Translations under genes and position numbers: made by a program
Notes under the pieces: model-generated
Seen by the model: only the letters and a program-made list of their open reading frames with translations
The model's database searches: none
Told to the model about the DNA's origin: nothing
In this document: in pieces, positions 1 to 64,000 of the stretch
Position numbering within the stretch: the first letter of the stretch is position 1
How the letters are laid out: the number at the start of each line of letters is the position of its first letter
Assembly: GCA_002813105.2 (NCBI GenBank)
Contig: CP017966.2
Span: 620,001 to 684,000, forward strand
Origin: Methanosarcinales archaeon Met12
GTDB taxonomy: Archaea; Halobacteriota; UBA148; JAJOKI01
Length of the DNA: 64,000 nucleotides
Direction of reading: 5' to 3'

Positions 1-144
1 TGAAACCCCATAGGAGTTGCAGGTCCACCACTTCTTTGAAATGGTGCAGGGTGCATCTTCGAACTGTGACACAGTGCATTAGAAAACCAGCAGGTTTTCG
101 CACAAAACAGGCGGAGGCCCTGGGTTCAAATCCCAGCGAGTCCA
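1..144 (+). tRNA. tRNA-Ala, 3' part, probably with a long intron (partial)
   Basis: Positions 110-144 read as the 3' half of a tRNA: anticodon-stem strand, variable loop, T-arm with GGTTCAAAT, and an acceptor strand ending CGAGTCC-A. That acceptor pairs with the GGGCTCG start typical of archaeal tRNA-Ala, and tRNA-Ala is the usual tRNA between 16S and 23S genes in euryarchaea. No matching 5' half with a complementary anticodon stem is visible in positions 1-109. I infer that the 5' half lies before the window and that at least about 100 nt here is intron. No CCA is encoded. The identity is inferred because the anticodon is not seen. Confidence 0.6.
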
Positions 145-259
145 TCAATGCACCTGACGAAAATATTGTCAGGGAAGGGCAAATAGCAGACTAAATGATA
201 TTACTGTGATATATTTCATAATATAGAACATTTCTTTTGCTAAATGAAGCCACGTATAA

Positions 260-273
260 GTTTGCGACCCAGA
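260..273 (+). other. 5' strand of the 23S rRNA processing stem
   Basis: The 14 bases at 260-273 (GTTTGCGACCCAGA) are a perfect reverse complement of 3351-3364. The two strands bracket the 23S gene and would form the long precursor stem that archaeal splicing endonuclease cuts at a bulge-helix-bulge. The rest of 145-300 is leader between tRNA-Ala and 23S; no gene is seen there. Confidence 0.75.
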
Positions 274-302
274 CGCTCACTGAGTTTAGTGAAGTGAAAA
301 TA

Positions 303-3298
<2,996 letters not shown>

Positions 3299-3375
3299 CT
3301 AAACATCAGATTGTTCTGATGTTGGGCTTTCGAGCTCAATTCAGGCGATATCTGGGTCGCAAACTTTTTATACTT

Positions 3376-3494
3376 GCCAAGGTGGCGGAATGGCTAACGC
3401 AGCCGCCTGCAGACGAAAAAGGAAAAGGGTCAATGGAACCGTAGGTTCCTTGGTGGATAGCGGCTTTTTGCCGGTTCGATTCCGGTCCTTGGCT
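3376..3494 (+). tRNA. tRNA-Cys(GCA) with a 46-nt intron
   Basis: The acceptor strands GCCAAGG (3376-3382) and CCTTGGC (3487-3493) pair, followed by discriminator T at 3494. The anticodon stem GCCGC / GCGGC is interrupted after position 37. The anticodon GCA is at 3409-3411. The intron spans about 3413-3458 at the canonical 37/38 site and holds a GGAACC / GGTTCC hairpin. The T-arm is GCCGGTTCGATTCCGGT. The gene lies between 23S and 5S in the rRNA operon. It matters here because sepS, the enzyme that charges tRNA-Cys with phosphoserine, is encoded at 30489-32039. Confidence 0.93.
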
Positions 3495-3627
3495 TCCGAA
3501 ATTCTCGAAACGAAGTGGAGAGAATTGAGGATAAGAAAATCCTTAGGGATTTTCGACATGAGGCTCTGAGTATAAGCGAAGAGCCGAAGTTCCGAAGGAA
3601 GTAGTAGTAATAAAATTCATGTAATGT
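3495..3627 (+). other. tRNA-Cys to 5S spacer
   Basis: About 130 nt of non-coding spacer with self-complementary blocks, for example GAAAATCC / GGATTTTC around 3535-3556 and GGCTCT / AGAGCC around 3563-3585. These are probably processing hairpins of the rRNA-tRNA precursor. No ORF is credible. Confidence 0.5.
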
Positions 3628-3754
3628 GGTTATGACGGCCATAGCGACGGGGCAACTCCTGGTCCCATCTCGAACCCAGAAGATAAGCCCGTCCACGTTC
3701 TATGTGGTACTGAGGTGCGCGAGCCCTCGGGAACCATAGATCGCCGTCAGGCCA
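3628..3754 (+). rRNA. 5S ribosomal RNA
   Basis: The archaeal 5S pattern is clear: GACGGCCATAGC near the 5' end, the CCCATCTCGAACCCAGAAG loop, GATAAGCCCG, the GGTACTGAGGTGCGCGAG block and a 3' end GCCGTCA that pairs with TGACGGC at the 5' end. The boundaries are set by that terminal helix and are good to a few nucleotides. It is the last RNA gene of the operon. Confidence 0.95.
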
Positions 3755-3784
3755 CTTATCATATTTTATTGGAGCTTGTTCAAT

Positions 3785-4936
3785 ATGAAGGCATGTATCA
3801 TGTGTGGCGGTGTTGGAACTAGATTGCGACCGCTCACGTTTGAACGACCTAAGCCCACAATCCCGCTTTTAAATAAACCGTCGATAGCGCATCTCATCGA
3901 ACACCTATCTGACAGGGGATTTGATAATATAGTGCTGACCTTGGGGCATCTCGGTGAGAAAATAGAGGAATGTCTGGGAGATGGGTCGTCGTTCGGCGTG
4001 ACGATTCACTATGTCTATGAAAAAGAGAAACTCGGAACCGCTGGCGGCGTGAAGAATGCGGAAAAATATCTGAGCGACTCACCTTTTTTGGTCGTCGGAG
4101 GCGACCATGTTCTCGACCTCAATCTGCGAGAATTCTATCAGTTCCACAGAAAGCACGATGGAATCATCTCTGTAGGTCTTTTGCCGATAGATGACCCAAC
4201 AGAATATGGCATAGCAGAGATAAACGTGAACAATAGAATTAAGCGATTTATAGAGAAGCCAGCGCCTGGGCAGATTTTTACTAATTTAGCGAGTACTGGC
4301 ATATATGTGTGCGACCCGGAAATATTTGATTTGATTCAAAAGGACAGGCCATATGACTTTGCCAGGGATTTATTTCCTGCTTTATTGCGGGATGGCATGT
4401 CGATGTATGGATGGTTGGCGCGAGGGTCTTGGATGGACCTGGGATGCCCAAAGGAATATAGGGCGGCATCGAAGTGGATGCTTGAAAAACTACCAGGTAT
4501 TGAGATCGCTGGACATCTACACGAGGGTGCACGATTAAATGGACCTGCACACATCGGGAACGAGGTCGTTCTTGGGGAGAACTCTGTGGTCATCGGACCT
4601 GTAATCATTGGAGCCGATACTGTAATCGGAAATGACGTTTTGATCGGTCCATATACTACGATTGGAGATGGTTGCAGAATAGGCGACAGTTCACAGATAT
4701 TGTCCTCATATATCTACAATGGCATCAGCATTGGAGATGATGTATCCATATGCGGTGCAATAATCGACGATGATGCCGTGGTGGAAAATAACTGTGTTTT
4801 AGAAAATGGAACGGTCATAGGTCCAAGAGTCACAATTCGAGATGGAACCACCATCCATTCAGATGTACGAATCTGGCCAGAGGCCGACATAGGTGCCAAA
4901 GAGGTACGGGAGGATGTGATATGCCCAGAATATTAA
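3785..4936 (+). CDS. Sugar-phosphate nucleotidyltransferase with left-handed beta-helix (GlmU / GDP-mannose pyrophosphorylase type)
   Basis: The N-terminal half is an NTP-transferase domain with the GGVGTRLRPLT nucleotide-binding loop at about residues 7-17 and a GGDH metal-binding motif. The C-terminal ~130 residues are hexapeptide repeats (IGNDVLIGPYTTIGDG and similar) that form a left-handed beta-helix. It should make an NDP-sugar from a sugar-1-phosphate and NTP. Mannose-1-P guanylyltransferase and glucose/GlcNAc-1-P transferase are both possible, and the substrate cannot be read from sequence. I place the start at ATG 3785, 10 nt after a GGAG Shine-Dalgarno, rather than at TTG 3776. The end overlaps the next gene by 16 nt. 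It probably feeds the glycosyltransferases at 6-8.7 kb. Confidence 0.88.
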   Translation: MKACIMCGGVGTRLRPLTFERPKPTIPLLNKPSIAHLIEHLSDRGFDNIVLTLGHLGEKIEECLGDGSSFGVTIHYVYEKEKLGTAGGVKNAEKYLSDSPFLVVGGDHVLDLNLREFYQFHRKHDGIISVGLLPIDDPTEYGIAEINVNNRIKRFIEKPAPGQIFTNLASTGIYVCDPEIFDLIQKDRPYDFARDLFPALLRDGMSMYGWLARGSWMDLGCPKEYRAASKWMLEKLPGIEIAGHLHEGARLNGPAHIGNEVVLGENSVVIGPVIIGADTVIGNDVLIGPYTTIGDGCRIGDSSQILSSYIYNGISIGDDVSICGAIIDDDAVVENNCVLENGTVIGPRVTIRDGTTIHSDVRIWPEADIGAKEVREDVICPEY

Positions 4937-5427
4937 TGATATTGCCTCCCCAGGATTTCAGAGACGAGGAATATCAGGAATCGTTTAATGCATTCCAAAA
5001 GGCCGATTTTGATGTGACTGTTGCGAGTGTGACAACCAAAACATGCATTGGCATGTTCGGAGCCAGAGTCAAGCCGGATTGTAGCGTTGACGATATCGAG
5101 GTAAAATCCTATGATGCCGTTGTAGTCATTGGCGGCGCTGGTACGCCGGTTTTAAAGCAGTATCCGCAGGTGCTTCAGATTCTACGGGATGCAAAAGAGC
5201 AAAATAAAATACTGGCAGCGATATGTCTTGGACCGGTCGTGCTGGCGAAAGCAGGAGTGCTAAAAGGAAAAAAGAGTACGGCATTCTCCTCCGGTATTGC
5301 CGAGGTAGAAGAAGGTGGAGCGCAGTATGTTCCTGAGCCGGTGGTCATAGATGACAATCTGATAACTGCTGACGGTCCGAAGTCTGCCACCAAATTTGGC
5401 AATGCTATCGTCAGGGCGCTAAGTTAA
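4921..5427 (+). CDS. DJ-1/PfpI family protein
   Basis: A 168-residue single-domain protein of usual DJ-1/PfpI length. The nucleophile-elbow cysteine is in AAICLGP, about residue 102; many relatives have His after the Cys, here Leu. The N-terminal RILMILPPQDFRDEEY and the GGAGTP loop fit the family, whose members include intracellular proteases, chaperones and glyoxalase/deglycase enzymes. The exact activity is unknown, and the missing His argues against assuming protease activity. It overlaps the end of the nucleotidyltransferase gene, so the two are translationally coupled. Confidence 0.85.
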   Translation: MPRILMILPPQDFRDEEYQESFNAFQKADFDVTVASVTTKTCIGMFGARVKPDCSVDDIEVKSYDAVVVIGGAGTPVLKQYPQVLQILRDAKEQNKILAAICLGPVVLAKAGVLKGKKSTAFSSGIAEVEEGGAQYVPEPVVIDDNLITADGPKSATKFGNAIVRALS

Positions 5428-5450
5428 ACTCAGGACTTAAATGTTTTTAA

Positions 5451-6461
5451 TCAACTGCCATCCTTCAACATCTTCAAACTGATGATACTGCCTGCGATGA
5501 TATTGGAATAATACGTCACAACCCTCCATATAACTGCCAATATGCCAAGTAGGGGAATATGTACAAAAGTCGCATATAGAGATACAAGTCCTAACTCTGC
5601 CAGTCCACTGCCTCCAGGCGTAATTGGAATCATCATTATGAACGTCAAAATTATCTGTGCTATGATGGAGTACAACCATACAGGATCTGCACCAAGCCCC
5701 ATAAGGATGAAGGATGGAATGGCAAATCCCAGAAGCCAGAATGCGATCGTACAGATGGTTGCGAGGACCAATGCGACCTTGCCCTCTCGAAGCAATCTCC
5801 ATAAACTTCTATTGAAGTTGTCAATCTCTGTGTTTATTCTTGTGACGATGTTATCGATGTTAATTGCATACTTGCGAGTAAATTTAGGAATGATCCATCT
5901 GAAAAGAGCAGATAACCACCTCTTAAGATTATCATGACGGAAGAGAGCATATATCATCATGCCCAGCAAGCAAAATAACAATATGCCTGCAAGTGCAAAC
6001 AACATACTCACATATATCTGATCTCTTACGATATCTTGGAATAAAAACATCGCAATCGGCGCAGTTATCCCCAAAAATAATGCGTCTAACGCCCTTTCTC
6101 CAAAAACAACCGCAGTTGCATCTCCTGCCGTCATTCCGTTCTTGTTCAACAGATGTATTCTAACTGGTTCACCTCCCGCCATAGACGGCGTTACTGCAGC
6201 AACCAATAGATTTGCTACAACTATCTTCGTGGACTTGATTATATGAATTCTACTACCAAGCGATTCTGCCAGTATCTTTATGCGCAAGCCCCACACGAAC
6301 CATGAGAAGATATTTAGACCTATTGCTATCAGAAGGTATATCGGTTGAATCTTACTCAAATAGACAAACGTATTCTCATCTACAGTGAGAATTAAGATTA
6401 CCAACATTGAGATGATGCTTACTGTGAGGCTTACCGCCAGCCACTTCTTCTTTTTATCCAA
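5451..6461 (-). CDS. UPF0104 / flippase-like integral membrane protein (AglD C-terminal type)
   Basis: 336 residues with about eight hydrophobic helices. Two conserved stretches, AAVTPSMAGGEPVRIHLL and PITPGGSGLAELGLVSL, are the hallmarks of the lysylphosphatidylglycerol-synthase transmembrane / UPF0104 family. In archaea this module occurs alone or fused to a GT2 domain, as in haloarchaeal AglD. Here the GT2 is the separate gene just upstream (gap 23 nt), so the two probably work together on a polyprenyl-linked sugar at the membrane. Last gene of the rqcH-pelA-GT4-GT2 run; convergent with the DJ-1 gene. Confidence 0.85.
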   Translation of the reverse strand: MDKKKKWLAVSLTVSIISMLVILILTVDENTFVYLSKIQPIYLLIAIGLNIFSWFVWGLRIKILAESLGSRIHIIKSTKIVVANLLVAAVTPSMAGGEPVRIHLLNKNGMTAGDATAVVFGERALDALFLGITAPIAMFLFQDIVRDQIYVSMLFALAGILLFCLLGMMIYALFRHDNLKRWLSALFRWIIPKFTRKYAINIDNIVTRINTEIDNFNRSLWRLLREGKVALVLATICTIAFWLLGFAIPSFILMGLGADPVWLYSIIAQIILTFIMMIPITPGGSGLAELGLVSLYATFVHIPLLGILAVIWRVVTYYSNIIAGSIISLKMLKDGS

Positions 6462-6484
6462 TCTTGGATAGCCCTCCCATCCAT

Positions 6485-7570
6485 TTATATATCAGACCTG
6501 CCCATCTCCTTCCATTCTATTTGCATATTGAATAATCGTCTGAGCAACACGTTCAAGCTACATACCTGCAGAATCCAAGCGTGTAGTATCAGGCCGAATA
6601 CCCTAATCGTAAAATCTTTTATGTCGTTACACGACTTCCACAATCTTATGCCGTACAGCAGTGTGAGTGGACTGAACAAGAAGATGACAAATGGAAGTGC
6701 CGTCGCCGAAAGCCACGTAATCTTGCGACTCATCGGAATTTTTGCGCGCACAAATGCTGAGAGGTATCGATTTAGACCTTCATACGCGCCGTTAATCCAT
6801 CTTGTCCTCTGGTTATAATAATCTTTGAGAGTACCTGGGGCCTGCTCACCCACACATGTCCTCTCAGCGAGTACAGCGATGCCACCTCCCAGATAGACCT
6901 GCTGGGTGATGTCCACATCCTCGCAAGCAGTAGATTCATCGAGTCCGCGATTGTCGAAGACCTGCGCATCCAATACGCCGACCAAGCCATTGAATTGCTT
7001 AAACCCGTCATAACGCTCCAGTAATTGATATATATCTGTTAGAATGGCATATTCGGTTGCCACAATTCTTGCGGTCAGGCTTGCATCCGGATTTGTGATA
7101 TACCGTGGGGCGCTAGCGATCACAGCACCATTTTCCTCTAATTTCCTGACACATTCGACCAGAAAGTTGGAATCCGGTCGGCTGTCTACATCAAAAAAAG
7201 CAAGATAGTCCGTCTTGCCTATCTTATCCAGTGCATCATTGATCGCACCTGCGCGTCGCCCCCGTCCATGGGTTCTGACTATTGTGCATAAATGTGATTT
7301 GCTCTGTAGATATGCGACTCGCGGGTCATCGGGACGATGAACATCAATGACATATGTCGTATGAACTTTAGCTATATCCCCGTGCTCTAATCTGGACAGA
7401 GATTCTACGGACCTCTCTATCACCGAAAGCGGCTCCTGTGGCGATACGGGAACGATGATATTTAACTTCACCTGATTAGCCCCCTCTCTAATTGTGATAC
7501 TTTTCATCTCCTGATTTAAATATTGGGCAATCTGCATATGTGCTTTACGGTGCGTCGATTTCCCCCTCAT
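6485..7570 (-). CDS. Membrane-anchored family 2 glycosyltransferase
   Basis: A GT-A domain near residues 33-270 carries NIIVPVSPQEP, the acidic metal motif in FFDVDSRPD and a processive-type QxxRW motif (NQRTRW). Two or three hydrophobic helices follow at the C-terminus. This is the architecture of cellulose-synthase-like or polyprenyl-phosphate glycosyltransferases acting on the cytoplasmic membrane face. The start is uncertain: ATG 7570 overlaps the end of the upstream GT4 gene by 26 nt, while ATG 7537 or ATG 7507 (next to CAGGAG) would shorten a poorly conserved N-terminus. Confidence 0.85.
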   Translation of the reverse strand: MRGKSTHRKAHMQIAQYLNQEMKSITIREGANQVKLNIIVPVSPQEPLSVIERSVESLSRLEHGDIAKVHTTYVIDVHRPDDPRVAYLQSKSHLCTIVRTHGRGRRAGAINDALDKIGKTDYLAFFDVDSRPDSNFLVECVRKLEENGAVIASAPRYITNPDASLTARIVATEYAILTDIYQLLERYDGFKQFNGLVGVLDAQVFDNRGLDESTACEDVDITQQVYLGGGIAVLAERTCVGEQAPGTLKDYYNQRTRWINGAYEGLNRYLSAFVRAKIPMSRKITWLSATALPFVIFLFSPLTLLYGIRLWKSCNDIKDFTIRVFGLILHAWILQVCSLNVLLRRLFNMQIEWKEMGRSDI

Positions 7571-8657
7571 ATAAGTCTATAATCTGGTTTGTGACTATAT
7601 CCCATGTATACTTCTCCTCTACCAACCGTCTTCCGCGTTTACCCATTTCACGTGCCCTCTTTTGGTCCGAGAGTATTTCAACAATCGCATTGGCCAGGCT
7701 GGTAGAGTTAGCAGGTTCCGCCAGCAATCCCGCTCCATCAATGACGTCCATCCCGCCGGGCATCCGCGTGGCAATCACTGGCGTCGCACATGCCATTGCC
7801 TCAAGCAGCACGATTCCAAATGACTCCGACCTCGATATGGCCGGAAGGACCAATACTCCTGCGCGTTGATATATGCTCTCTAGCGCTTCAGACGGTATGA
7901 AGCCCACGAATGAAACATAATCATCGACGCCACATTCCTTTGTCAATTTAATTAAGCTCTTTTTTTCTTCGCCCTCTCCAGCGATCACGAATCTGGCATC
8001 AGGAATTTCTTCGAGCACTTTTGGAACCGCATGCACCAGATAGTCCAAACCCTTGGATGCAGCAATGCGTCCGACAAACAGGACCATGGGCCCACGTTTC
8101 GCCAGCCCCTCATTGAAATTTTCAATCCTGATTGCATTTGGGATTACTCGATAGTCCATGTGTTTTAGGATGGCGGAAGTCTTGGCGTAGATATCCGTCG
8201 TCGTAATGATCTCGTCACAATCCCTGAGCACTTTGGCGGCGTAAAATCGATCGTGAGCCCACTCCAGACTGGAGCCGATGAATCTTGGGATGGGAATCTT
8301 CCCGAAGGATCGCGGTATTTGAACATCGCAGTGATAGGTCACCACATGGGGATGAACTCCGATGAGCGCATGCGAAAAAAACGGCGGAGGACAGTGTGAA
8401 TGAAAAATGTCCGCATCATACGACGATATTTTCTTCTTCAAAAAGGGTATGAATGGCACATACGGCACCTTCAAAGCATCAAACCTATATACTTCAATTC
8501 CGTTGAGGCATTCGCGTTCAGCCGACTTTGGCACATTGGAAGTAAGCACCACGACCTCGTGTCCTCTTTCCACCAAGGTGCGCGATAGTTCCAGAACATG
8601 TGTTTCGACGCCGCCAACATGTGGCATGAAATACGGTGTTGCTTGTAATATCTTCAT
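7545..8657 (-). CDS. GT4 family glycosyltransferase
   Basis: The N-terminal Rossmann half starts MKILQATPYFMPHVGGVETH, the classic GT4 opening with a GGVE loop. The C-terminal half has GRIAASKGLDYLVHA, then the E-x7-E motif in SESFGIVLLEAMACATPVIAT. It transfers a sugar from a nucleotide donor with retention, probably onto a lipid-linked or surface glycan. I start at ATG 8657, which follows GGGAG by about 9 nt. An upstream in-frame extension to 8753 overlaps pelA and lacks family similarity. It lies 10 nt after the pelA stop, so it is probably co-transcribed. Confidence 0.9.
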   Translation of the reverse strand: MKILQATPYFMPHVGGVETHVLELSRTLVERGHEVVVLTSNVPKSAERECLNGIEVYRFDALKVPYVPFIPFLKKKISSYDADIFHSHCPPPFFSHALIGVHPHVVTYHCDVQIPRSFGKIPIPRFIGSSLEWAHDRFYAAKVLRDCDEIITTTDIYAKTSAILKHMDYRVIPNAIRIENFNEGLAKRGPMVLFVGRIAASKGLDYLVHAVPKVLEEIPDARFVIAGEGEEKKSLIKLTKECGVDDYVSFVGFIPSEALESIYQRAGVLVLPAISRSESFGIVLLEAMACATPVIATRMPGGMDVIDGAGLLAEPANSTSLANAIVEILSDQKRAREMGKRGRRLVEEKYTWDIVTNQIIDLYEGEIDAP

Positions 8658-8667
8658 ACGCGACTCC

Positions 8668-9708
8668 CTATGTGGTCTTAAATCGCAACAATGCTGCGAT
8701 GCCCCCAAGTGAGTGCAATCTTCGTCCGGGCTCAAACTCGGTGCTGAACACAACTATTCTTCCTTGCGCCCGTTCCACTCCCTTCAGAAACTCGTCGATA
8801 TCTCCACGCTCACGCTCCTCTCTGAGGACTTCGTCCGCGATTAATAATTCGTCTATTGCTCCATAATCCATTGCCCTCTTAACATCTTCCATCCCATATG
8901 CTACTTTTCCATCCTTGGCGATTTCCTTGAGCAGACGCTCCATCAACTTTGCCTCATTGGATATTCGTGTCCCCTCTGCTATGCGGTCGACCGCCCCCCT
9001 CCGAAGCACTTCCTGAAATCCAGATATGCCGATTGAAGAAACATCCTCCAACACGGCTTTTTTGGCAAGCTCCGGATAGCTCTGTTTTAGAAACGTTAGA
9101 AAGTTCTCCTTGATGAATCCAGGTCCAGCGATGATTATGGCCTGGACTTCTCTGGAGGTCCAGTCCAATTGATGGGCAACTTCATCAAACAATTCGCCAG
9201 CTGCATCACTCTCCTTGCCAGAGGAGGATTTTATGGTTGCCACTTCGTCTACGCCATACTGTCTGACTGTTCCGATACACGCCTCTCCTTCTTCAATGGT
9301 AACGATTACCACCCTTGGACGGGCGGATGCCTTTACTGCATCGTTAATTCGCTCGAGTTGATCGTTTTTCCATTGTTTGATAACTGAAAGTTTAACATTC
9401 GGCTCTATATTGAGCGTATGATGTGAACCAATGTCAATGCCCTCTTCGATGGTGCCTTTGACACGCAGTCGATTGGAAAATTTATGAAATCTGACCTCCT
9501 CGATATTGATGCCCAGGCGCATCGGCTTCTTCTCTATTTTCTCAGGACGTATTTTGTCGGTGGCGCCCTCTATCCGCCGATGTGTTAACGCAAATATGGT
9601 GTCTCCAGGCTCTATGATATATTTTAGGTGCCACAGGTCATCCAGCGATTCTGGAACGAGCGTGATCTCGCCTCGATGTTTTTTCAATTTGTGCTTAACG
9701 ACTCGCAT
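8668..9708 (-). CDS. pelA: Pelota (aDom34), ribosome rescue / mRNA surveillance factor
   Basis: 346 residues, the normal archaeal Pelota length. The N-terminal Sm-like domain has LVPESLDDLWHLKYIIEPGDTIFALTHRR. The central and C-terminal eRF1-like domains follow (IIAGPGFIKENF, then ELLIADEVLRE and the terminal FEPGRRLHSLGGIAALLRF). It lacks the GGQ motif, as expected for Pelota versus aRF1 (encoded at 39828-41054). Pelota binds the empty A site of stalled ribosomes with aEF1A-GTP, and ABCE1 then splits the ribosome. It starts 3 nt after the rqcH stop, and ABCE1 lies close by on the other strand, giving a rescue gene cluster. Confidence 0.96.
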   Translation of the reverse strand: MRVVKHKLKKHRGEITLVPESLDDLWHLKYIIEPGDTIFALTHRRIEGATDKIRPEKIEKKPMRLGINIEEVRFHKFSNRLRVKGTIEEGIDIGSHHTLNIEPNVKLSVIKQWKNDQLERINDAVKASARPRVVIVTIEEGEACIGTVRQYGVDEVATIKSSSGKESDAAGELFDEVAHQLDWTSREVQAIIIAGPGFIKENFLTFLKQSYPELAKKAVLEDVSSIGISGFQEVLRRGAVDRIAEGTRISNEAKLMERLLKEIAKDGKVAYGMEDVKRAMDYGAIDELLIADEVLREERERGDIDEFLKGVERAQGRIVVFSTEFEPGRRLHSLGGIAALLRFKTT

Positions 9709-9711
9709 ATG

Positions 9712-11667
9712 CTACCTCCCATTTTTGAGGTTAGATGTTCCCGGCGGCAGAAACGGCGCAATCTTGTCAGGGGAGGCGATCGACTTGACCAGATATTTAT
9801 CTTCGGGTTCTGCTTTTTCCAAGAAAATTCCAGACAGTTCCTTTGCGATATGGTTTTGGGATTTATCTCCAGGCTCAAGCTCGATGACATATTTTGCACG
9901 CTTCTTGATTGCGTCTGAAGGTCCTCCGATCACATCGGTTTCCTCATCGATTTCGATGCCAATCGCTACACCAACCGCTGCCTTGATATAGTTTCTTTTA
10001 CCACGAATCACGAAACTCCCCTTTCCGATATACTCGCCTGTCTCCGGCGTCTTTGAAACCTGTTCGGGGTGGACCCAATAACAAGCCCCCTCGTAGTGCC
10101 CGGCTTTCCAGACACTGGAATATGAAACTGCAAACTGTGCCGCCTCCGATAGAGTCGCCTCTGGCACATCCTTTCCCTCTGTTTTGATCACCGTCACTGG
10201 AGCGCCATGTGCTTCTGCGTGAAAAAATATGTCGTCTTTTTTCATGTATTTCTTGACGATATCCTCGTTGGTATCGGCATCTCGCCCACCCACCACGAGA
10301 AATCCATCAGAAGACGTAAACCATCTGAACCGATCATACCAGTGACTTTTTTGCCTGATTTTTCGCTGGGGTGCCAGATGATATTCCGGTTCATAGTGCC
10401 CAAGCATTACCTGTTCGACCTCTTTTTTAGTCCGTTCTAATGCCCTTAGTGCCCCTTCTCGCTTTTTCCTGAGCTCCTTGGCGCGCAGATAATACTTTTT
10501 GGCATTTTGCGGAATGGTAAGCTTGACATTCAATGCGATGGAGGCTCCATCAAGTTTTATGGTAATATCTCCAATCTTTTCATCGATTTCGATTATTTCA
10601 TCGGTTCTGGTTTTAATTTCGCTCCAAGAATGGCCATCTTTTCTGGCACTACGAACACGCTCAAAAACTTCATCTATATGTTGATAATGGGCATAGATGA
10701 GCTCTGCCTTCTCGATACATTCCTTTTCCAGCTGCTCAAAACTCTTGATGGCGTCTTCTTGCCGCTCTAACATTCGCTTCACTACGCTTAGCTTCTCGTC
10801 TTTAATTTTCCTTCCCACCCCCTCCACTTCTCGAAGTGCCTGCTTGCTGAAGAACTCATCAAGTGCTTCGTTAAACGTGGTGAAGTACTTCTTTTCATGC
10901 TTTTCATATTGCCGCAGCTCAAACGAAAACACGTCGATTTGCGCATCGTCTGCCAGGACTATGTGCGGCTTCAACGTTCCTGATATGATCGGCTCAAATA
11001 GTCCGTGTAGCGCACTGTGGATTGATGCAGACTGCCTCTTCGTCAAATCCCCCGTCAGCGTATTTTTATCGACCCCTGCTCGAATGCATATCTCCTCTGC
11101 GTACAATCCTCCAATATTCAGTTTAGAGGCAAGCGTTCTGACCACATCTCTGTTGGACATATCTAACAACGTGCACAACTCAGCATTCGTGATATCCATC
11201 GGATTCATCAGGGATGGCGGGAATTCATATTGTTCACCCCGCCTGACCTCTCTGTCTTTAAAACTCATGGATTTAAGGGGCATTATGATTCTTCGATTTT
11301 CATCCAGAAGTATGACATTGCCCTTTGAGAACAATTCTACCACGAGTGTTGCAATCGTGTCACCGCGCAAGATGTGTATTTCGATGATTCTGTCGAAGTC
11401 ATATTGTTTTATCGCTGTAATACGTCCACCCATCAGATGCTTTCTCAAAAGCATCGGAAAGCTCGGTGCGATTTTGGGGCTTGGGCGCGGATATTTTGTA
11501 ACATGTATTCTCTTGCCAGCTTCGATGAGAAGATCCTGGCGTCCGCTGCCAGGAAGCTGAAGCTTCAACCTGATTTCATTTGGAGTGTGCTGGTATGCCT
11601 TGTCCAGTTTCGCATCAATCAGCATCTGTAATTCGGATACAACGGCAGATATGTCCACACTACTCAT
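9712..11667 (-). CDS. rqcH: RqcH / Rqc2-NEMF-like NFACT protein
   Basis: A full-length NFACT protein: the N-terminal NFACT-N domain starts SSVDISAVVSELQMLIDAKLDKAYQ and keeps the D-R pair in YDFDRIIEI. A helix-hairpin-helix and long coiled coil follow (residues ~280-440, with KELRKKREGALRALERTKK). The NFACT-R domain comes near the C-terminus (YDRFRWFTSSDGFLVVGGRD). The family binds peptidyl-tRNA-carrying 60S/50S subunits and, in bacteria, adds alanine tails. ATG 11667 is chosen over ATG 11685 because a TATA-like ATTAATA about 30 bp upstream would make 11667 a leaderless start. Followed directly by pelA. Confidence 0.93.
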   Translation of the reverse strand: MSSVDISAVVSELQMLIDAKLDKAYQHTPNEIRLKLQLPGSGRQDLLIEAGKRIHVTKYPRPSPKIAPSFPMLLRKHLMGGRITAIKQYDFDRIIEIHILRGDTIATLVVELFSKGNVILLDENRRIIMPLKSMSFKDREVRRGEQYEFPPSLMNPMDITNAELCTLLDMSNRDVVRTLASKLNIGGLYAEEICIRAGVDKNTLTGDLTKRQSASIHSALHGLFEPIISGTLKPHIVLADDAQIDVFSFELRQYEKHEKKYFTTFNEALDEFFSKQALREVEGVGRKIKDEKLSVVKRMLERQEDAIKSFEQLEKECIEKAELIYAHYQHIDEVFERVRSARKDGHSWSEIKTRTDEIIEIDEKIGDITIKLDGASIALNVKLTIPQNAKKYYLRAKELRKKREGALRALERTKKEVEQVMLGHYEPEYHLAPQRKIRQKSHWYDRFRWFTSSDGFLVVGGRDADTNEDIVKKYMKKDDIFFHAEAHGAPVTVIKTEGKDVPEATLSEAAQFAVSYSSVWKAGHYEGACYWVHPEQVSKTPETGEYIGKGSFVIRGKRNYIKAAVGVAIGIEIDEETDVIGGPSDAIKKRAKYVIELEPGDKSQNHIAKELSGIFLEKAEPEDKYLVKSIASPDKIAPFLPPGTSNLKNGR

Positions 11668-11744
11668 CTGATTTTTTATGTACATCGTGTATTAATAGCA
11701 TAAAGGATAAGATAAGTTTTAGCTGAAAATAACGGAGGTTAAGC

Positions 11745-12053
11745 ATGGATCAAACGGTGAAAGTTCCAACCGAAGAGGAAAAAAAGAAAGGATATATAGA
11801 TGGCATCAAAAAAACGATCATCCCTGGGATTTTTGGCATAATCGGGGGCATTATGTCATTTCATCTCGCCGGTGAAACACAGGCCAGGGCAGGATTTGGA
11901 TTTGCGATATTGGTCATCATGGTACTCTTGCAAAAGTATGTTTTCCCGCTGGTCAACATAAAAGTAGAAGAGTTTGAAGCCAAGGATTGGATTTATACCG
12001 TATTTATGACGACGACGTTCTGGTTTGTGAGTTGGACTCTTTTACTGAACTAA
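11745..12053 (+). CDS. Small membrane protein, possibly EMC6-like
   Basis: 102 residues: a charged N-terminus (about 22 residues, many Lys/Glu), then three hydrophobic helices, with a conserved-looking DWIYTVFMTTTFWFVSWTLLLN C-terminus. I recall similar ~100-residue proteins in methanogens annotated as EMC6-like; EMC6 is part of a membrane-insertion complex in eukaryotes. The assignment is by memory of this C-terminal pattern and is not certain. A strong Shine-Dalgarno (GGAGGT) precedes ATG 11745. It lies between rqcH (divergent) and the ABCE1 gene (downstream, 16 nt), which suggests a role at the ribosome-membrane interface. Confidence 0.6.
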   Translation: MDQTVKVPTEEEKKKGYIDGIKKTIIPGIFGIIGGIMSFHLAGETQARAGFGFAILVIMVLLQKYVFPLVNIKVEEFEAKDWIYTVFMTTTFWFVSWTLLLN

Positions 12054-12069
12054 TCTCGAAGTGAACGAT

Positions 12070-13824
12070 ATGAGAATTTCAGTTCTGAACAGGGATCGAT
12101 GTCAGCCTAAGAGATGCGCCCATGAGTGCCATCGATTTTGCCCAAGGGTGCGGACTGGAGACGAAACCATCGTCATCGGCGAGGACCATAAACCGATAAT
12201 ATCGGAAGAACTGTGCGTCGGGTGCGGCATATGCACCAAAAAATGTCCATTTGATGCGATAATGATCATCGGACTGCCAGAGGAGCTTCGTGAACAGGAA
12301 ACGCATAGATACGGCGTAAATGGCTTTGCACTCTATGGGTTGCCCATTCCGCAGGAGGGAAAGGTCACCGGAATACTTGGCCCAAACGGCACAGGAAAAA
12401 GTACTGCAATAAAGATATTGTCAGGCAGCCTCAAACCGAATATTGGAAAAGACGCCCCCCATTGGGACGAAATCATCCAGCACTATCGTGGCTCAGAACT
12501 GCAAGGATATATGCGAGGGATATCGCAAAAAGAGATAAGAATTGCTCAAAAGCCACAGCACATCGACGCAATACTAAAGGCATTTAGTGGCAGCGCTCGT
12601 GAATTGCTCCAGCCCCTCGACGAACGCGGGGCGTTAAAGGATTTGACGTCCAAACTTGATATCGATCATATACTGGATAGGGGGATTGAAGACCTTAGCG
12701 GTGGAGAACTCCAGCGCGTTGCCATCGCAGCATGTATGGCTAAAGATGCCAATTTCTACTTTTTCGATGAGATAACTTCCCATCTGGACATCTGCCAGCG
12801 CATCGAAGTCGCAAAGCTCATCCAGGACCTATCCAAGAACAAAACCGTGATGATCGTAGAGCACGACCTTGCCATTCTCGACCTATTGGCAGATATCGTG
12901 CATATTGTATATGGGACGCCAGGAGGGTATGGCGTAATAACTTCCCCTAAAGGCGTTAGAGTCGGCATTAACCAGTATTTGCAGGGCTTTTTACCAGAGG
13001 AGAACATTAGAATGCGCCAAGAAGCAATCAAATTTGAGGTTCATGCACCCAGACTTCAGAAGGACATTCCAGCACTCGCCAAATTTGATGCATTCGTTAA
13101 AAAATATCCCGAATTTACGTTGAACGTAAAGGGTGGTGAAATACGAAGGGGGGAGGTTATAGGCATTGTAGGGCCAAACGGCATCGGGAAAAGCACGTTC
13201 ATAAAGGTATTGGCTGGCATCATCGAACCAGATGAAGGTGCGGTAGGTCTCGACCTGCAGATATCTTACAAGCCGCAGTATATCACGAGATGCGACGAAT
13301 CGGTCAGGGACTTGCTGCGAACAATAACGAAGCAATTCGGCACAAGCCATTACAATACGGAGGTGATCGGACCATTGCAATTGGAATATTTACTGGACCA
13401 AAATCTGACAGACCTCAGCGGCGGAGAACTCCAGCGCGTTGCCATCGCAGCATGTTTGAGCAGGAAGGCGGATTTATATATTTTGGATGAACCCTCTGCA
13501 CATTTAGATGTCGAGCAGCGGACTTCCGCCATTAAGACGATACGCCGATTTGCAGAAAACAACAAAGCAAGCGCGATGGTAGTTGATCATGACATCTATA
13601 TGATAGACCTGCTCAGCGAGCGTTTGATGGTCTTTGATGGGAAGCCAGGGGTGTGTGGTGAAGTATTTGGTCCGTTCGATATGCGCGAAGGCATGAATAA
13701 ATTTCTTGAAAAAATGGATATCACCTTCAGGCGCGACGAGAATACCAAGAGGCCGAGGGTAAACAAACCAGAATCCAAATTGGACAGGGAACAGAAGGCG
13801 AAAGGGGAGTATTATTATCAGTGA
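12070..13824 (+). CDS. abce1: ABCE1 / Rli1 ribosome-recycling ATPase
   Basis: All ABCE1 parts are present: an N-terminal pair of 4Fe-4S clusters (cysteines in RCQPKRCAHECHRFCP and CVGCGICTKKCPF), two ABC domains with Walker A GPNGTGKST and GPNGIGKST, and two signature motifs LSGGELQRV. It splits ribosomes into subunits after termination or Pelota rescue. I prefer ATG 12070 over GTG 12061 because AAGTGA sits just before it. The two signature regions (about 12697-12735 and 13417-13455) are almost identical in DNA, hinting at gene conversion between the halves. Confidence 0.97.
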   Translation: MRISVLNRDRCQPKRCAHECHRFCPRVRTGDETIVIGEDHKPIISEELCVGCGICTKKCPFDAIMIIGLPEELREQETHRYGVNGFALYGLPIPQEGKVTGILGPNGTGKSTAIKILSGSLKPNIGKDAPHWDEIIQHYRGSELQGYMRGISQKEIRIAQKPQHIDAILKAFSGSARELLQPLDERGALKDLTSKLDIDHILDRGIEDLSGGELQRVAIAACMAKDANFYFFDEITSHLDICQRIEVAKLIQDLSKNKTVMIVEHDLAILDLLADIVHIVYGTPGGYGVITSPKGVRVGINQYLQGFLPEENIRMRQEAIKFEVHAPRLQKDIPALAKFDAFVKKYPEFTLNVKGGEIRRGEVIGIVGPNGIGKSTFIKVLAGIIEPDEGAVGLDLQISYKPQYITRCDESVRDLLRTITKQFGTSHYNTEVIGPLQLEYLLDQNLTDLSGGELQRVAIAACLSRKADLYILDEPSAHLDVEQRTSAIKTIRRFAENNKASAMVVDHDIYMIDLLSERLMVFDGKPGVCGEVFGPFDMREGMNKFLEKMDITFRRDENTKRPRVNKPESKLDREQKAKGEYYYQ

Positions 13825-14054
13825 TTTAAATACGTTGATGATAATACGGATTTTGAAATGCCAAATTTAATATCATATGTAAGGCAGAAGACGGGATTTT
13901 CAATACTATTTGGTTGAATGAGTTGGATAAAAGCATCGCTGAAATAACGAAAGAGTGGAGTGACAATTGACATTTACACCTCCAAAAGAGTATGAATGCC
14001 CTCACACCAAACATTAATATACTTTCAATACTGAAAATATACTGAGGAATTAGA

Positions 14055-14297
14055 CTGAGATATCTACATACGTTACCAATCAGATTCAAAAGACACGCAT
14101 CTGAAAGACTCATAAAACGATTCCAGATGAGCTCTGACGAAGTGCGACATCACATTAAAACAGGAAAACATATCAAAAAGCCAGAGAAGGAAGGAAACAT
14201 CGGCATCATCCAGAGCAAGATAAGAGATTCTCAGATCCGATTCGTGTACGTGGTTAGAAACAAAATACTGTGGATAATAACGATAGAGGAAACATGA
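14055..14297 (+). CDS. DUF4258-type toxin, probable CTG start
   Basis: The reading frame from 14055 encodes about 80 residues with the DUF4258 pattern: RFKRHASERLIKRF near the start, then SSDEVRHHIKTGKHI and a C-terminal RFVYVVRNKILWIITIEE. There is no ATG, GTG or TTG before residue 25. CTG at 14055 follows GAGG (14044-14047) by 7 nt, and an in-frame stop lies just upstream, so CTG is the best start unless the N-terminus is decayed. The stop overlaps the ATG of the antitoxin gene (ATGA at 14294). The family is a RelE-like toxin paired with zinc-ribbon antitoxins. Confidence 0.6.
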   Translation: MRYLHTLPIRFKRHASERLIKRFQMSSDEVRHHIKTGKHIKKPEKEGNIGIIQSKIRDSQIRFVYVVRNKILWIITIEET

Positions 14298-14593
14298 CTA
14301 AATGTCCGTTTTGCGAGAGCGAACTATTAGAAGAAAAACGTGAAATAGAAAAAGGCGTGTTTGCAAAGGTAGAGGTATGTTCAAACTGCCAAGATGAATG
14401 GGTTGATGAGAAAGAACATGATAGGTTGCTAGACCTATTTAAGCGGAGAGCATTCAATCTTGGCGGAAGTATCGCAATCAGAATTCCAAAGGAACTGGCT
14501 GATGCTTTAGAAATCAAAGAGGGAACCGAAGTCGGTTTTTCCGTATCGAAGAACAAGATCACCATCTCCAAGACGGAAGAAGCAACTGTATAG
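14294..14593 (+). CDS. Zinc-ribbon / AbrB antitoxin (MqsA-like two-domain)
   Basis: Residues 1-45 hold a four-cysteine zinc ribbon (CPFCESE and CSNCQDE), like the YgiT/MqsA N-terminus. Residues ~50-95 form a SpoVT/AbrB-type DNA-binding domain (GGSIAIRIPKELADALEIKEGTEVGF). It should neutralise the DUF4258 toxin and repress the pair. GAGG four bases before ATG 14294 and the ATGA overlap with the toxin stop favour this start over ATG 14270. The 230 bp between abce1 and the toxin gene hold nothing I recognise beyond AT-rich sequence. Confidence 0.82.
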   Translation: MTKCPFCESELLEEKREIEKGVFAKVEVCSNCQDEWVDEKEHDRLLDLFKRRAFNLGGSIAIRIPKELADALEIKEGTEVGFSVSKNKITISKTEEATV

Positions 14594-14598
14594 ATATA

Positions 14599-15894
14599 TC
14601 AAACCAAAACCCAATACAAACCCACAGATACAATCGCCCCTGCCGCCGTTGCAAGAAGATTGACCGAGTGATTCGTCAGAAGCCCCCTATTTTCCAGCGT
14701 TGCGCCCAACAGGCTGTCGACATTGGTGCCGATGAATCCACCTAAAATGGTGGTGATTAGCGCAATAGGATAATCTATCAGCCCAAGCAACACCGCGATT
14801 ATGCCTATCGCACCTGCTCCCAATAGCGCTGAAAATTCACCCAATGCGGAGATGGCGCCACTGGTGCCTGGTTTTACCTTTTCAAATGTCGTAATCATCC
14901 TGGGCTTGCCCCTCCAGGTTTCACCGATCTCACTGGCAAGCGTATCTCCCGTAGCGGTTGCTATGGCGCCGAGGTATCCTATCAAGAAGACATGCCAGCC
15001 GAACACGCCCCATGCCACAGCCAAAATCATGGCGACGAGTCCATTTCCAAACACGTTCTTATATCCTCGTGCTCCGCCTTCTGCCTCTGCAATTCCCAGT
15101 GATTGCTTATATTTATACTCATATTTCGTGAACGCCCCACCCAGTACGAAAAAGACCATGAGAACCGCAAACCACTCGATGCCACCGAAAACGATGACCA
15201 AAACGCCAAGCAATGTCCCACTCAACACTCCTGTGATGTCCGCTATTTTTGCCCCATATGAGATATAACCGATTATAAGCGCAAGCGCCAATGCGAATAT
15301 TAGTATGGAAGGGGGGACCCAATATCCAAACTCTGCAAATAGCCACATCGCCATCGCAGTGCCAAAGGGAAGCGTCAGGTTGTTGTTCTTGTGGGGAATC
15401 GACTCAAGCAGAGCACCCGTAAGTGTGCCGATTACCGCCAGGAAGAACATGAACTGGTAAGGAGAAGAGGACATATGGATGTCACCTATTCCATTGAATG
15501 CAATTATCCAACTGCCAACGATAAATGCAGATATCATGCCGGAGATGAGGAAAACTGCGCTGCCCATAACCGTCCTTATCCTTGGCGATTTATCCGCCTC
15601 GATGGTCTCACATATGGAGACAGCGAACGTGCTGATGGCAATGGACGCTCCCAAAAGGTAGACAGGAAAATTCGATACCCAGGACAAAACCGTTAGAATC
15701 AGAACGGCAAAGCACAGGTGTAGCGGGCCCAGTGCAACAGACCTTCGATCTGTGACATATGCAAATCCAATCATCGCAGCCAGGACTATGAGTATTATCT
15801 GCCACATCTCCAGAAATGGGAGTACCAAAGCGGCGCAGCCAAACAAAATGCGTACTAATTGCCTCTCGTATCTCGATGACGAACACATTGACAA
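14599..15894 (-). CDS. DUF92 family membrane protein (VTE6-like polyprenyl-phosphate kinase)
   Basis: 431 residues with about ten hydrophobic helices. The C-terminal half has the DUF92 signature: GYLGAIATATGDTLASEIGE, then GTSGAISALGEFSALLGAG and GGFIGTNVDSLLGATLENRG. Plant VTE6 and the cyanobacterial homologue phosphorylate phytyl phosphate, and archaeal relatives are thought to act on polyprenyl or geranylgeranyl phosphate. It is divergent from, and 37 bp from, a cis-prenyltransferase-like gene, which supports a role in polyprenol carrier metabolism. TTG 15894 lies about 10 nt after GGAG; ATG 15888 is the alternative start. Confidence 0.83.
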   Translation of the reverse strand: MSMCSSSRYERQLVRILFGCAALVLPFLEMWQIILIVLAAMIGFAYVTDRRSVALGPLHLCFAVLILTVLSWVSNFPVYLLGASIAISTFAVSICETIEADKSPRIRTVMGSAVFLISGMISAFIVGSWIIAFNGIGDIHMSSSPYQFMFFLAVIGTLTGALLESIPHKNNNLTLPFGTAMAMWLFAEFGYWVPPSILIFALALALIIGYISYGAKIADITGVLSGTLLGVLVIVFGGIEWFAVLMVFFVLGGAFTKYEYKYKQSLGIAEAEGGARGYKNVFGNGLVAMILAVAWGVFGWHVFLIGYLGAIATATGDTLASEIGETWRGKPRMITTFEKVKPGTSGAISALGEFSALLGAGAIGIIAVLLGLIDYPIALITTILGGFIGTNVDSLLGATLENRGLLTNHSVNLLATAAGAIVSVGLYWVLV

Positions 15895-15930
15895 AATACT
15901 TTATCTCCTTTCTACTTATATTTAGCCAAG

Positions 15931-16584
15931 ATGGATGGAGTCATTCTGGACCAATACGAGAAGAGGGTCATCGGTCAGATAGGGAAAGAGGGCATTCCAG
16001 AACATATAATTCTCGTGATCGCCGAAGAGGACCTGCAGACCGACGATGCGCTCAAGAAGCTCAAGGCATTTGTCTTCTGGTGTTCCGAAATTGGAATTCG
16101 CAGGGTTACAGTACACATCAGTGTGATTGCCATAGGAGAGATAAAGAAAAGAATATATTCAACACTCACGAAGCAATTGATCGAGGCAATGTCCCACATC
16201 CCAGCCAAGGTCGCAATATACACAGAATCCGAAAGGATAGACGTAACTTCTGGAAAATATGACCTAATGCTTGACATTTCAATTGGCTATGGGGGAAAGC
16301 AGGAACTGGTCAGGGCAATCAAGCAGATCATGCATAAAGTCGAGGTGGGAGAATTTACTCTAGACGATATTGATGAGGCATTGGTCGAGTCACACCTTGT
16401 ATTTAAAGCAGAACCAGATTTGGTCATCAAGACAGGCGGAGTACGATTGACGGATTTTCTGATATGGCAGGCAGTGTATTCAGAGTTCTTTTTTACAGAC
16501 GTGAACTGGTCAGGGTTCAGAAAGGTGGATTTTTTAAGGGCGATCAGGGATTATCAGAAAAGACAGAGACGATTTGGGAAATAG
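15931..16584 (+). CDS. Cis-prenyltransferase paralogue without catalytic Asp (NgBR/Nus1-like subunit)
   Basis: 217 residues in the UPP-synthase fold. The C-terminal part is clearly homologous (YGGKQELVRAIKQI; PDLVIKTGG; FLIWQAVYSEFFF; the end YQKRQRRFGK). The N-terminal DGNxRWA motif with the catalytic Asp is absent; the matching place reads HIILVIAEEDLQ. It keeps the C-terminal RxG-type motif (RFG) that the other copy at 18830-19768 lacks. This is the division of labour seen in heteromeric enzymes such as human DHDDS-NgBR; a heteromeric cis-prenyltransferase has also been reported in Methanosarcina mazei. Probably the non-catalytic partner in dolichol-type carrier synthesis. Confidence 0.82.
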   Translation: MDGVILDQYEKRVIGQIGKEGIPEHIILVIAEEDLQTDDALKKLKAFVFWCSEIGIRRVTVHISVIAIGEIKKRIYSTLTKQLIEAMSHIPAKVAIYTESERIDVTSGKYDLMLDISIGYGGKQELVRAIKQIMHKVEVGEFTLDDIDEALVESHLVFKAEPDLVIKTGGVRLTDFLIWQAVYSEFFFTDVNWSGFRKVDFLRAIRDYQKRQRRFGK

Positions 16585-16593
16585 TGGTGTAGC

Positions 16594-17163
16594 TTATCGT
16601 ATCTTAGCCCACTTACATAGGAATTCAGACTTATTCTCATTTATGTATCTTTCATACTTCGTCACAATCTTGGGTTTTTCGATGGCTTTTCTGTATGCTT
16701 CTTCGCTTTCAAATAAATGGATTTTATTTTGAACATTCTTAAACCTCTTTATGCGTATATCATCTATTAAAAGAGCCTCCTCTCTTGTAAAAATATAAAA
16801 TTGTGCACCAACAAAATCATCGTTCAATGCTACACCCACAAGAATATCGTATTCTATCTCTTGTTTATCCCATTCTTTAACTGTCCAACCCCAATATTTC
16901 ACGTCTTTAGGATATAATCCCTCATTCTTTAGCGTGGAGGTTCTAATCTTTACGTTTATTTTTTTGCCATTGTAATCTATATAGATATTAGCTTTCCTTT
17001 TATCAGGTGTTAATTTTTTAAATCCCAATCCGTTTAATTTGTCCAATACACACTTTTTTCCAAGCTTACTGACCAACCCATGAGGTAAAGGGCGGCCGAT
17101 GCTCTTATATTTTTTAAGCCTAACTATTATCTCCTCAATTACTCCGTTTTTATCGATACTCAT
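16594..17163 (-). CDS. Predicted PD-(D/E)XK-like nuclease or group I hypothetical
   Basis: 189 residues from ATG 17163 (ATG 17193 adds ten). The middle reads ANIYIDYNGKKINVKIRTST, then hydrophobic strands and DILVGVALND, DFVGAQFYIFTREEA. This order resembles restriction-endonuclease-like domains in which an Asp strand, a xVK strand and a later D-x-hydrophobic strand alternate, although the usual Glu before VK is missing. The function is therefore a guess. Its base composition is AT-rich like the two R-M genes upstream. Its first codons (ATGAGTATCGATAAAAAC) are copied at the 3' end of uppS (18816-18834), suggesting it originally followed uppS with overlapping stop and start. Confidence 0.6.
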   Translation of the reverse strand: MSIDKNGVIEEIIVRLKKYKSIGRPLPHGLVSKLGKKCVLDKLNGLGFKKLTPDKRKANIYIDYNGKKINVKIRTSTLKNEGLYPKDVKYWGWTVKEWDKQEIEYDILVGVALNDDFVGAQFYIFTREEALLIDDIRIKRFKNVQNKIHLFESEEAYRKAIEKPKIVTKYERYINENKSEFLCKWAKIR

Positions 17164-17170
17164 AACTTTC
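17131..17170. repeat. Direct repeat, left copy (with 18801-18840), flanking the R-M cassette
   Basis: About 40 bp here match 18801-18840 in the same orientation with a few mismatches; the core GTTTTTATCGATACTCA (17147-17163) is exact at 18817-18833 except for offsets at the edges. One copy covers the start of the 16594-17163 gene, the other the stop of uppS. The arrangement looks like a duplicated target around the 1.6-kb R-M cassette. Confidence 0.7.
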
Positions 17171-17240
17171 CCAGCATAAAAGAAGTTTTGCAAAACAAAA
17201 ATTTGAGTGAGTACCGTAAGGCACGAATCTTTTATGCTGT

Positions 17241-17254
17241 GTTATACGCCATCG
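17241..17254. repeat. 14-bp inverted repeat, left end of R-M cassette
   Basis: GTTATACGCCATCG here is a perfect reverse complement of 18750-18763. The pair tightly brackets the REase and methyltransferase genes (17256-18727). No matching short duplication lies directly outside the pair, so a simple transposon end is not proven; they could also be paired binding sites or recombination sites. Confidence 0.75.
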
Positions 17255-17255
17255 T

Positions 17256-17906
17256 TTAAAACTCAATAAAATATTCCAGCTCATCATCTATTGCCTCCAA
17301 ATCTAATAACACCTTTGCTCTTCTTGGACTTCCATCGGCATTTCTGAAATCTTCCTGAAATGAACCATATTTAACCAATGTATCATCCGTTATTCTGATG
17401 AAAGAAATTTGCTGTAACTCAAAGGATACTTTTCTCAATCTTGACCATGCCCCTCTTTTTATCCTCTCTATCACATATTTTGATTTTCCACCTTTCAACG
17501 CTTCATGCCACTTTTGAAATGTTCTATCTTCATCGTTATATAGAACCTTACCGATGGCAAGAATTAAGCCAACTGCTCCATAATCTTTAATTCCATTCGC
17601 TGTCGCTTCACTATCATTAACAATTATCTGATGACTGCTTGTATTCATAGCATGTGCTTTGAAATCCCAAGGAACATTTTTAAAACCATCAAACCTAACA
17701 TTTCCATATTTTGGCCCTGGTATTTCAACAAAACCTGATAAATATTTTTCACATAGAAATTGAAAGTAAAAACCAATCCATTCCATTTGTTTCCAATGTG
17801 GATAGTTTGCGTCTTTCATCTCCAAGATTGATTTTCTGCCATCCCACATCTTAGGAATCTTTCTCAATTCTTTTCCAACATGTTTGGCAGTTTTTAAGAA
17901 AGTCAT
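17256..17906 (-). CDS. Putative type II restriction endonuclease
   Basis: 216 residues; no close family recognised by eye. It lies 2 nt downstream of a DNA methyltransferase gene on the same strand, which is the main reason for the call. The segment NVRFDGFKNVPWDFKAHAMN offers a PD-(D/E)XK-like pair (D followed about ten residues later by DFK). The protein is soluble and rich in aromatic and basic residues. The gene is markedly more AT-rich than uppS, consistent with transfer. The inverted repeat at 17241-17254 begins just past its stop codon. Confidence 0.65.
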   Translation of the reverse strand: MTFLKTAKHVGKELRKIPKMWDGRKSILEMKDANYPHWKQMEWIGFYFQFLCEKYLSGFVEIPGPKYGNVRFDGFKNVPWDFKAHAMNTSSHQIIVNDSEATANGIKDYGAVGLILAIGKVLYNDEDRTFQKWHEALKGGKSKYVIERIKRGAWSRLRKVSFELQQISFIRITDDTLVKYGSFQEDFRNADGSPRRAKVLLDLEAIDDELEYFIEF

Positions 17907-17908
17907 TG

Positions 17909-18727
17909 TTATCCTTCTATTTCAAATAAATTCAATGTTTTTTGGAACTTTTCCTCTACCTCTTTAATCCTATATTTATTTTCATTCAACCTTTTTTGAG
18001 CAAACTCATAATATTCTTTTACAATTTCAAATCCAATATACTGTCTTTTCATCATTTTACTAACAACTGCCACCTGCCCGGAACCTAAGAAAGGATCTAA
18101 AACAACATCTCCTTCTTCACTTGAATACATCAATATCTTTTTAATCAATTCAGCAGGTAATTTTGTTGGGGTTTTCTGGTCTCCTGTCCAATACTCTCTT
18201 TTGATTATCCAAACATCCTCTTTATCTTTATAATGCAAGCTGCCACCATCTTTATCATCATCTTCTTTTCCATATCTTGAATAAGGAAAAAATTTCCGTT
18301 TTTCATCATTTTTGCAAACATAAAGGCAGTGATAATGGGAAGTTACAAATTTTCTTTTCGTCACAACACCAAATTGATATTTCCAGATAATATGATTAAC
18401 TGTAATAAAACCGATTTCGTCAATTGCAACTAATATGTCTTTTAAATTATTCCATCCTGAAAAAACATACATACTTCCTGATTCCTTAAGAGCCCTATAA
18501 ACCCCTTTCATCCATTTGAGTGTGAAATCATAGTATTCTTCTTTTGGTATTTCATTGTATCCTTCTAAAACCCGAGATTGTGTTCTGCGATAATTATTTC
18601 TTTTTGCTTTAAAATCTATGGCAAAAGGCGGGTCTGTAATAACAAGGTCTATCGTATTATCGGTGATATGCTTCATTCCATCAATACAATCCATATTGTA
18701 TATTTTGTTAAATTCAAATTTTTCCAT
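17909..18727 (-). CDS. DNA methyltransferase, N4-cytosine / N6-adenine (beta class)
   Basis: 272 residues. The catalytic DPPF motif is at residues 32-35 (LVITDPPFAIDF), and the SAM-binding FxGxG motif lies near the C-terminus (DPFLGSGQVAVVSKMM, about residue 210), an order that defines the beta class. It would modify the recognition site of the neighbouring endonuclease. The start ATG 18727 follows a GGGGTAAG Shine-Dalgarno. AT-rich composition and flanking inverted repeats suggest a recently acquired module. Confidence 0.92.
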   Translation of the reverse strand: MEKFEFNKIYNMDCIDGMKHITDNTIDLVITDPPFAIDFKAKRNNYRRTQSRVLEGYNEIPKEEYYDFTLKWMKGVYRALKESGSMYVFSGWNNLKDILVAIDEIGFITVNHIIWKYQFGVVTKRKFVTSHYHCLYVCKNDEKRKFFPYSRYGKEDDDKDGGSLHYKDKEDVWIIKREYWTGDQKTPTKLPAELIKKILMYSSEEGDVVLDPFLGSGQVAVVSKMMKRQYIGFEIVKEYYEFAQKRLNENKYRIKEVEEKFQKTLNLFEIEG

Positions 18728-18749
18728 CTTACCCCCTTCTTATCATGAG

Positions 18750-18763
18750 CGATGGCGTATAAC
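18750..18763. repeat. 14-bp inverted repeat, right end of R-M cassette
   Basis: CGATGGCGTATAAC is a perfect reverse complement of 17241-17254. It sits 22 nt upstream of the methyltransferase start, so besides being a cassette end it could be an operator for that gene. Confidence 0.75.
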
Positions 18764-18800
18764 TTCCTATATGACCTTACTTTTCTTGCCTATAAACTTT

Positions 18801-18840
18801 CATCTCAATTCACTCGTTTTTATCGATACTCACAACTTCA
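18801..18840. repeat. Direct repeat, right copy (with 17131-17170)
   Basis: Imperfect copy of 17131-17170 covering the uppS stop codon. On the minus strand the uppS stop TGA overlaps a GTG in the context GTGAGTATCGATAAAAAC, matching the ATG start of the 16594-17163 gene. This supports an ancestral overlapping gene pair split by the R-M cassette. Confidence 0.7.
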
Positions 18841-19768
18841 GCCCGCTTCTCACGTTAACGGGCAATTCATGCAATATGCTTAGCACCTCTTTTCTCGTAA
18901 TATTCAATATGCGCCCGCATAGGCTGATGACTTCCTCGACCTCGACGTTCGAGCATTCACTTAACAATTTAATCATCCGTATAACGGTATTGCGCCGTTT
19001 CTCAGATTCCCTCATCTGATATGTGCGCACGCCCCTCAAGAAGTCGATCTTGCGAAATTCAGGCCAATATGGTGCACAGAAGTATGCTGCGCACTCGTTA
19101 CCGCTTGCCTGCCACGGGAGGAAGTTGGATGCCCGCTCTTCTCCGCCGGTTCTGATGACCAGGTCGACGTTGACCGAATCACCCGAATACAAATGGGCAG
19201 ATATTATGCTCTCATCGATATCCTCTGTTCGCAGCTCTCCAGCAAGAACCTTTTGTGCTATTTTCCTTGTAGCATCGACGATTTCCTGCCGTCCACCATA
19301 TGCCAGTGCAACGTTGAGGCAAAAATTGTCATAGTCCTTCGTTTTTTGCTCTGCCTGTTTAATCGCCAGTCTTACGTCGATGGGGAGACGGTCTATGTCG
19401 CCTATGGCCCTGACTCGCATCCTATAACGGTGAATTCGCTCGTCAATGCACATCTCATCGAATCTTTCTTTAAATAACTTGTAAAGTTGCATGCGTTCTG
19501 TGTATGGTCTACGGAAATTTTCGGTCGAAAATGTGTATATGGTCAGTTGCTTAACTCCGATCTCCACACACCATTCTATGAGTTTCTCGGTCGTGTAAGC
19601 GCCATGGATATGTCCATGGGAAGGAGGTTCACCAATCCTTTTGGCATATCTTCGGTTTCCATCCTGTATGACTGCAACATGCGCTGGAATTAGCCCCTCC
19701 TTTATTTCTTCCGTTAGAAGGGACTCATATCCCGTGTACAATATATTCCGTATCTTACTCCCTGTCAT
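18830..19768 (-). CDS. uppS: Cis-prenyltransferase, catalytic subunit (UPP synthase family)
   Basis: 312 residues, longer than the ~250 typical, with an extra C-terminal tail of about 60. The catalytic motif AVIQDGNRRYAKR (residues ~32-44) is intact, as are YTFSTENFRRP, YGGRQEIVDA, LVIRTGGEERASNFLPWQ and the ECAAYF block. The C-terminal RxG motif of homodimeric enzymes is missing (YQMRESEKRRN in its place), whereas the paralogue at 15931-16584 ends with it. It should elongate polyprenyl diphosphate for dolichol-type glycan carriers, probably as a heteromer. The R-M cassette has inserted just downstream. Confidence 0.93.
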   Translation of the reverse strand: MTGSKIRNILYTGYESLLTEEIKEGLIPAHVAVIQDGNRRYAKRIGEPPSHGHIHGAYTTEKLIEWCVEIGVKQLTIYTFSTENFRRPYTERMQLYKLFKERFDEMCIDERIHRYRMRVRAIGDIDRLPIDVRLAIKQAEQKTKDYDNFCLNVALAYGGRQEIVDATRKIAQKVLAGELRTEDIDESIISAHLYSGDSVNVDLVIRTGGEERASNFLPWQASGNECAAYFCAPYWPEFRKIDFLRGVRTYQMRESEKRRNTVIRMIKLLSECSNVEVEEVISLCGRILNITRKEVLSILHELPVNVRSGLKL

Positions 19769-19786
19769 ATGCTCACCTTTCTACAT

Positions 19787-20089
19787 TTAGTAATTCTCCA
19801 GAACAGAGGCGACAACTTTCTTATATCCTCCCTTGAGGGAGTAGACATTATGGTTGCCAGTTACATCGATGGAAAGAATGCCCAGACGCATATTCATTAA
19901 ACCGACCATTGCAGAGATGCCCCTGTAGCTCACGTTAAATTTCTGCTCTAATAGATGGTTATAGATGCCCTCGGTGGTGTATGTTTTGTCCTCCAAAAAC
20001 AGCTTGAGGACGGTCTTTCGTACCCCTGTCTCATCTCGTTCTATATAATTTTTTAGTCTTTCCTTGACCTTAACATCTGGATAACTCAG
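19787..20089 (-). CDS. DUF2551 small helix-turn-helix-like protein, probable CTG start
   Basis: The frame from 20089 encodes 100 residues resembling DUF2551 proteins of methanogens: VKVKERLKNYIERDETGVRK, then TTEGIYNHLLEQKFNVSYRG, ISAMVGLMNMRLGIL and a terminal VYSLKGGY. The standard-start ORF begins only at TTG 19996 and loses the first ~31 residues, which are conserved-looking. An in-frame TAG lies 3 nt upstream of CTG 20089, and AGGTGGTG precedes it by about 7 nt, so I favour CTG as the start. The function is unknown; a winged-helix DNA-binding role is plausible. Confidence 0.65.
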   Translation of the reverse strand: MSYPDVKVKERLKNYIERDETGVRKTVLKLFLEDKTYTTEGIYNHLLEQKFNVSYRGISAMVGLMNMRLGILSIDVTGNHNVYSLKGGYKKVVASVLENY

Positions 20090-20166
20090 ATTCTACACCA
20101 CCTTGCTCTTCTATGTAAACATCAGTCTGCACCAATTATAAAGTTATATGTATATCACCCAATAGT

Positions 20167-21693
20167 TTACGTTGACGCCTCTTTAAATCGTTTCCTGATG
20201 AAATTTGGGCTCAACGACGTCAGGAACCATCCCGCTCTCGGACCGGAGGGCGTGCCAAGCAGCGCTATATAGGCCGCCTCAAACACGTATTTCGGGTCCA
20301 CGCCGACATTCCCGGCAATTTGGTATATTTCAGCATGTAGCGCATCTGCAGTCCATTCGCGTCCTATTTCGTCCGCGAGAATATTCAATGCCCTCTTTTG
20401 CTGTGGAGACAGCTCTTTTGCTGCGTTGGGAAGTGTTTCCCTGACCTTGAATTTCACGACAGATGGGGCGAACTTGTTCAGCCAGTTCTCGGCATTTTTT
20501 GCACGCTGTTTGATCGCACCCACATCATCAATCTCATATCCACTGCGCTTAAGCGTTTCAACGATTCGGTCAAAGTTGCGAGCAATCTGCACGATCGTGA
20601 CCATATGCCTAAACGGGACCTTGGTGGAGACCTCGCGAGCAATCTGCATATGCCTAAACGGGACCTTGGTGGAGAGTTCGTACGACCGATCGGTTTCGTT
20701 TAACCTGTCATATTCATCTATCAAATTCAAGAGGGGCGCTCCGGGGTCAAAGTCAATGTGCCTTTCTGGTTTTGCCCGTATGATTAGATAACGCAGTACC
20801 TCTGGCGGGAGCACATCGAGCATCTCTTGAACTGAAATGACAACGCCTGCTGAACTTGACATCTTGCCATGTCCCTTGAGAAAGATGTGCTCAAACGGTA
20901 TTGGATATGGAGGGTCGTAGTCATATACCTCCTTTGCAATGCGTATTCCAGTGTCATAGGAACCGCCAGCCACTGCATGGTCTTTTCCAAATGGCTCGAC
21001 TGTGATACCGAGTATCTTCCACCGTGCAGGCCAGTCCACCCGCCACGTGAGTTTCCCGTCCCCCTTCGATATGTCAGCGGTGCCCTGGTGCCCACATTGG
21101 CATTCGTAATCTACTCCCTTCCCATGATATCCTGTGACGATAGTCATGGTAATCCTGCCGCATTGCTCACATAACGGATTGAATGGGCTCCAATTTTGTG
21201 GCATCGTTCTTCCAGTGACTTCGGCAAGTCTCTGCGCAATTTTATCCTCGTTTATTAGTGCCGTCAGGATGGCATCGGCATAATCACCACGCTTGTACAT
21301 CTGGTCCGCCCTGGTGACATCCGTCCCGATGCCCAACTTTTCCATTGCGTCCAAAAAAGGTTGTAGAAAGTGTTCAGCATAATTTGCACAACATCCATCT
21401 GGGTCCGGTATTTCGGATATGGGTTTCCCAACGTGTGATGCATAGTCTTCTGACAGGAAGGGATAAACCTTGCGAAGCGGGTCGTATGAATCCGCAATGT
21501 AGTGCAGGCGTACGTCTGCTCCATGGTCTTTTAGCGCCAGACGCACTGCATCTGCTGTTACCACCTCCCGCATATTTCCGATATGTATGGGCCCCGATGG
21601 GGTGATTCCCGTCGCTATCACATGTCTATTTCCGCGATTCTTCAATACATCCTTCGCAACGACATCGGCCCAGTGAACCGTATCTTCTGCCAT
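20167..21693 (-). CDS. lysS: Lysyl-tRNA synthetase, class I
   Basis: 508 residues. The class I signatures are HIGN (in GPIHIGNMREV, residue ~36) and KMSSS (GHGKMSSSAGVV, residue ~272). A zinc-binding set of cysteines follows NPLCEQCGR and ECQCGHQG. This is the archaeal-type LysRS that charges tRNA-Lys. A 14-residue segment is tandemly repeated near residues 340-372 (STKVPFRHM-QIAR and STKVPFRHMVTIVQIAR); the second copy looks ancestral. It is in frame, so the enzyme should still be made. The 1-nt gap to the upstream cutA gene suggests an operon. Confidence 0.96.
   Translation of the reverse strand: MAEDTVHWADVVAKDVLKNRGNRHVIATGITPSGPIHIGNMREVVTADAVRLALKDHGADVRLHYIADSYDPLRKVYPFLSEDYASHVGKPISEIPDPDGCCANYAEHFLQPFLDAMEKLGIGTDVTRADQMYKRGDYADAILTALINEDKIAQRLAEVTGRTMPQNWSPFNPLCEQCGRITMTIVTGYHGKGVDYECQCGHQGTADISKGDGKLTWRVDWPARWKILGITVEPFGKDHAVAGGSYDTGIRIAKEVYDYDPPYPIPFEHIFLKGHGKMSSSAGVVISVQEMLDVLPPEVLRYLIIRAKPERHIDFDPGAPLLNLIDEYDRLNETDRSYELSTKVPFRHMQIAREVSTKVPFRHMVTIVQIARNFDRIVETLKRSGYEIDDVGAIKQRAKNAENWLNKFAPSVVKFKVRETLPNAAKELSPQQKRALNILADEIGREWTADALHAEIYQIAGNVGVDPKYVFEAAYIALLGTPSGPRAGWFLTSLSPNFIRKRFKEAST
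20578..20675. repeat. Imperfect tandem duplication inside lysS
   Basis: The block 20635-20675 (41 bp) repeats 20578-20630 except that the latter carries 12 extra bases (four codons, VTIV). The duplicated DNA is otherwise identical, including 27 bp of uninterrupted match, so the event is recent. Confidence 0.9.
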
Positions 21694-21990
21694 CTATTTC
21701 ATCTCGTCTCTCACCCATTTCAAAAACTCCTCGGAGCCGCCGTCAATTGCAAACGAAATTATGCATGGCATCTCATAGCTATGCAGTTCTTTTACACACT
21801 CTTCTATCTTTTTGACGTTCCCCCTCGTCGTCTTTACTATCAATGCAACCTCGGCGTCTTCCTGAATCCCGTCCCAGTGATATATTGATGTTATCGGAAA
21901 TACGTTCACACATGCTGCTAACCGCTTTTCGACCAAGGTGCGTGCAATGCGCTTGGCTTCGCCCAGGTTGCGTGTAGTTATATATATCAT
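21694..21990 (-). CDS. cutA: CutA1 divalent-cation tolerance protein
   Basis: 98 residues from ATG 21990 (an upstream in-frame ATG at 21999 adds three). The CutA1 pattern is clear: IYITTRNLGEAKRIARTLVEKRLAACVNVFPITSIYHW, then EVALIVKTT and a C-terminal YEMPCIISFAI. CutA1 forms stable trimers; roles in metal tolerance are reported in bacteria, but the function in archaea is unclear. Adjacent to lysS on the same strand. Confidence 0.95.
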   Translation of the reverse strand: MIYITTRNLGEAKRIARTLVEKRLAACVNVFPITSIYHWDGIQEDAEVALIVKTTRGNVKKIEECVKELHSYEMPCIISFAIDGGSEEFLKWVRDEMK

Positions 21991-22040
21991 CGAGAACAAT
22001 TTAAGCCACCAAACTCACATAGTAAGAGGTGTAGATATAA

Positions 22041-23291
22041 ATGTATATGGATTTGCCACCGTGGATTCTGATTGCGCTAATTCTTGTAGGCGCATGGGCC
22101 GTATTAGTCGCTCTAAATAAAAGGGGAACCTTATCAAAGCACAACTTAGAGGTATCTGGTCCACTGCTGCTTTGGCGCACGAACTATGGAAAGGGCACTA
22201 TACGATTCATCGCACACAGGTTCAGACCTCTTTGGAAAAAGGTGGGCGTGATTTGCATAGTAATCTCCACGGTGACGATGGTTTTCACGGCAGTTATGAT
22301 AATTGCGCAGGCAATTTTAATCATCAGAACCCCGGAAGTCATACCTCCAGATGTCGGCGCAGGGGAAATGATCCTTCTGCCTGGGCTGGCGCTCCCCCTC
22401 ACATATGGATTGGTCGCGCTCATAATCGCCATCGTAGTCCATGAGTTTTCACACGGAATATTGTCTGAGGCGGAGGGCATGAACATAAAGTCGCTTGGAC
22501 TCGGCGTTTTGGTGGCATTGCCTCTGGCGTTTGTGGAGCCTGATGAGGAAGGAATTAAGAACGCCTCCTCGAGGTCGAAGATGAAGATGTTTGCCGCCGG
22601 TCCAGCCGCAAACATCTTGGTATTCGTGATATCGTTCCTTGTGTTCACGCAGATACTATTGCCAATGTTCGCGCCCAACGCAGAGGGAATTGGCATATCA
22701 GAGACCATTGAGGGATTTCCTGCCGCCGATGCCGGCATGACGGGGGGCGAAATAATTACCCACGTAGGCGAGAGTGGGGTGAAGGGCATAGAGGACTTCA
22801 GGGGGAAGATGGCGGAGTTCAGCCCCGGGGACGTCGTCGAGATTCAAACAAATAAAGACGCGTATACAATAGAGCTGGGAGTCCATCCAGATGATCCAGG
22901 TAGGGCTTTTTTAGGTGTTCACCTTTTTCCCGTGACCGAATTCTATGCGGGACTGATGCACCCCATAGGATTCATCTTGCCGCAGGTTGGAACCATGCTG
23001 CCACTACTCTCTCCTGATTTCTTTGGTGCGGGTCTGGTGCATCGTGACGTCGTTCTCATCGCTCTGCAACTCGTATTTTGGGTTGGCCTTCTCAACTTCT
23101 GGTTGGGTGCGATAAATATGTTGCCAGCGAAGCCGTTTGATGGCGGACATTTGATGGGAGAATACGTTAAGATGTTGATACAGCGACTCGGTAGTAGAGA
23201 TGAAAAAGTTGCAAATAATATCTCAAACTGGGTCAGTGTGTTATTTATTCTGATATATCTGGGCCCAATCCTACTAATCGTGATGACATGA
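22041..23291 (+). CDS. Site-2 protease family zinc metalloprotease with PDZ domain (M50)
   Basis: 416 residues. The zinc site HEFSHG lies in a hydrophobic helix near residue 134, and the third ligand is in NMLPAKPFDGGHLM near the C-terminus. A PDZ domain sits between the two catalytic helices (GISETIEGFPAADAGMTGGEIITHVGE). It cleaves proteins within the membrane, usually to release a regulator. A GAGGTG Shine-Dalgarno precedes ATG 22041. The stop overlaps the next start (ATGA), so it is coupled with a second S2P. Confidence 0.93.
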   Translation: MYMDLPPWILIALILVGAWAVLVALNKRGTLSKHNLEVSGPLLLWRTNYGKGTIRFIAHRFRPLWKKVGVICIVISTVTMVFTAVMIIAQAILIIRTPEVIPPDVGAGEMILLPGLALPLTYGLVALIIAIVVHEFSHGILSEAEGMNIKSLGLGVLVALPLAFVEPDEEGIKNASSRSKMKMFAAGPAANILVFVISFLVFTQILLPMFAPNAEGIGISETIEGFPAADAGMTGGEIITHVGESGVKGIEDFRGKMAEFSPGDVVEIQTNKDAYTIELGVHPDDPGRAFLGVHLFPVTEFYAGLMHPIGFILPQVGTMLPLLSPDFFGAGLVHRDVVLIALQLVFWVGLLNFWLGAINMLPAKPFDGGHLMGEYVKMLIQRLGSRDEKVANNISNWVSVLFILIYLGPILLIVMT

Positions 23292-24892
23292 CTATGGAGC
23301 GCCTTATATTGGACGTGATCGTTGTGCTGCTGGTCCTCAGCACATACTGGATTGCCATAGCCATACTCGATAAAAAAGGGGTGCTTGAGCGATATGATAT
23401 TCGCGCACATGGTCCCATATTGATGGTCGGCACAAAAAGAGGGCAGAAACTGCTGGACTTCTTAGCGCGCCCAAAACGGTTCTGGAGATTTTTTGCAAAC
23501 GTGGGAGGTCCGCTGATGCTGATGACGCTGGCCTTCGTCTTTGCAATGCTGCTATACGCAAATTACGTTATGTTGGACCATGTTCCCTACTCCTTTATCC
23601 TTCCCGAGCCAAAGGGGATACTCCTGCTGCCAGATATAAACGAGCTTATTCCATTGGTCTGGGTTTTGGTCGGCCTGATGCTCGCGACAATCGTTCATGA
23701 ATTTGGTCATGCAATTTTGAGCAGAGTGGAGGGGATTCGGGTTAAATCGATGGGAATCGTGCTGGCATTGATTCCCGTAGCGTTTTTTACAAAACTCGAA
23801 GATGGACAAATCTCTGGTGCGGAGCGTGGTAAGCGCATTCGCATATTAACCGCTGGCGTCATGGCCAATTTTGTGGTCGCGCTGGTCTCGTTTATCCTCT
23901 TTTTTGCCACTCTAAGTGCAATATCACCGGTAGGCGATGTTATGATCACTGGTGTGACGAGTGAATCGCCAGCCGACCTTGCTGGAATCGAGAAGGGAGG
24001 GATCCTTACTGGATTAAACGAATGGAATATAACAACCATCCGTGATGTCCATGCCTTTATGCGCTCTATCCCACCCGGAGACATCGTCACAGTACATGTC
24101 ATGGTCAACGGAACTGAAAGAGCATTCGGCGTGAGAATGGACCAAATAGGGCATATAGAGATCGTGAGGACAGTCGAAGGGTATCCTGCCAGAGAAGCCG
24201 GAATTACTGCGGGCATGTACATAGTCCAGATAGATGATACCGTCATCAACACGGTGGACGGATTTCTGAGGTTTATGAACGACACCAGGCCCGGTCAGAG
24301 GGTTGACGTCCATGTGCTGGATAACATGACCGAGAGGATATTCAATATAACACTGGCCGAACCACCGCACGAAGACATGGACAAGGGATGGCTTGGCGTT
24401 ACAGTCGTGCCTTCTATAGGCCTCGGAGTCCAACTTGAAGAATATCCAGCCAGCGACACGCTCCAATTTTTAAAGGCAATTCCCCATAAATTGAACGAAC
24501 CGATGGGATGGGCAATTCTGATCACGCTGCCATTTATGGAATTTGTTGGATTGATGGGCTTTACAGGATTCACTGATTTTCTCATGCAGTTTTTTCAGCC
24601 AGTGGAGTGGGCGTTTCCCATAGGAGATGAAATCTTTTGGATGGCAAATATATTGTTTTGGGTCGCCTGGATAAACTTCTATGTCGGAATGTTCAATTGC
24701 CTGCCAGTAGTACCACTGGATGGCGGACGCGTATTTAAGGAGATGATATTATCCCAGACGAGTAGAATTATAAAAACTGAGGAGAACCGGGAGAAAATCT
24801 CGCATGCGATAGTCACTGGACTGGCGCTGCTGATACTATCATCGCTGATATTGCTACTCATGGGGCCATACCTATTGCGCGGCTTTATATAG
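23288..24892 (+). CDS. Second site-2 protease family protein with two PDZ-like domains
   Basis: 534 residues. HEFGHA (residue ~137) and [14 protein letters not shown] give the metal site, as in the gene before it. The region between holds two PDZ-like modules ([21 protein letters not shown] and [19 protein letters not shown]). It arose by tandem duplication with the upstream S2P followed by gain of a PDZ. Its start overlaps the previous stop, and its 3' end overlaps the convergent ilvE by 8 nt. The substrate is unknown; the pair may act as a heteromer or in sequence. Confidence 0.93.
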
Positions 24893-25757
24893 GCGTCCCC
24901 TCTTCCCCTGTCAACTTTTTGAACTCTGACATTAATCGCCTGGTGATCTTGCCTGGCTTGCCATTTCCTATTATCCTTCCGTCCACCTTTATTATAGGGG
25001 CAATCTCCGCAGCCGTACCTGTCACGAAGACCTCATCCGCTGTATACAGGTCGACTAGCCCGCAGTTCTTTTCCTGGACGGGGCACTCCATCTTACCTGC
25101 CAGTTCGATCACGGCAGCGCGCGTAATCCCGTTCAGGTTATTAAGTGTGAGAGGTGTTGATATGCATCCGTCCTTTATCAGAAAGATGTTATTGCCCGTC
25201 CCCTCTGACAGATTGCCATGCACATCGAACATAAAGGCTTCATCTCCTCCCTTCTCAATTGCTTCAATCTTTGCGAGAATATTGTTGAGATAGTTCAATG
25301 ATTTTATATTGGGCGGCAGGGCGTCGGGAGCGTTACGCCGCACGCACACGGTCACCGCGGTCAATCCATTTTCATATGATAGTCCACCATATAATGCGTC
25401 CCACTCCTGCGTTATGATGATCACATTCGGTTTTGGACATTTTCTCGGGTCGAGCCCAAGGTCTCCAACGCCGCGCGATACTATCAGACGGACATACGTA
25501 TCTTTCAAATTGTTCTTCCTGATGCATTTCAAAACAGCAGATTTCATCTCCTCTTTCGACATGGGAATCGTCAGACATATCGCCTTGGCAGAATCATATA
25601 AGCGATTTATGTGTTCGTCCAACTTGAAGACCCTGCCATTATAAGCGCGTATTCCTTCAAATATGCCATCACCATAGAGAAAACCATGATCAAAAACCGA
25701 TATTTTTGCCTCATCTCTTGGAACGTAATCGCCGTTTATGTAGATTAAATTGGACAT
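24885..25757 (-). CDS. ilvE: Branched-chain amino-acid aminotransferase (class IV)
   Basis: 290 residues, a PLP fold-type IV enzyme. Family landmarks: [34 protein letters not shown] at the N-terminus, the PLP lysine in [15 protein letters not shown], and [14 protein letters not shown]. It transfers amino groups between glutamate and branched-chain 2-oxoacids, the last step of Ile, Leu and Val synthesis. D-amino-acid transaminase and ADC lyase are related, but the FEGIRAY start favours IlvE. Convergent with the S2P genes. Confidence 0.92.
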
Positions 25758-25807
25758 GCAAACGTCACCTTTGCGTGCTATATTAGGGGGATATGTGCTT
25801 TATGACA

Positions 25808-26071
25808 TTAAGTTTTTCTAAATTGGTTATTTATAGACTCTTTTAAAATTAAAATAAGAAGTTTTCTTTTATCGATGTGGTGCTGTTAACTTAAAGCAGA
25901 AATGACGATTTCAAAACGCATAGCACCTACCTGTTTTACGTTTCAGGTAGTCCTTAAGGTAACACTGCCATCGATGTCAAGTATGAGTCTATAATCACCT
26001 ACACGTACTCTGTATCCTGTGTCTCCTATAAGTCTGGTCACATAAGTGTTAGGTCTTATTCTGATTTTTCT
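25808..26071 (-). pseudogene. relE/parE-type toxin remnant interrupted by a 90-bp element
   Basis: On the minus strand a RelE-like core reads RLIGDTGYRVRVGDYRLILDID up to 25970, then the 90-bp repeat, then after the duplicated target KRKLLILILK from about 25870 onward. Removing the 90-bp unit and one target copy restores GDYRLILDIDKRKLLILILK, the RelE strand pattern. The N-terminus is missing (in-frame TGA at 26074) and the C-terminal HR-x-VY motif is absent, so the gene was already decayed or truncated. No antitoxin gene is visible beside it. Confidence 0.75.
25880..25969 (-). mobile_element. 90-bp MITE, copy A
   Basis: It is an exact reverse complement of 32092-32181. The flanks ATCGATGTG (25871-25879) and ATCGATGTC (25970-25978) form an 8/9 target-site duplication. 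The element ends are imperfect inverted repeats: one end starts GGCAGTGTTACCTTAAGG, the other, read inward, GTGCTGTTAACTTAAAG (11 of 13 match from TGTTA). It contains an internal CTACCTG / CAGGTAG hairpin and has no coding capacity, so it must be mobilised in trans. It lies within a relE remnant. Confidence 0.88.
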
Positions 26072-26488
26072 TCAGGTTCTGACTTTTCTATTACAGGTTT
26101 AGGTTTTTCTATTGCTCCATAAGGAGCGGTTTTAATTCTATAAAGCTCAGCCAAACTTTCTTTTACCGGAAAAAGATAAAACGGTGAGAACCTCTTAGTC
26201 AACCTTTTTGGCTATTTCTAGTTTTATTCCAAGCTCTTTTTCTAAGGTCTCTTGAAATTCATCTGGCGGAAGAACCCCGACCAAAACAAAGCCTATATAT
26301 TGAGCTATTTCAGAATCTATATTATATCTTTGACGGATATTATAAGCATTATCAGCTGTTTCTTCTGAAAGAATCATTTCTTTTAATTCTTGAGGAAGTT
26401 TCCTAAAAAGCTTTAAAAGGTGTTCTTGGCTATATTTTTTAATCATAGTTTTTTTTACTTGCTTTAATGATTTATTCGAGAAAATCAT
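26056..26488 (-). pseudogene. Frameshifted small protein of apparent bacterial (CPR-like) origin
   Basis: The first 97 residues (ATG 26488 to stop 26195) contain YNIDSEIAQYIGFVLVGVLPPDEFQ and ETLEKELGIKLEIAKKVD. A second frame continues from the overlap with FSPFYLFPVKESLAELYRIK and ends at 26056. From memory, single intact proteins with this order (LPPEEFQETLEKEL, then FFPVKxxLExLY) are common in Patescibacteria/CPR genomes. One indel near 26195-26200 would explain the split. The function is unknown. A perfect bacterial extended -10 box precedes it (26515-26523). Confidence 0.6.
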
Positions 26489-26514
26489 AATCCCTGCTCT
26501 TTTTTAACCTGTTC

Positions 26515-26523
26515 ATTATAGCA
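26515..26523 (-). promoter_or_regulatory. Bacterial-type extended -10 promoter element
   Basis: On the minus strand the sequence TGCTATAAT matches the bacterial extended -10 consensus TGnTATAAT exactly, 27 nt upstream of ATG 26488. No convincing -35 box is needed for this class. Archaea do not use such a promoter, so it supports a bacterial donor for the gene at 26056-26488. An AT-rich chance match remains possible. Confidence 0.5.
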
Positions 26524-26630
26524 CATAAATGTTTTTAAGAAATCAAAATTGAGGAAAGCTACCGAGTCGTTTAGCCGCTGTTCAGAGAAATTGTCGCAAA
26601 GCAACAAAACGAATCGACGAAAGTTTACCT

Positions 26631-27326
26631 TTAGCGATTAAAAGCCTTGTATCCTTGTATAATTTCCATGCCATCAAGTAGAGCCAAATCGTGCACGTCC
26701 GCATATCGTTTTGCATCCTCTCTGGATAGTGCCATACCGGTCTCATGGTCCAACATTTCACAGATAGCCATAGCAGGCGTGATATTTGCCATTTCCGCAA
26801 GGGCGATCGACAACTCTGTCTGTCCGGCTCTCTCATCCAGCAAGCCATCTGCTGCGCGCAATAATGGAACGTGTCCAGGTGTGCGAAACTCCCTGCCAAA
26901 ATCGACCTGCCCACCGTTCATCGATAAATGCACTGCTTTGCCGACCTCGGTTATCGTCAGGGCTCTATCGATATCGGTGATTCCTGTGAAGGTATCTCTG
27001 TGATTGACCCAGAGCGAAAAGGAGGATCGAGCGTCATACAAGATGTCTCCTGGTTTCTCGATTATCGATTTTATCGTCTTAAAACCATTTTCACCTGCAC
27101 ACCTCAACACATCCGATATAAACGGCAGCCCAATACGTTGAGCTGCCACAGGGTGTATCGCTACACATATCAATCCGCCAGCATCTCTTCGCATCGTGGC
27201 AACTGTTTTTGGCGTCATAGCATGGGCAGGCATTACGATGTCCGTCTCTCCCTCTCTATCATCGAAATCATATATGAGGGCCATACTACCTTTTTTTATG
27301 GATTCTACCGTCTTATATATCATCAT
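26631..27326 (-). CDS. ribB: 3,4-dihydroxy-2-butanone 4-phosphate synthase
   Basis: 231 residues. The RibB signature is intact: DFDDREGETDIVMPAHAMTP at residues ~20-40, GGLICVAI, and the later TPGHVPLLRAADGLLDERAGQTELS. It converts ribulose 5-phosphate to the four-carbon precursor of riboflavin, using Mg2+. The start overlaps the ribK stop (ATGA), giving a ribK-ribB riboflavin/FMN operon. The 140 bp downstream to 26489 hold no gene. Confidence 0.96.
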   Translation of the reverse strand: MMIYKTVESIKKGSMALIYDFDDREGETDIVMPAHAMTPKTVATMRRDAGGLICVAIHPVAAQRIGLPFISDVLRCAGENGFKTIKSIIEKPGDILYDARSSFSLWVNHRDTFTGITDIDRALTITEVGKAVHLSMNGGQVDFGREFRTPGHVPLLRAADGLLDERAGQTELSIALAEMANITPAMAICEMLDHETGMALSREDAKRYADVHDLALLDGMEIIQGYKAFNR

Positions 27327-27997
27327 AGAAAAACCCTTACCTCGACCATGTCCCCATCTTTTAAATGCAACGACTCCCTAAAATTTTCAGGGGCTATCAT
27401 CTCAAGCACATCATCTGGATAGTGTGATCGGTCTGGAAGTATTACAGCGCCTTCTATCTTATCTATCATCGCCCTGAAACACTTGCCGCCGCCAAATGTT
27501 CGCTGTCTGGACTGGAAGCCACTGATGGGAATTCCCTCGCTTTCATCTAATTTTTTCCTGAGAACGATGCTCTTGTCGGTCAGCATGATGTTTAACGTGC
27601 CTGGATACGGTGCAAAGCCCAATTTATTCCGAAACTGCACCTTGTAACCCTCTATTGAGACATAGTATTGCCCCTCGCCAAGACCGGTTATGATGGACCC
27701 CTGCAGTTTTATTTCATTCTCGGCGGGCGCGAATATTTTTTGATAATCATAACACTCGTCTCTCAAAATATTCTTGCCTTTTTTGGTCATCATTATCCGC
27801 TGCCCATTGGCTGGCAAAATGGTCCTGGAAATCAGACCGTCCCGTTCAAGAGCATGTAGTCGCCGTGATGCGGTCTGGGCGCTCGATGATATATGTTTGG
27901 CAAAACTCGACGAGGATATTTGTATAGGTCCTTGTACTGCGCCCAGCAACGCCAATTTTTTAAGTGCATTGACATCGATGTTGATACTAACCACCAT
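27323..27997 (-). CDS. ribK: CTP-dependent riboflavin kinase with N-terminal winged helix
   Basis: 224 residues from ATG 27997; an upstream in-frame extension to 28099 overlaps the aquaporin gene and is unlikely. Residues 1-90 are a MarR-like winged helix (ISSSAQTASRRLHALERDGLI). Residues ~95-220 are the archaeal RibK barrel: GSIITGLGEGQYYVS, NKLGFAPYPGTLNIML, and the terminal DGDMVEVRVFL. It makes FMN from riboflavin using CTP. The DNA-binding domain suggests it may also regulate the rib genes, as in the known RbkR fusion proteins. Confidence 0.93.
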   Translation of the reverse strand: MVVSINIDVNALKKLALLGAVQGPIQISSSSFAKHISSSAQTASRRLHALERDGLISRTILPANGQRIMMTKKGKNILRDECYDYQKIFAPAENEIKLQGSIITGLGEGQYYVSIEGYKVQFRNKLGFAPYPGTLNIMLTDKSIVLRKKLDESEGIPISGFQSRQRTFGGGKCFRAMIDKIEGAVILPDRSHYPDDVLEMIAPENFRESLHLKDGDMVEVRVFL

Positions 27998-28049
27998 CAA
28001 AATTGATATGTATCTCAATATTGGATGGATGGGCTTTAAAGTTTGCGCT

Positions 28050-28712
28050 TCATTCTTCCGGCCCTTTTGGATAGATGTAACAGTAAAATCCCGTAGCAAG
28101 AATTGAGCCGATGGCTTGCATTACTATGAACGCAACGGCATCAGTAGGACGTATGCCCGTAAGCGTATCTGTGAATATTCTTCCGATCGTAACTTGTGGG
28201 TTCGCAAAACTCGTGCTGGACGTCCAGTACACGGCCGAAACTACGTACAGGCCGATGGCCAATGGTGTTAATCTAGATTCTCTTCTCACACAGCAAAATA
28301 TCACCATGACCAGCCCAAAAGTGGTGACAATTTCGCTCAAAGCAGTACCATAACTCAGGCGAACAACATCAGATACGGCGAACAATGGCATTTCAAACAT
28401 CGCATGAGATAGTGCCGCTGCAGTTATTCCTCCTGCGATTTGAACAATTACATATTTAATGCCCGTTGTAACGTCCATTGCCCTGGTGACCACCGCGGAC
28501 AACGTTACGACGGGATTTATATGGCACCCACTAACAGGTCCGAGAGATTCCACCAGAGCAAAGACTACAAATCCAGTTGAAAAAGCGATAATAAGAACGC
28601 TCAAGCCAACGTCTCCGCCCGTGAAGGCCATACTCAATATGCCAGAGGATATGACCGTTGTGGTTAGGATGAGTGAGCCCACGTATTCAGTTAGTAAAAC
28701 ATTCCTCTCCAT
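28050..28712 (-). CDS. Aquaporin / MIP family channel, AqpS-like
   Basis: About 220 residues and six membrane helices. The first pore motif is HINPVVTL (NPV instead of NPA); the second is in SSTSFANPQVTIGRIFTDTLTGI (NPQ instead of NPA). The second block strongly resembles the SFANPAVTIARxxTDTFxGI stretch of AqpS-type channels found in arsenic resistance operons, which conduct arsenite or methylarsenicals. GTG 28724 is possible, but ATG 28712 follows GGGGTGGGG. It overlaps the phosphoesterase gene, with an ArsR gene upstream of that, which supports a metalloid role. Confidence 0.85.
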   Translation of the reverse strand: MERNVLLTEYVGSLILTTTVISSGILSMAFTGGDVGLSVLIIAFSTGFVVFALVESLGPVSGCHINPVVTLSAVVTRAMDVTTGIKYVIVQIAGGITAAALSHAMFEMPLFAVSDVVRLSYGTALSEIVTTFGLVMVIFCCVRRESRLTPLAIGLYVVSAVYWTSSTSFANPQVTIGRIFTDTLTGIRPTDAVAFIVMQAIGSILATGFYCYIYPKGPEE

Positions 28713-29415
28713 TTTTGTCCCCACCCCTCATCAAAATCGTGGCAAGCTCATCCACGGTGTTTTTATCCAAATCGAGGTTTTTCGTCTTCTCTATTGTTTT
28801 ACTGACGTCATAACTCACCCTTTTTATTCGCACGTCTCCCTCATCCAAATCTAAGATTGCATACGACGCCTTTGCCACCCCGTCCCTCGGCTGGCCCGTG
28901 CTTCCAGGATTTACCAATGTTCGACCATTCACATTTTTGATCATTGGAATATGCGAGTGGCCCAAAAGGATAAAGTCAGAGTCTATCGTTCGTATTTCGT
29001 TTTCTATCTCTTCATCTGGTGTTTTAGGTGTGATGTACTTGAACAAATTGTCAGTGGGGGAGGCGTGCACCATGTAAAAATTATAACCGCTCAATTTAAA
29101 TTCATGGATTAATGGCATTTCTCTCAAAAACTTTAGGTCGCCCTCTTCAAGGACGTTCAAAGTGAAATCTCTCGTCGCGATGGATAGTTGTTTGTACTTG
29201 TATGAGCAACCACAGTCTACTCCAAACGCAACAGCGTGGTCATGGTTGCCCCTAACAGTTCTATGCGCATTCTCCCTTACAAACGCTAAACACTCCGCTG
29301 GATTTGGCCCATAATCGACCACATCGCCCAAAACCAGCAGTTGGTCATAGTCTTCTTCAATAGCCTCTACGCTATCGAGATTTGCATGTATGTCTGAGAG
29401 TAATAGAACTATCAT
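28687..29415 (-). CDS. Metallophosphoesterase (YfcE/MPP superfamily)
   Basis: 242 residues with the two-metal phosphoesterase motifs in order: LLSDIHAN, LGDVVDYGPNP, VRGNHDHAV, VHASPTD and LLGHSHIP. A small cysteine cluster (DCGCSYK) follows the NHD block. The substrate is unknown; relatives are phosphodiesterases or phosphatases. It sits 17 nt downstream of arsR and overlaps the aquaporin gene, so the three form one transcription unit. Confidence 0.9.
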   Translation of the reverse strand: MIVLLLSDIHANLDSVEAIEEDYDQLLVLGDVVDYGPNPAECLAFVRENAHRTVRGNHDHAVAFGVDCGCSYKYKQLSIATRDFTLNVLEEGDLKFLREMPLIHEFKLSGYNFYMVHASPTDNLFKYITPKTPDEEIENEIRTIDSDFILLGHSHIPMIKNVNGRTLVNPGSTGQPRDGVAKASYAILDLDEGDVRIKRVSYDVSKTIEKTKNLDLDKNTVDELATILMRGGDKNGEECFTN

Positions 29416-29432
29416 TTTTTATCCCCCGTAGC

Positions 29433-29717
29433 TTAGCATTTGCATTCGCCTTCGAGTTGTTCGGCAAGTGTCTTCGACCTTTTTATGAGCTCCATGATTC
29501 TTGGATCGGAGACTTTGTACATTATTTTTTTACCCGCTTGTCTGCTTTGCACCAACCCACAGTCTTTCAATATCCTTAGATGGTGTGAGACGAGAGATTG
29601 TTCTTTTTTCAGCGACTCCACGATTTCGTTGACGCATTTTTCGTCGTTTCCAACCACTTTGAGTATCTGGAGCCTATTTTCCTCGCCAAGGCACTTGAAG
29701 AATATATCTTCTTTCAT
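29433..29717 (-). CDS. ArsR family transcriptional regulator
   Basis: 94 residues. The winged-helix core is CLGEENRLQILKVVGNDEKCVNEIVESLKKEQSLVSHHLRILKDCGLVQSRQAGKKIMYKV. Metal-binding candidates are Cys in DEKCVNE and KDCGL and the C-terminal GECKC. It lacks a canonical ELCVCDL box, so the inducer is uncertain; the C-terminal CxC could bind arsenite or a soft metal. It leads the operon with the phosphoesterase and aquaporin and probably represses it. Confidence 0.92.
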   Translation of the reverse strand: MKEDIFFKCLGEENRLQILKVVGNDEKCVNEIVESLKKEQSLVSHHLRILKDCGLVQSRQAGKKIMYKVSDPRIMELIKRSKTLAEQLEGECKC

Positions 29718-29799
29718 ATGAACAAATTATCATATATGTGCTGAGGATACATAAAGATTCTGATGTAGTATCATCACATCGTGCCTTCTAACAAAAACA

Positions 29800-30492
29800 T
29801 CACTTTCTGCATAAATGCACTAAACTCCAATAGACATATTTCAAGCCATGGGCTATCTGCCTGAATCTGTGAGAGGTATGAAATTTGGAATATCCGATTC
29901 TTCTTCTAAAATTCACTGGAACCTCTCCTATTTTCAGACCTGATTTCCAGGCATTATATGTCAGATCATATTCGATATCAAAGCCGTTGGCAACTATATT
30001 TGGCGCTATCGTTTCTACTGCTTTTTTGTTAAATACCCAGTAACTGGTCTGGATATCCGATAATTTCTGCCCGTACATGCGCGAAACGATGCCAGAGGTG
30101 AGGGTGTTTATGAACACCGAAAACCATCCAAGGTATTCTCTCTGTTTGACTATGTTCCTGTTGCCCAGCACCACGTCAAGGTCATTGTCCTTAAGAAATT
30201 TTAACATCTGTATAACCTCTCCAGGGTCATTAGTGTAGTCAGCGTCGATTATCCCTAAATGGTCATGCCCCCTCTTCAAAAACTCTTCCATGCCGGTTTG
30301 AATGCCGCATCCCTTGCCATTGCCATATCTCTGTGTGATGAACCGCCATCCATGTTGCAGGGCAACCTCTTTCGTGAAATCTGTGGAGCCCCCGTCTACC
30401 ACCAGGACTTCAAACTCTCCAGGCATCTCATTTGCCAATGCCCTTATGGCATCTTCTTCGTTTAGGGTGGGCAGTAATAAAAGTAATTTCAT
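29800..30492 (-). CDS. Family 2 glycosyltransferase, dolichyl-phosphate sugar synthase-like
   Basis: 230 residues, one GT-A domain without clear membrane helices. Motifs: LLLPTLNEEDAI at the N-terminus, VVDGGSTDFT, IIDADYTNDPGE (metal-binding DxD) and a terminal PVNFRRRIGYSKFHTSHRF. Related enzymes transfer a sugar from GDP/UDP-sugar to polyprenyl phosphate. The start overlaps the sepS stop (ATGA), so the pair is translationally coupled, although no functional link is obvious. Confidence 0.88.
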   Translation of the reverse strand: MKLLLLLPTLNEEDAIRALANEMPGEFEVLVVDGGSTDFTKEVALQHGWRFITQRYGNGKGCGIQTGMEEFLKRGHDHLGIIDADYTNDPGEVIQMLKFLKDNDLDVVLGNRNIVKQREYLGWFSVFINTLTSGIVSRMYGQKLSDIQTSYWVFNKKAVETIAPNIVANGFDIEYDLTYNAWKSGLKIGEVPVNFRRRIGYSKFHTSHRFRQIAHGLKYVYWSLVHLCRK

Positions 30493-32039
30493 CCTTCTAC
30501 ACGCACCGTCGTGAAAACAGGGCCCCTTATATCTATCTTCTTGTTATTGCTCTGGATATATCTGACTGCAGTAGGGTCTATCCTCACGTTCACATCGCTC
30601 AATGCCTCTGCAATTCTGATTCGGATTTCTTTGCGCCCTCTTTCGATCTCATGCGCCGCCAATGCTGTGAATCCATCGATGAATCGGATGCCTGTGTTGA
30701 TGCCCTTATCACGAATCTCTTTGAATTTTTTCGTCGGCAGGACGCCGATGACATTTCCATTATACACTAATATTTCGTTGAGATATGCCGGTCCACAAAG
30801 CCTTGTGTTTTCTTCTCGTTCAACTACTGATACGGTAACCTGTTCGCCATTTAATTTCCCCTTCCACGCATCGAACTTACAGGGGGATGGTGCATTGCCA
30901 TATCGTTCACACGTCCTGACTATTGCTTCCGCAATGTCCATTCCGACAGGTGTGACCGGCACTTTATCGATGGACATCATCCTGGCGATCTGTTCATCAC
31001 TCAGGCTTAGTTCTTTATACAGTTCTGGAAAATGTACCTCTCTGATATCGGAAATATTCTCTGAAATCATGATCATTCTACCCAACCCCGGGCCAGAATT
31101 GAACACAGGATATTCGATGCCGTAGTTTGCAAGGGCAACAGGCGAGTACATGCCAATCTCGCTGACCTCAATCCGGCCCTTTTCTGAATGCTTCGCAAAG
31201 ACCTCGTAATTGGTCCCTGGGGCATAGTAAGTCGGAGCGTTTGGTTTTGCCCGGAATTCTATCTCGCCATATCCCATCCTTTTGAAGAATTCTTCGGTGA
31301 GGTACCTGCCATCTGCTATCGTGAGGTTTTCGTCCATTACTACCATGCTGAGGTTATAGTGCGCCCTTAGGTGTGTCGCATCCTCTCTTTGTTCTCGCCT
31401 ATATCTCCATCCAAAAGTGAACAGCATTACGGGCAACTCTTTTTTATGCTGAATTGCCTGGAGCGTGGGGAACCATGCCGTCGTGAGATGGGACGTCAAC
31501 GTCAGCGTGGTAGGCAGTGCTCTGATGTTTTTTAATTCGGAGAAGACTTCGTCAAGCAAGTAGTGCGTATCGATGGTGTCCACCCCCAATCGCGTGACCA
31601 GTGCTTCGGTAAAATCTTCGCCTGATTCGATTCGCTCTCTTTTATACTCCTTTAAAAGGGTTCTGAGCTCCTCAAACTTATCAAAACCCTTTATATGGTC
31701 TTTGATCATTTTCTTCTTTTCGTCAGATAGGCCGATATCAGGTCTTGGGAGGGTGGCGAGATAATAAAGGCGGTCAAGGATTGCTGGTGCTTCAGGTCCA
31801 TACTGAAGCCGGACATGTTGTTCATCCCAGATTGGCTTCAAGACGATTTCGTCAAAGCCCATGTCCAGAAGTATATTGCGTGCTTTATCAGAATATACTG
31901 TGAGTAAATGCCTTTGCCCCCTCCTCTTCGGCATGGTAAATCTTCTCTCCTGCCCATCGACAAGCCCAGCAGTCTCTAACCACGTCTTATCAAAGTCCTT
32001 ATTGGTCCTTTCCTTGATATCATTCGGCTCGAATTTCAT
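30489..32039 (-). CDS. sepS: O-phosphoserine-tRNA ligase (SepRS)
   Basis: 516 residues, class II synthetase fold related to PheRS alpha. Recognisable SepRS stretches: KFEPNDIKERTNKDFDKTW, QYGPEAPAILDRLYYLATLPRPDIGLS, motif 2 FTFGWRYRREQREDATHLRAHYN (about residue 220) and motif 3 GPGLGRMIMI. It charges tRNA-Cys with phosphoserine, and SepCysS (not in this window) then makes Cys-tRNA. This route is typical of methanogens and relatives. ATG 32039 is 53 bp from the MITE at 32092, which may now supply or block its promoter. Confidence 0.95.
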   Translation of the reverse strand: MKFEPNDIKERTNKDFDKTWLETAGLVDGQERRFTMPKRRGQRHLLTVYSDKARNILLDMGFDEIVLKPIWDEQHVRLQYGPEAPAILDRLYYLATLPRPDIGLSDEKKKMIKDHIKGFDKFEELRTLLKEYKRERIESGEDFTEALVTRLGVDTIDTHYLLDEVFSELKNIRALPTTLTLTSHLTTAWFPTLQAIQHKKELPVMLFTFGWRYRREQREDATHLRAHYNLSMVVMDENLTIADGRYLTEEFFKRMGYGEIEFRAKPNAPTYYAPGTNYEVFAKHSEKGRIEVSEIGMYSPVALANYGIEYPVFNSGPGLGRMIMISENISDIREVHFPELYKELSLSDEQIARMMSIDKVPVTPVGMDIAEAIVRTCERYGNAPSPCKFDAWKGKLNGEQVTVSVVEREENTRLCGPAYLNEILVYNGNVIGVLPTKKFKEIRDKGINTGIRFIDGFTALAAHEIERGRKEIRIRIAEALSDVNVRIDPTAVRYIQSNNKKIDIRGPVFTTVRVEG

Positions 32040-32091
32040 ATATCTTAAATGAATGTTGAATCTCTTTATTTAAGTTATCTATATGACGCAG

Positions 32092-32181
32092 GGCAGTGTT
32101 ACCTTAAGGACTACCTGAAACGTAAAACAGGTAGGTGCTATGCGTTTTGAAATCGTCATTTCTGCTTTAAGTTAACAGCAC
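32092..32181 (+). mobile_element. 90-bp MITE, copy B
   Basis: Exact reverse complement of 25880-25969. It is bounded by a perfect 9-bp target duplication, ATGACGCAG at 32083-32091 and 32182-32190, which fixes both ends. Termini are imperfect inverted repeats (see copy A); an internal hairpin stem is formed by 32111-32117 and 32128-32134. It lies just upstream of sepS. Identity between copies implies recent transposition by a trans-acting transposase not in the window. Confidence 0.92.
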
Positions 32182-32293
32182 ATGACGCAGATTAAAAATC
32201 TGCGAGAGTTGATAACTCCGCAGGAGTTACAACATCATCAAGTTACTATTTTATATACTAAGAACTATAAATGCTATATAAGGGGTGAGACTA

Positions 32294-32413
32294 TTGTCTA
32301 AATGTGGAGAATCAAAGGGAAAGAAAGTAGAGGCTAAAAAACCAGAGGCTAAAAAACCAGAGGCTAAAAAACCAGAGGGAATAACAGATAAGTTTAAGAA
32401 ATGGAAAAAATAG
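32294..32413 (+). CDS. Tiny lysine-rich repeat protein (39 aa), TTG start
   Basis: TTG 32294 follows a strong GGGGTGAG Shine-Dalgarno (32282-32289) and a TATA-like TTTATATA near 32252-32259. The product starts SKCGESKGKK, has EAKKP in three exact tandem copies, and ends GITDKFKKWKK. It is about 40% lysine. No family recognised; the tail resembles lysine-rich histone-H1-type or nucleoid proteins only in composition. Its stop overlaps the start of a second related ORF (32401). Promoter, Shine-Dalgarno and coding bias together support a real gene. Confidence 0.55.
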   Translation: MSKCGESKGKKVEAKKPEAKKPEAKKPEGITDKFKKWKK

Positions 32414-32475
32414 TAGAGGCTAAAAAACCAGAGGGGATTGTAGATAAGTTTAAGAAATTATTCTACAGGGGTTAA
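32401..32475 (+). CDS. Second tiny lysine-rich ORF (24 aa)
   Basis: ATG 32401 overlaps the stop of the previous ORF in another frame. It encodes MEKIVEAKKPEGIVDKFKK followed by LFYRG. The block EAKKPEGI-x-DKFKK repeats the C-terminal part of the 32294 ORF, so it is a partial tandem copy. Its end overlaps the 3' end of the convergent taw1 gene by 26 nt. It may be a real peptide or only a duplication scar. Confidence 0.4.
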   Translation: MEKIVEAKKPEGIVDKFKKLFYRG

Positions 32476-33379
32476 GCTGTCGCGACGTTTCGCATCCCCT
32501 CTTGGCCTCATTAACCTTTGATAAGAGCACAACGCGACTTATTTCTACATCATCCACTATTGGATAGCCTAATGTTTCTGCGAGCCTTCCAGCGAACTCG
32601 AGAATTGTCTTATGGGATGGCATCGCAGTTCTTGGTAGCCTTTGCCTAGAAAAACCTAGGTGCATGTATGCCTTCACCTCGACATAATCCGGTTCTCCTT
32701 TTTCTATCAGTCTGGCGTATTTCTCAGGGCCCTTGAGATTTATCCCATCGACGAGCGTAATCCTGATAGCCGTTCTGATATCTTTGGTACGCAAAATCTC
32801 AAGTGATTCATTGATGTCGTTCCATGTGTCTCTAACCGGGTTGCAGACACTTTTATATGTCTCCTGGTCCGGAGCATCCAGCGAGATGTAAAGCTGGGTC
32901 GGCCTGATCCTCGCAATCATTTCTGGATGCGTTCCATTCGTCACGACGAACGTGGTCATTCCTCGTTTATGGAACGTTTCGACCAACTCAGACAAGTAGG
33001 GGTACAACGTGGGTTCGCCCGCAAGCGAGATCGCTGCATGCTTCGGCTCTTTTGCCTCTTCCAGTTTTTGCATATTGGTCGTGGTGGCACCGCCATATCC
33101 AGACATCAACCGCATCTGCGCAGCGATGCAACCCTCTACAATGGTCTCTGGGTCATCCCATCCATGCTCGGGGATGGCCATCTCTATCGGACGCCAGCAG
33201 AAGATGCACCGCTGATTGCACGATAACGTTGGCGTCATTTGTACGCAGCGGTGTGACTGTATCCCATAAAATTTGGATTTATAACAGGCGCCCTCATCTC
33301 TGAGGGACCTGTTCAGCCATAGGCACGCTTTTACTGCGCTATGTCCCCCGACCATGTGATATCCCTGTTTTTTTAGCAT
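32450..33379 (-). CDS. taw1: tRNA 4-demethylwyosine synthase (radical SAM)
   Basis: 309 residues from ATG 33379, whose codon overlaps the stop of the upstream gene (an in-frame ATG at 33409 would add ten). The radical SAM cluster is CNQRCIFCWRP (CX3CX2C). Other TYW1/Taw1 blocks are HRCVQMTPTLSCNQ, SLAGEPTLYPYLSEL, TQLYISLDAPD and GYPIVDDVEISRVVLL. It makes the imidazoline ring of wyosine at G37 of tRNA-Phe from m1G and pyruvate. It is last in the GT-C operon, probably by chance of overlap. Confidence 0.95.
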   Translation of the reverse strand: MLKKQGYHMVGGHSAVKACLWLNRSLRDEGACYKSKFYGIQSHRCVQMTPTLSCNQRCIFCWRPIEMAIPEHGWDDPETIVEGCIAAQMRLMSGYGGATTTNMQKLEEAKEPKHAAISLAGEPTLYPYLSELVETFHKRGMTTFVVTNGTHPEMIARIRPTQLYISLDAPDQETYKSVCNPVRDTWNDINESLEILRTKDIRTAIRITLVDGINLKGPEKYARLIEKGEPDYVEVKAYMHLGFSRQRLPRTAMPSHKTILEFAGRLAETLGYPIVDDVEISRVVLLSKVNEAKRGCETSRQLNPCRIIS

Positions 33380-33672
33380 ATCAATCGGCGCAATGCTCTT
33401 TTCGTGCAATCCATCACTTCCATGTTTGTAAATATCATGAAAAGGGCCATAAATATGATTAAGGTGTGGAAGTTTAGGCCAATACTCTTGGGCAGGCTAA
33501 GAACAATTGCGATGAATATCAAAACCAATAAACTTAATCCAAAACTCAACATGATAATCTCTTCTATCTCAAGATTTTTCAGCATCTTCATGGTCCTGAG
33601 CAAGTTGAGTCCAGGCAGGATCAATAAATACAATACTGAAAATGCCAATATGCCAATCGCTGTTATGTCCAT
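33373..33672 (-). CDS. Small membrane protein (99 aa)
   Basis: Three hydrophobic helices (ITAIGILAFSVLYLLILPG, then IIMLSFGLSLLVLIFIAIVL and LIIFMALFMIFTN) with a short cytoplasmic basic end. It begins at the base after the stop of the 33673-35502 gene and overlaps the taw1 start. Similar short hydrophobic units occur at the N-terminus of the neighbouring GT-C-like protein (33673-35502), so it may be a detached part of such a protein. No function assigned. Confidence 0.7.
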   Translation of the reverse strand: MDITAIGILAFSVLYLLILPGLNLLRTMKMLKNLEIEEIIMLSFGLSLLVLIFIAIVLSLPKSIGLNFHTLIIFMALFMIFTNMEVMDCTKRALRRLIC

Positions 33673-35502
33673 CTAAATCACCCTATATATTCGCACACCA
33701 CTGAGATCGTATACCTTTTCGAAATAATCCGCATCTCTCAAAGTATCGTTAAGTGGATATTTTGCTTCCCTGTGTCCGACGAACACATATGAAACCTCTC
33801 TGGCGTGCAAGTCGCTGTTCAATCGGGACGGATTCCCCTCATAAAAGAGGCGATTCACGTCTGCCCAGTCATCGACTCCGTGATACTGCATCATATATAA
33901 CTGACCTGCATAGGCTATGCGTCGTCCGGTCAATAAGGGGATTCTTGGAAAGTGGGAGGGCTCTTCTAAGAATATTGCATCGTATGGCGTGTTCTCATAA
34001 ATCCAGTCCAATGCCTGCATCTCACTGTTGTCTACATGGATATAATTGCTGTTCATGTAGAATCCGACCAGTATTATAGTTGAGGGCAGTATGAGTAGTA
34101 TTGCCAATAATGGGAGATACTTCTTGAGGGAGGATGTCTTCTTGTATGATTCATACACAAAATATCCCGAAAATATTGAAGCCGTTATCGTCAAATATAC
34201 GAGAAATCTGTATGTATTTTGTGTGAGCGGCAGGGTGATGAAGTTCAGTATTATTAATAAGACTGCGCCAAATATTAAGACTCCCCGTGCTTTTTCGTTG
34301 TGCCGCGATCTCCACGCTCCAATGATGCCAAATGGCACCAGTATCCCCAGCGCCAGAATCGCCGAGAGTATGATGTTTGGATGGCGTGCGATCATAATAT
34401 GCGATGGTGCATTTTGTGGAAACACTGCCAGTTGGGATACTGCGATGAGAGAGGCTAATACCAATATAATCGCATTGATTTCCAATTTTTTTCTGTTCCA
34501 TAGCATATGCAGGGCAACCAAAACGAAAAGCGGAAATGAGGATATGAGATGATAGTACGTCAGAATACCTAAGGAGACGCCAGTCAATGCCGCCATCCTC
34601 CTGGAAACTTCGGCAGTAGAGACAGTCCAGGCATATAATACAAAGACCATCAGGACCAGGGCAAATGCCTGCGTCTGCGGCATGAGGTAGAACAACAGGG
34701 TCGGGTCGTATTTTAGCATGACCACGTCCTCGAAATTATATGTAAGCGCTTGAAACAGGTCGACCTGTCCGTGATGCATTGCTATATACAACCACGACAG
34801 ACCGCCCGTGAAAACATATATCAGAGATGAGCACACTGCCGACCCCTCATCAAACACATATCTCGAAAGCAGGTACATGTTCAAGAACAGGGCGAATATG
34901 AGCATGGGAAAAACGATTTTTAGTATCGAGAATAGATGCACCCCCGTCAATTTACACAAATCCCCCATGAAGATGTGCATGAACCAGTTATACGGTATAT
35001 GGTGCCCAGGGAGATATGGGTCTTCCACAGGAATTTGAGGCGCATTGATATATCGCTGTATGATGGACAGATGATAGTTCAAATCTGCCACATGGGTTGG
35101 GTTCGCCACAAGACCATCACCAGTAAACGTGAAGCAGCCCAGAAGTGGTAAAAATACTACCATTGCTGGGATTATCGCCAGTAAAATGATGATGCCATCC
35201 TGTCTGCTGGGTTGCACCTTAAATTCCTTGTTCAACAAGCAGATAGACAAAATGATGAACAGGCCAAGTACCATTCGCATTATGTCCAGATCAAGAAGGC
35301 GCGTGATGACCGATATGACTGGTAATACGAGCAGAGACAGCGTTATAGACGCTGCAGTCAGTTCAACGATGTTAACCTGCTTTTTCATGTGAGCATACAC
35401 ACAAAATCCTGGGGAGAACAGCAGGAATGGCAATGATACGGGTCCAAGGGGCAGCATCACCAATATGCCTGCCAGGATGCCTGCCAGCACAAGTTTCCTC
35501 AT
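33673..35502 (-). CDS. GT-C-like polytopic membrane protein with extracytoplasmic C-terminal domain
   Basis: 609 residues: about 12 hydrophobic helices (residues 1-480), then a soluble ~120-residue domain (EMQALDWIYENTPYDAIFLE, then YVFVGHREAKYP and YDLSGVRIYRVI). An acidic loop after the first helices (GDGLVANPTHVADLNYHL and VEDPYLPGHHIPYNWF) fits GT-C enzymes such as oligosaccharyltransferase or mannosyltransferases using lipid-linked sugar. The exact activity is unknown. It overlaps the upstream gene by 4 nt (ATGA). Confidence 0.75.
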   Translation of the reverse strand: MRKLVLAGILAGILVMLPLGPVSLPFLLFSPGFCVYAHMKKQVNIVELTAASITLSLLVLPVISVITRLLDLDIMRMVLGLFIILSICLLNKEFKVQPSRQDGIIILLAIIPAMVVFLPLLGCFTFTGDGLVANPTHVADLNYHLSIIQRYINAPQIPVEDPYLPGHHIPYNWFMHIFMGDLCKLTGVHLFSILKIVFPMLIFALFLNMYLLSRYVFDEGSAVCSSLIYVFTGGLSWLYIAMHHGQVDLFQALTYNFEDVVMLKYDPTLLFYLMPQTQAFALVLMVFVLYAWTVSTAEVSRRMAALTGVSLGILTYYHLISSFPLFVLVALHMLWNRKKLEINAIILVLASLIAVSQLAVFPQNAPSHIMIARHPNIILSAILALGILVPFGIIGAWRSRHNEKARGVLIFGAVLLIILNFITLPLTQNTYRFLVYLTITASIFSGYFVYESYKKTSSLKKYLPLLAILLILPSTIILVGFYMNSNYIHVDNSEMQALDWIYENTPYDAIFLEEPSHFPRIPLLTGRRIAYAGQLYMMQYHGVDDWADVNRLFYEGNPSRLNSDLHAREVSYVFVGHREAKYPLNDTLRDADYFEKVYDLSGVRIYRVI

Positions 35503-36509
35503 CGTGCTACCACCTTATCCAACATGCCATTGAGCTGGCACAGGAAATAATAGAGGCCAAAACCGGAGAATATCACCATGCAGCCCACCAGGAACGTGAA
35601 GAATCTGTCCATAAATATATGCATCCCTATCAGGTCATTTTTCGTCAGCAACAGCGTAGCGATGAACCAGGATAGCATCAGCAGTTTATGGTCTTTCTTT
35701 ATTGCATCCGAGTAAAAGGTGCGGAAAAGTCCGATTATGAAGAATGGAATGAGAACAAGCCCCGCTCTGGCAAACAATGTCCAGTCCACGACCGTGCCTT
35801 CACGATATACTATCTGTGATATGCCGAAGATGTCCAATGTTTGCAGAGAGTGCAACTGCCAGATGCCGTATGTGGCACAGGCTGCAAGCAATGGAATAAA
35901 AGACGATAAAAATTTACTCCTGTCCTTTATTTGGAAGATAGAGTAAACCAGCAGTGTAGCAACAAGTGCTAACAGCGTAATCTGATGTGTCAGGGCGGTC
36001 AGCATAGCCGACAGGACGGTCAACGATTTCCGCTCCGTGACCACAAAATAGAATGTCAGTGGGACCATGAACATCCCCAGCAGTTGCGGCAATGGCCTCG
36101 ACGTGAAAATGGAGAGTTCTGGGGACGATACAAAGAGCATGGCGGCGCAGAGTCCGACATAACGACCGTCATAAATCCTGTAGGCGAGACAATATATTGC
36201 CAGGATGATGAAAATGGCTATGACGATCGTCATTATGCCGGAGAGGGGCATCGGGTCGATGTTGGATGTTATTGAAATGGATGCGATTAACAGCCTGTAT
36301 GCTGGAACGTAAAAATGTCTGAAATTCCCCCCATACGACAATTCATACACAGGATAATACATCGTATCTATTGTATTTCGTATGATTCCGACGTGATACA
36401 TCGTATTGCCAAACATGGGGATGATGTGCCCCTCTAATATCGGGAGCCTGTACCAGATTGCTGCACATATGATGGCGAATAACAGAAGCTGCTCGTTCTT
36501 TATCTTCAA
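35499..36509 (-). CDS. Polytopic membrane protein, GT-C-like, lacking the C-terminal domain
   Basis: 336 residues with about nine hydrophobic helices and an early extracytoplasmic loop (PMFGNTMYHVGIIRNTIDTMYYPVYELSYGG). It looks like the membrane half of the protein at 33673-35502 and has no soluble C-terminal domain; that domain appears to be the separate gene just upstream (36506-36985). Overlaps of 4 nt on both sides show tight coupling. Confidence 0.72.
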   Translation of the reverse strand: MKIKNEQLLLFAIICAAIWYRLPILEGHIIPMFGNTMYHVGIIRNTIDTMYYPVYELSYGGNFRHFYVPAYRLLIASISITSNIDPMPLSGIMTIVIAIFIILAIYCLAYRIYDGRYVGLCAAMLFVSSPELSIFTSRPLPQLLGMFMVPLTFYFVVTERKSLTVLSAMLTALTHQITLLALVATLLVYSIFQIKDRSKFLSSFIPLLAACATYGIWQLHSLQTLDIFGISQIVYREGTVVDWTLFARAGLVLIPFFIIGLFRTFYSDAIKKDHKLLMLSWFIATLLLTKNDLIGMHIFMDRFFTFLVGCMVIFSGFGLYYFLCQLNGMLDKVVAR

Positions 36510-36985
36510 TATATCACCCTATAAATTCTAACATCCTGGTTCTCGTACACCAATTTAAAGTAGTTTGTATCACTAAATTTGTCAACTTCGACATCCTTCC
36601 ACCCATATCCGGCATGGATTTGCCTTTTTAACGGGACAAAGACGTAGGTACAGTTGTATTTCCTGCATATCTCGAATGCCTCGCTGGAAGAGGTGGTGGT
36701 AAATATCCTTTCTGCGTCTGCCATGCGTTGCATAGGGTCCGGTGCATTCGCCCAGTCCCCTCCCACGATTGGGATTCTCGTCGTCATGCCCATAATCAGC
36801 TCGCCACCGAAAATATCTGCGGCGAATTTATCATCTGGCGATGTATTCTCGTTTATCCAGGTGGTCGCATCCAGTTCACCTTGAGTAACGACCTGTACCA
36901 GCCAGGGGTCTGTTTGGTACTTTACCTGGTACATTCCAGCGATGAGCAAAACAGAAAATATCGCCACGACGAGTATTTTATTCAT
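36506..36985 (-). CDS. Membrane-anchored protein homologous to the C-terminal domain of the GT-C protein
   Basis: About 159 residues from ATG 36985 (in-frame ATG 37045 adds 20 unlikely residues). One N-terminal hydrophobic anchor (KILVVAIFSVLLIAGMY) is followed by a soluble domain: LDATTWINENTSPDDKF, CTYVFVPLKRQ and a terminal YFKLVYENQDVRIYRVIY. This matches block for block the C-terminus of the 33673-35502 protein (DWIYENT, YVFVGHR, VRIYRVI). It is therefore a split-off domain, encoded upstream of its membrane partner. Confidence 0.72.
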   Translation of the reverse strand: MNKILVVAIFSVLLIAGMYQVKYQTDPWLVQVVTQGELDATTWINENTSPDDKFAADIFGGELIMGMTTRIPIVGGDWANAPDPMQRMADAERIFTTTSSSEAFEICRKYNCTYVFVPLKRQIHAGYGWKDVEVDKFSDTNYFKLVYENQDVRIYRVIY

Positions 36986-37069
36986 ATTGATACTAATGTG
37001 GTTATGGCGTATGTAAAATTTTCGCCATCTGGATTTATAAGGCAAGAGGGCGAATAAAAAGTGATAAAC

Positions 37070-37414
37070 ATGATCGGAGAGACAAAAACATGGGCAATAT
37101 TGGTCGTTGTGGTATGCGCCTTTCTTGGGGCAATAGGACAGATATTCTTCAAAATGGGTTCGGATTTGATATCGGAAGACATCACATCATGGCTACCTAA
37201 ACTACTCGTTGGATTTGGACTATATGGTCTGTCGAGCATCCTGTTCATTCTTGCACTGAGGCACGGAAATTTAACCCTTCTTTATCCTATTATCGCCACG
37301 AGTTTCATTTGGACAGCTTTATTCGCCGTGATGTTCTTGGGAGAGTCGATGAACCTTGCTAAATGGGGCGGTATTGGATTGATACTTCTTGGGGTCAGCC
37401 TGATAGTAAGATGA
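37070..37414 (+). CDS. EamA/SMR-type small transporter
   Basis: 114 residues from ATG 37070; four hydrophobic helices. Features: GAIGQIFFKMGSDL after helix 1, LILALRHGNLTLLYPIIATSFIWTALFAVMFLGE, and the C-terminal helix. This matches EmrE-like or ArnE-like half-transporters of the drug/metabolite superfamily, which act as dimers. ATGA overlap with a GT2 gene suggests it flips or serves the lipid-linked sugar made by that enzyme. Confidence 0.85.
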   Translation: MIGETKTWAILVVVVCAFLGAIGQIFFKMGSDLISEDITSWLPKLLVGFGLYGLSSILFILALRHGNLTLLYPIIATSFIWTALFAVMFLGESMNLAKWGGIGLILLGVSLIVR

Positions 37415-38121
37415 CAAGAGATAAAATAAGCGTCTCGATAATCATCCCGGCGTATAACGAGGAAAAAAGAATCACCAGGACCTTGACCGAGCATCAGGCG
37501 TTTGCGCATCTACATTATCCAGACTATGAAATACTCGTCGTATGTGACGGTTGTACTGACAGAACGCCTGCGATTGTAAGGGATTTTCACAGGCGGAATT
37601 CGCGCATAAAACTTCTTGTGTTCCGTCACAAACTGGGAAAAGGCGGCGGCGTGCTGGAGGGCTTTAAAGCCGCAAGAAATGAATTGGTTGGATTTACTGA
37701 TGCTGATGATTCTATCTCTCCCGAGGATTTTGACAAATTGGTAAAGGCGGTAGATGGTGGCGCAGACTGTGCCATTGCCTCGCGCCACACCCAGGGCGCC
37801 AAAATATTTATTCAGCAGCCGTTGAGCAGGAGAGTTGCAAGCAGGGTTTTCAATCTGTTTGTTAAGCTATTATTTGGCTTGCCTTTTGAGGATACCCAAT
37901 GTGGGGCGAAGATGGTAAAGAAAACCGTCATCGACGATATCGTGCCAAGGATGGTATTGAAGGGCTTTGAATTCGACGTCGAATTGTTATGGCGCATCCA
38001 GAAGAGCGGCTACATCATCGAAGAGATACCAATCACATGGCAGCATAAGGACAATTCCGCATTCAGTCTAAAATACGCTCCGCAGATGTTTTTCAATCTG
38101 TTGAAGGTGCGCTTTGGCTGA
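37411..38121 (+). CDS. Family 2 glycosyltransferase, ALG5 / dolichyl-phosphate glucosyltransferase-like
   Basis: 236 residues from ATG 37411, which overlaps the previous stop. Motifs: SVSIIIPAYNEEKRI, VCDGCTDRTPAIV, KLGKGGGVLEGFKAA, FTDADDSISPEDF (metal DxD) and DTQCGAKMVKK, all as in Alg5/DPM1-type enzymes. It should build a polyprenyl-phosphate sugar at the inner membrane face; the flippase-like SMR protein is its partner gene. Convergent with argS. Confidence 0.9.
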   Translation: MTRDKISVSIIIPAYNEEKRITRTLTEHQAFAHLHYPDYEILVVCDGCTDRTPAIVRDFHRRNSRIKLLVFRHKLGKGGGVLEGFKAARNELVGFTDADDSISPEDFDKLVKAVDGGADCAIASRHTQGAKIFIQQPLSRRVASRVFNLFVKLLFGLPFEDTQCGAKMVKKTVIDDIVPRMVLKGFEFDVELLWRIQKSGYIIEEIPITWQHKDNSAFSLKYAPQMFFNLLKVRFG

Positions 38122-38127
38122 GCTATA

Positions 38128-39825
38128 TCACATCGATTTTGGCGCCTCGATTCCAAGCAAATTCAATGTATTTTCCAGGACGATTCTCGTACAGTTCACC
38201 AGTGCCAGTCGCGCATCTCTCAAATCTCCTTCTGCTTTGAGTACCGGGACGAAGCCATAGAATTGATTAAATGTCTCGGCCAATTCTCTGGCATAGGTCG
38301 CTAAGATGTGCGGCTTGAGGCAATGTGCAACCGCATCCACGACGTTGGGAAACATCGCCATCTTTTTGATCAATTCGATCTCCTGCGGTTCGACGAGCAT
38401 ATTCGGGTTGAACTTCTTCAGCTTCGCTTTATCAAGGATACTGCAGGCTCTGGCATGCGAATACTGGATGAACGGCGCTCCCTGTTTCTCGAAATCCAGC
38501 GCATCTTCCCATCTAAACGTCATCATCTTTTCTGGAGCCACCTTGATGATGTCAAATCGTACTGCACCCATCCCCACGATTTCCGCTATTCTTCGCTTTT
38601 CGCCCTCTGACAGTTCAGGTCTGCGTTTGTGTACCTCGATGTATGCACGTTCAAGTGCCTCATCGAGCAGGTCATCAAGATCGACGGTGGTGCCTTTGCG
38701 CGTTGACATCCTGCCCTCTGGCAGTGAGATAAAAGAATAAAACACCATTTGCGGCCATCTCTCGAGACCGAGAATCTCAAGGGCGCACTTTAATTGGTCC
38801 ATCGCCAGCTTCTGGTCTTCGCCGAGCACGTTAATCATGATATCAGCGTTATCGAACTTCCATACGTGGTATGCGATATCTCTGGTAGTGTATAGAGTCG
38901 TCCCATCGAGACGCGTCAGTACAAAATCCTTCTCCAGTCCAAAATGAGTCAAATCAAGCACCAATGCACCGTCTTTTAGTCTGGCATATTTTGTCTTTTT
39001 CAATTTCTCGATTATTTTATGCACCGTACCGTCTCTGACAAATTGTGATTCCCACACGTATTTGTCAAAGGAAATGTTGATTCGTTCTAACGTTTGCTTT
39101 TGCCCATCTATACAGCGTTTCACAACTTTCTTAAACTTCTCGATGACGAGGGGGTTGTCAGACTCGTATTCCCCCAAGAGCTGCATGATCGCTGATTCCA
39201 CTTCTGGATTTGATGCCGCCTCGGTCGATTTTCGGTAATATCGCACGACATCGTGGTCTGGCTTATCCCTCTCTAATTGAGGAAGGGTATTCAGGTCGAT
39301 ATTGTCGTATCCCCAGACGATCGTCGCGATCTGTTTGCCCATATCGTTTACATAATATTGCACATCGACATCGTAGCCGGCGCATCTGAGAGCCCTTGCC
39401 AACGTGTCGCCGATGATGGGGTTTCGTCCCCTGCCAACGTGGATGGGTCCTGTTGGATTGACAGAAGTATGTTCGAGAATTACTCGCTTGTCTTTCTTGG
39501 GAAGCGAGCCGTACTCCTCCCGTTCCTCAGATATGCTCGATATCGTTTGGTTCAAGAAGCTGCGATTGACGTAAAAATTGATATATGCTCCCTGGACTTC
39601 TACGCGTCCGACATATGATTTATCCGGAATCTGGATATTCTGCAAGATTTCCTTCGCTATGTTCGCAGGGAGTTTCTTGTATTGTGGCGCAAGATTGAGG
39701 GCGATTGATGAGGATATATCTGCATATGAAGATTCCTCTAAATAGGCATCTTCTGCCGCATATCCTGCTGATTTGACAGCGCTTTGTAGCAGTGACTTCG
39801 TCTCATTTTTGAACTGTATGAACAT
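38128..39825 (-). CDS. argS: Arginyl-tRNA synthetase
   Basis: 565 residues, class I. The N-terminal ArgRS-specific domain, the HIGH-like HVGRGRN (in EHTSVNPTGPIHVGRGRNPIIGD), GEDQKLAMDQLK and a KMSTRKG-type motif (GRMSTRKGTTVDLDDLL) are all visible, as is the C-terminal anticodon-binding DALRA domain (CLKPHILATYARELAETFNQFY). Starts 2 nt after the aRF1 stop, so the two are co-transcribed. Confidence 0.97.
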   Translation of the reverse strand: MFIQFKNETKSLLQSAVKSAGYAAEDAYLEESSYADISSSIALNLAPQYKKLPANIAKEILQNIQIPDKSYVGRVEVQGAYINFYVNRSFLNQTISSISEEREEYGSLPKKDKRVILEHTSVNPTGPIHVGRGRNPIIGDTLARALRCAGYDVDVQYYVNDMGKQIATIVWGYDNIDLNTLPQLERDKPDHDVVRYYRKSTEAASNPEVESAIMQLLGEYESDNPLVIEKFKKVVKRCIDGQKQTLERINISFDKYVWESQFVRDGTVHKIIEKLKKTKYARLKDGALVLDLTHFGLEKDFVLTRLDGTTLYTTRDIAYHVWKFDNADIMINVLGEDQKLAMDQLKCALEILGLERWPQMVFYSFISLPEGRMSTRKGTTVDLDDLLDEALERAYIEVHKRRPELSEGEKRRIAEIVGMGAVRFDIIKVAPEKMMTFRWEDALDFEKQGAPFIQYSHARACSILDKAKLKKFNPNMLVEPQEIELIKKMAMFPNVVDAVAHCLKPHILATYARELAETFNQFYGFVPVLKAEGDLRDARLALVNCTRIVLENTLNLLGIEAPKSM

Positions 39826-39827
39826 CT

Positions 39828-41054
39828 TTAAACTCCTGTCTGAAACCTCAAAATCGCTGCAATTCCTCCGAACGCGTTCATCAACTGCTCCCCTTCCTCA
39901 AAATCCGTTGAGATGAACACTGTGGTGGAATTTATCCGCTCTCCCATCTCGGATAACTCGGTTACGATATCGGTAATTTCCACCAGTTCAAGTGCCTTAT
40001 CGCACCTTGGGCACGCTTCCAACTTATCCGGTTTTTGGACCGTCTTTTCATACTGGTAATCACAACTGGTACATTTGACATATATTCGAATTCGCCTCAG
40101 ATCTTCGGAGAGTAATAGAGTGTCGACTGCGCCCATTTTGAGATTTTTTCTGACATTATCTTCACCATAAGTGGCCAGATTTCGGTCGCTTACCAGTTCC
40201 CTCATGAACCGATTTACCAACTTTTTCTCTTGCATCAGATCCAAGTTTTGAAGTGTATCCATCGCTGCATCCACCAACTCGTATAATCCCGACTCGTCGG
40301 TGTACGAGATATCAAATACCCCCTGTATCTTCGGCTGCAGTTCATGATGAAGATACTCTCCACCTATAAACTCCTCCTTCGTCGGGCTGGGTCCCCCAAT
40401 CAGTATGCCCTGGAGGTCCTTGTGATCCACTTCAAGGAATATTTTGCTGGCAGAGTCCCCGATCCTCTTATAAAATTCGTTAATGGCTATTAGCCGCAAT
40501 TGTTGAAATCGCTTTGCCGATTGCCCCCCCCTCTTCTGTTTGCCTGGTACGTTGGAGGTCATGTGTTTTATGAGCTCGATATGTCTCCCCTTCAGCAAAC
40601 CAATGGTTGCCTCCCTCCGATCCAGGGCGACCAAACCAAATGTCTTCTTCTCCTTGAGCATGTCTTCCAGTGGCCCGAGTACGAATTCCGAGCCGCATCG
40701 ATACATATAGGTCGTAATGGGCTCCGGCAGCTCTATGACTATCGTCTCCATTGTGGTCCTATCTCCACCAATAGAGATCATTCCGCAAAAAATAACCATG
40801 CCATTCTCTGGCGGATTTTTAAAATATTTGAGTCTGGCCATGATGGAGTCCAGTGCGCTCTGAACATTTACTCTTGTGGACTTGGATTTAATGTTCGCAG
40901 CCTGTCCATGCTCATCTCTAAGCTGTGCCACAACATTGGATATCTGCTTATCAGGAGGGATGTAAATCGTAACCAGTTCGGTCCCCCTGCCAGTTTTCTC
41001 TCGTAACTCTTCCAGTTTCCGTTTGAACTCGTATTTTTTCTGTCCATCCGACAT
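39828..41054 (-). CDS. prf1: Peptide chain release factor aRF1
   Basis: 408 residues. Decoding domain motif NIKS at residues 54-57 and YRC nearby; catalytic GGQ at residues 176-178 (KRGGQSAKRF); a C-terminal domain with a zinc-ribbon insertion (CTSCDYQ and CPRCDKA). It recognises all three stop codons and releases the peptide with aEF1A. Its C-terminal GGIAAILRF resembles that of Pelota at 8668-9708, as expected for paralogues. First gene of the aRF1-argS pair. Confidence 0.97.
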   Translation of the reverse strand: MSDGQKKYEFKRKLEELREKTGRGTELVTIYIPPDKQISNVVAQLRDEHGQAANIKSKSTRVNVQSALDSIMARLKYFKNPPENGMVIFCGMISIGGDRTTMETIVIELPEPITTYMYRCGSEFVLGPLEDMLKEKKTFGLVALDRREATIGLLKGRHIELIKHMTSNVPGKQKRGGQSAKRFQQLRLIAINEFYKRIGDSASKIFLEVDHKDLQGILIGGPSPTKEEFIGGEYLHHELQPKIQGVFDISYTDESGLYELVDAAMDTLQNLDLMQEKKLVNRFMRELVSDRNLATYGEDNVRKNLKMGAVDTLLLSEDLRRIRIYVKCTSCDYQYEKTVQKPDKLEACPRCDKALELVEITDIVTELSEMGERINSTTVFISTDFEEGEQLMNAFGGIAAILRFQTGV

Positions 41055-41123
41055 CTAAGACCTCTCTCTTGATACTGATGGCTTCCACGTTATTAAAATG
41101 GTTTGTTTCGCTCTTATCACTCT

Positions 41124-41312
41124 TCATACACGATAGAAATATTCGCGCGCCTTCTTCAAACAGATTCGACCACTGTCTCGCATCTGACCTGTCTGATTCG
41201 AAATGATTAACCCTTTTGCCTCCATATTCCCAAGGGCAGGATAAAGAGTTCCGGGGTTTGGCTTTTCCCCCTTCCTTTTCGCTATCTCTCTGGCTATCTC
41301 CTGCCCGTACAT
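41124..41312 (-). CDS. Short PadR-like regulator, possibly truncated
   Basis: 62 residues: YGQEIAREIAKRKGEKPNPGTLYPALGNMEAKGLI is the PadR winged-helix core (recognition helix plus wing). The normal first helix and the dimer-forming C-terminal half are missing; an in-frame TAA lies six codons upstream. A TATA-like TTTATATTGTACA (41340-41352) precedes it. It may be a compact regulator or a fragment. The neighbour on the same strand is a small membrane protein (41541-41768). Confidence 0.65.
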   Translation of the reverse strand: MYGQEIAREIAKRKGEKPNPGTLYPALGNMEAKGLIISNQTGQMRDSGRICLKKAREYFYRV

Positions 41313-41352
41313 TAGTTTTAAAGCCTTTTATCGTCAAATTTATATTGTACAC

Positions 41353-41540
41353 TCAATACATAATTACTGAGCAGTCAGTGTTTTGAGAAAAGCCTACTCC
41401 TAATATATTCAAAAGCCAGCCGACGTCGCCGAGGTCTCGAATAACGTTTCTGCGGAAAAAGACTTCGCTACGCTTCGCCCAAATTGCCTTTGGCAACTTC
41501 TTTTATCTGCTGTTAGACGATAGTGCGAGAACAATGGACG
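41353..41540. other. Intergenic stretch with a degenerate repeat
   Basis: No gene. The block around 41440-41515 (ACGTTT, ACTTCGC, CTTCGCCCAAATTGCC, GGCAACTTC) shares an ordered set of short matches with 52232-52278 (ACGTTT, ACTTGC, CTTCACCCAAATGC, GGAAACTTC), suggesting an old dispersed repeat. TGCTGTTA at 41508-41515 also occurs near the end of the 90-bp MITE. Confidence 0.35.
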
Positions 41541-41768
41541 CTATTTTTTAATCAATATTGCGTATATCACTGGTATATGTAGTAACAGGGATATTACAAT
41601 CAATATCCAGCCCCATAGTATCCAATCGATTGCTTGAAAATAGCTTGCTAACAATGCTCCTATACCCACACCAGCCAAAAATTTGGCAGAGATTGTAATG
41701 AATATCACTCGAAAGCTCTGTCGTCTAAATTTTTCAAGCATTTCAGTAAACCAACTCATTTTTTTCAC
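41541..41768 (-). CDS. Small two-helix membrane protein (75 aa)
   Basis: An amphipathic basic N-terminus (WFTEMLEKFRRQSFRVIF) is followed by two hydrophobic helices (AKFLAGVGIGALLASYF and WILWGWILIVISLLLHIPVIYAIL) and a KK tail. Not recognised. A GGGTG Shine-Dalgarno just before ATG 41768 supports translation. Downstream on the same strand lies the PadR-like gene; PadR genes often sit beside small membrane proteins they control, but a link here is inference. Confidence 0.6.
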   Translation of the reverse strand: MKKMSWFTEMLEKFRRQSFRVIFITISAKFLAGVGIGALLASYFQAIDWILWGWILIVISLLLHIPVIYAILIKK

Positions 41769-41845
41769 CCCTTTTTAAATAATAATTGCTTCGACCTTTT
41801 TATATTTTACGCCCCATAGTTTTTTTAGTTTGCACCACCAACTTC

Positions 41846-42535
41846 TCACTTCTTGCAAGAGGATGTAATTTCCGTTCCAACGTGTTTGTTCCTGAGAACG
41901 GCATCGACGATGTTTTTTGGATCTGACCCGTCTAATATAATCGTCGGTATCCTGGACCTTTCGATGACCTTCGCCGCCAAGAGGTCCATAACGGATTTTG
42001 ACCCTGCCCCCATCTCTGTCCTCATTACGATTTCGACTAATTGTTTGGGGGAGATATTATCGAGCTTTTGCGCATCGGGATTGCTCCTGGGATCGGCGGT
42101 GTACACACCATCAGTGCATGTTGCATTGACCAGTAAATCCGCCTGGACGTATTCTGCCAATATGGCTGCGACCGCATCTGTGGTTTGCCCAGGGGTTACG
42201 CCGCCCATCACGATTATCTTGCCCCACGATGCGACGCTCGCCGCTTCTTTATAATCGGAGGGCGGTTCAGGATGCGCATCCCCTCCTATGGCGGAAATCA
42301 ACAAACGAGCATTCAATCGCGTTACATCAATGCCAATAAAATCGCAAACGGCTTCATTTGCGCCCAGCTTTCTTGCAACATGGATGTACTCACGGGCAGC
42401 AGCACCGCCGCCAACTACAACGAAAACCGTATGCTCTTTCGCTATTTCCTTTATCGCTTCAGCATATTCCTCGAACCTTTCGAAATCCAACTTGGGCGCA
42501 ATTATCGAGCCCCCTATAGATATCACCACAATCAT
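41846..42535 (-). CDS. pyrH: Uridylate kinase, archaeal type
   Basis: 229 residues from ATG 42535. Amino-acid-kinase fold: VVISIGGSIIAP, VVVGGGAAAREYI, GGVTPGQTTDAVAA and TCTDGVYTADP. It phosphorylates UMP to UDP for pyrimidine nucleotide supply. The GTDAVAAILAEYVQADLLVNATCTDGVY-type block is the archaeal PyrH pattern. Confidence 0.95.
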   Translation of the reverse strand: MIVVISIGGSIIAPKLDFERFEEYAEAIKEIAKEHTVFVVVGGGAAAREYIHVARKLGANEAVCDFIGIDVTRLNARLLISAIGGDAHPEPPSDYKEAASVASWGKIIVMGGVTPGQTTDAVAAILAEYVQADLLVNATCTDGVYTADPRSNPDAQKLDNISPKQLVEIVMRTEMGAGSKSVMDLLAAKVIERSRIPTIILDGSDPKNIVDAVLRNKHVGTEITSSCKK

Positions 42536-42662
42536 GATGATTAACATGTCACACCAAGTACTAAGGGATTTCTATTTACACCAGATGGAACATGATTATT
42601 GCCGTCTAAGGTGGGGGTGAAGCACGTTATCTTTAATATGGTGGCCCCCCATCCATTAAATC

Positions 42663-42848
42663 ATGGTAAAAATAATTCCTCATAGACACTGCGCAATATG
42701 CGGGAAGTCGGTTGAATCCAATGAAACGTTTTGCTCTGACGAATGTACAAAGAGATATGGTGATGCCCGGAGGAGGCAGAAACTGATGTTCATCCTTCTC
42801 ATCGTGTTGATGTTCGTCATCCTGTTGTTGCCCTGGCTTCCGAGATGA
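42663..42848 (+). CDS. DUF2116 zinc-ribbon membrane protein
   Basis: 61 residues: a treble-clef-like CAICGKSV / CSDECTKRY four-cysteine zinc site, a basic linker, and one C-terminal helix (LMFILLIVLMFVILLLPWLP). Small archaeal proteins of this layout (DUF2116) have unknown function. Its last codons and stop form the target sequence TTCCGAGATGA duplicated by the element that starts at 42849. Confidence 0.85.
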   Translation: MVKIIPHRHCAICGKSVESNETFCSDECTKRYGDARRRQKLMFILLIVLMFVILLLPWLPR

Positions 42849-42936
42849 GCTTTGCACATAAAGTCCTAATTTGGGCCTACTTTTTGTGCAGATGTTAGAG
42901 TTTTTGTGCAAGGGAGTAACATTTAAGGGGGGTATA

Positions 42937-43048
42937 GAGGGGTACCCCTCAATTATAGTATAGTGTAAGTAGGGCTTCACTGGTAGTATATTAGGAAACA
43001 TATAGGAAACTGTATGGGGGGGTACCCCCCATTATAATATAGTGTAAG
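42937..43048 (+). promoter_or_regulatory. Two palindromic operator-like repeats with TATA-like boxes
   Basis: A 14-bp palindrome GAGGGGTACCCCTC (42937-42950) is followed by AATTATAGTATAGTGTAAG. 80 bp on, GGGGGGTACCCCCC (43017-43030) is followed by ATTATAATATAGTGTAAG. The repeated palindrome plus AT-box pairs stand 18 bp before the ATG at 43066 and look like duplicated operator-promoter units of the element gene. Confidence 0.6.
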
Positions 43049-43065
43049 AAGCGGGGGGCAAGGAT

Positions 43066-43862
43066 ATGACAACTAAGTATGATGACATTAGGATTAGAAA
43101 AGTTAGGGTGCTTGGCGATAAATTGAAGGAGGAAGCGCACCAAATAGGTCTTAGTGGAGACGATTTAGTTATTGTGAGGACATATATTAATTCTCTACCC
43201 ACCTATAAAATCGAAAAGATAGAGGGAAGTCCAATTGAGTACTTGCAACGAAAAATAACTTAGTCAGAGCTAAGTGATTATATGTCCGATGCCAAACGAT
43301 CTCTTTTGATTTTATGTCATACTTTTTTTCACAATGCTTTTAGGTCTGGTAAACATAGAAAACCAAGAGGGGCGTTGTCGCAGGTCAAAAAATGGGCACA
43401 GTCTAGATTTATCGCTGATTTCATTATCGAGATGGGGTCCGAACGCTCTGAAGGATATCCTATTTTGTTATTACATCAGAAAAAATATTTAATGAGTTTT
43501 CTGAGCAACTTAAAAGCGAGTATACGAGTCCAGAAACTTATGAGTACTTGGATATATTAAAAACGCTTATTTTTCGTGTTCAGAGTGAATCAGTAAATAA
43601 GTTGGAAGAAAATGAAGGTATTATTGTAATAGCCGATGCAATTTATAACCGTAGCGATTACGAACCTTTAATCATAACTGATATGAAGGACGGCATGATG
43701 AAAACTGCAAAGGAACTCTACAAAAAAAGTACTACACAGGATGATGTTAAAATCCCATTCTCTATACTAAACTTAGAAGAAGCGATTAGTTTCTTGGAGG
43801 GCAGATATTCAGTGCAGTACGGACTGGTTAAGAAAAAAGATTCAGTATATAATATGCTCTAA
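43066..43862 (+). pseudogene. Broken gene of the 42849-43875 element (unrecognised)
   Basis: The frame opened by ATG 43066 runs 65 codons to TAG 43261, continues in the same frame from 43264 to about 43450, and then the plausible coding frame shifts; the third part (through 43548) ends at 43862. Pieces: KYDDIRIRKVRVLGDKLKEE, KKWAQSRFIADFIIEM, and EENEGIIVIADAIYNRSDYE with LIITDMKDGM. The last piece faintly recalls the central and C-terminal acidic motifs of PIN domains; no DDE or HUH transposase motif is visible. One nonsense codon plus one frameshift indicate decay. Confidence 0.6.
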
Positions 43863-43930
43863 ATATGTGCAAAGCTTCCGAGATGAAAAAGTACATATAG
43901 CAGCACAACTATGCCATATTGGGGGGGAGG

Positions 43931-44407
43931 ATGTTTAAACGAGTATGGGTAGTTTTCATGATATTTCTTCTATTGCTGATGCCTGTCGTATCTGCTGCGG
44001 AGGCGCATGAATCGAGATTTATTGATATCACCGATGTAATAATGACGTTTGATGGAGAGGACGCGAACATCACTGTGGAGTATAGTATCGATGGCCTTTT
44101 TGCCAGACTTTACCTGCTGGTCTTCGGTCCCGATGCCATAAGGCAAAAGCTGGAGGATGTTTTCGCTGATTTCTCGAACATCAGGATAACGGACATATCA
44201 TGGAATAAAGCCAACATCACTGCAAACGACGTAATAACATATGATGACGGCATATACCGTATTCATGCGTTCGACCTTGGGCAGAATGTAGATAAATTGT
44301 ACATAATATTTCCAAATGGATATGAGATAATGCTCGAGGATATCAATGCCACACGTCCGATCGTCCACAAAAATAACACACAATTCATTATGTTCCTTCC
44401 TGCGTAA
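43931..44407 (+). CDS. Secreted or membrane-anchored protein of unknown function
   Basis: 158 residues from ATG 43931, which follows a GGGGGGAGG Shine-Dalgarno. A signal peptide is obvious (KRVWVVFMIFLLLLMPVVSAAEA). The mature part is acidic and beta-rich with several N-x-S/T sites (DANITVEY, KANITAND, EDINATRP, KNNTQF) that could be N-glycosylated in an archaeon. No family recognised. The gene lies immediately right of the insertion element. Confidence 0.75.
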   Translation: MFKRVWVVFMIFLLLLMPVVSAAEAHESRFIDITDVIMTFDGEDANITVEYSIDGLFARLYLLVFGPDAIRQKLEDVFADFSNIRITDISWNKANITANDVITYDDGIYRIHAFDLGQNVDKLYIIFPNGYEIMLEDINATRPIVHKNNTQFIMFLPA

Positions 44408-44410
44408 CGC

Positions 44411-44824
44411 TCATTTCCTTCGTTTGCGTCCAGATTTGCGCTTTTTATCGCCTTTACTGAAAATCGATGGCAAGTGAACCATATAGGTTCCTTCTTCTTT
44501 TAGCGCCATGATTATTTCCGGTCGATCGAGTAGTGACTTGATATTTAATTCATACGAGCCCGGACAGAGTATTTTTATACTTTCAACCCTGTGAGAGTCG
44601 GGTGCGGGGTGCGTTTTCGGCTTTTCCTCAATTTCAACTTTGTTTATCAGTTCATTGATGTCCATGACTTCCGCATCTTCTGATAGCACATCCTGTCTGG
44701 CTATCTCCTCCGACCTATCTGTCACGTAGAGAAATTTATTCCATCCACAGGTAGGGCATCCACTCAGAATTTCAGATGCACCGTCCCTGAACGTTTGACC
44801 GCATCTGGTACATTTATGTGGCAT
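44411..44824 (-). CDS. arvC: Zinc-ribbon protein, ArvC/OapC-like
   Basis: 137 residues: an N-terminal zinc ribbon (CTRCGQTF and CPTCGWNK), a linker, a compact domain (VESIKILCPGSYELNIKSLLDRPEIIMALKEEGTYMVHLPSIF) and a very basic tail (KRKSGRKRRK). Third gene after a small GTPase and a DUF2073 gene; this trio is conserved in euryarchaea. In Haloferax the cluster has been linked to extracellular vesicle formation (ArvABC). The symbol is assigned by this context. Confidence 0.75.
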   Translation of the reverse strand: MPHKCTRCGQTFRDGASEILSGCPTCGWNKFLYVTDRSEEIARQDVLSEDAEVMDINELINKVEIEEKPKTHPAPDSHRVESIKILCPGSYELNIKSLLDRPEIIMALKEEGTYMVHLPSIFSKGDKKRKSGRKRRK

Positions 44825-44833
44825 CTTGGACTC

Positions 44834-45262
44834 CTATGAACGCACGGACACCAGTGCGCTTATCACATCGTGGTCTTTGTTAATGGTCTTGATCTGATTT
44901 GCCGGTCCGATGACGGTAAGGCGCGTTTCTATGACGACCCTTCCCAAGAGTTTGCTGATGATATTTGATCTCCGCCTAGAGGGGTAACTCTCGATCTCAA
45001 TGCCGGCGAAATCGCCTGGTGCTATCTCCGTCATTGTGAGCTCCATTAACTTCATCTCTTCATCGGGGGTGAGTCCTGCCTCAAGAATTAGGATATTGCC
45101 CTCTCTGACCTTGTCAAGTATCAATCTGATTTTCTCCATCGAGGTCATAGTTGACAGATGGTCCTTGGAGAGCATATCTATCCGAATGCCCGTCTCAACG
45201 GCACCATTTGCGCGCTTTGTGCGTTCCTCCGTCTTAGTAACTTTTTCGGTCATCTTGGTCAC
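44834..45262 (-). CDS. arvB: DUF2073 protein, ArvB-like
   Basis: 142 residues; a Lys/Glu/Thr-rich N-terminus, then the DUF2073 core (IRIDMLSKDHLSTMTSMEKIRLILDKVREGNILILEAGLTPDEE and IEIESYPSRRRSNIISKLLGR). It overlaps the GTPase stop by 4 nt (ATGA), so the proteins are made together. Biochemical role unknown; by context it is a partner of the GTPase. Confidence 0.8.
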   Translation of the reverse strand: MTKMTEKVTKTEERTKRANGAVETGIRIDMLSKDHLSTMTSMEKIRLILDKVREGNILILEAGLTPDEEMKLMELTMTEIAPGDFAGIEIESYPSRRRSNIISKLLGRVVIETRLTVIGPANQIKTINKDHDVISALVSVRS

Positions 45263-45900
45263 CCGAACCGATCAGCTATTGACTCGTATAGCTTGTCGAC
45301 ATTGATGCCATCAAGGGCAGAAATAGGAACTACGGGATGTTGTGGAAATGCGCTTTTTATCCTGGCCGGAGATGCATCTGGCAGGTCTATTTTATTGGCA
45401 ACTATTAACAAGGGCAACTCCCGCGCCTCCATGTTTCCGACGACGATGACGTTCACCTGTGTAAATGGGTCTTCGGCAGCATCCATAATCAATAATACTC
45501 CATCTATGTCATCTAGCCATTTGATGGCTTCGATCACGCCCTCCGTCCCCTCTTTTGCCCGCCGCTTTGCCTCTTCTTCATCCATCCCAAACGCCATGAA
45601 ATCATGAAAATCGATTTTCGTCGCCAAACCCGGCGTATCCACGATATCCAAGGTCACTGCCACGCCATTGGCATTAATACGTACGTTCTCCTTCCTTATC
45701 ACCCGACGGGTTTCATGAGGTATCTCGGATACTATGCCGATCACATCATCACCGCTCCAATCACGGACTATTCTGTTTGCTAGAGTGGTTTTTCCGGCAT
45801 TCGGCGGACCATAAATCCCTATGCGCACCGCCTTCTTTTTAAATATCTTTCTGATCCACGATGAGAAACTTCGTTTAATTATTTTAATCATTCTTCCCAT
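45259..45900 (-). CDS. arvA: Era-like small GTPase, ArvA-like
   Basis: 213 residues with all G motifs: G1 GPPNAGKTTL (about residue 32), the G2 region, G3 DTPGLA, G4 ANKID and G5 SALDG. A basic amphipathic N-terminus (MIKIIKRSFSSWIRKIFKKK) could bind membrane. In Haloferax volcanii the homologous GTPase of this cluster drives extracellular vesicle formation. It lies divergent from the CBS-domain operon, sharing the ~130-bp intergenic region. Confidence 0.85.
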   Translation of the reverse strand: MGRMIKIIKRSFSSWIRKIFKKKAVRIGIYGPPNAGKTTLANRIVRDWSGDDVIGIVSEIPHETRRVIRKENVRINANGVAVTLDIVDTPGLATKIDFHDFMAFGMDEEEAKRRAKEGTEGVIEAIKWLDDIDGVLLIMDAAEDPFTQVNVIVVGNMEARELPLLIVANKIDLPDASPARIKSAFPQHPVVPISALDGINVDKLYESIADRFG

Positions 45901-45954
45901 CCCATATACAAGTCATCTAATTGTCATATATATTTTATCACATTAATACTGGTC

Positions 45955-45972
45955 GTGATACTTTTATATCTT
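45955..45972 (+). promoter_or_regulatory. TATA-like promoter of the CBS operon
   Basis: CGTGATACTTTTATATCT carries a TTTTATAT box about 60-70 bp upstream of ATG 46029 and about 25 bp upstream of 45987, suggesting transcription starts near 45990. It is the only strong AT-box of this orientation between arvA and the five CBS genes, which have no room for internal promoters. Confidence 0.45.
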
Positions 45973-46028
45973 CAGATTTTATATCTATGAGTAATACAAC
46001 CTATGTGGTCATAAGATATGTGGTTAAA

Positions 46029-46601
46029 ATGACGATGGAGCAGGAAATGGAAACGCGGATATCAGTACGAGAAATCATGACCAAGGAGGTCGTCACGGCA
46101 GAAGGCGATATGAGGGCGTCTGTTGCCGGAGAAAAAATGATCGCACACAACGTGGGTAGCCTCATCATCGTCGAAGACGGCAAACCAGTGGGTATTGTGA
46201 CAGAACGGGATATGGTGCGAAAGATCATATCGGAAAACATAACACCAGGTTCCGTAACACTCAGGGATTTGATGACGCAGCCGCTTATCTCCATCAGAGG
46301 CGATGAGAGTCTGGATGAGGCGGCGCGAAAAATGATGAGATTGGATATCAGGAGACTACCTGTTGTCGAGGAAAATAAATTAGTCGGAATCGTCACCGAT
46401 ACAGATATTATTGCGGTTTCTCCAGGGCTCACCGATATTCTCACAAATTTAATCGAGATGAATCGGGACCATCCTCCATTTTCTGAAACTAAAAAGATCT
46501 CGCAGGGTATTTGTGAAAGGTGCGATGAACTCTCTGGGACCTTAGAGGTAATAGATGGGACGTCAGTTTGTGAGAGTTGTAAGGATGAAATATTCCGATG
46601 A
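46029..46601 (+). CDS. CBS protein 1: two CBS domains plus C-terminal zinc ribbon
   Basis: About 190 residues from ATG 46029 (46035 or 45987 also possible). Two CBS domains: VREIMTKEVVTAEGDM with VGIVTERDMVRKI, and LRDLMTQPLISIRGDE with VGIVTDTDIIAV. The C-terminal 40 residues hold CERCDELSG and CESCKDE, a zinc ribbon as in bacterial and archaeal adenine-nucleotide sensor or hibernation-type CBS proteins. First gene of five in a row; its stop overlaps the next start. Confidence 0.88.
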   Translation: MTMEQEMETRISVREIMTKEVVTAEGDMRASVAGEKMIAHNVGSLIIVEDGKPVGIVTERDMVRKIISENITPGSVTLRDLMTQPLISIRGDESLDEAARKMMRLDIRRLPVVEENKLVGIVTDTDIIAVSPGLTDILTNLIEMNRDHPPFSETKKISQGICERCDELSGTLEVIDGTSVCESCKDEIFR

Positions 46602-47395
46602 AAGGGGGGAAGCACATAAAAGTTCAGTATATGATGTCTAAAGACGTCGTGTCTATCAAAGAAAACGAATTTATGACCAAAGCCCGTCAATTGATGCGGC
46701 TTCATCATTTCAGGAGCGTGCCCGTCGTAGATGATGAAAATCGTGTTACCGGCGTGATAACCCGGCAAGATGTGCTGAAAATATCATCGACGAAGTCAAA
46801 TATAACTGTTAAAGGATTTGTACGAGAATGTCCGACAATAGTCCCTGGTATGAGCGGATTGGAAGCGGCGCGCATCCTGCTTGCATCTAAATTGGAGTGC
46901 GCCCCCGTCGTGAACTCGGTCCATGATCGTGAGATGGTCGGCGTCTTAAGCATCACTGATATATTCAAAAATTTGGATATTGATATCATGCCGACTAGAA
47001 CAGTTGGCGAGATAATGACTACTGATGTGAGGGTATGTTCTCCGAAAGATCCGGTCTCAAGATGCTGGGCAAACATGGATGAATATGATTACAGCGGGTT
47101 CCCGGTCGTCAAAAGGAAAAAACTTATAGGAATTATCACGCGATACGACATCATCAAAGCAGGTTATGCCAGAACGTCAAGGGAAACGGGAGAGGGAAAA
47201 TCGAATCGTTCGACCACTGTCGAAAAGGTAATGCACACGCCCGTGTACACCGTCCATCCCGAAACTACTTTAAAAGAAGCCATCGAAGCGATGCTGAAAC
47301 ACGATATTGGAAGATTGCCCGTGGTCAATGATGGCAAACTGGTCGGCATAATCGATAGATATGACTTGATTAGCGGCTATATTTCAGAGGCATGA
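46598..47395 (+). CDS. CBS protein 2: four CBS domains
   Basis: 265 residues made only of CBS units: VQYMMSKDVVSIKENE, VKGFVRECPTIVPGMS, VGEIMTTDVRVCSPKD and VEKVMHTPVYTVHPET, each followed by a (V/I)GIxxxxD element. The second unit is the most diverged (no IM motif). Two Bateman modules can bind adenine nucleotides or related ligands. ATGA overlap with gene 1; 4-nt gap to gene 3. Confidence 0.9.
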   Translation: MKGGKHIKVQYMMSKDVVSIKENEFMTKARQLMRLHHFRSVPVVDDENRVTGVITRQDVLKISSTKSNITVKGFVRECPTIVPGMSGLEAARILLASKLECAPVVNSVHDREMVGVLSITDIFKNLDIDIMPTRTVGEIMTTDVRVCSPKDPVSRCWANMDEYDYSGFPVVKRKKLIGIITRYDIIKAGYARTSRETGEGKSNRSTTVEKVMHTPVYTVHPETTLKEAIEAMLKHDIGRLPVVNDGKLVGIIDRYDLISGYISEA

Positions 47396-47399
47396 TATA

Positions 47400-48341
47400 A
47401 TGAAGAGACATCACGGCAGTATCAAGAAGGGAGCAAGACGCGCAGATGAGTCAAGTGAGGCAGTACTTGATCGCGGACCGGTGGAATTTAAATCTCGAAT
47501 CCCATCCCATCCTGGCGATATAATGACGATTGCGAGCAGGGAAGTGGTCACCGTCCCACCGACCATGACGATTATGGGCGCGGTCAAGACGATGATGACT
47601 TATGGATTCAGACGTATCCCGGTCGCAGAGGCAGGAACAAATCGGCTCGTTGGCATATTCACCGGCACTGACTTGCTTGATTTTATGGGGGGCGGTGAAC
47701 GATATAACATAATCATAAAAAAATATGATGGAAATTTTCTCGCCGCCATTAATGGGGGCATCAGGGAGATAATGCAGTGTGAGGTGGCAACGCTAAAGGA
47801 AAACCAATCGCTGAAAGATGCGCTGAATATGATGCTCCAGAAGAACATCGGCGGGATGCCAATTGTGACCGAAGACAGACGCGTAATTGGCATCATTTCC
47901 GAGCAAGATTTTGTGGAGTTGATTGCAGGCATAAAGACTGGAAAGGCCGTGAGGGATTACATGAGCGAACGCGTAATAACTGTCCTGCCCAATATGTCTA
48001 TCAAAGAAGTAACAAAGACGATGAGAAATAATGGGCTTCGCAGATTGCCGGTTGTCAAGGATGGCATTCTGCTGGGGCTGGCATCCTCTCGAGATATCAT
48101 AAGATACATAGGAAGTGGTGAGGTGTTCAATCAGTTGATTACGGGAGACATTCATGAAGCCCTGAAGCCTCCGATTAAGACGATTATGAGATCGGCCACC
48201 ATCACTATAGAGCCAGACGTAGATTTGGGCAAAGCCGCAGAGGTTATGATTGAAAGGAACGTCGGATCGCTATCAGTCATCAGCGAAGGTGTCTTGGTGG
48301 GGATTTTCACGGAAAGAGACCTTTTACGAGCCTGTCTGTGA
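47400..48341 (+). CDS. CBS protein 3: basic N-terminus plus four CBS domains
   Basis: 313 residues. The first ~40 are basic and polar (KRHHGSIKKGARRADESSEA), unlike the other four proteins, and could bind nucleic acid or a partner. Then four CBS units begin at PGDIMTIASREVV, IREIMQCEVATL, VRDYMSERVITV and IKTIMRSATITI. An insertion with GGGERYNIIIKKYDGNF between units 1 and 2 is unusual. Confidence 0.9.
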   Translation: MKRHHGSIKKGARRADESSEAVLDRGPVEFKSRIPSHPGDIMTIASREVVTVPPTMTIMGAVKTMMTYGFRRIPVAEAGTNRLVGIFTGTDLLDFMGGGERYNIIIKKYDGNFLAAINGGIREIMQCEVATLKENQSLKDALNMMLQKNIGGMPIVTEDRRVIGIISEQDFVELIAGIKTGKAVRDYMSERVITVLPNMSIKEVTKTMRNNGLRRLPVVKDGILLGLASSRDIIRYIGSGEVFNQLITGDIHEALKPPIKTIMRSATITIEPDVDLGKAAEVMIERNVGSLSVISEGVLVGIFTERDLLRACL

Positions 48342-48353
48342 GTTGATATTACC

Positions 48354-49208
48354 ATGAAAGTAAAAGATGTCATGAGCTCGCCAGTATATGTGATTGCCCC
48401 CGAGGAGCCGCTTTCACGTGCGAGAAACCTCATGCTAAAGCACGGGGTAAGTAGATTGGTCGTTGTGGATGGCGAGATTCCCGTGGGGATTATAACGAAA
48501 TCCGACCTGATGTGGAAACTCGGTCAGGCCGAACCAGCATGGCGTAGACGGCCGATCGACCGAGTTCCGGTTAAAGTGATAATGAGTGAACATCTTGTTA
48601 CTACCTATCTCGAGGCATCGCTGGAGGACGTCAGTGAGTTAATGCTGGGAAACGACATCAGTGGAATTCCCGTTGTTGGAATCGATGGATTGGTTGGAAT
48701 TATCACTAAATCCAATCTCGTCCATCATCTTTCGACTGTCAGACTGGACATAAAAGTGGAAGACATAATGAGTGATTTCGTAGTCATGGTTCACCGTCAT
48801 CATTCGATAAGTCACGTGATCGCAGAGATGGACAGAAATGATGTACACAGAGTCATAGTAATGGAAGGTGGCAATACACCGGTTGGAATCATCACGTCGT
48901 CAAATCTGGCGTTTACCGAATTGAGAGACGGCAAAGGTAAACCTCCAGAGAAGACTATAAAAATGGTCCGAAAGGAAAGTCCTGCTGGGCGCAAAAAGTT
49001 TCGAGATGTAGAGGTCGTACATCTTGTCGCCGAAGACGTCATGTCGTCTCCACTGATCACTATAGGCAGAGATGCCCTTGTCACGGATGCGGCAAAGATA
49101 TTGGTGGCACATAAGATCGACGGGGTTCCAGTAATAGATGATGAGGAAATGGTGGGAATCGTGACCAAGACCGACATCATCAAGTTGATTTCAGGAGGTC
49201 TGCGATGA
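48354..49208 (+). CDS. CBS protein 4: four CBS domains
   Basis: 284 residues. Units start at VKDVMSSPVYVIAPEE, VKVIMSEHLVTTYLEA, VEDIMSDFVVMVHRHH and AEDVMSSPLITIGRDA. A basic linker (KGKPPEKTIKMVRKESPAGRKK) separates units 3 and 4. The stop overlaps the next start by 4 nt. Confidence 0.9.
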   Translation: MKVKDVMSSPVYVIAPEEPLSRARNLMLKHGVSRLVVVDGEIPVGIITKSDLMWKLGQAEPAWRRRPIDRVPVKVIMSEHLVTTYLEASLEDVSELMLGNDISGIPVVGIDGLVGIITKSNLVHHLSTVRLDIKVEDIMSDFVVMVHRHHSISHVIAEMDRNDVHRVIVMEGGNTPVGIITSSNLAFTELRDGKGKPPEKTIKMVRKESPAGRKKFRDVEVVHLVAEDVMSSPLITIGRDALVTDAAKILVAHKIDGVPVIDDEEMVGIVTKTDIIKLISGGLR

Positions 49209-49987
49209 GCAGATATGTGGCGAAAGATATAATGGCCGAGGCACTCACCATCGATAAGTCAGCGGCATTATCTCATGCCATGGATTTGATGAAGAAACAT
49301 GGCGTCAGGCATCTGTTAGTCACAAAAGATGATAGTCTGATTGGTGTGGTGACACAGCGCACTATCGCAAGAGTGCTCGGTACCAGGAAAAAGTCGAATC
49401 TACCAGCATCGTCCCTCCATGTAGCTACTGCGATGACTGATAAATTTGCGACCATCTCCCCTGACGAAGATGTAAATAAGATTCTTCACCTCTTTCGAGA
49501 TGTAGGGGTTGTAGCGGTCTCCAATGACAAGCTGGTTGGCTGGGTTACTCCAAAGGAGGTATTGACTATCTTGAAACCCAAAGGATGTGCTGGAGACATC
49601 ATGAGCGACCCCATTTCCGTATCACCAAGCGAGCGCGTGGTGCATGTCCGTAGGCGTATGCTGGACGAGGACATTGGCCGAATGCTCGTCATAGAGGATA
49701 TGCAACTGGTCGGCATCATAACAGAGAGCGACATCGCAAGAGCAATGAGAACGTTCAGGGATTTGGTTCCAGGACATCAACAAGATAGCAGAATCAAGAA
49801 CCTTCTGGTCAGTGATATAATGAGCGTCAATGTCAAATTCATACGAACTGATACGCCGTTGTCAGACGCCATCGATCTGATGCTGAAGGAGAATATTGGA
49901 GGGCTGCCTGTTTTAAATATTCGAGATGGACTGGTCGGTATGGTCACGCGCCGGGATATTATTCGGGTTGAAGATGGGCTATTATGA
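49205..49987 (+). CDS. CBS protein 5: four CBS domains
   Basis: 260 residues. Units: AKDIMAEALTIDKSAA, VATAMTDKFATISPDE, AGDIMSDPISVSPSER and VSDIMSVNVKFIRTDT. The second unit is shortened and lacks the usual PVVD strand sequence (VVAVSNDKLVGWVTPKEVL). It ends the five-gene array; the next 150 bp have no gene until the MNT gene. Confidence 0.9.
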   Translation: MSRYVAKDIMAEALTIDKSAALSHAMDLMKKHGVRHLLVTKDDSLIGVVTQRTIARVLGTRKKSNLPASSLHVATAMTDKFATISPDEDVNKILHLFRDVGVVAVSNDKLVGWVTPKEVLTILKPKGCAGDIMSDPISVSPSERVVHVRRRMLDEDIGRMLVIEDMQLVGIITESDIARAMRTFRDLVPGHQQDSRIKNLLVSDIMSVNVKFIRTDTPLSDAIDLMLKENIGGLPVLNIRDGLVGMVTRRDIIRVEDGLL

Positions 49988-50025
49988 GCGAAACTGGTAA
50001 AGCTATGACGCGACGCCCGATACCT

Positions 50026-50057
50026 CTTTTTCGTACCCAGATGAGATTTGGTGTGCT
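50026..50057. repeat. Dispersed repeat R1 beside the toxin-antitoxin modules
   Basis: The core AGATGAGATTTGGTGTG (50039-50055) is identical at 52020-52036 and both are preceded by CTTTTTCG (50026-50033; 51999-52006). A diverged copy, CAGATGGGGTTTGTGTG, lies at 51135-51151. The three copies bracket the MNT-HEPN pair and the VapBC pair. Confidence 0.65.
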
Positions 50058-50143
50058 TCTTATATGATGGAAGTGAAATTCAGAGGGCACAACTCCCACA
50101 TAGAAAGTTTTATATATCGAACTCTCGTTTATTATATTGAACG

Positions 50144-50716
50144 GTGGTTCAGTTGATTGAACTGTTTGAAAAATATGTGGACTGGAAGATACTCGCATTC
50201 TTCTTGAGAAATCCTACCACGACAGTGTATGTTAAAGAGTTGGCAAGAAGGCTCCATGTCAGCCCGGGAAGCGTGAGCAAAGCAGTAAAAAGGTTTGCCA
50301 TGGATAACCTTTTGCTAAAAGAGGAAAAAGGACTAGCCCACCTGTACAAACTAAACAACGAATCCGCCATTGTAAAATCCTTGAAAAAGGCATATAGTCT
50401 CATGAGAATACATGAACTGAAAATCGCTGACAAATTTCTGGATGCCGATGAAAACATAATATCACTGGCTCTTTACGGTAGCTATGCCACAGGGGACTAT
50501 GATGAGAAAAGCGATATCGATTTGTTGGCCATAACTCCCAGTGGCAGATACATTTTTACTGCACTCATAAACGATCTAGAAAGAGATTTGGTGGTTGAAA
50601 TAAGCCTGGAGGTATCTAATTTATCTCAATGGAGGTCGTTGGCAAGAAAAAATGATGTTTTTTACAGAAGGGTGATCGAGAATCATGTCCTCTTACGTGG
50701 AAGTGGATTAAAATGA
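50144..50716 (+). CDS. MNT-type nucleotidyltransferase antitoxin with N-terminal winged helix
   Basis: 190 residues from GTG 50144. Residues ~1-75 are a winged helix (VYVKELARRLHVSPGSVSKAVKRF). The MNT domain follows with LYGSYATGDYDEKSDIDLLAI, holding the GS and DxD motifs (residue ~109 onward). In MNT-HEPN systems the nucleotidyltransferase AMPylates the HEPN toxin. TATA-like TTTATATA lies about 30 bp upstream. Its stop overlaps the HEPN start. Confidence 0.9.
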   Translation: MVQLIELFEKYVDWKILAFFLRNPTTTVYVKELARRLHVSPGSVSKAVKRFAMDNLLLKEEKGLAHLYKLNNESAIVKSLKKAYSLMRIHELKIADKFLDADENIISLALYGSYATGDYDEKSDIDLLAITPSGRYIFTALINDLERDLVVEISLEVSNLSQWRSLARKNDVFYRRVIENHVLLRGSGLK

Positions 50717-51128
50717 ATTTGGATGACTGTTTTAGCCAAGGATTGCTTAGAAAGATAAATCCCGACACAGAAAATGCACGTAGGTCCATAAAAATCTCAA
50801 ACGAATATTTGGAAAAGGCAATGAAGAACAGGGAGATCGAGTGTTATGATGTGACCGTGATACTATGTTATACCTCAATGTTCCATGCTGCCCGTTCGAT
50901 GCTGTTCAGAGATGGGATTAAGGAACGTAGCCATATTTGCATACCTCTCTATATCAAAGAGAGATACCCAGAATTGGAAAGATATGCAACGTACTAGATT
51001 CATACAGAGAATTTAGGCACAGAATAATGTACAGATTGGGCGCATCCATCGATGGGAATGATGCAGATGAAGCGATAAAATCTGCAGAGGAATTCATATC
51101 TCAAACCAAGAAACTGATCGACGTCTAA
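50713..51128 (+). pseudogene. HEPN toxin gene with one frameshift
   Basis: The first frame (50713-50997) gives the N-terminal HEPN helices (NARRSIKISNEYLEKAMKNREIECYDVTVI). A shift near 50982-50990 restores the rest in another frame: VLDSYREFRHRIMYRLGAS, which holds the R-x3-H ribonuclease motif, then DADEAIKSAEEFISQTKKLID. A single-base indel explains it, so the toxin is probably inactive unless frameshifting or a sequencing error is involved. The MNT partner is intact. Confidence 0.8.
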
Positions 51129-51134
51129 CATACT

Positions 51135-51151
51135 CAGATGGGGTTTGTGTG
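51135..51151. repeat. Dispersed repeat R2 (diverged copy of R1/R3)
   Basis: CAGATGGGGTTTGTGTG matches the R1/R3 core at 13-14 of 17 positions. It lies between the HEPN gene end (51128) and the VapBC pair; the surrounding 51152-51300 has no gene. Confidence 0.45.
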
Positions 51152-51317
51152 TTTGGTAGCCGATCTCATAAAGATCTGCGATGTGACTAAACGACCGATC
51201 CGATGATGCTGTGGTCTCACATGTGATTGTATAAGGATCAATGCGAAGTATATGACGTGATGCCAGATTATATTATTTTGACCATAAACTATTAATATAT
51301 GGCACATTTACTTTATT

Positions 51318-51572
51318 ATGGTGATAGATTTGGTCGAGGGCGTTGAAGCGAAGAAAGTCGATGAGCAAGGGAGATTCGTGTTGCCGTCTGACTGGAGAAG
51401 AGAAGAGTTGAAAGGGACCAATGAGGTGTTCATAATAAAGAGAAAAGGATATCTCAAGATGATTCCGAAGAAGAAGGTGGACCTGACGAAATTCTTTGAT
51501 AAAGCCGATCTAGGCATGAACATAGGAGACTGGGACGAATTTGAAAAAGAGTTCTATGAGGGAGAGGTTTGA
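51318..51572 (+). CDS. vapB: VapB-like AbrB antitoxin
   Basis: 84 residues with an N-terminal AbrB/MazE swapped-hairpin pattern (AKKVDEQGRFVLPSDWRREELKGTNEVFIIKR) and an acidic C-terminal tail (WDEFEKEFYEGEV) that would wrap the toxin. TATA-like TTAATATAT lies about 25 bp upstream of ATG 51318. Coupled to vapC by a stop/start overlap. Confidence 0.85.
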   Translation: MVIDLVEGVEAKKVDEQGRFVLPSDWRREELKGTNEVFIIKRKGYLKMIPKKKVDLTKFFDKADLGMNIGDWDEFEKEFYEGEV

Positions 51573-51991
51573 GGTTCTTAGATGCAAACATCTTCATCTA
51601 CGCCTATTATAAGCCAGTGCATGACCTGAGTTCAAAGCGAAGGGCGATGAAGGAGAAATCAAAGGAAATTGTGGATAGGATAAATGAAGGAGAGACGGTG
51701 ATAACAGCCGTCGTTCATCTGTCTGAGGTTTCAAATATACTAAAACGAGCATTGCCACTGGATAAGCTTGCCACGCTATTGATCGGACTGTACTCATCGG
51801 ACAACATCAAGATCGTGGATGTCACTAAAAACGATTATCTGGGAGCGATAGAACTTATGGATGAGACGAAGATGGACCCGAACGATTCTCTTGCCATACA
51901 GATCATGAGGAGGGAGGAGATAAAAGAGATATATTCATTTGATCGTAGCTTTGAAGGTGTTGATGGGATCAAGAGGTTGCCAGAGTTTTGA
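51569..51991 (+). CDS. vapC: VapC PIN-domain ribonuclease toxin
   Basis: 140 residues, TTG start. PIN acidic residues are visible in FLDANIFIYAYY (first Asp), VHLSEVSNIL (Glu), and DPNDSLAIQIMRRE with YSFDRSFEGVDGIKRL (later Asp residues). It cleaves RNA and is held inactive by VapB. Intact, unlike the neighbouring HEPN toxin. Confidence 0.92.
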   Translation: MRFLDANIFIYAYYKPVHDLSSKRRAMKEKSKEIVDRINEGETVITAVVHLSEVSNILKRALPLDKLATLLIGLYSSDNIKIVDVTKNDYLGAIELMDETKMDPNDSLAIQIMRREEIKEIYSFDRSFEGVDGIKRLPEF

Positions 51992-52019
51992 TGTTCTCCT
52001 TTTTCGCTCCACCATATCT

Positions 52020-52036
52020 AGATGAGATTTGGTGTG
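52020..52036. repeat. Dispersed repeat R3
   Basis: AGATGAGATTTGGTGTG is identical to R1 (50039-50055). It marks the right boundary of the VapBC module, as R1 marks the left of MNT-HEPN. Confidence 0.65.
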
Positions 52037-52152
52037 ATTCAGTAGTTCCGAAGGTCAAAATCTGGCAACCAAGTCGATGATTAAATAGTAAGATAAGTTT
52101 AGCTTTAAATTTAGTAAGAATTTTTTTTAAGGGGTGGGGTTCGCATATAAGT

Positions 52153-52229
52153 TGTTAAGTGAGATCGCGGGCTTCGGGTAACTCTTCATAATCCTTTGGA
52201 TTGCTAGGTGCTATCGCACTCACTTAACA
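52153..52229. repeat. 77-bp inverted-repeat structure upstream of hsdR
   Basis: TGTTAAGTGAG (52153-52163) and CTCACTTAACA (52219-52229) are perfect 11-bp inverted repeats. The right end read inward (GTGCTGTTAAGTG) shares GTGCTGTTAA with one end of the 90-bp MITE, so it may be a related or decayed MITE. No clear target duplication. The rest of 51992-52335 has R3 and a TATA-like TTATATAAA near 52291 that probably serves hsdR. Confidence 0.5.
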
Positions 52230-52335
52230 GCACGTTTGCGACTTGCTTCACCCAAATGCTTTCGGGAAACTTCATATATCCACGAAATGTTATATAAATT
52301 GGAATAGTATTGGAGTATGAGAGAAGGATGTCGAT

Positions 52336-55089
52336 ATGAAGCCCGAGGAAAAAGCAAGGCAAAAGATCGACCAACTATTGGAAGCGGCAGGTTGGATGAT
52401 CCAAGATATGCGAGAATTAGATCTTGGCGCCTCTCTGGGTGTGGCTGTCCGTGAATTTCCTCTTAAATCTGGGGCAGCAGATTACTTACTTTTTATTGAT
52501 AGAATGGCTGTTGGAGTTGTAGAAGCAAAACCCGAAGGCACCACATTAAGCGGCATTGCTGAACAATCTGCAAAATATATGGCAGACATTCCTAAAAATC
52601 TACCACATGTACAGGAACCCCTCTCCTTTGCTTATGAGAGCACGGGTATAGAAACCTTTTTTAGAGATTCGAAAGACCCCGAGCCATGCTCCAGAAGGGT
52701 ATTTGCCTTCCACAAACCTGAAACACTTAAGGAGTGGGCATCTCAAGAGGGCACCCTTAGGGCAAGACTCAGAAATATGCCTCCTTTAAGGATAGAGGGA
52801 TTAAGAGATTGCCAGATAGAAGCTATCCAGAACCTTGAAAAGTCCTTCACAGAAGCAAGGCCAAGAGCACTTATCCAGATGGCATCTGGCGGTGGGAAAA
52901 CTTACGCTGCTGTAAGTTTCATTTACCGATTAATAAAATTTGCAAATGCAAAAAGGGTGCTTTTTTTAGTTGATAGAAACAATCTAGGACGTCAGACAAG
53001 CAGGGAATTCCAACAATATATCACTCCGGATGATGGCAGGAAGTTTACAGAACTTTACAATGTCCAACACCTCACTTCAAACACCTTAGACCCCGTGAGC
53101 CGGGTCTGTATTACTACCATTCAAAGGCTATACTCCATGTTAAAAGGAGAGCCTGAATTTGATGAAGAGCTTGAGGAAAGTTCACTTTTTGAGCTCGCGC
53201 CCATGGAAGGGAAACAAAAAGAGGCATACTACAATCCCCGGATTCCGATAGAGACCTTTGATTTTATCGTTACCGATGAGTGCCATCGCTCCATTTATCA
53301 CCTCTGGCGGCAGGTGCTTGAATACTTCGATGCATTTATTATAGGTTTAACCGCAACCCCTTCAAAACAAACTCTCGGTTTTTTCAATCAGAATCTTGTT
53401 ACAGAGTATAGCCACGAGCGGGCAGTTGCAGATGGTGTGAATGTAGGATATGATGTTTATAGGATACGTACTGAGATCACTCAAAAGGGTGGCAAAGTTC
53501 CAGCAGGCTACTATATAGATAAAAGGGACAGGCTCACGAGAAAGATGCGATGGGAGCAACTGGACGAAGAACTTGAGTATTCTGCCAGGCAATTAGACCG
53601 AGATGTAGTGACTCCTGACCAGATAAGAACGGTCATAAGAACCTTCAAGGAAAAACTCTTTACGAAGATATTCCCAGGTAGAAAAGAAGTCCCAAAGACT
53701 CTCATTTTTGCCAAAGATGACTCTCATGCAGAGGATATCGTCAAGATTGTTCGAGAAGAATTCGGCAAAGGAAATGAGTTCTGCAAAAAAATAACATACA
53801 AAACCATGGGAGAGAAGACAGAAGATTTAATTGCTAGTTTCCGCAATTCCTACAATCCGCGCATAACTGTATCAGTGGATATGATTTCAACAGGCACAGA
53901 TATTCGACCACTGGAATGCCTTATATTTATGCGAGATGTTAAATCAAGGGTTTATTTCGAGCAGATGAAAGGGCGTGGGACCAGAGTTATTTCTCCAACT
54001 GATATTAATGCCGTTACTCCGGATACATCTCATAAAACGCATTTTGTGATCGTTGATGCAATAGGTGTATGCGAAAACGATAAGACCGATTCTCGTCCTC
54101 TGGACAGAAAGAGGAGCGTGACTTTTGAAAAACTTATCATGTCTGTTGCTTGGGGTAAGGGGGATAAAGATACGCTCACCTCTCTGGCTGGAAGGCTTGC
54201 CAGGCTGGATAGAGAGATAGACGAGAAAGACAGAAAGGATATCGAGACTGTAGCAGGAGGCAAGCCCCTAAAAGAAATCATCAACAACCTGCTGGATGCA
54301 GTTGACCCAGATAAAAAATTGGAAAAAGCAAAGGAGATTTTTAAGACAGAAACACCGACAGAGGAGCAGGTAGAAAAGGTTACTGAAGAGTTAATAAAAG
54401 ATGCTTGCAGCTCCTTTGATAATCCTAAATTGAGGAATACGATCATCGATATCAAGAAAAGAAGCGAGCAGACAATAGACACGATAAGTAAAGATACCGT
54501 AATTATTGCAGGCTTTGATGAAAAGGCGAAGGAAAAAGCCCTTAACATCGTTGGTACCTTCAAAAAGTTCATAGAGGAAAACAAGGACGAGCTAACTGCT
54601 TTACAGATCATTTACAGCAAACCATACGGCAAACGACATATCACATATGAGGGGATTAAGGAGCTTGCGGAAGCCATAAAAAAGCCGCCCTACTATCTGA
54701 CTCCTGAACTCCTTTGGCAGGCATATGAAAAATTGGAAAAATCGAAAGTAAAGGGAGCTGGCCCCCAGAAACTATTGACCAATATCATTTCATTGATGCG
54801 CTTTGCCATTGGCGAGAGCGATGTCCTTGAGCCTTTTGCGGAGACCGTAGACCGTAGATTCAGCGAATGGGTTGAAGAACAGAAAAAACTAGGAAGGGAC
54901 TTCACACCCGAACAGATGGAATGGCTTGAGATGGTAGAAGCTCATATTGCTGCAAGTTTGAGTATCGAAATGGAAGACTTTGAAGAGGTACCCTTTAACC
55001 AGAGGGGTGGAGCGGTCAAAGCATATCAACTCTTTGGGCAGGAACTGAATACTATTCTGGGAGAGCTTAATGAGGCGCTGACGGCATGA
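52336..55089 (+). CDS. hsdR: Type I restriction enzyme, HsdR subunit
   Basis: 917 residues. Endonuclease domain: a PD-(D/E)XK pattern in KSGAADYLLFIDRMAVGVVEAKPEG (residues ~38-70). Helicase motor: Walker A MASGGGKTYA (residue ~183), DEAD-type TDECHRSIY, GLTATPSKQT, and VSVDMISTGTDI with QMKGRGTRV. The C-terminal EcoEI_R-like region binds the methylase core. It cuts unmodified DNA after translocation. First gene of the hsdR-AlbA_2-hsdS-hsdM operon, each overlapping the next. Confidence 0.95.
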   Translation: MKPEEKARQKIDQLLEAAGWMIQDMRELDLGASLGVAVREFPLKSGAADYLLFIDRMAVGVVEAKPEGTTLSGIAEQSAKYMADIPKNLPHVQEPLSFAYESTGIETFFRDSKDPEPCSRRVFAFHKPETLKEWASQEGTLRARLRNMPPLRIEGLRDCQIEAIQNLEKSFTEARPRALIQMASGGGKTYAAVSFIYRLIKFANAKRVLFLVDRNNLGRQTSREFQQYITPDDGRKFTELYNVQHLTSNTLDPVSRVCITTIQRLYSMLKGEPEFDEELEESSLFELAPMEGKQKEAYYNPRIPIETFDFIVTDECHRSIYHLWRQVLEYFDAFIIGLTATPSKQTLGFFNQNLVTEYSHERAVADGVNVGYDVYRIRTEITQKGGKVPAGYYIDKRDRLTRKMRWEQLDEELEYSARQLDRDVVTPDQIRTVIRTFKEKLFTKIFPGRKEVPKTLIFAKDDSHAEDIVKIVREEFGKGNEFCKKITYKTMGEKTEDLIASFRNSYNPRITVSVDMISTGTDIRPLECLIFMRDVKSRVYFEQMKGRGTRVISPTDINAVTPDTSHKTHFVIVDAIGVCENDKTDSRPLDRKRSVTFEKLIMSVAWGKGDKDTLTSLAGRLARLDREIDEKDRKDIETVAGGKPLKEIINNLLDAVDPDKKLEKAKEIFKTETPTEEQVEKVTEELIKDACSSFDNPKLRNTIIDIKKRSEQTIDTISKDTVIIAGFDEKAKEKALNIVGTFKKFIEENKDELTALQIIYSKPYGKRHITYEGIKELAEAIKKPPYYLTPELLWQAYEKLEKSKVKGAGPQKLLTNIISLMRFAIGESDVLEPFAETVDRRFSEWVEEQKKLGRDFTPEQMEWLEMVEAHIAASLSIEMEDFEEVPFNQRGGAVKAYQLFGQELNTILGELNEALTA

Positions 55090-56495
55090 ACGAAAAAGAG
55101 TTGCAGTTGGTACTCGAAGAAGGAGAAGGCTATAAAATAGAGTTCAAAGAAGCTCTGACGGATATTGATAAGGAGCTTGTGGCTTTTGCCAATTCATCAG
55201 GCGGGAGAATATTTCTCGGAATAACTGACGATAAGGAGATAAGGGGAGTGAAGATAACAAATAGGCTCAAGTCACAAATTCAAGATATAGCCAATAATTG
55301 TCAACCTTCGGTAAAGATTTTATTCGAGGTGTTTAAGGACATACTGGTTATAATCGTAAGAGGGGGAGAGGATAAGCCATATAAATGCTCTTCAGGATTT
55401 TATACGCGAGTTGGTCCTAATTCCCAAAAGCTTAATCGTGACGATATTATCGAATTCTTTAAAGTGGAAGGTAAAATCAGGTTTGATGAACTGGTAAATT
55501 TAAAATTCGATTATGATACACACTTTGACCCTACTAAGCTTGACCGGTTTTTGAGACTTGCAGGCATATCAAAGGTGCTGGATATTCCATCTATACTGAT
55601 AAATTTGGGTGTTGCGGAAAAGCAGGAAGGAAAAGTTATTTTTAACAATGCCGGGATTCTATTCTTTGCGAAGAATTTGCAAGATATATACTATCATACC
55701 GCAGTGACCTGCGCCCTGTACAAAGGAACAGAGAAGATAGAAGTTTTGGACAGACGTGATTTTAACGAGGATTTGATCTCTAATATAGGCGGTGCAATGA
55801 TTTTTCTTATGCGGTATTTAGCTGTGCGATATGAAATAACTGGCGAACCGATGAGGAAGGAGATACTGGAAGTGCCTTATGAGGCTCTGCGTGAGGCTAT
55901 TATAAATGCGGTGGCGCACAGGGATTACTTTGAGAAGGGCACAAATGTGATGGTAGAGATGTTTGATGACAGGATTGAGATAACGAATTTTGGCGGGCTT
56001 GTTAAGGGTTTGAAGCCTGAGGATTTTGGTACGAAGAGTGTGCTCAGGAATCCAAGCATTGCGGATCTTCTTCACCGGGTGAAGTATATCGAGAAGATGG
56101 GGACCGGTATCAATAAGATGAGGAGGTTGGTAGCGGAAGCGGGACTGCCGCCGATTGTGTTTGAGTTTGGGACATTCTTTACTGCTATTTTCCGAAGACC
56201 CGCGAGAATAGAGCCCACCATTTTTGATGAAAGTGGCGGCGTATTTGGCGGCGTATTTGGCGGTGTAAATGAAAAAGTCGCTGAACGACTGGGTAAAGTC
56301 ATTAAGGCATTATATAGTGAGCAAGTGAATATTTCTCAGTTAGCCGTTATGACTGGTATCTCTAAAAGGACATTGGAGCGGGATATTGCTTTGTTGAAAG
56401 ATAAAGGCTTTACGGAGTTCGAGGGTGCGCCAAAAACAGGCAGATACGTCCTGACAGAAAAAGGAAAGAAGATTATGGGGGCGCTTGCAACATGA
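55086..56495 (+). CDS. AlbA_2 / Schlafen-like ATP-binding protein with C-terminal helix-turn-helix
   Basis: 469 residues. AlbA_2 domain at the start (EEGEGYKIEFKEALTDIDKELVAFANSSGGRIFLGITDD). A GHKL-like ATPase-type part follows (EAIINAVAHRDYFEKGTNVMVEMFDDRIEITNFGG; KMGTGINKMR). A low-complexity linker with FGGVFGGVN precedes a winged helix (VNISQLAVMTGISKRTLERDIALLKDKGF). Such genes are often embedded in type I R-M operons, and the role is unsettled (regulation or added defence). It overlaps hsdR and hsdS by ATGA. Confidence 0.85.
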   Translation: MNEKELQLVLEEGEGYKIEFKEALTDIDKELVAFANSSGGRIFLGITDDKEIRGVKITNRLKSQIQDIANNCQPSVKILFEVFKDILVIIVRGGEDKPYKCSSGFYTRVGPNSQKLNRDDIIEFFKVEGKIRFDELVNLKFDYDTHFDPTKLDRFLRLAGISKVLDIPSILINLGVAEKQEGKVIFNNAGILFFAKNLQDIYYHTAVTCALYKGTEKIEVLDRRDFNEDLISNIGGAMIFLMRYLAVRYEITGEPMRKEILEVPYEALREAIINAVAHRDYFEKGTNVMVEMFDDRIEITNFGGLVKGLKPEDFGTKSVLRNPSIADLLHRVKYIEKMGTGINKMRRLVAEAGLPPIVFEFGTFFTAIFRRPARIEPTIFDESGGVFGGVFGGVNEKVAERLGKVIKALYSEQVNISQLAVMTGISKRTLERDIALLKDKGFTEFEGAPKTGRYVLTEKGKKIMGALAT

Positions 56496-57961
56496 TGGAC
56501 GGAAGTGCTTTACCGGAATTACCGGCGGGATGGGTGTGGACGAGGTTGGGGGAGGTATTAGGTTTTATTAAAGGTAAAAAGCCTAAAAAATTGAGCTTGA
56601 GAAGTGAAGATTTAGCCGTTCCATATATAAATATTGAAGCGTTTGAGAAAAATGTATTTGAGAAATTTACAGATGGAAAGGATGTTCCATTATGCGATAC
56701 GAATGATGTCTTAATAGTTTGGGATGGAGCAAGGTGCGGACTAGTTGGAAGGGGCGTATCTGGTGCAATTGGCTCAACATTGGCAAAGCTAGACAGTTAT
56801 GAAATTAACTCAGCATACTTGTTTTACTTCCTTCAAACAAAATACGGATATATAAACAAAAGACCAAGAGGCGTTGGAATCCCACACGTTGAGCCAGATA
56901 TTTTTTGGAATATCCCATTACCCCTCCCCCCTCTCCCCGAGCAGCACCGCATCGCTGCCAGGATTGAGGAGCTTTTCACCAGCCTAGATGCAGGCGCGGA
57001 GGCGCTAAAAAAGACGCAGGCGCAGTTGAAGCGCTACCGCCAGTCGGTTTTGAAGCACGCATTTGAAGGAGAGTTAACCAAGGAATGGCGGGAGGTGCAT
57101 AAAGAGGAGTTGGAACCCGCTTCTGTACTTCTGGAGCGGATAAAGGAAGAGCGGAAGCAGCACGCAAAGGGGAAATATAAAGAACTACCACCGGCGGATA
57201 CTTCAGATTTGCTGGAATTGCCAGAGGGATGGGTGTGGACGAGGTTGGGGGAGGTATGCGATACTACTAGTGGCGGTACTCCATTAAGATCAAAAAAGGA
57301 ATATTACGGTGGTTCTATACCATGGCTGAAATCTGGGGAGTTGAAAGATAATATAATTTATCGGAGTGAAGAATCAATAACAAAATTGGGATTAGCTAAT
57401 TCGAGCGCGAAAATATTTCCTAAAGATACATTACTAATCGCCCTTTACGGTGCTACCGTTGGAAAGATGGGTAAGTTAGGCATTGATGCTGCAACGAATC
57501 AAGCAATATGTGGGATTTTCAATAAATATAGTGCTTTTGAGGAGGACTATTTGTTCAATTACTTGAGCTCATATCGAGATAACTTACTCAAGAGTAGATT
57601 TGGTGGGGCCCAGCCTAATATCAGTCAAGATATTGTTCAAAATATCTTGGCGCCTCTCCCCCCACTCCCCGAACAACACAAAATCGTTGAAGAAATTGAG
57701 CGCCGCTTTTCAGTAGCAGATGAGATTGGAAAAACAGTTGACCAGAGCCTCAAGCAATCGAAAAGATTGCGCCAGAGCATCCTGAAAAAAGCATTTGAAG
57801 GTAAACTTGTGCCACAAGACCCCACCGACGAACCTGCGGAATTACTCCTTGAACGAATAAAAGCAGAGAAGGCAAAGTGCGAAGCAGAGGAGAAAGAAAA
57901 GAAGATGAAAAATAAAAAGGTTAATACGAAACAAACGAGGTTGATGTATAATGGCAAATGA
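56492..57961 (+). CDS. hsdS: Type I restriction enzyme, HsdS specificity subunit
   Basis: 489 residues with two target-recognition domains, each opened by the same phrase GWVWTRLGEV (residues ~13 and ~248) and closed by PLPPLPEQHRIAARIEELF or PLPPLPEQHKIVEEIERRF helices. The two recognition halves set the bipartite DNA target. A 32-bp perfect DNA repeat at 56527-56558 and 57226-57257 could let the domains recombine. Overlaps hsdM by 11 nt. Confidence 0.94.
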   Translation: MMDGSALPELPAGWVWTRLGEVLGFIKGKKPKKLSLRSEDLAVPYINIEAFEKNVFEKFTDGKDVPLCDTNDVLIVWDGARCGLVGRGVSGAIGSTLAKLDSYEINSAYLFYFLQTKYGYINKRPRGVGIPHVEPDIFWNIPLPLPPLPEQHRIAARIEELFTSLDAGAEALKKTQAQLKRYRQSVLKHAFEGELTKEWREVHKEELEPASVLLERIKEERKQHAKGKYKELPPADTSDLLELPEGWVWTRLGEVCDTTSGGTPLRSKKEYYGGSIPWLKSGELKDNIIYRSEESITKLGLANSSAKIFPKDTLLIALYGATVGKMGKLGIDAATNQAICGIFNKYSAFEEDYLFNYLSSYRDNLLKSRFGGAQPNISQDIVQNILAPLPPLPEQHKIVEEIERRFSVADEIGKTVDQSLKQSKRLRQSILKKAFEGKLVPQDPTDEPAELLLERIKAEKAKCEAEEKEKKMKNKKVNTKQTRLMYNGK

Positions 57962-59408
57962 ATCTGCTTCAATCGTGCAAAAATTATGGAACTACTGCAA
58001 CGTTTTAAGAGATGATGGTATAAGTTATGGCGACTATGTAGAACAGCTCACTTACCTTTTATTTTTGAAAATGGCTGATGAGCAGACAAAGCCACCTTTT
58101 AATAAGCCAACCCTCATCCAAAAAGGTCTTGATTGGCAAAGCCTCCTCGAGAAGGATGGAGATGCTCTGGGAGTCCATTATCGGCATATCCTTGAAACTC
58201 TGGGCAAGAAAGGGAGAATGCTTGGAGCCATCTTCAGAAAGTCGCAGAACAGGATTCAGGACCCTGCTAAGCTTAGACGTCTCATCATGCTCATTAACGA
58301 TGAGACTTGGATTGGTCTTGATATCGATGTGAAAGGGGATATCTATGAAGGACTTTTACAGAAGAACGCAGAGGATGTAAAAAGTGGTGCAGGGCAGTAC
58401 TTTACCCCAAGACCACTTATCAATGCCATGGTGGAAGTTATTCGTCCAGAGCCGGGAATGACTATCTGCGACCCTGCCTGTGGTACTGGTGGATTTATTC
58501 TGGCAGCACATAATCACATATCCAAACATCATCAACTGGATAAAGATCAGAAGAAGCTCCTAAAATATCGCACCTTCAAAGGAAAGGACATCGTTGATGC
58601 TGTCGTAAGGCTGTGTGTAATGAATCTCTATCTCCACGGTATTGGCGGAGATGAAAGCCCTATTGAAGTGGGCGATTCTCTTATTTCCGATCCTGGAGAT
58701 CGATTTGACATAGTGCTAACCAATCCACCATTTGGCAAAAAAAGCAGTATTACTATAGTAAATGGCGAGGGGCGGGCTGGTAGGGAATCTTTGATATACG
58801 AACGTCCAGATTTTTGGGCAACTACTTCAAACAAACAATTAAACTTCCTCCAGCATGTGAAAACTCTTTTGAAAATAAACGGAAAAGCCGCCATTGTCGT
58901 GCCTGATAATATCCTCTTTGAGGGTGGTGCTGGCGAGACGGTGAGAAAAAAATTACTCCATGAATGCGATGTGCACACGCTATTGAGGCTTCCTACAGGG
59001 GTATTTTACGCACAAGGAGTAAAGGCGAATCTTCTCTTCTTTGACAGAAAACCAGCAAGCGAGAAACCATGGACAGAAAAACTCTGGATATATGATTTGA
59101 GAACCAACAAGCATTTCACATTGAAAACGGACCCTCTGTGCTATGAAGACCTCCAGGACTTTATCAAATGTTACAACCCGGAAAACCGATTTAACAGGAA
59201 AGAGGCAGAGCGATTTAAAGCATTTACTTATGACGAATTGATGCAGCGGGACAAGGTAAGCCTTGATATATTCTGGCTGAAGGATAAAAGTCTTGAAGAT
59301 TCTGAAAATCTTCCAGCTCCAGATTTGCTTGCAAGTGATATAGTAGAAAATCTTGAATCCGCATTAGAACAGTTTAGCAGTATCCATGAGGATTTGAAAG
59401 AGAGATAG
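57951..59408 (+). CDS. hsdM: Type I restriction enzyme, HsdM N6-adenine methyltransferase
   Basis: 485 residues. The N-terminal helical HsdM domain is followed by SAM motif I DPACGTGGF (residue ~177) and the catalytic NPPFG (IVLTNPPFGKK). The C-terminal part contacts HsdS. With HsdS it methylates adenine in the target; HsdR is encoded three genes upstream. Last gene of the operon; the 95 bp before radC hold no gene. Confidence 0.95.
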   Translation: MANESASIVQKLWNYCNVLRDDGISYGDYVEQLTYLLFLKMADEQTKPPFNKPTLIQKGLDWQSLLEKDGDALGVHYRHILETLGKKGRMLGAIFRKSQNRIQDPAKLRRLIMLINDETWIGLDIDVKGDIYEGLLQKNAEDVKSGAGQYFTPRPLINAMVEVIRPEPGMTICDPACGTGGFILAAHNHISKHHQLDKDQKKLLKYRTFKGKDIVDAVVRLCVMNLYLHGIGGDESPIEVGDSLISDPGDRFDIVLTNPPFGKKSSITIVNGEGRAGRESLIYERPDFWATTSNKQLNFLQHVKTLLKINGKAAIVVPDNILFEGGAGETVRKKLLHECDVHTLLRLPTGVFYAQGVKANLLFFDRKPASEKPWTEKLWIYDLRTNKHFTLKTDPLCYEDLQDFIKCYNPENRFNRKEAERFKAFTYDELMQRDKVSLDIFWLKDKSLEDSENLPAPDLLASDIVENLESALEQFSSIHEDLKER

Positions 59409-59502
59409 GTTTCATAAAAAAGAACATGCACAGAAGTGTTTTTGTTTGCCTTTTCTAAGATGTGCTTGGCAATCTTTTCATATTTGGTATATTTTGCCCT
59501 TC

Positions 59503-60210
59503 TTAAATCAACCCTTTATTCTTTAGGCTTATGTATTCACCGTCGCCAAATATGATGTGGTCTAAGACGCCTATGCCCATGATGTCCCCGGCTTCCATTA
59601 GTCTCTTTGTGATTCTTAGGTCATCGCTGCTCGGACTTGGATCTCCAGAAGGATGGTTGTGCGCAAGTATAATGGATGCGGCGTTCTTCGCCAAAGCAAC
59701 CTTGAAAACTTCTTTGGGGTCGATGATGCTCATGTCCAGAGAGCCAATTGAGATCGTGACTTCTGAGCCGTTTAGTATTCTGTTTCTGGGATCGAGGCAT
59801 AGGATAACTAAATGTTCTTTGTCGAGAGATCTCATTTTTGGCATTAGGAGATTGGCAACGTCCTCGGGAGTTGAAACCTTTGTTTTTTCATTCGTGAAAG
59901 ATTGAATCCTCTTTGCCAGCTCGAAGACTGCTTTGAGCTGAACCGCTTTTGCAAATCCAATCCCCCTGATCTTGCTCAGCTCGGTTATATCTGCAAAGAA
60001 TAAGGATTTGATGTTGCCGTCATGCTTGTTGAGCAACTTATTTGCAGTATCTAAGGCGGTTTCGCCATGCGAGCCAGTGCGCAGGATAATGGCTAACAAC
60101 TCAGATGTTGATAGCGATTCTGCACCGAATTTAGCCAATCTCTCTCTTGGTCTTTCATCCTTTGGCAGGTCCTTTATTTTGATTCTGTATTCGACTTCGC
60201 TCAACTTCAC
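59503..60210 (-). CDS. radC: RadC family JAB/MPN+ domain protein
   Basis: 235 residues, full length. A helix-hairpin-helix region (ITELSKIRGIGFAKAVQLKA) is followed by the JAMM metal motif AHNHPSGDPSPSSDD. Despite the name, a DNA-repair role is disputed; RadC proteins cluster with mobile and defence genes, and a nuclease or deubiquitinase-like peptidase role has been suggested. It lies at the edge of the type I R-M operon, on the other strand. Confidence 0.94.
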   Translation of the reverse strand: MKLSEVEYRIKIKDLPKDERPRERLAKFGAESLSTSELLAIILRTGSHGETALDTANKLLNKHDGNIKSLFFADITELSKIRGIGFAKAVQLKAVFELAKRIQSFTNEKTKVSTPEDVANLLMPKMRSLDKEHLVILCLDPRNRILNGSEVTISIGSLDMSIIDPKEVFKVALAKNAASIILAHNHPSGDPSPSSDDLRITKRLMEAGDIMGIGVLDHIIFGDGEYISLKNKGLI

Positions 60211-60281
60211 CCCTCGGTTGAGACCTTAGGATTGTCCTTATAATCAACCTTACCTAAGTGGAGGGCGAAACTAAAACTAAT

Positions 60282-61691
60282 TCAATCAATGCCCGCAGAT
60301 GCTCTCTTGACGTCTTTCAGGTCGAACATCACTATTCCATTCTCATTGCAGCGCTCTATGCAGGACTTCTGGAAGCCTGACTTGGAGAATATGGCGCAGT
60401 GCTCCTTTCTCCTGTCCTTATTCCAGTCCACGAGTTCCTTCTTTCTGAGCAGGTCTTCTGCAACGTCTTTCCCGACCTTTCTGTCCTGCCACTTACACTC
60501 TGCGAACAAAATTTCCTTCGTTCTATCGTTTAGAGCTACGATGTCTATTTCATTCTCCTTATGCCACCATTTACCGATCTTCATGAAAGTGAAGGGCAAC
60601 CCCCTCTCTGCGTTCAACTCCAAGAGCGTTTGCCTGCAAACATCCTCAAAGGCAAAGGAAACAAACCGATCAAAATCAGATCTGATGATGTCCATCACCA
60701 CCTCAATTTCACCACCCTCGATTAACGGGTGATGCGGGTGAACGAACTTAAACCAGAAATTAAACAGATTATCGCCGATGCTGTATGAAGTGTTTCTCCT
60801 GAACTCCCTCCTCTCCGTAACCGGCCTTATCTTGTTTATCAGCCGCAGGTTCAACAAAACCGAAAGATATTTTGATAGCTTAGTGGGCTCAACATAACTG
60901 CTCTGAGATATCTCATTGAACTTGCATGCTCCCTGCGATATGGCAGTCAAGATCGAGAGGTATGTGGTGGGATCTCTAAGCTCCTCCAAAAGGACGAATC
61001 TCGGCTCCATGTAAAGAAATTTATCTGGGTCAAGTATCTCCTTTTCTATGTTCTCAAAAACGTCTTTATCCTCATCAAATTGCTTGAGATATGCTGGTAC
61101 ACCTCCCAAGATGGAGTAAAATTCAATCATCCCCCTCTCATCTAACCCAGGGAAAAATCGCCTGGAATCCTTATATGTCAAAGGTTTTAGCTCAATTTGT
61201 CCAGTTCTTCTGCCATACAAAGGGCTTCTGTAGCCCAAAACGTCCCTCTCCATCATCGAAACACTCGACCCGCACAGTATCAAGAAAACCTTTGCATGTT
61301 GCAAGCGTTCATCCCAAAACCTCTGCAGGATGGAGTAAAACGCTGGATTTGCCTCGTTTATATAACCGACTTCATCAAAGGCAACAACAACCCTCTCCTT
61401 TTTTGCAATGTCGGTCAAAAAACCGAACAAACCATCCCACCCCTCAAACCTGAGATACTCCTTCTTCACAGCTAACCTGGCAATTTCTGAAAACATCTTA
61501 AGCAACCGCTCCTCTTTTTGCAAATCCGCTAAGAAATACAGGTGCCGTTTATTTTCAAAAAATTTCTTTATCAACTCTGTCTTCCCGACCCTCCTCCTCC
61601 CATAGATGATGATGAGATCTGCATTCTCAGAGGTGAACGCGTCCTCTAAGGTTCTCAATTCGCTTTCTCTATCCACGAATTTTTTATTCAT
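60282..61691 (-). CDS. Archaeal ATPase with C-terminal DUF234 / nuclease-like domain
   Basis: 469 residues. STAND-like ATPase_2 domain: Walker A IIYGRRRVGKTELIKKF (residue ~28), Walker B VVAFDEVGYI, sensor region ILCGSSVSMME. A winged helix follows (CKFNEISQSSYVEPTKLSKYLSVLLNL). The C-terminal DUF234 part reads WWHKENEIDIVALNDRTKEILFAECKW, a PD-(D/E)XK-like pattern (D then E-x-K). These proteins are abundant in archaea; their function is not settled. Two palindromic repeats overlap its start codon (61690-61718). Confidence 0.9.
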   Translation of the reverse strand: MNKKFVDRESELRTLEDAFTSENADLIIIYGRRRVGKTELIKKFFENKRHLYFLADLQKEERLLKMFSEIARLAVKKEYLRFEGWDGLFGFLTDIAKKERVVVAFDEVGYINEANPAFYSILQRFWDERLQHAKVFLILCGSSVSMMERDVLGYRSPLYGRRTGQIELKPLTYKDSRRFFPGLDERGMIEFYSILGGVPAYLKQFDEDKDVFENIEKEILDPDKFLYMEPRFVLLEELRDPTTYLSILTAISQGACKFNEISQSSYVEPTKLSKYLSVLLNLRLINKIRPVTERREFRRNTSYSIGDNLFNFWFKFVHPHHPLIEGGEIEVVMDIIRSDFDRFVSFAFEDVCRQTLLELNAERGLPFTFMKIGKWWHKENEIDIVALNDRTKEILFAECKWQDRKVGKDVAEDLLRKKELVDWNKDRRKEHCAIFSKSGFQKSCIERCNENGIVMFDLKDVKRASAGID

Positions 61692-61718
61692 ACTTCAGAG
61701 TATCATACTTTAGAGTAT
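61690..61718 (-). promoter_or_regulatory. Tandem operator-like repeats at the ATPase start
   Basis: ATACTTCAGAGTAT (61690-61703) and ATACTTTAGAGTAT (61705-61718) are two near-identical 14-mers, each an ATACT-n4-AGTAT inverted repeat, spaced 15 bp apart centre to centre. The first overlaps the ATG (61689-61691) of the ATPase gene. This layout fits autorepression or an element-specific regulator. Confidence 0.55.
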
Positions 61719-61841
61719 TTAATATTTTCCTTCGATCACTAAGGTTCCATATCGATTTTTCAGATGCTTCATTTGCCATTCCACGACCCTCACCAAAACA
61801 TTGCCAGCCACCAACAATGAGGGCACATTCTCTGATGCCTA

Positions 61842-62987
61842 CTACTTTAAAAAGGCCCTAATCCTCTCCAGCGCCTCTTTGATTTCATTCCGTGATACTG
61901 CATACGCACATCGCACAAATCCTGCGCCAGATTCGCCGAAGACGTCACCTGGAACGACGGCGACTTTCTGCTCTTTGAGCAGCTCTTCTGCAAATTCTTT
62001 AGAGGTCATTCCGGTATTCTTTATCGATGGAAACGCATAGAAAGCGCCCCTGGGCTCAAAACAATCGAGACCAAGGTCGTTCAGCCCCTTGACGATGAGT
62101 CTTCTTCTCCTGTCATATTCATGGACCATTTCAGTTACATTGTCCTTGCCGTTTTTCAATGCATCGATAGCAGCCATCTGAGCGGTAATCGGAGCACACA
62201 GCATCGTATATTGATGTATCTTTAGCATAGCACCAATTATTTCCGGGTCACCAAGAGCGTAGCCGATGCGCCATCCTGTCATCGCATACGACTTTGAAAA
62301 TCCATTGAGTAATATCGTCCTGTCCTGCATCCCGTTCAACGATGCAAAACAAGTGTGCCTTCCTTCATATGTTAGTCGGTCATACACCTCGTCGGATATC
62401 GCTATCAAGTCATATTCTACGATGACGTCCGCAATCTCCTCCAGTTCCTTTTTCTTCATGGTTGCACCTGTTGGATTGTTCGGATAATTGAATATGACTG
62501 CCTTTGTCTTCTTCGTGATCTTCTCCTTTATCTGCTCCGGGGTGACCTTGAAATCATTGGATATATTCGTGGAAACTGGTACGGGTTTTCCACCTGCAAG
62601 TACAACACATGAGTTATACGAGACGTAGCAAGGCTCTACGACGATGACCTCGTCCCCAGGATTTACAATAGCGCGACTGCAAAGGTCTATCGCCTCGCTC
62701 ACTCCGGTGGTGACCAGTACCTGATCCTCTGGATTATAATAAATGCCGTAATCTGAATCTATCTGCAGGGATATTTCATCTCTAAGTTCGCGCAATCCCC
62801 AGTTGGACGTGTAAGACGTATATCCCTTTTCCAGAGAGTATATGCATGCCTCTCGTATGGACCATGGTGTGACGAAATCAGGCTCGCCCACGCCAAGCGA
62901 GATAACGTCATCCATCCCTACAATCATCTCAAAGAATTTTCGAATTCCCGATGGAGGGATTTGTTGAACTCTATCTGCAACTTTCAT
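61842..62987 (-). CDS. PLP-dependent aminotransferase, class I/II (AspC-like)
   Basis: 381 residues. Conserved blocks: ISLGVGEPDFVTPWSIREA, YPNNPTGATMKKKEL, ISDEVYDRLTYEG and the PLP lysine in GFSKSYAMTGWRIGYA. Substrate could be aspartate, aromatic amino acids or alanine; not decidable by eye. It overlaps the stop of the Lrp gene by 4 nt, and that regulator probably controls it in response to an amino acid. The 150 bp between it and the ATPase gene hold no gene. Confidence 0.92.
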   Translation of the reverse strand: MKVADRVQQIPPSGIRKFFEMIVGMDDVISLGVGEPDFVTPWSIREACIYSLEKGYTSYTSNWGLRELRDEISLQIDSDYGIYYNPEDQVLVTTGVSEAIDLCSRAIVNPGDEVIVVEPCYVSYNSCVVLAGGKPVPVSTNISNDFKVTPEQIKEKITKKTKAVIFNYPNNPTGATMKKKELEEIADVIVEYDLIAISDEVYDRLTYEGRHTCFASLNGMQDRTILLNGFSKSYAMTGWRIGYALGDPEIIGAMLKIHQYTMLCAPITAQMAAIDALKNGKDNVTEMVHEYDRRRRLIVKGLNDLGLDCFEPRGAFYAFPSIKNTGMTSKEFAEELLKEQKVAVVPGDVFGESGAGFVRCAYAVSRNEIKEALERIRAFLK

Positions 62988-63469
62988 AGGGTTATCGCCA
63001 GCCTTTTGGGCTCTTCTTTTCCGTAGAAGATGTCGCCACCTTCTTTATATGTTCTGAGTATGAAGTGAGTGACAGTGCCCTGTATCTGCTCCAGTGGCGC
63101 TATCTTTTCAGCGACGAAGAATGCCACATCTCTCATCGTCTGGCCCTTGACTAATAAAGATAGGTCATGACCTCCAGATATCAAGCGGACGGAGATGACC
63201 TCCGGGAACTTGGCAATACGCTCTGCAATAGCATCGTATCCCACGCCCCGTTCTGGAGTGATTTTCACCTCTATCATCGCATACACGTAATCTTTGCCGA
63301 CCTTGTCCCAGTTGATTATGGTTTTGTATCTTCGAATGATACCTTCTTTCTCCATTTTCTCTATTGACTTTTTAACCTGGGATTCGGATGCTCCGACCAT
63401 TGTCGCAATCTCGCCAGCACCCACTCTTGCATCGTCTTCCAGTATTCTGAGTATCTTTTCTTCCTTCAT
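62984..63469 (-). CDS. Lrp/AsnC family transcriptional regulator
   Basis: 161 residues. The helix-turn-helix is VGAGEIATMVGASESQVKKSIEKMEKEGIIRRY; the RAM/AsnC effector domain follows (YVYAMIEVKITPERGVGYDAI and VISVRLISGGHDLSLLVKG). It likely senses an amino acid and governs the aminotransferase gene it overlaps, and possibly the divergent pgk. Confidence 0.94.
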   Translation of the reverse strand: MKEEKILRILEDDARVGAGEIATMVGASESQVKKSIEKMEKEGIIRRYKTIINWDKVGKDYVYAMIEVKITPERGVGYDAIAERIAKFPEVISVRLISGGHDLSLLVKGQTMRDVAFFVAEKIAPLEQIQGTVTHFILRTYKEGGDIFYGKEEPKRLAITL

Positions 63470-63573
63470 AATTCCGCCTCACATTTGTCTAATTTGGATA
63501 TACTGAGTAAAAACCTTTGTGAATAAATATTATATCTTACTACTCTATTTAACTAAACTAGCAGAGGGTACAC

Positions 63574-64000
63574 ATGAAATTAAAATACCTTACGATGGAT
63601 GATTTTGATGTCGATGGTAAAGCCGTTTTAGTTCGACTAGACTTAAATTCGCCAATGGACCCTCACACAGGAAAAATCCTCGATGACAAGCGATTGTGGA
63701 GCCATATGGAGACTTTGAAAAAGCTGGAAAAAGCGAAGACAGTAGTGCTCGCACATCAGAGTCGACCTGGAAAAAGTGATTTCACCACTATGGAACCACA
63801 TGCTAAACTGTTGAATAGAATCGTACGACAGAAGGTGGCTTATATAGATGATATTTTCGGCTCTTCTGCACGACGTGCGATCGAGGAGATGGGCATAGGG
63901 GAGGTCTTGCTTCTTGAAAACGTGAGGTTCTATTCTGAGGAAAGGCTCGAACAAGGTCCAGAAGAGCATGCCAAAACGCATCTAGTCAAAAACCTCGCAC
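63574..64000 (+). CDS. pgk: Phosphoglycerate kinase, N-terminal part (cut by window end)
   Basis: ATG 63574 opens a frame that runs off the window after 142 codons. The N-terminus is typical: DFDVDGKAVLVRLDLNSPMDP (substrate Arg and Asp-Asn), DKRLWSHMETLKKL, VVLAHQSRPGK (histidine of the HxSRPG motif) and VLLLENVRFYSEE. It interconverts 1,3-bisphosphoglycerate and 3-phosphoglycerate with ADP/ATP. A GAGGG Shine-Dalgarno lies 7 nt upstream. Divergent from the lrp gene with a 104-bp shared promoter region. Confidence 0.95.
   Translation, partial: MKLKYLTMDDFDVDGKAVLVRLDLNSPMDPHTGKILDDKRLWSHMETLKKLEKAKTVVLAHQSRPGKSDFTTMEPHAKLLNRIVRQKVAYIDDIFGSSARRAIEEMGIGEVLLLENVRFYSEERLEQGPEEHAKTHLVKNLA

Follow-up and report, generated by a model that had tools for sequence, protein, structure and literature searches.

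Complementary halves of a probable heteromeric cis-prenyltransferase in Methanosarcinales archaeon Met12 and their pairing across the Halobacteriota

The genome of Methanosarcinales archaeon Met12, a 97%-complete assembly of one contig, contains only two genes of the cis-prenyltransferase family (PF01255), coding for P0001 and P0002. Both are located in the window, which is the whole 64,000-nucleotide stretch of DNA that was analysed (Table 1). Each gene carries half of an active site, so the two very probably encode one two-part enzyme, an obligate heteromeric cis-prenyltransferase that would make the glycan carrier. A first-pass annotation of this DNA had proposed complementary subunits of the kind described for human DHDDS-NgBR and for Methanosarcina mazei, a proposal that is supported by sequence, model structures, distribution and gene order.

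Table 1. Features of the cis-prenyltransferase locus (positions in the window).
Feature	Position	Strand	Remarks
P0003, DUF92/TIGR00297 integral membrane protein	14599..15894	-	PF01940, E 5e-63; head-to-head with the P0001 gene
P0001, non-catalytic (NgBR-like) cis-prenyltransferase subunit	15931..16584	+	217 aa; PF01255, catalytic residues lost
C-terminal RxG motif of P0001	16570..16578	+	R214-F215-G216, then K217 and stop; from translation
199-aa cassette ORF	16594..17193	-	no family match
216-aa cassette ORF, presumed restriction endonuclease	17256..17906	-	no family match
N6/N4 DNA methyltransferase of inserted cassette	17909..18727	-	PF01555, E 2.5e-43; PADLOC MTase_II
P0002, catalytic (DHDDS-like) cis-prenyltransferase subunit	18830..19768	-	312 aa; PF01255 positions 1-216 of 219, E 4e-70
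C-terminal extension of P0002 (about residues 254-312)	18833..19009	-	replaces RxG tail; predicted helical
DGNRRYA P-loop of P0002 (D36-A42)	19643..19663	-	holds catalytic Asp; from translation

P0002 retains the catalytic half. Its gene, for which no strand had been given in the first-pass annotation, is on the minus strand; the plus-strand reading of 18830-19768 contains many stops. The translation bears out the claim that DGNRRYA is kept, in the context VIQDGNRRYA. The D, G, N, R and R of this P-loop are present in all 34 rows of alignment A4 (P0002 and 33 of 37 catalytic subunits; alignment A6 holds P0002 and 21 of the 37), as are the equivalents of D26, N28, R30, H43, S71, E73, N74, R77, R194, R200, S202 and E213 (E. 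coli UppS numbering). In a Foldseek search with the P0002 model, the best eight matches were all DHDDS chains of the human heterotetramer, and the structural alignment with DHDDS stops at about residue 256-264. The helices of the extension are predicted at residues 240-272, 277-288 and 292-301. Also as claimed, P0002 has no RxG at the aligned position, which is not conserved among the catalytic subunits of A4. Its last six residues, RSGLKL, do include RSG, which lies about 57 residues downstream of the aligned position and is a fortuitous RxG.

P0002 might be active alone as a homodimer, with its own extension closing the site much as the TLGG tail does in MM_0014; P0001 would then be a regulatory protein that increases chain length or enzyme stability. 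The incidental RSG would fit this reading, and homodimeric DHDDS is reported to have low but measurable activity (PMC7573591). In addition, MM_0014 of M. mazei is described as a homodimer that is active without RxG and has a TLGG tail (PMC8131916); thus, loss of RxG alone is no proof of dependence. However, the end of the extension is not conserved, and an R-x-G-x terminus occurs in none of 42 catalytic frames (52 before removal of frames sharing identical last 60 residues, which likewise reduced the small frames from 56 to 45). Proteins like MM_0014 also form a clade apart from the catalytic kind, and the catalytic gene is always found with the small one (54/54 genomes), whose RxG is nearly invariant. 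Activity of P0002 alone is therefore unlikely.

P0001 is the complement of P0002. It matches only profile positions 87-219 of PF01255 (Pfam), and the catalytic P-loop and the helix of H43 are lost. The translation agrees with the earlier statement that DGN is absent and that the chain ends in RRFGK (in full, RQRRFGK). R30, H43 and R77, all kept by the catalytic subunits, are retained in 0/50 small subunits of alignment A3 (P0001 and 49 of 71 named small subunits; alignment A5 holds P0001 and 29 of the 71), and Asp is found at the D26 column in seven of these 50. The R and G columns of RxG and the E213 equivalent are present in all 50, and the 19 invariant columns of the small subunits are all in the C-terminal half, corresponding to P0001 residues 122-216. 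All 71 named small subunits end in R-x-G-x, as do 44 of the 45 unnamed ones, the exception having K-x-G-x. By comparison, this end was found in 36 of 3194 other frames of at least 100 aa (107 of 3265 when the 71 are included), and its frequency in small subunits exceeds chance.

The single-chain model of P0001 has a full zeta-fold (pLDDT 88.6), preceded by about 24 residues, several of them charged, with a helix at residues 3-16. Neither sequence nor model contains an N-terminal membrane segment of the NgBR/Nus1 type. In fold and sequence P0001 is closer to the bacterial and plant homodimeric enzymes than to NgBR, and NgBR chains were not among the best 50 matches listed for P0001 (Foldseek; VIA-align). 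The loss of most catalytic residues could also be taken as the mark of a decayed paralogue with no role in prenyl transfer. This is extremely improbable for a protein that is predicted to keep the full zeta-fold, whose kind is maintained over the whole phylum as one clade with invariant RxG columns and no variation at 19 positions of the C-half, and whose gene has a fixed DUF92 neighbour in 33/54 genomes.

The IPP site is partly retained by P0001 (K167, R172, T174 and E185 in the alignment), and it may therefore make some contact with substrate by itself. Retention of E213 and of the R/K-R-S/T IPP-binding set would also suit a model in which P0001 and P0002 each form homodimers and do different work (P0001 might sense IPP, for instance, and P0002 might pair with a third protein), and yeast Nus1 expressed alone is reported to form homodimers (PMC7573591). 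Such a division is very unlikely, however, as the genome has no third PF01255 gene, the missing halves of P0001 and P0002 match exactly and heteromers of like make-up have already been published.

In the favoured reading, P0002 would be the catalytic and P0001 the non-catalytic subunit of a single heteromer. P0002 would hold the allylic primer and Mg2+ via D36, N38, R40, H53, E83, N84 and R87, and would bind IPP via R206, R212 and S214. P0001 would pack on P0002 via its conserved C-half dimer face, and its tail, R214-F215-G216-K217, would thread across the interface into the P0002 active site. It is proposed that P0002 cannot close its own site because its chain runs on into the helical extension. 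The product would be a long polyprenyl diphosphate leading to archaeal dolichol phosphate, the glycan carrier. The oligosaccharyltransferase STT3/AglB is encoded in the genome.

The two kinds of subunit occur together throughout the sample. Both kinds are present in 54 of 60 genomes from the phylum and missing from the other six, and no genome has one without the other; the small kind in the 54 genomes was assigned from the matched profile range, with 45 confirmed by sequence. In a tree of 17 of the 50 small rows, 16 of the 34 catalytic rows, nine bacterial or Woesearchaeal outgroup rows and three MM_0014-like rows, the small subunits form one clade (100/99), the catalytic subunits another, and the MM_0014-like rows a separate one (100/100). 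All nine outgroup proteins have DGN and RxG on a single chain. Exceptions among 40 Methanosarcinaceae genomes are G082, without a visible small subunit, G060, in which the small subunit is only a fragment at a contig end, and G063, in which the catalytic gene is interrupted by stops. A genome of the same genus as Met12 (G001, 76% complete) contains neither subunit and no DUF92.

The two-gene set dates far back in the phylum; the cassette that lies between the genes here was inserted later. The pairing of both kinds across the phylum Halobacteriota is new here. It extends the one described heteromer, that of M. mazei, to a phylum-wide rule, which holds in 54/54 sampled genomes with cis-prenyltransferase genes; in these, two genes each specify one complementary half of the enzyme, often with DUF92 alongside. 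Neither a phylum-wide heteromer nor an archaeal origin of NgBR was found as a claim in the titles and abstract openings listed by searches of mostly open-access literature. Among the papers listed for heteromeric cis-prenyltransferases in archaea, PMC8131916 was, judged by title and opening lines, the only one devoted to an archaeal enzyme.

The cassette has a GC content of 0.329, against 0.449 for the window, and is absent, including its 216-aa ORF, from the 20 other genomes (relatives) that were searched. It does separate the subunit genes, as noted earlier, and these are on opposite strands and hence not in one operon. The first-pass annotation described it as a restriction-modification cassette. 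The methyltransferase is borne out by its family match, and the nuclease is only presumed, because the other two ORFs (16594-17193 and 17256-17906) gave no match in Pfam, NCBIfam or PADLOC. A tandem-repeat test of a stretch in LysRS that looked doubled found nothing at score 40.

The gene beside P0001 had correctly been called DUF92; P0003 scores 213 bits against a curated cut-off of 27.5 (Pfam) and 236 against 206 (NCBIfam, TIGR00297). D317 and D393 of DUF92 are invariant in 61/61 rows and would be compatible with a role in binding metal. The small-subunit gene is head-to-head (divergent) with DUF92 in 33 of the 54 genomes and convergent with the catalytic gene in 28, and it is not adjacent to DUF92 in 21. 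In the Methanosarcinaceae of the phylum sample, neither the two subunit genes nor the small-subunit gene and DUF92 are adjacent. Against a coupling of DUF92 with cis-prenyltransferase, 5/5 genomes of one family (f9) have DUF92 and no PF01255 or A2 match.

Makarova et al. (2015; PMC5898192) published uppS as the sole conserved context of DUF92 (arCOG02245) and predicted a kinase reaction belonging to isoprenoid metabolism. The context is the same here; the passage on this pair is silent on a non-catalytic partner and on a heteromer, and it is new here that the partner of DUF92 is the non-catalytic subunit. Family membership and the published prediction (PMC5898192) make DUF92 a putative polyprenol or polyprenol-phosphate kinase. 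The late steps of archaeal dolichol-phosphate synthesis have been described as unknown (PMC5088576), and DUF92 is a candidate for them. The N-terminal domain of DUF92 was considered as a second, Sec59-like DUF92 copy and rejected (hhalign of the N-terminal with the C-terminal part, probability 0.3%, E 0.19), and hmmscan gave no match to a CTP-transferase family in the N-part of P0003 or in four whole relatives. PF01148 has a single match in the genome, in a 181-aa frame elsewhere. These weaker means did not recover the HHpred link reported for Mbar_A3310, which they neither confirm nor refute.

A possible relation to the eukaryotic enzyme emerges from the N-terminal halves. The spacing from His to Trp is 23 in NgBR and 21-26 in 48 of 50 small subunits, against 36-38 in every catalytic or bacterial row; NgBR and the archaeal small subunits share a deletion of the same 11-13 residues. 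Searched against 177,635 PDB sequences, a profile built only from N-halves of small subunits gave human DHDDS first (E 7.5e-4) and NgBR next (E 0.01), both above every bacterial and plant cis-prenyltransferase. With the profile of catalytic N-halves, DHDDS was first by 23 bits and NgBR was not listed at E 10. The N-half of NgBR scored 23 bits with the small, 8 with the catalytic and 5 with the bacterial N-half profile; the profiles for this comparison were built from sequences with a recognisable cut point (34 of 50 small, 30 of 34 catalytic and 11 of 12 bacterial). In a tree of 13 small, 11 catalytic and 12 bacterial rows with NgBR and DHDDS, NgBR grouped with the small subunits at 72/96, which is not significant, on a branch of 5.73. 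These sequence comparisons tentatively suggest that the archaeal small subunit and NgBR/Nus1 may descend from one non-catalytic ancestor, with the archaeal catalytic subunit as the counterpart of DHDDS and the design inherited, although this is doubtful. If true, the two-part human dolichol enzyme was inherited from archaea and is not a eukaryotic invention; the origin of NgBR is now a testable question. Mutations in DHDDS-NgBR lead to human disease, and the anchor-free small archaeal proteins are convenient models of that enzyme.

The heteromer of MM_0618 and MM_1083 was reportedly described by Emi and colleagues in 2019. It belongs to the same phylum and yields a C45-50 product, a precursor of the glycan carrier (PMC8131916), which confirms the earlier mention of a heteromeric enzyme in M. 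mazei. The PF01255 genes of one 4.2-Mb Methanosarcinaceae genome number exactly three: the product of one ends in TLGG, and the other two are of the P0001 and P0002 kinds; a TLGG or ITLGG end was found at three loci. Since the third paralogue, MM_0014, ends in TLGG, MM_0618 and MM_1083 would between them be the catalytic and small kinds, matched by elimination. Unlike the arrangement here, the subunit genes of the sampled Methanosarcinaceae lie apart, as do the small-subunit gene and DUF92. Homodimeric UppS (7JLI; E. coli 1JP3) and MM_0014 have PF01255 and the fold in common with P0001 and P0002. In UppS, however, DGN and RxG are on one chain, whereas P0001 lacks the former and P0002 the latter, and the TLGG terminus of MM_0014 is absent from both.

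DHDDS resembles P0002 in being the catalytic chain, in carrying DGNRRYA and in having a helical extension at the C-terminus, although the extensions align only to about residue 264. The C-terminal helix-turn-helix of DHDDS gives rise to the heterotetramer. NgBR, like P0001, lacks the catalytic loop and ends in R-x-G-K (R-F-G-K in P0001), and in the human structure its tail, R290-L291-G292-K293, crosses into the DHDDS active site; the kcat of DHDDS-NgBR is about 400-fold above that of homodimeric DHDDS (PMC7573591). P0001 differs from NgBR in lacking a membrane segment at its N-terminus and in retaining more of the cis-prenyltransferase fold and of the IPP-site residues; its overall sequence is also nearer to that of UppS.

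The two cis-prenyltransferase genes of the window, P0001 and P0002, are the only PF01255 genes in its genome (G000; 1,067,436 bases in one contig, 97% complete), and no third cis-prenyltransferase gene was found there with a more specific profile either. P0002 covers positions 1-216 of the 219-position PF01255 profile (E 4e-70); P0001 covers positions 87-219 only (E 6e-33). The motifs assigned to each protein in the first-pass annotation were borne out: P0002 contains VIQDGNRRYA, and P0001 lacks DGN and ends in RRFGK. P0002 also lacks the RxG end at its proper place, as claimed, but its last residues, RSGLKL, hold an incidental RxG about 57 residues past that place. An end-motif count found no R-x-G-x end in the other 41 catalytic frames.

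Features of the window around the two cis-prenyltransferase genes
Feature	Coordinates	Strand	Remarks
LPG_synthase_TM-type membrane protein, GT2 and GT4 glycosyltransferases	5451-8753	-	in tandem
Pelota-like eRF1-domain protein, NFACT/Rqc2-like protein, EMC6_arch, adjoining ABCE1/RLI-like ATPase	8668-13824		ribosome-rescue neighbourhood
DUF92 (P0003)	14599-15894	-	head-to-head with P0001
P0001, small subunit	15931-16584	+	217 aa; PF01255 member
Cassette	16594-18727	-	GC 32.9% (window 44.9%)
DNA methyltransferase, Type II-like	17909-18727	-	between the cis-prenyltransferase genes
P0002, catalytic subunit	18830-19768	-	312 aa; PF01255 member
Class I LysRS-like protein	20167-21693	-	doubled stretch in translation

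Removal of near-identical frames left 45 small and 42 catalytic subunits for motif counts. The DGN loop pattern is absent from all 45 small subunits, 44 of which end in R-x-G plus one residue and the remaining one in K-x-G plus one. All 42 catalytic frames carry DGNRR, and none ends in R-x-G plus one residue. Among named organisms, the R-x-G-x end is present in 71/71 small subunits, with the letters DGN somewhere in one frame, and DGN in 39/41 archaeal catalytic frames; the two exceptions are incomplete or frameshifted fragments. Nine proteins of the outgroup, bacterial apart from one Woesearchaeal, carry DGN and RxG on a single chain.

Columns were compared in E. coli UppS numbering, the offset of which is consistent with a result obtained here. 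All 34 catalytic rows retain D26, R30, H43, R77, R194, R200, S202 and E213. Of these, R30, H43 and R77 are kept in none of the 50 small subunits, and Asp stands at D26 in seven. Retained in the small subunits are R194, as K (29) or R (21), R200, mostly as R (30) or H (15), S202, mostly as S (25) or T (23), and E213, in all 50. The 19 invariant columns of their alignment all fall within P0001 residues 122-216, the half forming the dimer face and tail. In human DHDDS-NgBR structures, NgBR R290-L291-G292-K293 enters the DHDDS active site across the interface, and kcat is described as about 400-fold above that of homodimeric DHDDS (PMC7573591). The best reading is that P0002 and P0001 would form an obligate heteromer: the sites for primer, Mg2+ and IPP would come from P0002, and P0001 would act as its dimer partner and contribute the RxG tail. 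The observation itself holds, and as far as sequence goes the heteromeric enzyme proposed earlier is supported.

The AlphaFold2 models were good (pLDDT 88.6 for P0001, 88.7 for P0002). In Foldseek, DHDDS chains from the human heterotetramer took the eight best places for P0002. By VIA-align, DHDDS tied with B. subtilis UppS at Z 26-28 (235-251 residues aligned, rmsd 2.6-3.7); P0002 could be aligned with DHDDS up to residue 256-264. Model helices 240-272, 277-288 and 292-301 of P0002 occupy the place of the RxG end in homodimeric enzymes. P0001 is modelled as a complete cis-prenyltransferase fold, closest to homodimeric enzymes (VIA-align: 5hxt_B, Z 20.0, rmsd 2.5, 197 residues). Its last three residues have pLDDT below 50, as would be expected of a tail in need of a partner.

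Both kinds, with at least one full-length catalytic-type gene and a C-half-only gene, are found in 54 of 60 phylum genomes, G000 included; nine of the 54 have additional PF01255 matches. The other six, with neither kind, comprise G001 (76% complete) and the whole of family f9, five genomes (loci L077-L080 in G016, G034, G043 and G050, plus G025), where DUF92 is present and no cis-prenyltransferase was found by PF01255 or A2. In Methanosarcinaceae both genes are intact in 37/40 genomes (six of the 40 are also in the 60-genome sample); no small subunit was seen in G082, and that of G060 is a contig-end fragment only. In another member of this family (G063:C103:1341-2005), several stops break the catalytic gene and the small subunit is intact. 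The small-subunit alignment search matched Candidatus Methanoperedens, Argoarchaeum, Syntrophoarchaeum, ANME-1, Methanosarcinales, Methanomicrobiales, Methanothrix and haloarchaea; small subunits of same-phylum genomes are 92-100% identical to those of Natrinema, Methanohalophilus and Methanothrix, which makes this phylum the Halobacteriota of GTDB. In the tree, small subunits (100/99), catalytic subunits (100/99) and MM_0014-like proteins (100/100) form three separate clades.

In 28/54 genomes from eleven families, no more than 4 kb separates the small-subunit gene from the catalytic one, and the two are always convergent. In the window they are 2.2 kb apart; in 9/9 other genomes of its order where the genes were found, the stop-free frames range from a 48-base overlap to a 17-base gap. 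Because the genes abut in these relatives, GC is low and the 216-aa ORF of the cassette is absent from 20/20 relatives searched, the cassette is most likely a later insertion between two convergent genes. The first-pass annotation saw the genes as split by a restriction-modification cassette; a cassette does lie between them, but the split is most likely secondary, and beside the DNA methyltransferase its two further ORFs have no family match. Independent separations occur at L088:6636-9360 and L113:6546-8769. By eye, the separating genes are cytochrome-c-biogenesis-like and MobA-like nucleotidyltransferase genes in fen_53 and transposase-like ORFs in Natrinema. Elsewhere in the window, the LysRS-like translation contains STKVPFRHM...STKVPFRHM, for which a tandem-repeat finder gave nothing at score 40.

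The small-subunit gene does sit beside DUF92, as noted at first, and this adjacency (within 3 kb, always divergent) recurs in 33/54 genomes from ten families. D317 and D393 are invariant in the DUF92 alignment (61/61) and would be compatible with a metal site. VTE6, a plant phytyl-phosphate kinase, is a DUF92 family member. The LPG_synthase_TM-type membrane protein, which is COG0392-like, and the two glycosyltransferases make up a small cluster for glycosylation some 6 kb away from DUF92. DUF92 is described as a predicted kinase in isoprenoid metabolism with uppS as its single conserved context, and COG0392 as a predicted flippase family (PMC5898192). For the synthesis of archaeal dolichol phosphate, PMC5088576 terms the late steps unknown. 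STT3/AglB is present in G000. In family f9, part of the ribosome-rescue neighbourhood persists next to DUF92 (L079: DUF92, then an ABCE1-like frame, by eye).

In M. mazei, the pair MM_0618 + MM_1083 is reported to yield C45-50 carrier precursors, and the homodimeric MM_0014 is described as ending in TLGG (PMC8131916). Three PF01255 genes are present in a 4.2-Mb one-contig genome from that family: one ends in TLGG like MM_0014, one is of the small and one of the catalytic kind. The M. mazei heteromer would thus, by elimination, be of the same two kinds as P0001 and P0002.

Human NgBR may be of the same kind as the archaeal small subunit. The whole small subunit is closer to UppS than to NgBR, because the C-half dominates the score. 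With the profile of the small-subunit N-half alone, DHDDS (E 7.5e-4) and then NgBR (E 0.01) top 177,635 PDB sequences; the catalytic N-half profile places DHDDS first by 23 bits, with NgBR not among the matches listed. The NgBR N-half scores 23.3 bits against the small, 7.9 against the catalytic and 4.6 against the bacterial N-half profiles. NgBR joins the small subunits in the tree at 72/96 on a very long branch (5.73), in a comparison that covered one eukaryotic NgBR and no Asgard sequences. The spacing from His to Trp, which spans the lost catalytic helix, is 36-38 in DHDDS and every catalytic, bacterial and MM_0014-like row. Possibly, the same helix was lost separately in NgBR and the archaeal small subunits. 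Human NgBR has a His-to-Trp spacing of 23, and the archaeal small subunits have one of 21-26 in 48/50 and of 32 in two.

Follow-up and report, generated by a model that had tools for sequence, protein, structure and literature searches.

MITEs of the IS6 family, a name used here as broadly as in ISfinder and NCBIfam, are rarely described: a review of the family lists two, of 227 and 336 bp (PMC7986276), and the names given for them are MITEBth2 and MITEHarch3 (PMC6807381). The closest complete elements are those of the ISH14/ISH15/ISH29 type, among which ISH14 is 696 bp long and produces an 8-bp target duplication, while ISH15 measures 697 bp and produces one of 9 bp (PMC6807381, Table 5); it has been argued that a separate family may be warranted for archaeal IS6 elements (PMC6807381). 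The element considered here is gene-less and assigned to the IS6 family, as are MITEHarch3 and MITEBth2, and is set apart from them by the listed lengths, 227 and 336 bp versus 90-91 bp. With the ISH14/ISH15/ISH29 type it has in common ends of 14-17 bp, mostly starting with GG, and duplications of 8 or 9 bp; however, those elements are about 697 bp long, like the IS6 elements found in three genomes of the present survey (G057, G278 and G133), and encode a transposase of 211 aa, whereas the 90-bp element encodes nothing (PMC6807381). IS26, of the bacterial IS6 type, resembles it in the GG start, the G at position 7, the TGTT core and the 8-bp duplication. Conversely, the short bacterial consensus, GGTTCTGTTGCAAA, has a G at position 10 (PMC6807381), where the 90-bp element has an A; this G is also absent in the archaeal IS6 group. 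The 90-bp family is new, of a known type, and smaller than both MITEs listed for IS6.

The host genome is a single contig of 1,067,436 bp, 97.24% complete, and the window, i.e. the whole stretch of 64 kb that was analysed, corresponds to its bases 620001-684000. A repeat search revealed a single long inverted repeat pair in the window, at 25880-25969 and 32092-32181, with 90-nt arms that are 100% complementary and separated by 6122 nt, confirming the two identical copies in opposite orientation of the original prediction. The element had been considered to be present twice; the whole genome contains six full copies, with 96-100% identity to the query 90-mer (Table 1). Including the terminal base, its length is 90 bp in copies C-F and 91 bp in A and B. 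Copies C, D and E are mutually identical over 90 bp, with the sequence GGCAGTGTTAACTTAAGGACTACCTGAAACGTAAAACAGGTAGGTGCTATGCGTTTTGAAATCGTCATTTCTGCTTAAGTTAACAGCACC, while A and B differ privately from the others by one substitution at the left end and one inserted T at the right end; since both differences are common to them, these two copies form a pair of their own. The predicted inverted ends are borne out as asymmetric ends of 17 bp, GGCAGTGTTAACTTAAG and GGTGCTGTTAACTTAAG, whose typical form is GG...CC. An extra terminal C (...CAGCACC) is found in four copies out of six (A, C, D and E); compared with the GGTGCTGTTAACTTAAG form, the right end of copy B has one inserted T and an altered last base. 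The unit is non-coding, as had been proposed: no ORF of at least 60 aa lies across copies A, B and D, and those over copies C, E and F are small or enter from the flanking DNA. A lone IS6-like end, GGTACTGTTAACTTAAA, is located 370 bp from copy F (G000:C1:514074-514090) and has no partner.

Table 1. Positions of the element copies, of the ends and target duplications within the window, and of the related family in genome G008.
Feature	Position	Strand	Details
MITE copy A	genome 645880; window 25879..25969	-	90-mer at 25880-25969; terminal G is base 25879
MITE copy B	genome 652092; window 32092..32182	+	90-mer at 32092-32181; terminal base at 32182 is A where C is usual
MITE copy C	genome 98881; 98880-98969 (locus L003, 1500-1589)	-	
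MITE copy D	genome 701093	-	
MITE copy E	genome 490487	+	
MITE copy F	genome 513616	+	
Left terminal inverted repeat, copy B	32092..32108	+	GGCAGTGTTACCTTAAG; GGCAGTGTTAACTTAAG in other copies; IS6-type
Right terminal inverted repeat, copy B	32165..32182	+	reverse complement of GGTGCTGTTAACTTAAG in most copies; IS6-type
Left target duplication, copy B	32084..32091	.	TGACGCAG; 9 bp if 32083 is included
Right target duplication, copy B	32183..32190	.	TGACGCAG
Target duplication, copy A	25871..25878	.	ATCGATGT
Target duplication, copy A	25970..25977	.	ATCGATGT
Sister MITE family in G008, TTCAGTTAAG ends	loci L152, L157, L159, L161		

All six copies have a target duplication of their own, best read as 8 bp, which is exact in five cases and conserved at 7/8 positions in one; the chance of an exact 8/8 duplication is about 2e-5 per site under the assumed composition. 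In the orientation of copy B, the exact duplications are TGACGCAG (B), ACATCGAT (A), ATTACAAG (C), TCTCTGTG (D) and GAACATTA (E), and copy F has ATTTTATA/AGTTTATA. Duplications of 9 bp had originally been proposed, with ATGACGCAG on both sides of copy B and ATCGATGT plus one mismatching base at copy A; these flanks are exactly as described, while the 9-bp length applies to copy B and, if one mismatch is allowed, to copy F, and gives way to 8 bp in the four copies that end in the extra C. Indeed, in A, C, D and E the base following ...CAGCAC is a C that mismatches the other flank, indicating an 8-bp duplication and GG...CC ends; copy B looks like a 9-bp case because this base is an A, matching the flank, and copy F resembles B in this respect, with a T. 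Since related IS6 elements make duplications of both lengths, a true 9-bp event may have occurred at copies B and F. The duplications also bear on how the A/B pair was formed. Its opposite orientation at a distance of 6.1 kb and its two private differences would suit a single adjacent inversion of the IS6 type in place of two insertions, IS6 intramolecular transposition being able to invert neighbouring DNA; however, an inversion would split the duplications between the copies, whereas each of them has a different, matching one (ATCGATGT and TGACGCAG, respectively), and because of these separate duplications this origin was rejected as highly improbable.

Concerning the insertion sites, copy B is flanked by the O-phosphoserine-tRNA ligase and TYW1 genes, and copy A is 122 bp upstream of where a branched-chain aminotransferase gene starts. 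Judging from the reading frames, copy C interrupts the gene for a type II restriction endonuclease, next to that of its methyltransferase, the neighbouring gene being a type II DNA methyltransferase. The frame runs as ...GYPDIIFYYK and then meets a stop inside the element; when the element and one 8-bp repeat are removed it rejoins as ...DKPYYLECK. The parts on either side of the insertion correspond to positions 1-129 and 140-219 of one PADLOC type II restriction enzyme profile. The downstream part of the gene is in another frame, so that a second lesion is present. The search for an empty site was also successful: in the nearest named relative, Methanocellales archaeon MAG-838 (JAJOKI010000013.1), whose O-phosphoserine-tRNA ligase is 90% identical, the copy-B site is without the element, although about 53 bp next to it are missing too and the empty site is therefore not perfectly clean. 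Two other short repeats are found in this region. The first is a palindrome, AATCTGCGAGAGTTGATAACTCCGCAGGAGTTACAAC, which adjoins copy B (window 32191-32236) and is also absent at the element-free site in L166; it has a related match in G001:C19, and similar palindromes occur in or beside the G001 copies. The second is a 15-bp unit, AGAGGCTAAAAAACC, repeated 3.3 times about 150 bp after copy B (window 32329-32378), in an array whose length differs in the relative L166.

The assignment as a MITE is upheld by the six dispersed copies, the inverted ends, the individual duplications, the lack of coding capacity, the element-free site and the interrupted gene. A non-transposing repeat with a conserved regulatory or structural role, REP-like or RNA, would account for an interior that shows partial conservation between genera of the order and for single strands that fold well; nevertheless, the target duplications at all copies, the relative's site without the element and the interrupted gene make it extremely improbable, and no Rfam match was obtained for the element at the gathering threshold. 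The internal hairpin that had been predicted is present in the sequence; however, it is confined to the copies of the host genome and absent from those of the relatives, and for this reason it cannot be taken as a defining feature.

Related copies of the MITE are found in the same-genus genome G001, which has four, the three detected by BLAST showing 83-86% identity, and in other genera of the order, namely in G008 and at one site common to G002, G004 and G006. The G001 copies are older, and they are without recognisable duplications. Two of the G001 contigs (C2 and C5, loci L126 and L023) agree in the left flank and as far as 23 bp into the element and then diverge, reflecting strain variation, a rearrangement or a junction introduced by assembly. 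In G002 (L133), G004 (L129) and G006 (L132) the element occupies one and the same position in front of a gene, and the flanking sequence that is repeated, GGAGGTT, resembles a ribosome-binding site; this suggests an old shared insertion. Conversely, the near-identity of the six copies of the host genome, together with their intact duplications, points to a recent burst. The activity originally proposed as current or recent is retained in its second form, since no IS6-type transposase was found in the genome to sustain the first. Exact core and end patterns gave no match in viral contigs, nor did the exact core in the genome contigs searched; a weak match in G032 is without ends and looks like chance.

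The full-length IS with the same ends that was sought does occur in other archaea of the phylum, as IS6-family elements of about 700 bp with duplications of 8-9 bp. A scan of 391 genomes of the phylum with the end sequence, allowing one mismatch, revealed inverted end matches 691-704 bp apart in G057 (three times), G278 and G133, all outside the order. The proteins encoded between these paired ends exceed the NCBIfam IS6 cut-off of 125 bits, with 129.6, 173.6 and 125.1 bits in the order in which the genomes are listed. The MITE ends carry GG and G7, as IS6 ends do, and comparison with the G133 element gives 18/20 identities for left with left and 18/20 for right with right, versus 14-15/20 crosswise. 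The G133 element has an exact 8-bp duplication and those of G057 exact 9-bp ones. A variant core, GG..CTGTTCAGTTAAG, characterises the IS6 elements of G030, G028 and G019; of five tested, three are flanked by duplications, of 8 bp for one G030 element and of 9 bp for another and for that of G019. Against an IS6-type mover stands the fact that G133, which provides the best end match, is a distant genome outside the order; the nearest IS6 end within it is that of a fragment in G008 (L143), whose upstream end, GAGACTGTCAACTTAAGGA, matches at 15/20 positions. The 413-aa IS6-like transposases of G002 and G004, SWIM/zinc-finger-like, were considered as parents and discarded, no matching paired ends being found around them; the decayed L049 element retains one end, GGTTCTGTTAACTTCTC.

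A profile built from ten family members and run against the genomes of the order detected another, distinct element of 90-91 bp, GGCGCTGTTCAGTTAAGG...CGCTTAACTGAACACTACC, which G008 carries in four copies, three of them with exact 8-bp duplications. It provides an independent link: its right end coincides with the outer 18 bases of the end of an IS6 remnant of the same genome (L146), and thus in this order a single genome can contain elements of about 90 bp and IS6 elements with ends in common. The interiors of the two families show at most a weak signal of common descent (p ~0.01-0.4 by shuffling).

Since the ends of the gene-less element match those of IS6-family elements, this new IS6-type MITE family was very probably moved by a borrowed IS6-type enzyme. 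No IS6-family transposase was detected with the PF13610 and NF033587 profiles in the host chromosome (G000) or in G001, and we infer that the source of such an enzyme would have been lost from the chromosome or would be located on another replicon. Mobilization by a transposase of another family that makes 8-bp duplications, for instance IS1595, ISL3 or IS256, would agree with this missing partner, and several transposase families do combine 8-bp duplications with a GG start; however, the end-by-end match to elements encoding IS6 transposases and the pairing of sister family and IS6 remnant in G008 argue against it and render it quite unlikely. IS1595 in particular was ruled out as a parent, as PF12762 has no match in the host genome or in the order; the IS1595 loci that were retrieved lack matching paired ends, save for one pair with four mismatches.

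According to the IS6-type reading, the enzyme would recognise the 17-20 bp ends of the element and join them to the target with a stagger of 8 bp, sometimes 9 bp, generating the direct duplication. IS6 elements are known for cointegrates (PMC7986276), whereas all six copies look like simple insertions, which could be due to cut-and-paste transposition or to cointegrates that formed between chromosome copies and were then resolved by recombination. A broader proposal, for now rather unlikely, is that archaeal IS6-type transposases move gene-less elements of about 90 bp without passing through a cointegrate, producing clean simple insertions that each have an individual duplication, and that such pairs have persisted across the order, with ends and transposase changing in concert.

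An element of 90 bp with six clean insertions illustrates how small the requirement for DNA beyond the ends may be; it is also relevant to whether archaeal IS6 transposases depend on a cointegrate step. Copy C, as read from its sequence, is in addition an example of a MITE disabling a restriction enzyme beside its methyltransferase in a small archaeal genome.

Follow-up and report, generated by a model that had tools for sequence, protein, structure and literature searches.

A probable transposase-less mobile insertion cassette with IS903-type ends in the genome of a Methanosarcinales archaeon

The stretch of DNA analysed here, hereafter the window, spans 64,000 nucleotides (G000:C1:620001-684000) of the single-contig, 1.07-Mb genome of a Methanosarcinales archaeon. 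Within this window, a small gene (42663-42848, plus strand) encoding a zinc-ribbon-like protein of 61 amino acids with a membrane tail ends with a TGA stop codon at the point where an insertion begins, and this stop codon has been kept intact despite the insertion. In the initial annotation, the insertion was delimited by perfect 12-bp inverted repeats (42849-42860 and 43864-43875), themselves flanked on both sides by an identical run of 11 bp, TTCCGAGATGA. With 23 matching bases and some 3e8 position pairs within 5 kb, simple arithmetic gives a chance expectation of about 5e-6 such arrangements per window; chance repeats were rejected as an explanation. An uninterrupted site had been predicted to exist in relatives and is indeed found in a genome of the same genus (G001), where it reads ...GGGATGAAAAAGTACATATA.

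While the letters of both repeats are present exactly as described, the borders drawn from them require correction. All related elements compared (20/20) have a purine immediately outside GCTTTGC and a pyrimidine immediately following GCAAAGC. In most other copies, flank identity extends over 9 bp rather than 11; it is complete (9/9) in eight elements, the window element included, and 8/9 in two others, and an 11-bp match recurs in only one of the other seven 9/9 copies, which lies in a tandem array. Wherever both ends and the target site duplication (TSD) are identifiable in related elements, the latter is 9 bp long and starts one base outside GCTTTGC/GCAAAGC. From the outer purine/pyrimidine pair and the 9-bp flanks of the relatives, together with the empty site in G001, it follows that the element corresponds to positions 42848-43876 (1029 bp, A-GCTTTGC...GCAAAGC-T). 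It is bounded by perfect 13-bp terminal inverted repeats (TIRs), i.e., AGCTTTGCACATA at 42848-42860 on the plus strand and its counterpart at 43864-43876 on the minus strand, and by two copies of the 9-bp TSD TCCGAGATG at 42839-42847 and 43877-43885. The two surplus matching bases of the 11-bp reading correspond to the terminal A/T pair and to a coincidental outer match. The correction is not trivial, as the size of the TSD decides the family assignment. At L099:111-5041, at least two identical 2460-bp transposon copies follow each other in tandem with the same 11 bp (CTCATGCAGAG) in between, and are then followed by a third left end.

The left 62 bp of the window element (42849-42910, plus strand) harbour three spaced TTTGTGCA-type motifs, located at 42849-42860, 42879-42890 (inverted) and 42899-42910; the right end consists of the 13-bp TIR only and is devoid of subterminal motifs. 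Copies of the 62-bp left end, 75-82% identical, exist elsewhere in the same genome and in genomes of the same order. At E<=0.01, a sequence model built from seven such ends without recognised transposase (R1) has matches in 8 of the order's 11 genomes, and at E<=0.001 in 30 of the phylum's 392. Across the phylum, related ends are encountered as solo ends and as mini-elements of 64-104 bp, several of which display a 9-bp TSD, and in the same-order genome of Methanocellaceae archaeon UBA148 (G004, contig DAHG01000057.1) an end of the 62-bp type adjoins transposase remnants. At transposase-bearing loci, R1 also picks up the right ends, precisely at the border of the element and on the 3' side of the gene (E 2.3e-8 to 6.5e-4). 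Judged from these matches, the 62-bp unit at the left of the window element corresponds to the right end of autonomous transposons, the one on the transposase side. The host genome contains a second, solo 62-bp end (L003:3524-3586; genome position 523023), which abuts the 3' end of a gene for an NYN-domain protein (PF01936); the idea of a second cassette with nuclease cargo at this place was dropped, as neither a second end nor a TSD was found.

The end motifs occur in several dialects, namely GCACAAAAAG, GCACATAAAG, GCACCTAAAG, GCACGTAAAG and GCATCTAAAG (at loci L013, L019, L045, L046, L054 and L058), which are largely uniform per element. This uniformity within one element suggests that the motifs may co-evolve with transposase specificity. 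Among the elements found, none is an intact autonomous element with the exact dialect of the window (GCACATAAAGT/TTTGTGCA), and the relatives nearest in dialect, from UBA148, are either disrupted or indistinct at one end.

Autonomous relatives of the window element comprise the complete transposons L093 (4730 bp), L094 (3043 bp), L099 (2460 bp) and L101 (2478 bp), hosted by Methanothrix and by a Methanosarcinales MAG, which exhibit the same ends, the three-motif end and a 9-bp TSD. Each of them encodes a transposase of 399-408 amino acids with a SWIM domain and a domain of the DDE_Tnp_1 family (Pfam domains seen on close relatives). The best NCBIfam model for this transposase is IS5_2, with 131.6 and 130.2 bits for a cut-off of 140, and tblastn leads to elements annotated as IS5-like ISPpa3/ISPam2, the ISPpa3-type transposase showing 28% identity over 286 amino acids (E 7e-17); the DDE assignment is by homology. 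ISPpa3a and ISPam2 are IS5/IS903 elements with a 9-bp direct repeat (DR) (PMC3281130), and IS903B has the TIR GGCTTTGTTGAATAAATC and a 9-bp DR as well (PMC10569121). The ends of the window element are thus those of a lineage of DDE transposons related to the IS903 group of the IS5 family, and do not support one of the two readings offered by the initial annotation, that of a decayed IS from an undescribed family. In the literature, no description of a SWIM transposase family or of a Methanosaeta passenger IS was found, ISfinder being outside that search.

Besides the transposase, these autonomous relatives carry various genes, i.e., (i) an SDH-type serine protease gene in L094, (ii) a MarR-like gene and a 447-aa gene in L093, (iii) a membrane-protein gene in L099, and (iv) two tRNA genes (Leu TAG, Ser GCT) in L101 (933-1140), this complete transposon from Methanothrix having a perfect TSD. 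Small AbrB-like or RHH genes further lie divergently beside the transposase gene. In UBA148, a transposase gene (L075) stands between a DUF2080 gene and a PIN gene (PF01850), at a locus where the element borders are indistinct. As the cargo differs from one autonomous relative to the next, passenger carriage is a habit of the transposon family. The initial annotation had considered that the same ends around unrelated genes would speak against its reading; such an arrangement is what is found here, and it is expected of a transposon family with exchangeable passengers.

The window element itself contains three reading frames, all on the plus strand, namely (i) ORF1 (43066-43263), which encodes 65 amino acids and ends at a TAG, (ii) ORF2 (43282-43560), which is in the frame of ORF1 and whose meaningful part extends to an A6 run (~43478-43484) where the frame shifts, and (iii) ORF3 (43452-43862), an open frame of 136 amino acids that continues ORF2 past the frameshift without an ATG. 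Of the single broken gene initially proposed, both lesions are there, i.e., the TAG at 43261-43263 and the frame change in the A6 run near 43478, but with an ATG further on, at 43282, the TAG may just be the end of a distinct gene of 65 amino acids, and the frame change may reflect either decay or a homopolymer assembly error. The reported lack of a DDE motif holds, as the ORFs give no DDE match. An intact homologue of the 43066-43862 protein, which the initial annotation had hoped for, was sought in 392 genomes of the phylum as well as in genome and viral contigs and none was found, for ORF1 and ORF3 alike; a DNA-level search of a plasmid collection gave no match either, and no homologue of ORF1-3 lies beside any other end of this type. 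Upstream of ORF1, a 34-bp direct repeat, which includes the palindrome GGGGTACCCC and a TATA-like stretch, is present at 42939-42972 and again, 79 bp downstream and with 79% identity, at 43018-43051 (both plus strand); these two palindromic repeats could serve as operators.

The cargo could be viewed as an operon for an AbrB-like antitoxin and a PIN toxin, acting as an addiction module that would stabilise the cassette, a reading prompted by motifs recognised by eye (GLSGDDLVIVR in ORF1, ILCHTFFHNAF and ADAI..LIITDMKD in ORF2/3), by the operator-like character of the duplicated upstream repeat and by the PIN gene that adjoins the SWIM-DDE transposase gene of UBA148. Against it, the cargo ORFs have no match in Pfam, PDB or PADLOC, the comparison of ORF1 with the AbrB-like genes of the family by hhalign is negative, and the AlphaFold single-sequence model of the ORF3 frame is unusable (mean pLDDT of 45). 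As such, an addiction module is regarded as rather doubtful, and the description of the cargo as a small two-gene antitoxin/PIN-toxin operon is a weak guess; the faint PIN resemblance pointed out in the initial annotation is likewise tentative.

Whatever the function of its passenger, the window element is very probably a mobile insertion cassette (MIC), i.e., a non-autonomous derivative of the archaeal SWIM-DDE lineage with IS903-type ends and passenger cargo but without transposase. Its TIRs are common with those of autonomous IS, the TSD is 9 bp in both and no transposase gene is present inside; with the ends of transposase-bearing relatives and no transposase of its own, it supports the initial suggestion of a non-autonomous element carrying cargo. 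Its mobilisation would have occurred by cut-and-paste in trans through an IS903-type DDE transposase, a mechanism well supported by the anatomy of the element. Two observations weigh against this reading, namely the right end devoid of subterminal motifs and the lack, among the elements found, of an intact autonomous partner in the window's own dialect. A transposase encoded elsewhere would have bound the repeated TTTGTGCA-type motifs and cut at the A/T-GCTTTGC ends, and the cassette, with ORF1 and ORF2/3 as an unrelated passenger, would have been inserted by a 9-bp staggered cut beside the stop codon of the small gene. The source of transposase may since have been lost, or may never have resided in this genome, leaving a stranded copy with decaying cargo. 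Searches of the host genome revealed no SWIM-DDE transposase, and the one DDE_Tnp_1 match in it is a degraded remnant belonging to a different transposase type; in the absence of a matching transposase there, the window copy is probably stranded. This DDE_Tnp_1 remnant (G000:C1:151852-152103, L113) overlaps a frame for an AAA-type ATPase on the other strand.

Alternatively, the element could be a decayed autonomous IS, the broken ORFs being the remnant of its own, novel transposase. In its favour, these ORFs occupy most of the element and match no known family, but several complete elements have a DDE transposase between these same ends, the window ORFs give no DDE match and point away from the 62-bp end whereas the transposase genes of the relatives point towards it, and no ORF homologue accompanies any other end; this explanation is very unlikely and is considered largely refuted. 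It is just as improbable that the element stands for a novel family of transposons that move by a mechanism of their own and merely converge on IS903 ends: outer TIR identity with IS903B is confined to RGCTTTG and the transposase falls just below the IS5_2 cut-off, but the TIR start, the 9-bp TSD and the DDE homology with the ISPpa3-type transposase are concordant. A casposon or another large-TSD system was rejected, as it fits neither a 9-bp TSD nor DDE partners.

The window element is then real, well delimited and non-autonomous, and the kind of transposon it represents is already known. Its main value lies in the corrected borders and in the passenger-rich archaeal IS903 lineage standing behind it, so that an unexplained repeat is now placed in a specific archaeal transposon lineage. 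IS903-type elements regularly carrying passengers in methanogens represent a route of gene exchange poorly catalogued in archaea. More tentatively, a phylum-wide archaeal platform can be imagined, in which one SWIM-type IS903-like lineage with co-varying end-motif dialects would move exchangeable cargo both in cis and via transposase-less cassettes, dialect and specificity co-evolving; if true, this cargo would include toxin-antitoxin-like genes, proteases and tRNA genes. The motif dialects would offer a direct test of the co-evolution between transposase and end sequences.

Compared to known systems, the element and its partners share with the IS903 group of the IS5 family (IS903B, ISPam2, ISPpa3) a TIR starting with RGCTTTG (GGCTTTG for the autonomous partners) and a 9-bp TSD, and the DDE catalytic domain of the autonomous partners is homologous to that of the group. 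The partners differ from it by an N-terminal SWIM zinc finger, divergent small genes of the AbrB/RHH/DUF2080 type, passengers, three-motif subterminal ends and a length of 2.5-4.7 kb vs about 1.05 kb. The MITEs of archaea (PMC10969869) are likewise non-autonomous with the same ends, and many short copies (64-104 bp) exist among relatives of the window element, which itself is 1029 bp long with coding cargo. The MICs and transporter ISs already described (PMC3129680) resemble the window element in that IS ends and TSD surround passengers without a transposase, these passengers being unrelated to transposition as those of the window element would be, and in that transposase-bearing relatives also carry passengers. 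While those MICs have IS231-type ends, those of the window element are of the archaeal IS903 type, its passenger is orphan and broken, and its host has no cognate transposase.

Follow-up and report, generated by a model that had tools for sequence, protein, structure and literature searches.

The five consecutive CBS-domain genes at positions 46029-49987 of the window (the whole 64,000-nucleotide stretch of the Methanosarcinales archaeon Met12 genome that was analysed) form an array of the recently described sri/CM hibernation kind and not a stand-alone GTPase sensor, since four of their products, here called P2 to P5, are orthologous to the Sri chains of the Methanosarcina acetivorans ribosome and fit the "CM-5/4/1/2 cluster" of archaeal CBS modules. 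We consider it very probable that P2 to P5 are ribosome-binding hibernation factors. A striking 18-CBS array is now placed in archaeal CBS-module ribosome hibernation, a field visible just since 2025-2026.

All five open reading frames lie on the + strand, spaced by -4, +4, +12 and -4 nt, and a Pfam PF00571 scan counted 2+4+4+4+4, exactly 18, CBS domains. This agrees with the initial annotation, which had read from the letters five same-direction genes with gaps or overlaps of up to about 12 nt and about 18 CBS domains in that distribution. The significant CBS stretches in the five proteins have E-values from 4e-31 to 2e-56, and about half of the 37 CBS matches found by scanning the whole host genome (1.07 Mb, single contig) fall inside these 4 kb. 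The array is opened by P1 (46029-46601, 190 aa), which carries a CBS pair and a C-terminal zinc ribbon. It is followed by four proteins with a four-CBS module each, namely P2 (46598-47395, 265 aa), P3 (47400-48341, 313 aa), P4 (48354-49208, 284 aa) and P5 (49205-49987, 260 aa). For P2 to P5 Pfam reports CBS alone, besides one below-cut-off GAF match in P2, and the proteins end with CBS4. The basic N-terminal extension that had been assigned to the third gene is present in P3; it is kept in many orthologues and missing from others.

The strongest evidence for the ribosomal assignment comes from the PDB. By phmmer, P2 matches chain 4 of 9ZNF (7.5e-68), P4 matches chain 6 of 9ZNI (1.9e-78), and P5 matches chain 7 of both 9ZNG (5.9e-76) and 9ZNI (6.4e-76), while a profile search pairs P3 with chain 5 of 9ZNF (3.1e-116). 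The Sri chains far outscore all other PDB chains for P2 to P5, with the exception of MJ1225 (3kh5) for P3 (1.8e-97, profile). According to their titles, 9ZNF is the cryo-EM structure of the M. acetivorans 70S ribosome with SriA and SriB, 9ZNG that of the same ribosome with SriD, and 9ZNI with SriC and SriD; all three were released on 2026-01-28. In addition, the uS12 protein of the host genome matches one chain sequence common to 9ZNF, 9ZNG, 9ZNI and 9O17, the last being an M. acetivorans 70S ribosome. On sequence comparison P4 is the orthologue of SriC and P5 that of SriD, and P2 and P3 would correspond to SriA and SriB by the order of genes and chains, P2-P3-P4-P5 running parallel to chains 4-5-6-7. 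The four-CBS disc fold is also shared: P2 to P5 have four CBS domains each, and the AF2/AlphaFold model of P5 (pLDDT 90.5) gave 9ZNG chain 7 as its first-ranked Foldseek match with a TM-score of 0.90. The array differs from the M. acetivorans system in that it opens with P1 and diverges from the arvABC genes, whereas the examined Methanosarcina loci do not lie beside arvABC. Our literature search found no publication on Sri, whose ribosomal sites and any inhibitory effect are known here only from the entry titles and from the Dri and HibA analogues.

A second line of evidence comes from the archaeal CBS-module families CM-1 to CM-6. A survey of these families (PMC13324472, April 2026) proposes the CM-5/4/1/2 cluster as an alternative to HibA, and describes two hibernation factors built from related CBS modules, HibA and Dri, in the latter of which CM-1 is fused with CM-5. 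Like P2 to P5, the members of that cluster are stand-alone four-CBS modules encoded together, mostly in genomes without HibA. The C-terminal half of Dri (9E6Q chain 3, residues 332-631, 4e-14) aligns with P4 and the N-terminal half with P2, in keeping with a CM-5, 4, 1, 2 order. P4 would thus be CM-1, and by cluster order P2, P3 and P5 fit CM-5, CM-4 and CM-2, respectively. Dri of Pyrobaculum calidifontis (PDB 9E6Q, 9E7F) binds both ribosomal subunits with its CBS modules, but is one fused two-module protein, whereas the modules here are separate genes. HibA likewise brings a four-CBS module to the ribosome, yet it carries an HPF/RaiA domain that P2 to P5 lack. The survey considered four-CBS modules alone, and its available portion mentions neither a two-CBS zinc-ribbon gene nor arvABC. 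The four classes are monophyletic in our tree and stand in constant order at the loci; the tree does not resolve HibA and P2 from each other.

The distribution of HibA points the same way. Pfam S30AE performs poorly in detecting archaeal HibA and gave zero above-cut-off matches in 60 relatives, so we built a profile of the HibA C-terminal domain. It matched 16 of the 60 relatives and had no match in the host genome at E <= 1e-6, which fits the exclusion between HibA and CM modules reported in PMC13324472. The exclusion is not strict, since the array and a HibA-like domain occur together in Methanocella-like genomes (family f11). One HibA gene near arvABC, in a single genome (L073), looks like a coincidence, as other members of the same family are without it.

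We propose that in each of P2 to P5 the four CBS domains would form a disc, and that P2 with P3 and P4 with P5 would dock as pairs on the 70S ribosome. By analogy with Dri and HibA, the docked discs would occupy functional sites, so that idle ribosomes may be held inactive and protected during energy shortage, with P1, encoded ahead of P2 to P5, predicted to sense adenylates as regulator or adaptor. Ribosome binding and pairing are drawn from structures that others determined for the orthologues, while hibernation in Met12, the sites blocked and the role of P1 are what we infer. It could be argued that P2 to P5 bind ribosomes for assembly, quality control or translation start-up instead, since the entry titles name 70S complexes and are silent on function. 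We regard this as very unlikely, given that Dri and HibA, the closest characterised relatives, are hibernation factors, that the CM families and HibA are largely complementary in distribution, and that CM-1 and CM-4 are cited as present in dormant M. acetivorans ribosomes (PMC13324472).

To see how widely the array is kept, we scanned named genomes with a P3 profile, obtained 396 relatives, and kept the best 80 of the 396 as loci. All five genes stand in order at 55 of these 80 (a fused P2-P3 at L101 counted as both), which bears out the conserved gene order that the initial annotation had proposed to look for. P2, P3, P4 and P5 each form a single clade with 100% bootstrap, and support across families is 100/99 or better. 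The initial annotation had the array growing by duplication, and this holds insofar as the genes are diverged paralogues; a recent tandem duplication is ruled out, each of P2 to P5 being one supported clade across families. Judged by these trees, the four-CBS paralogues are ancient, older than the radiation of the sampled lineages, and inherited in order, and the retention of that order across many families excludes chance as well as recent expansion. Consistent with this, the surroundings of ArvB in relatives of families f1, f3, f6, f11, f12, f13, f15 and f17 show the five-gene layout with identical domain counts, the zinc ribbon first, divergent from arvABC. The CBS-module hibernation system is thus shown to be old and widespread in methanogen-lineage archaea.

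Reduced arrays also occur. Family f2 has mostly a three-gene version divergent from arvABC; P1-P2-P3 is found in f2, f16 and one f4 locus, P1-P3 in f7 and f9, P3-P4-P5 in ANME-2, P2-P3 in Methanolobus, and P1-P3-P4-P5 elsewhere. Three relatives (G002, G004 and G010) keep P1-P2-P3 and jointly lack P4-P5 at this locus, mirroring the composition of 9ZNF (A+B) and 9ZNI (C+D), while G008, another member of that family, has the complete array. Among the best 80 of the 396 relatives, however, other lineages lose P1 and P2, or P2 alone, a pattern that departs from the structural pairs. A P2-P3 fusion of 577 aa in the congener MAG-838 was discounted as support for pairing; the difference at its junction is a small indel from just one metagenome assembly.

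We next consider the capacity of the array to sense nucleotides; for each protein, 71-88 orthologues were scored for the [ST]xxD contact motif. The motif is conserved at 100 and 100% in CBS1-2 of P1, at 51, 82, 72 and 0% in CBS1-4 of P2, at 88, 80, 95 and 100% in P3, at 100, 98, 13 and 38% in P4, and at 5, 14, 78 and 28% in P5. It is therefore well conserved in just about half of the 18 domains, so that the ability to sense nucleotides is predicted to vary across the array, with P1 alone retaining every site. Of the suggested stand-alone nucleotide sensor, the stand-alone conserved CBS array stands, and nucleotide sensing by it is possible, if uneven. The HibA module binds AMP (12 uM) with no clear effect on ribosome binding, and nucleotides have been suggested as possible regulators of engagement or of a sequestering partner (PMC13324472).

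For P1 itself we propose, as the most likely role, that it senses adenylates and serves the array as regulator or adaptor. The [ST]xxD motif is present in both CBS domains of all 71 orthologues, and the four cysteines of the zinc ribbon noticed at the outset (C162, C165, C181, C184) are invariant across the same 71, which marks the C-terminal part as a putative metal-binding CxxC...CxxC domain. The layout, a CBS pair followed by a rubredoxin-like/zinc-ribbon domain, is that of Ta0289 of Thermoplasma acidophilum (PDB 1PVM, 2QH1), with about 24% identity. The predicted P1 model (pLDDT 82) matches 1PVM/2QH1 in Foldseek over both domains (167-174 columns, TM about 0.65, rmsd about 12), the high rmsd over both domains indicating a different relative domain placement. 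The start of P1 may be 46047 instead of 46029, because METR/METD are the first residues in most orthologues.

P1 might alternatively be a fifth ribosome-binding subunit, for example as a dimeric four-CBS disc, a reading that is compatible with hibernation and that we hold to be a substantial, if lesser, possibility. Two Methanosarcina loci carry P1 as a fused tandem duplicate of 422 aa with 4 CBS domains and 2 zinc ribbons, equalling the four-CBS unit of its neighbours, and P1 directly adjoins P3 even in reduced arrays. On the other hand, no counterpart of P1 is present in any of the three Sri entries (9ZNF, 9ZNG, 9ZNI), and in family f8 P1 stands alone, flanked by radA and a gene for phosphoglycerate mutase (both named by inspection), with the other array genes missing at that locus and P3 missing genome-wide. 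P1 accompanies P3 in all 49 sampled relatives that bear P3, and wherever one contig holds both genes they lie on the same strand; P1 also occurs without P3, and it is lost at some named loci among the best 80 of the 396 relatives. As the presumed regulator, P1 is a specific, unstudied partner. It persists in many reduced clusters from which ribosome-binding genes have disappeared, and it is the foremost candidate for the energy sensor.

The initial annotation had further suggested that the array acts on a divergent GTPase cluster. On the - strand lie an ArvA/OapA-type small GTPase (45259-45900; MMR_HSR1/small_GTP), ArvB/OapB (44834-45262; PF09846, 8e-42) and the zinc-ribbon protein ArvC/OapC (44411-44824; PF09845, 1.7e-41), which we give as context, with no role in the mechanism implied. 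The operon functions in vesicle formation in Haloferax (PMC10927574), and a stand-alone multi-subunit adenylate sensor controlling ArvA, hence vesicle formation, would draw on this activity, on the nucleotide motifs kept in several domains, above all those of P1, and on a divergent array-arvABC layout that recurs in Methanocellales, Methanocella, Methanomicrobiales, Mnemosynella, another archaeoglobal lineage and Methanonatronarchaeales. Such a role is nevertheless very unlikely. The orthologues of P2 to P5 sit on ribosomes in 9ZNF, 9ZNG and 9ZNI, several families have ArvABC with no adjoining array, and the word CBS is absent from the text of the ArvA paper (PMC10927574). Moreover, among the best 80 of the 396 relatives, ArvA is divergent beside 15 of the 55 complete arrays, whereas 33 of the 55, each with 2 kb or more of sequence upstream, have no ArvA there. 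The adjacency to arvA is thus recurrent but far from general, and the proposed action on the GTPase finds no support. Complete arrays without ArvA belong to Methanosarcina, Methanoperedens, Methanothrix, Argoarchaeum and similar lineages, and the pairing has been lost in Methanosarcinales. From the 15 complete arrays with ArvA and the 33 without, the arvABC link is probably old but dispensable.

Returning to the hibernation reading, we note a bolder form of it, in which P1 serves the Sri system as a hitherto undescribed adenylate-sensing switch and the old arvABC pairing lets hibernation and vesicle budding be controlled from a single shared region in several lineages of methanogens. We think this combination rather unlikely; the recurring link to a vesicle-forming GTPase operon is genetically testable. 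Array and arvABC operon run divergently from a shared intergenic region at 45901-46028, 128 nt by coordinates, and in most named loci of the same layout among the best 80 of the 396 relatives the gap between array and arvA measures 83-253 nt.

Immediately downstream of the CBS array, an HTH-nucleotidyltransferase gene is followed by a HEPN-domain gene (50144-50997); the former is matched by PADLOC PDC-M05A (2.9e-23), and the two are probably a pair of the MNT/HEPN type. At 51318-51991, a PIN-domain gene and the small ORF overlapping it make up a probable VapBC-like toxin-antitoxin. These two pairs, together with a Type I restriction R-like helicase gene (EcoEI_R_C, ResIII) and the Schlafen/AlbA_2-HATPase-HTH gene that follows it (52336-56495), form a defence-like island adjoining the array.

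In two Methanosarcina loci (L155:6445-7713 and L163:6357-7625), P1, the zinc-ribbon protein, is tandemly duplicated within a single 422-aa polypeptide carrying four CBS domains and two zinc ribbons. In the closest relative, MAG-838, the four-CBS proteins P2 and P3 read as a single 577-aa ORF (L101:8215-9948, equivalent to L061:6782-8515), with a small indel difference at the junction that may be an assembly error.

Four Methanocella-like genomes (G018, G027, G036 and G045; family f11) carry both the array and a HibA-like C-terminal domain, and are an exception to the reported mutual exclusion of HibA, a hibernation factor, and the CM families of CBS modules (PMC13324472). In family f7, a single genome has a HibA-like gene about 3.4 kb from the GTPase-operon gene arvC (L073:4963-6153); none was seen near arvC in other family members. 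One further genome (L212:9279-11182) has the full array with ArvA and ArvC, and no ArvB was detectable between the two. Another four-CBS protein that stands alone, carrying a long insert ahead of CBS4, is encoded at L011:1306-2148 (in the Met12 genome itself, near 496977-497801) and is perhaps of the CM-3/HhpR type.
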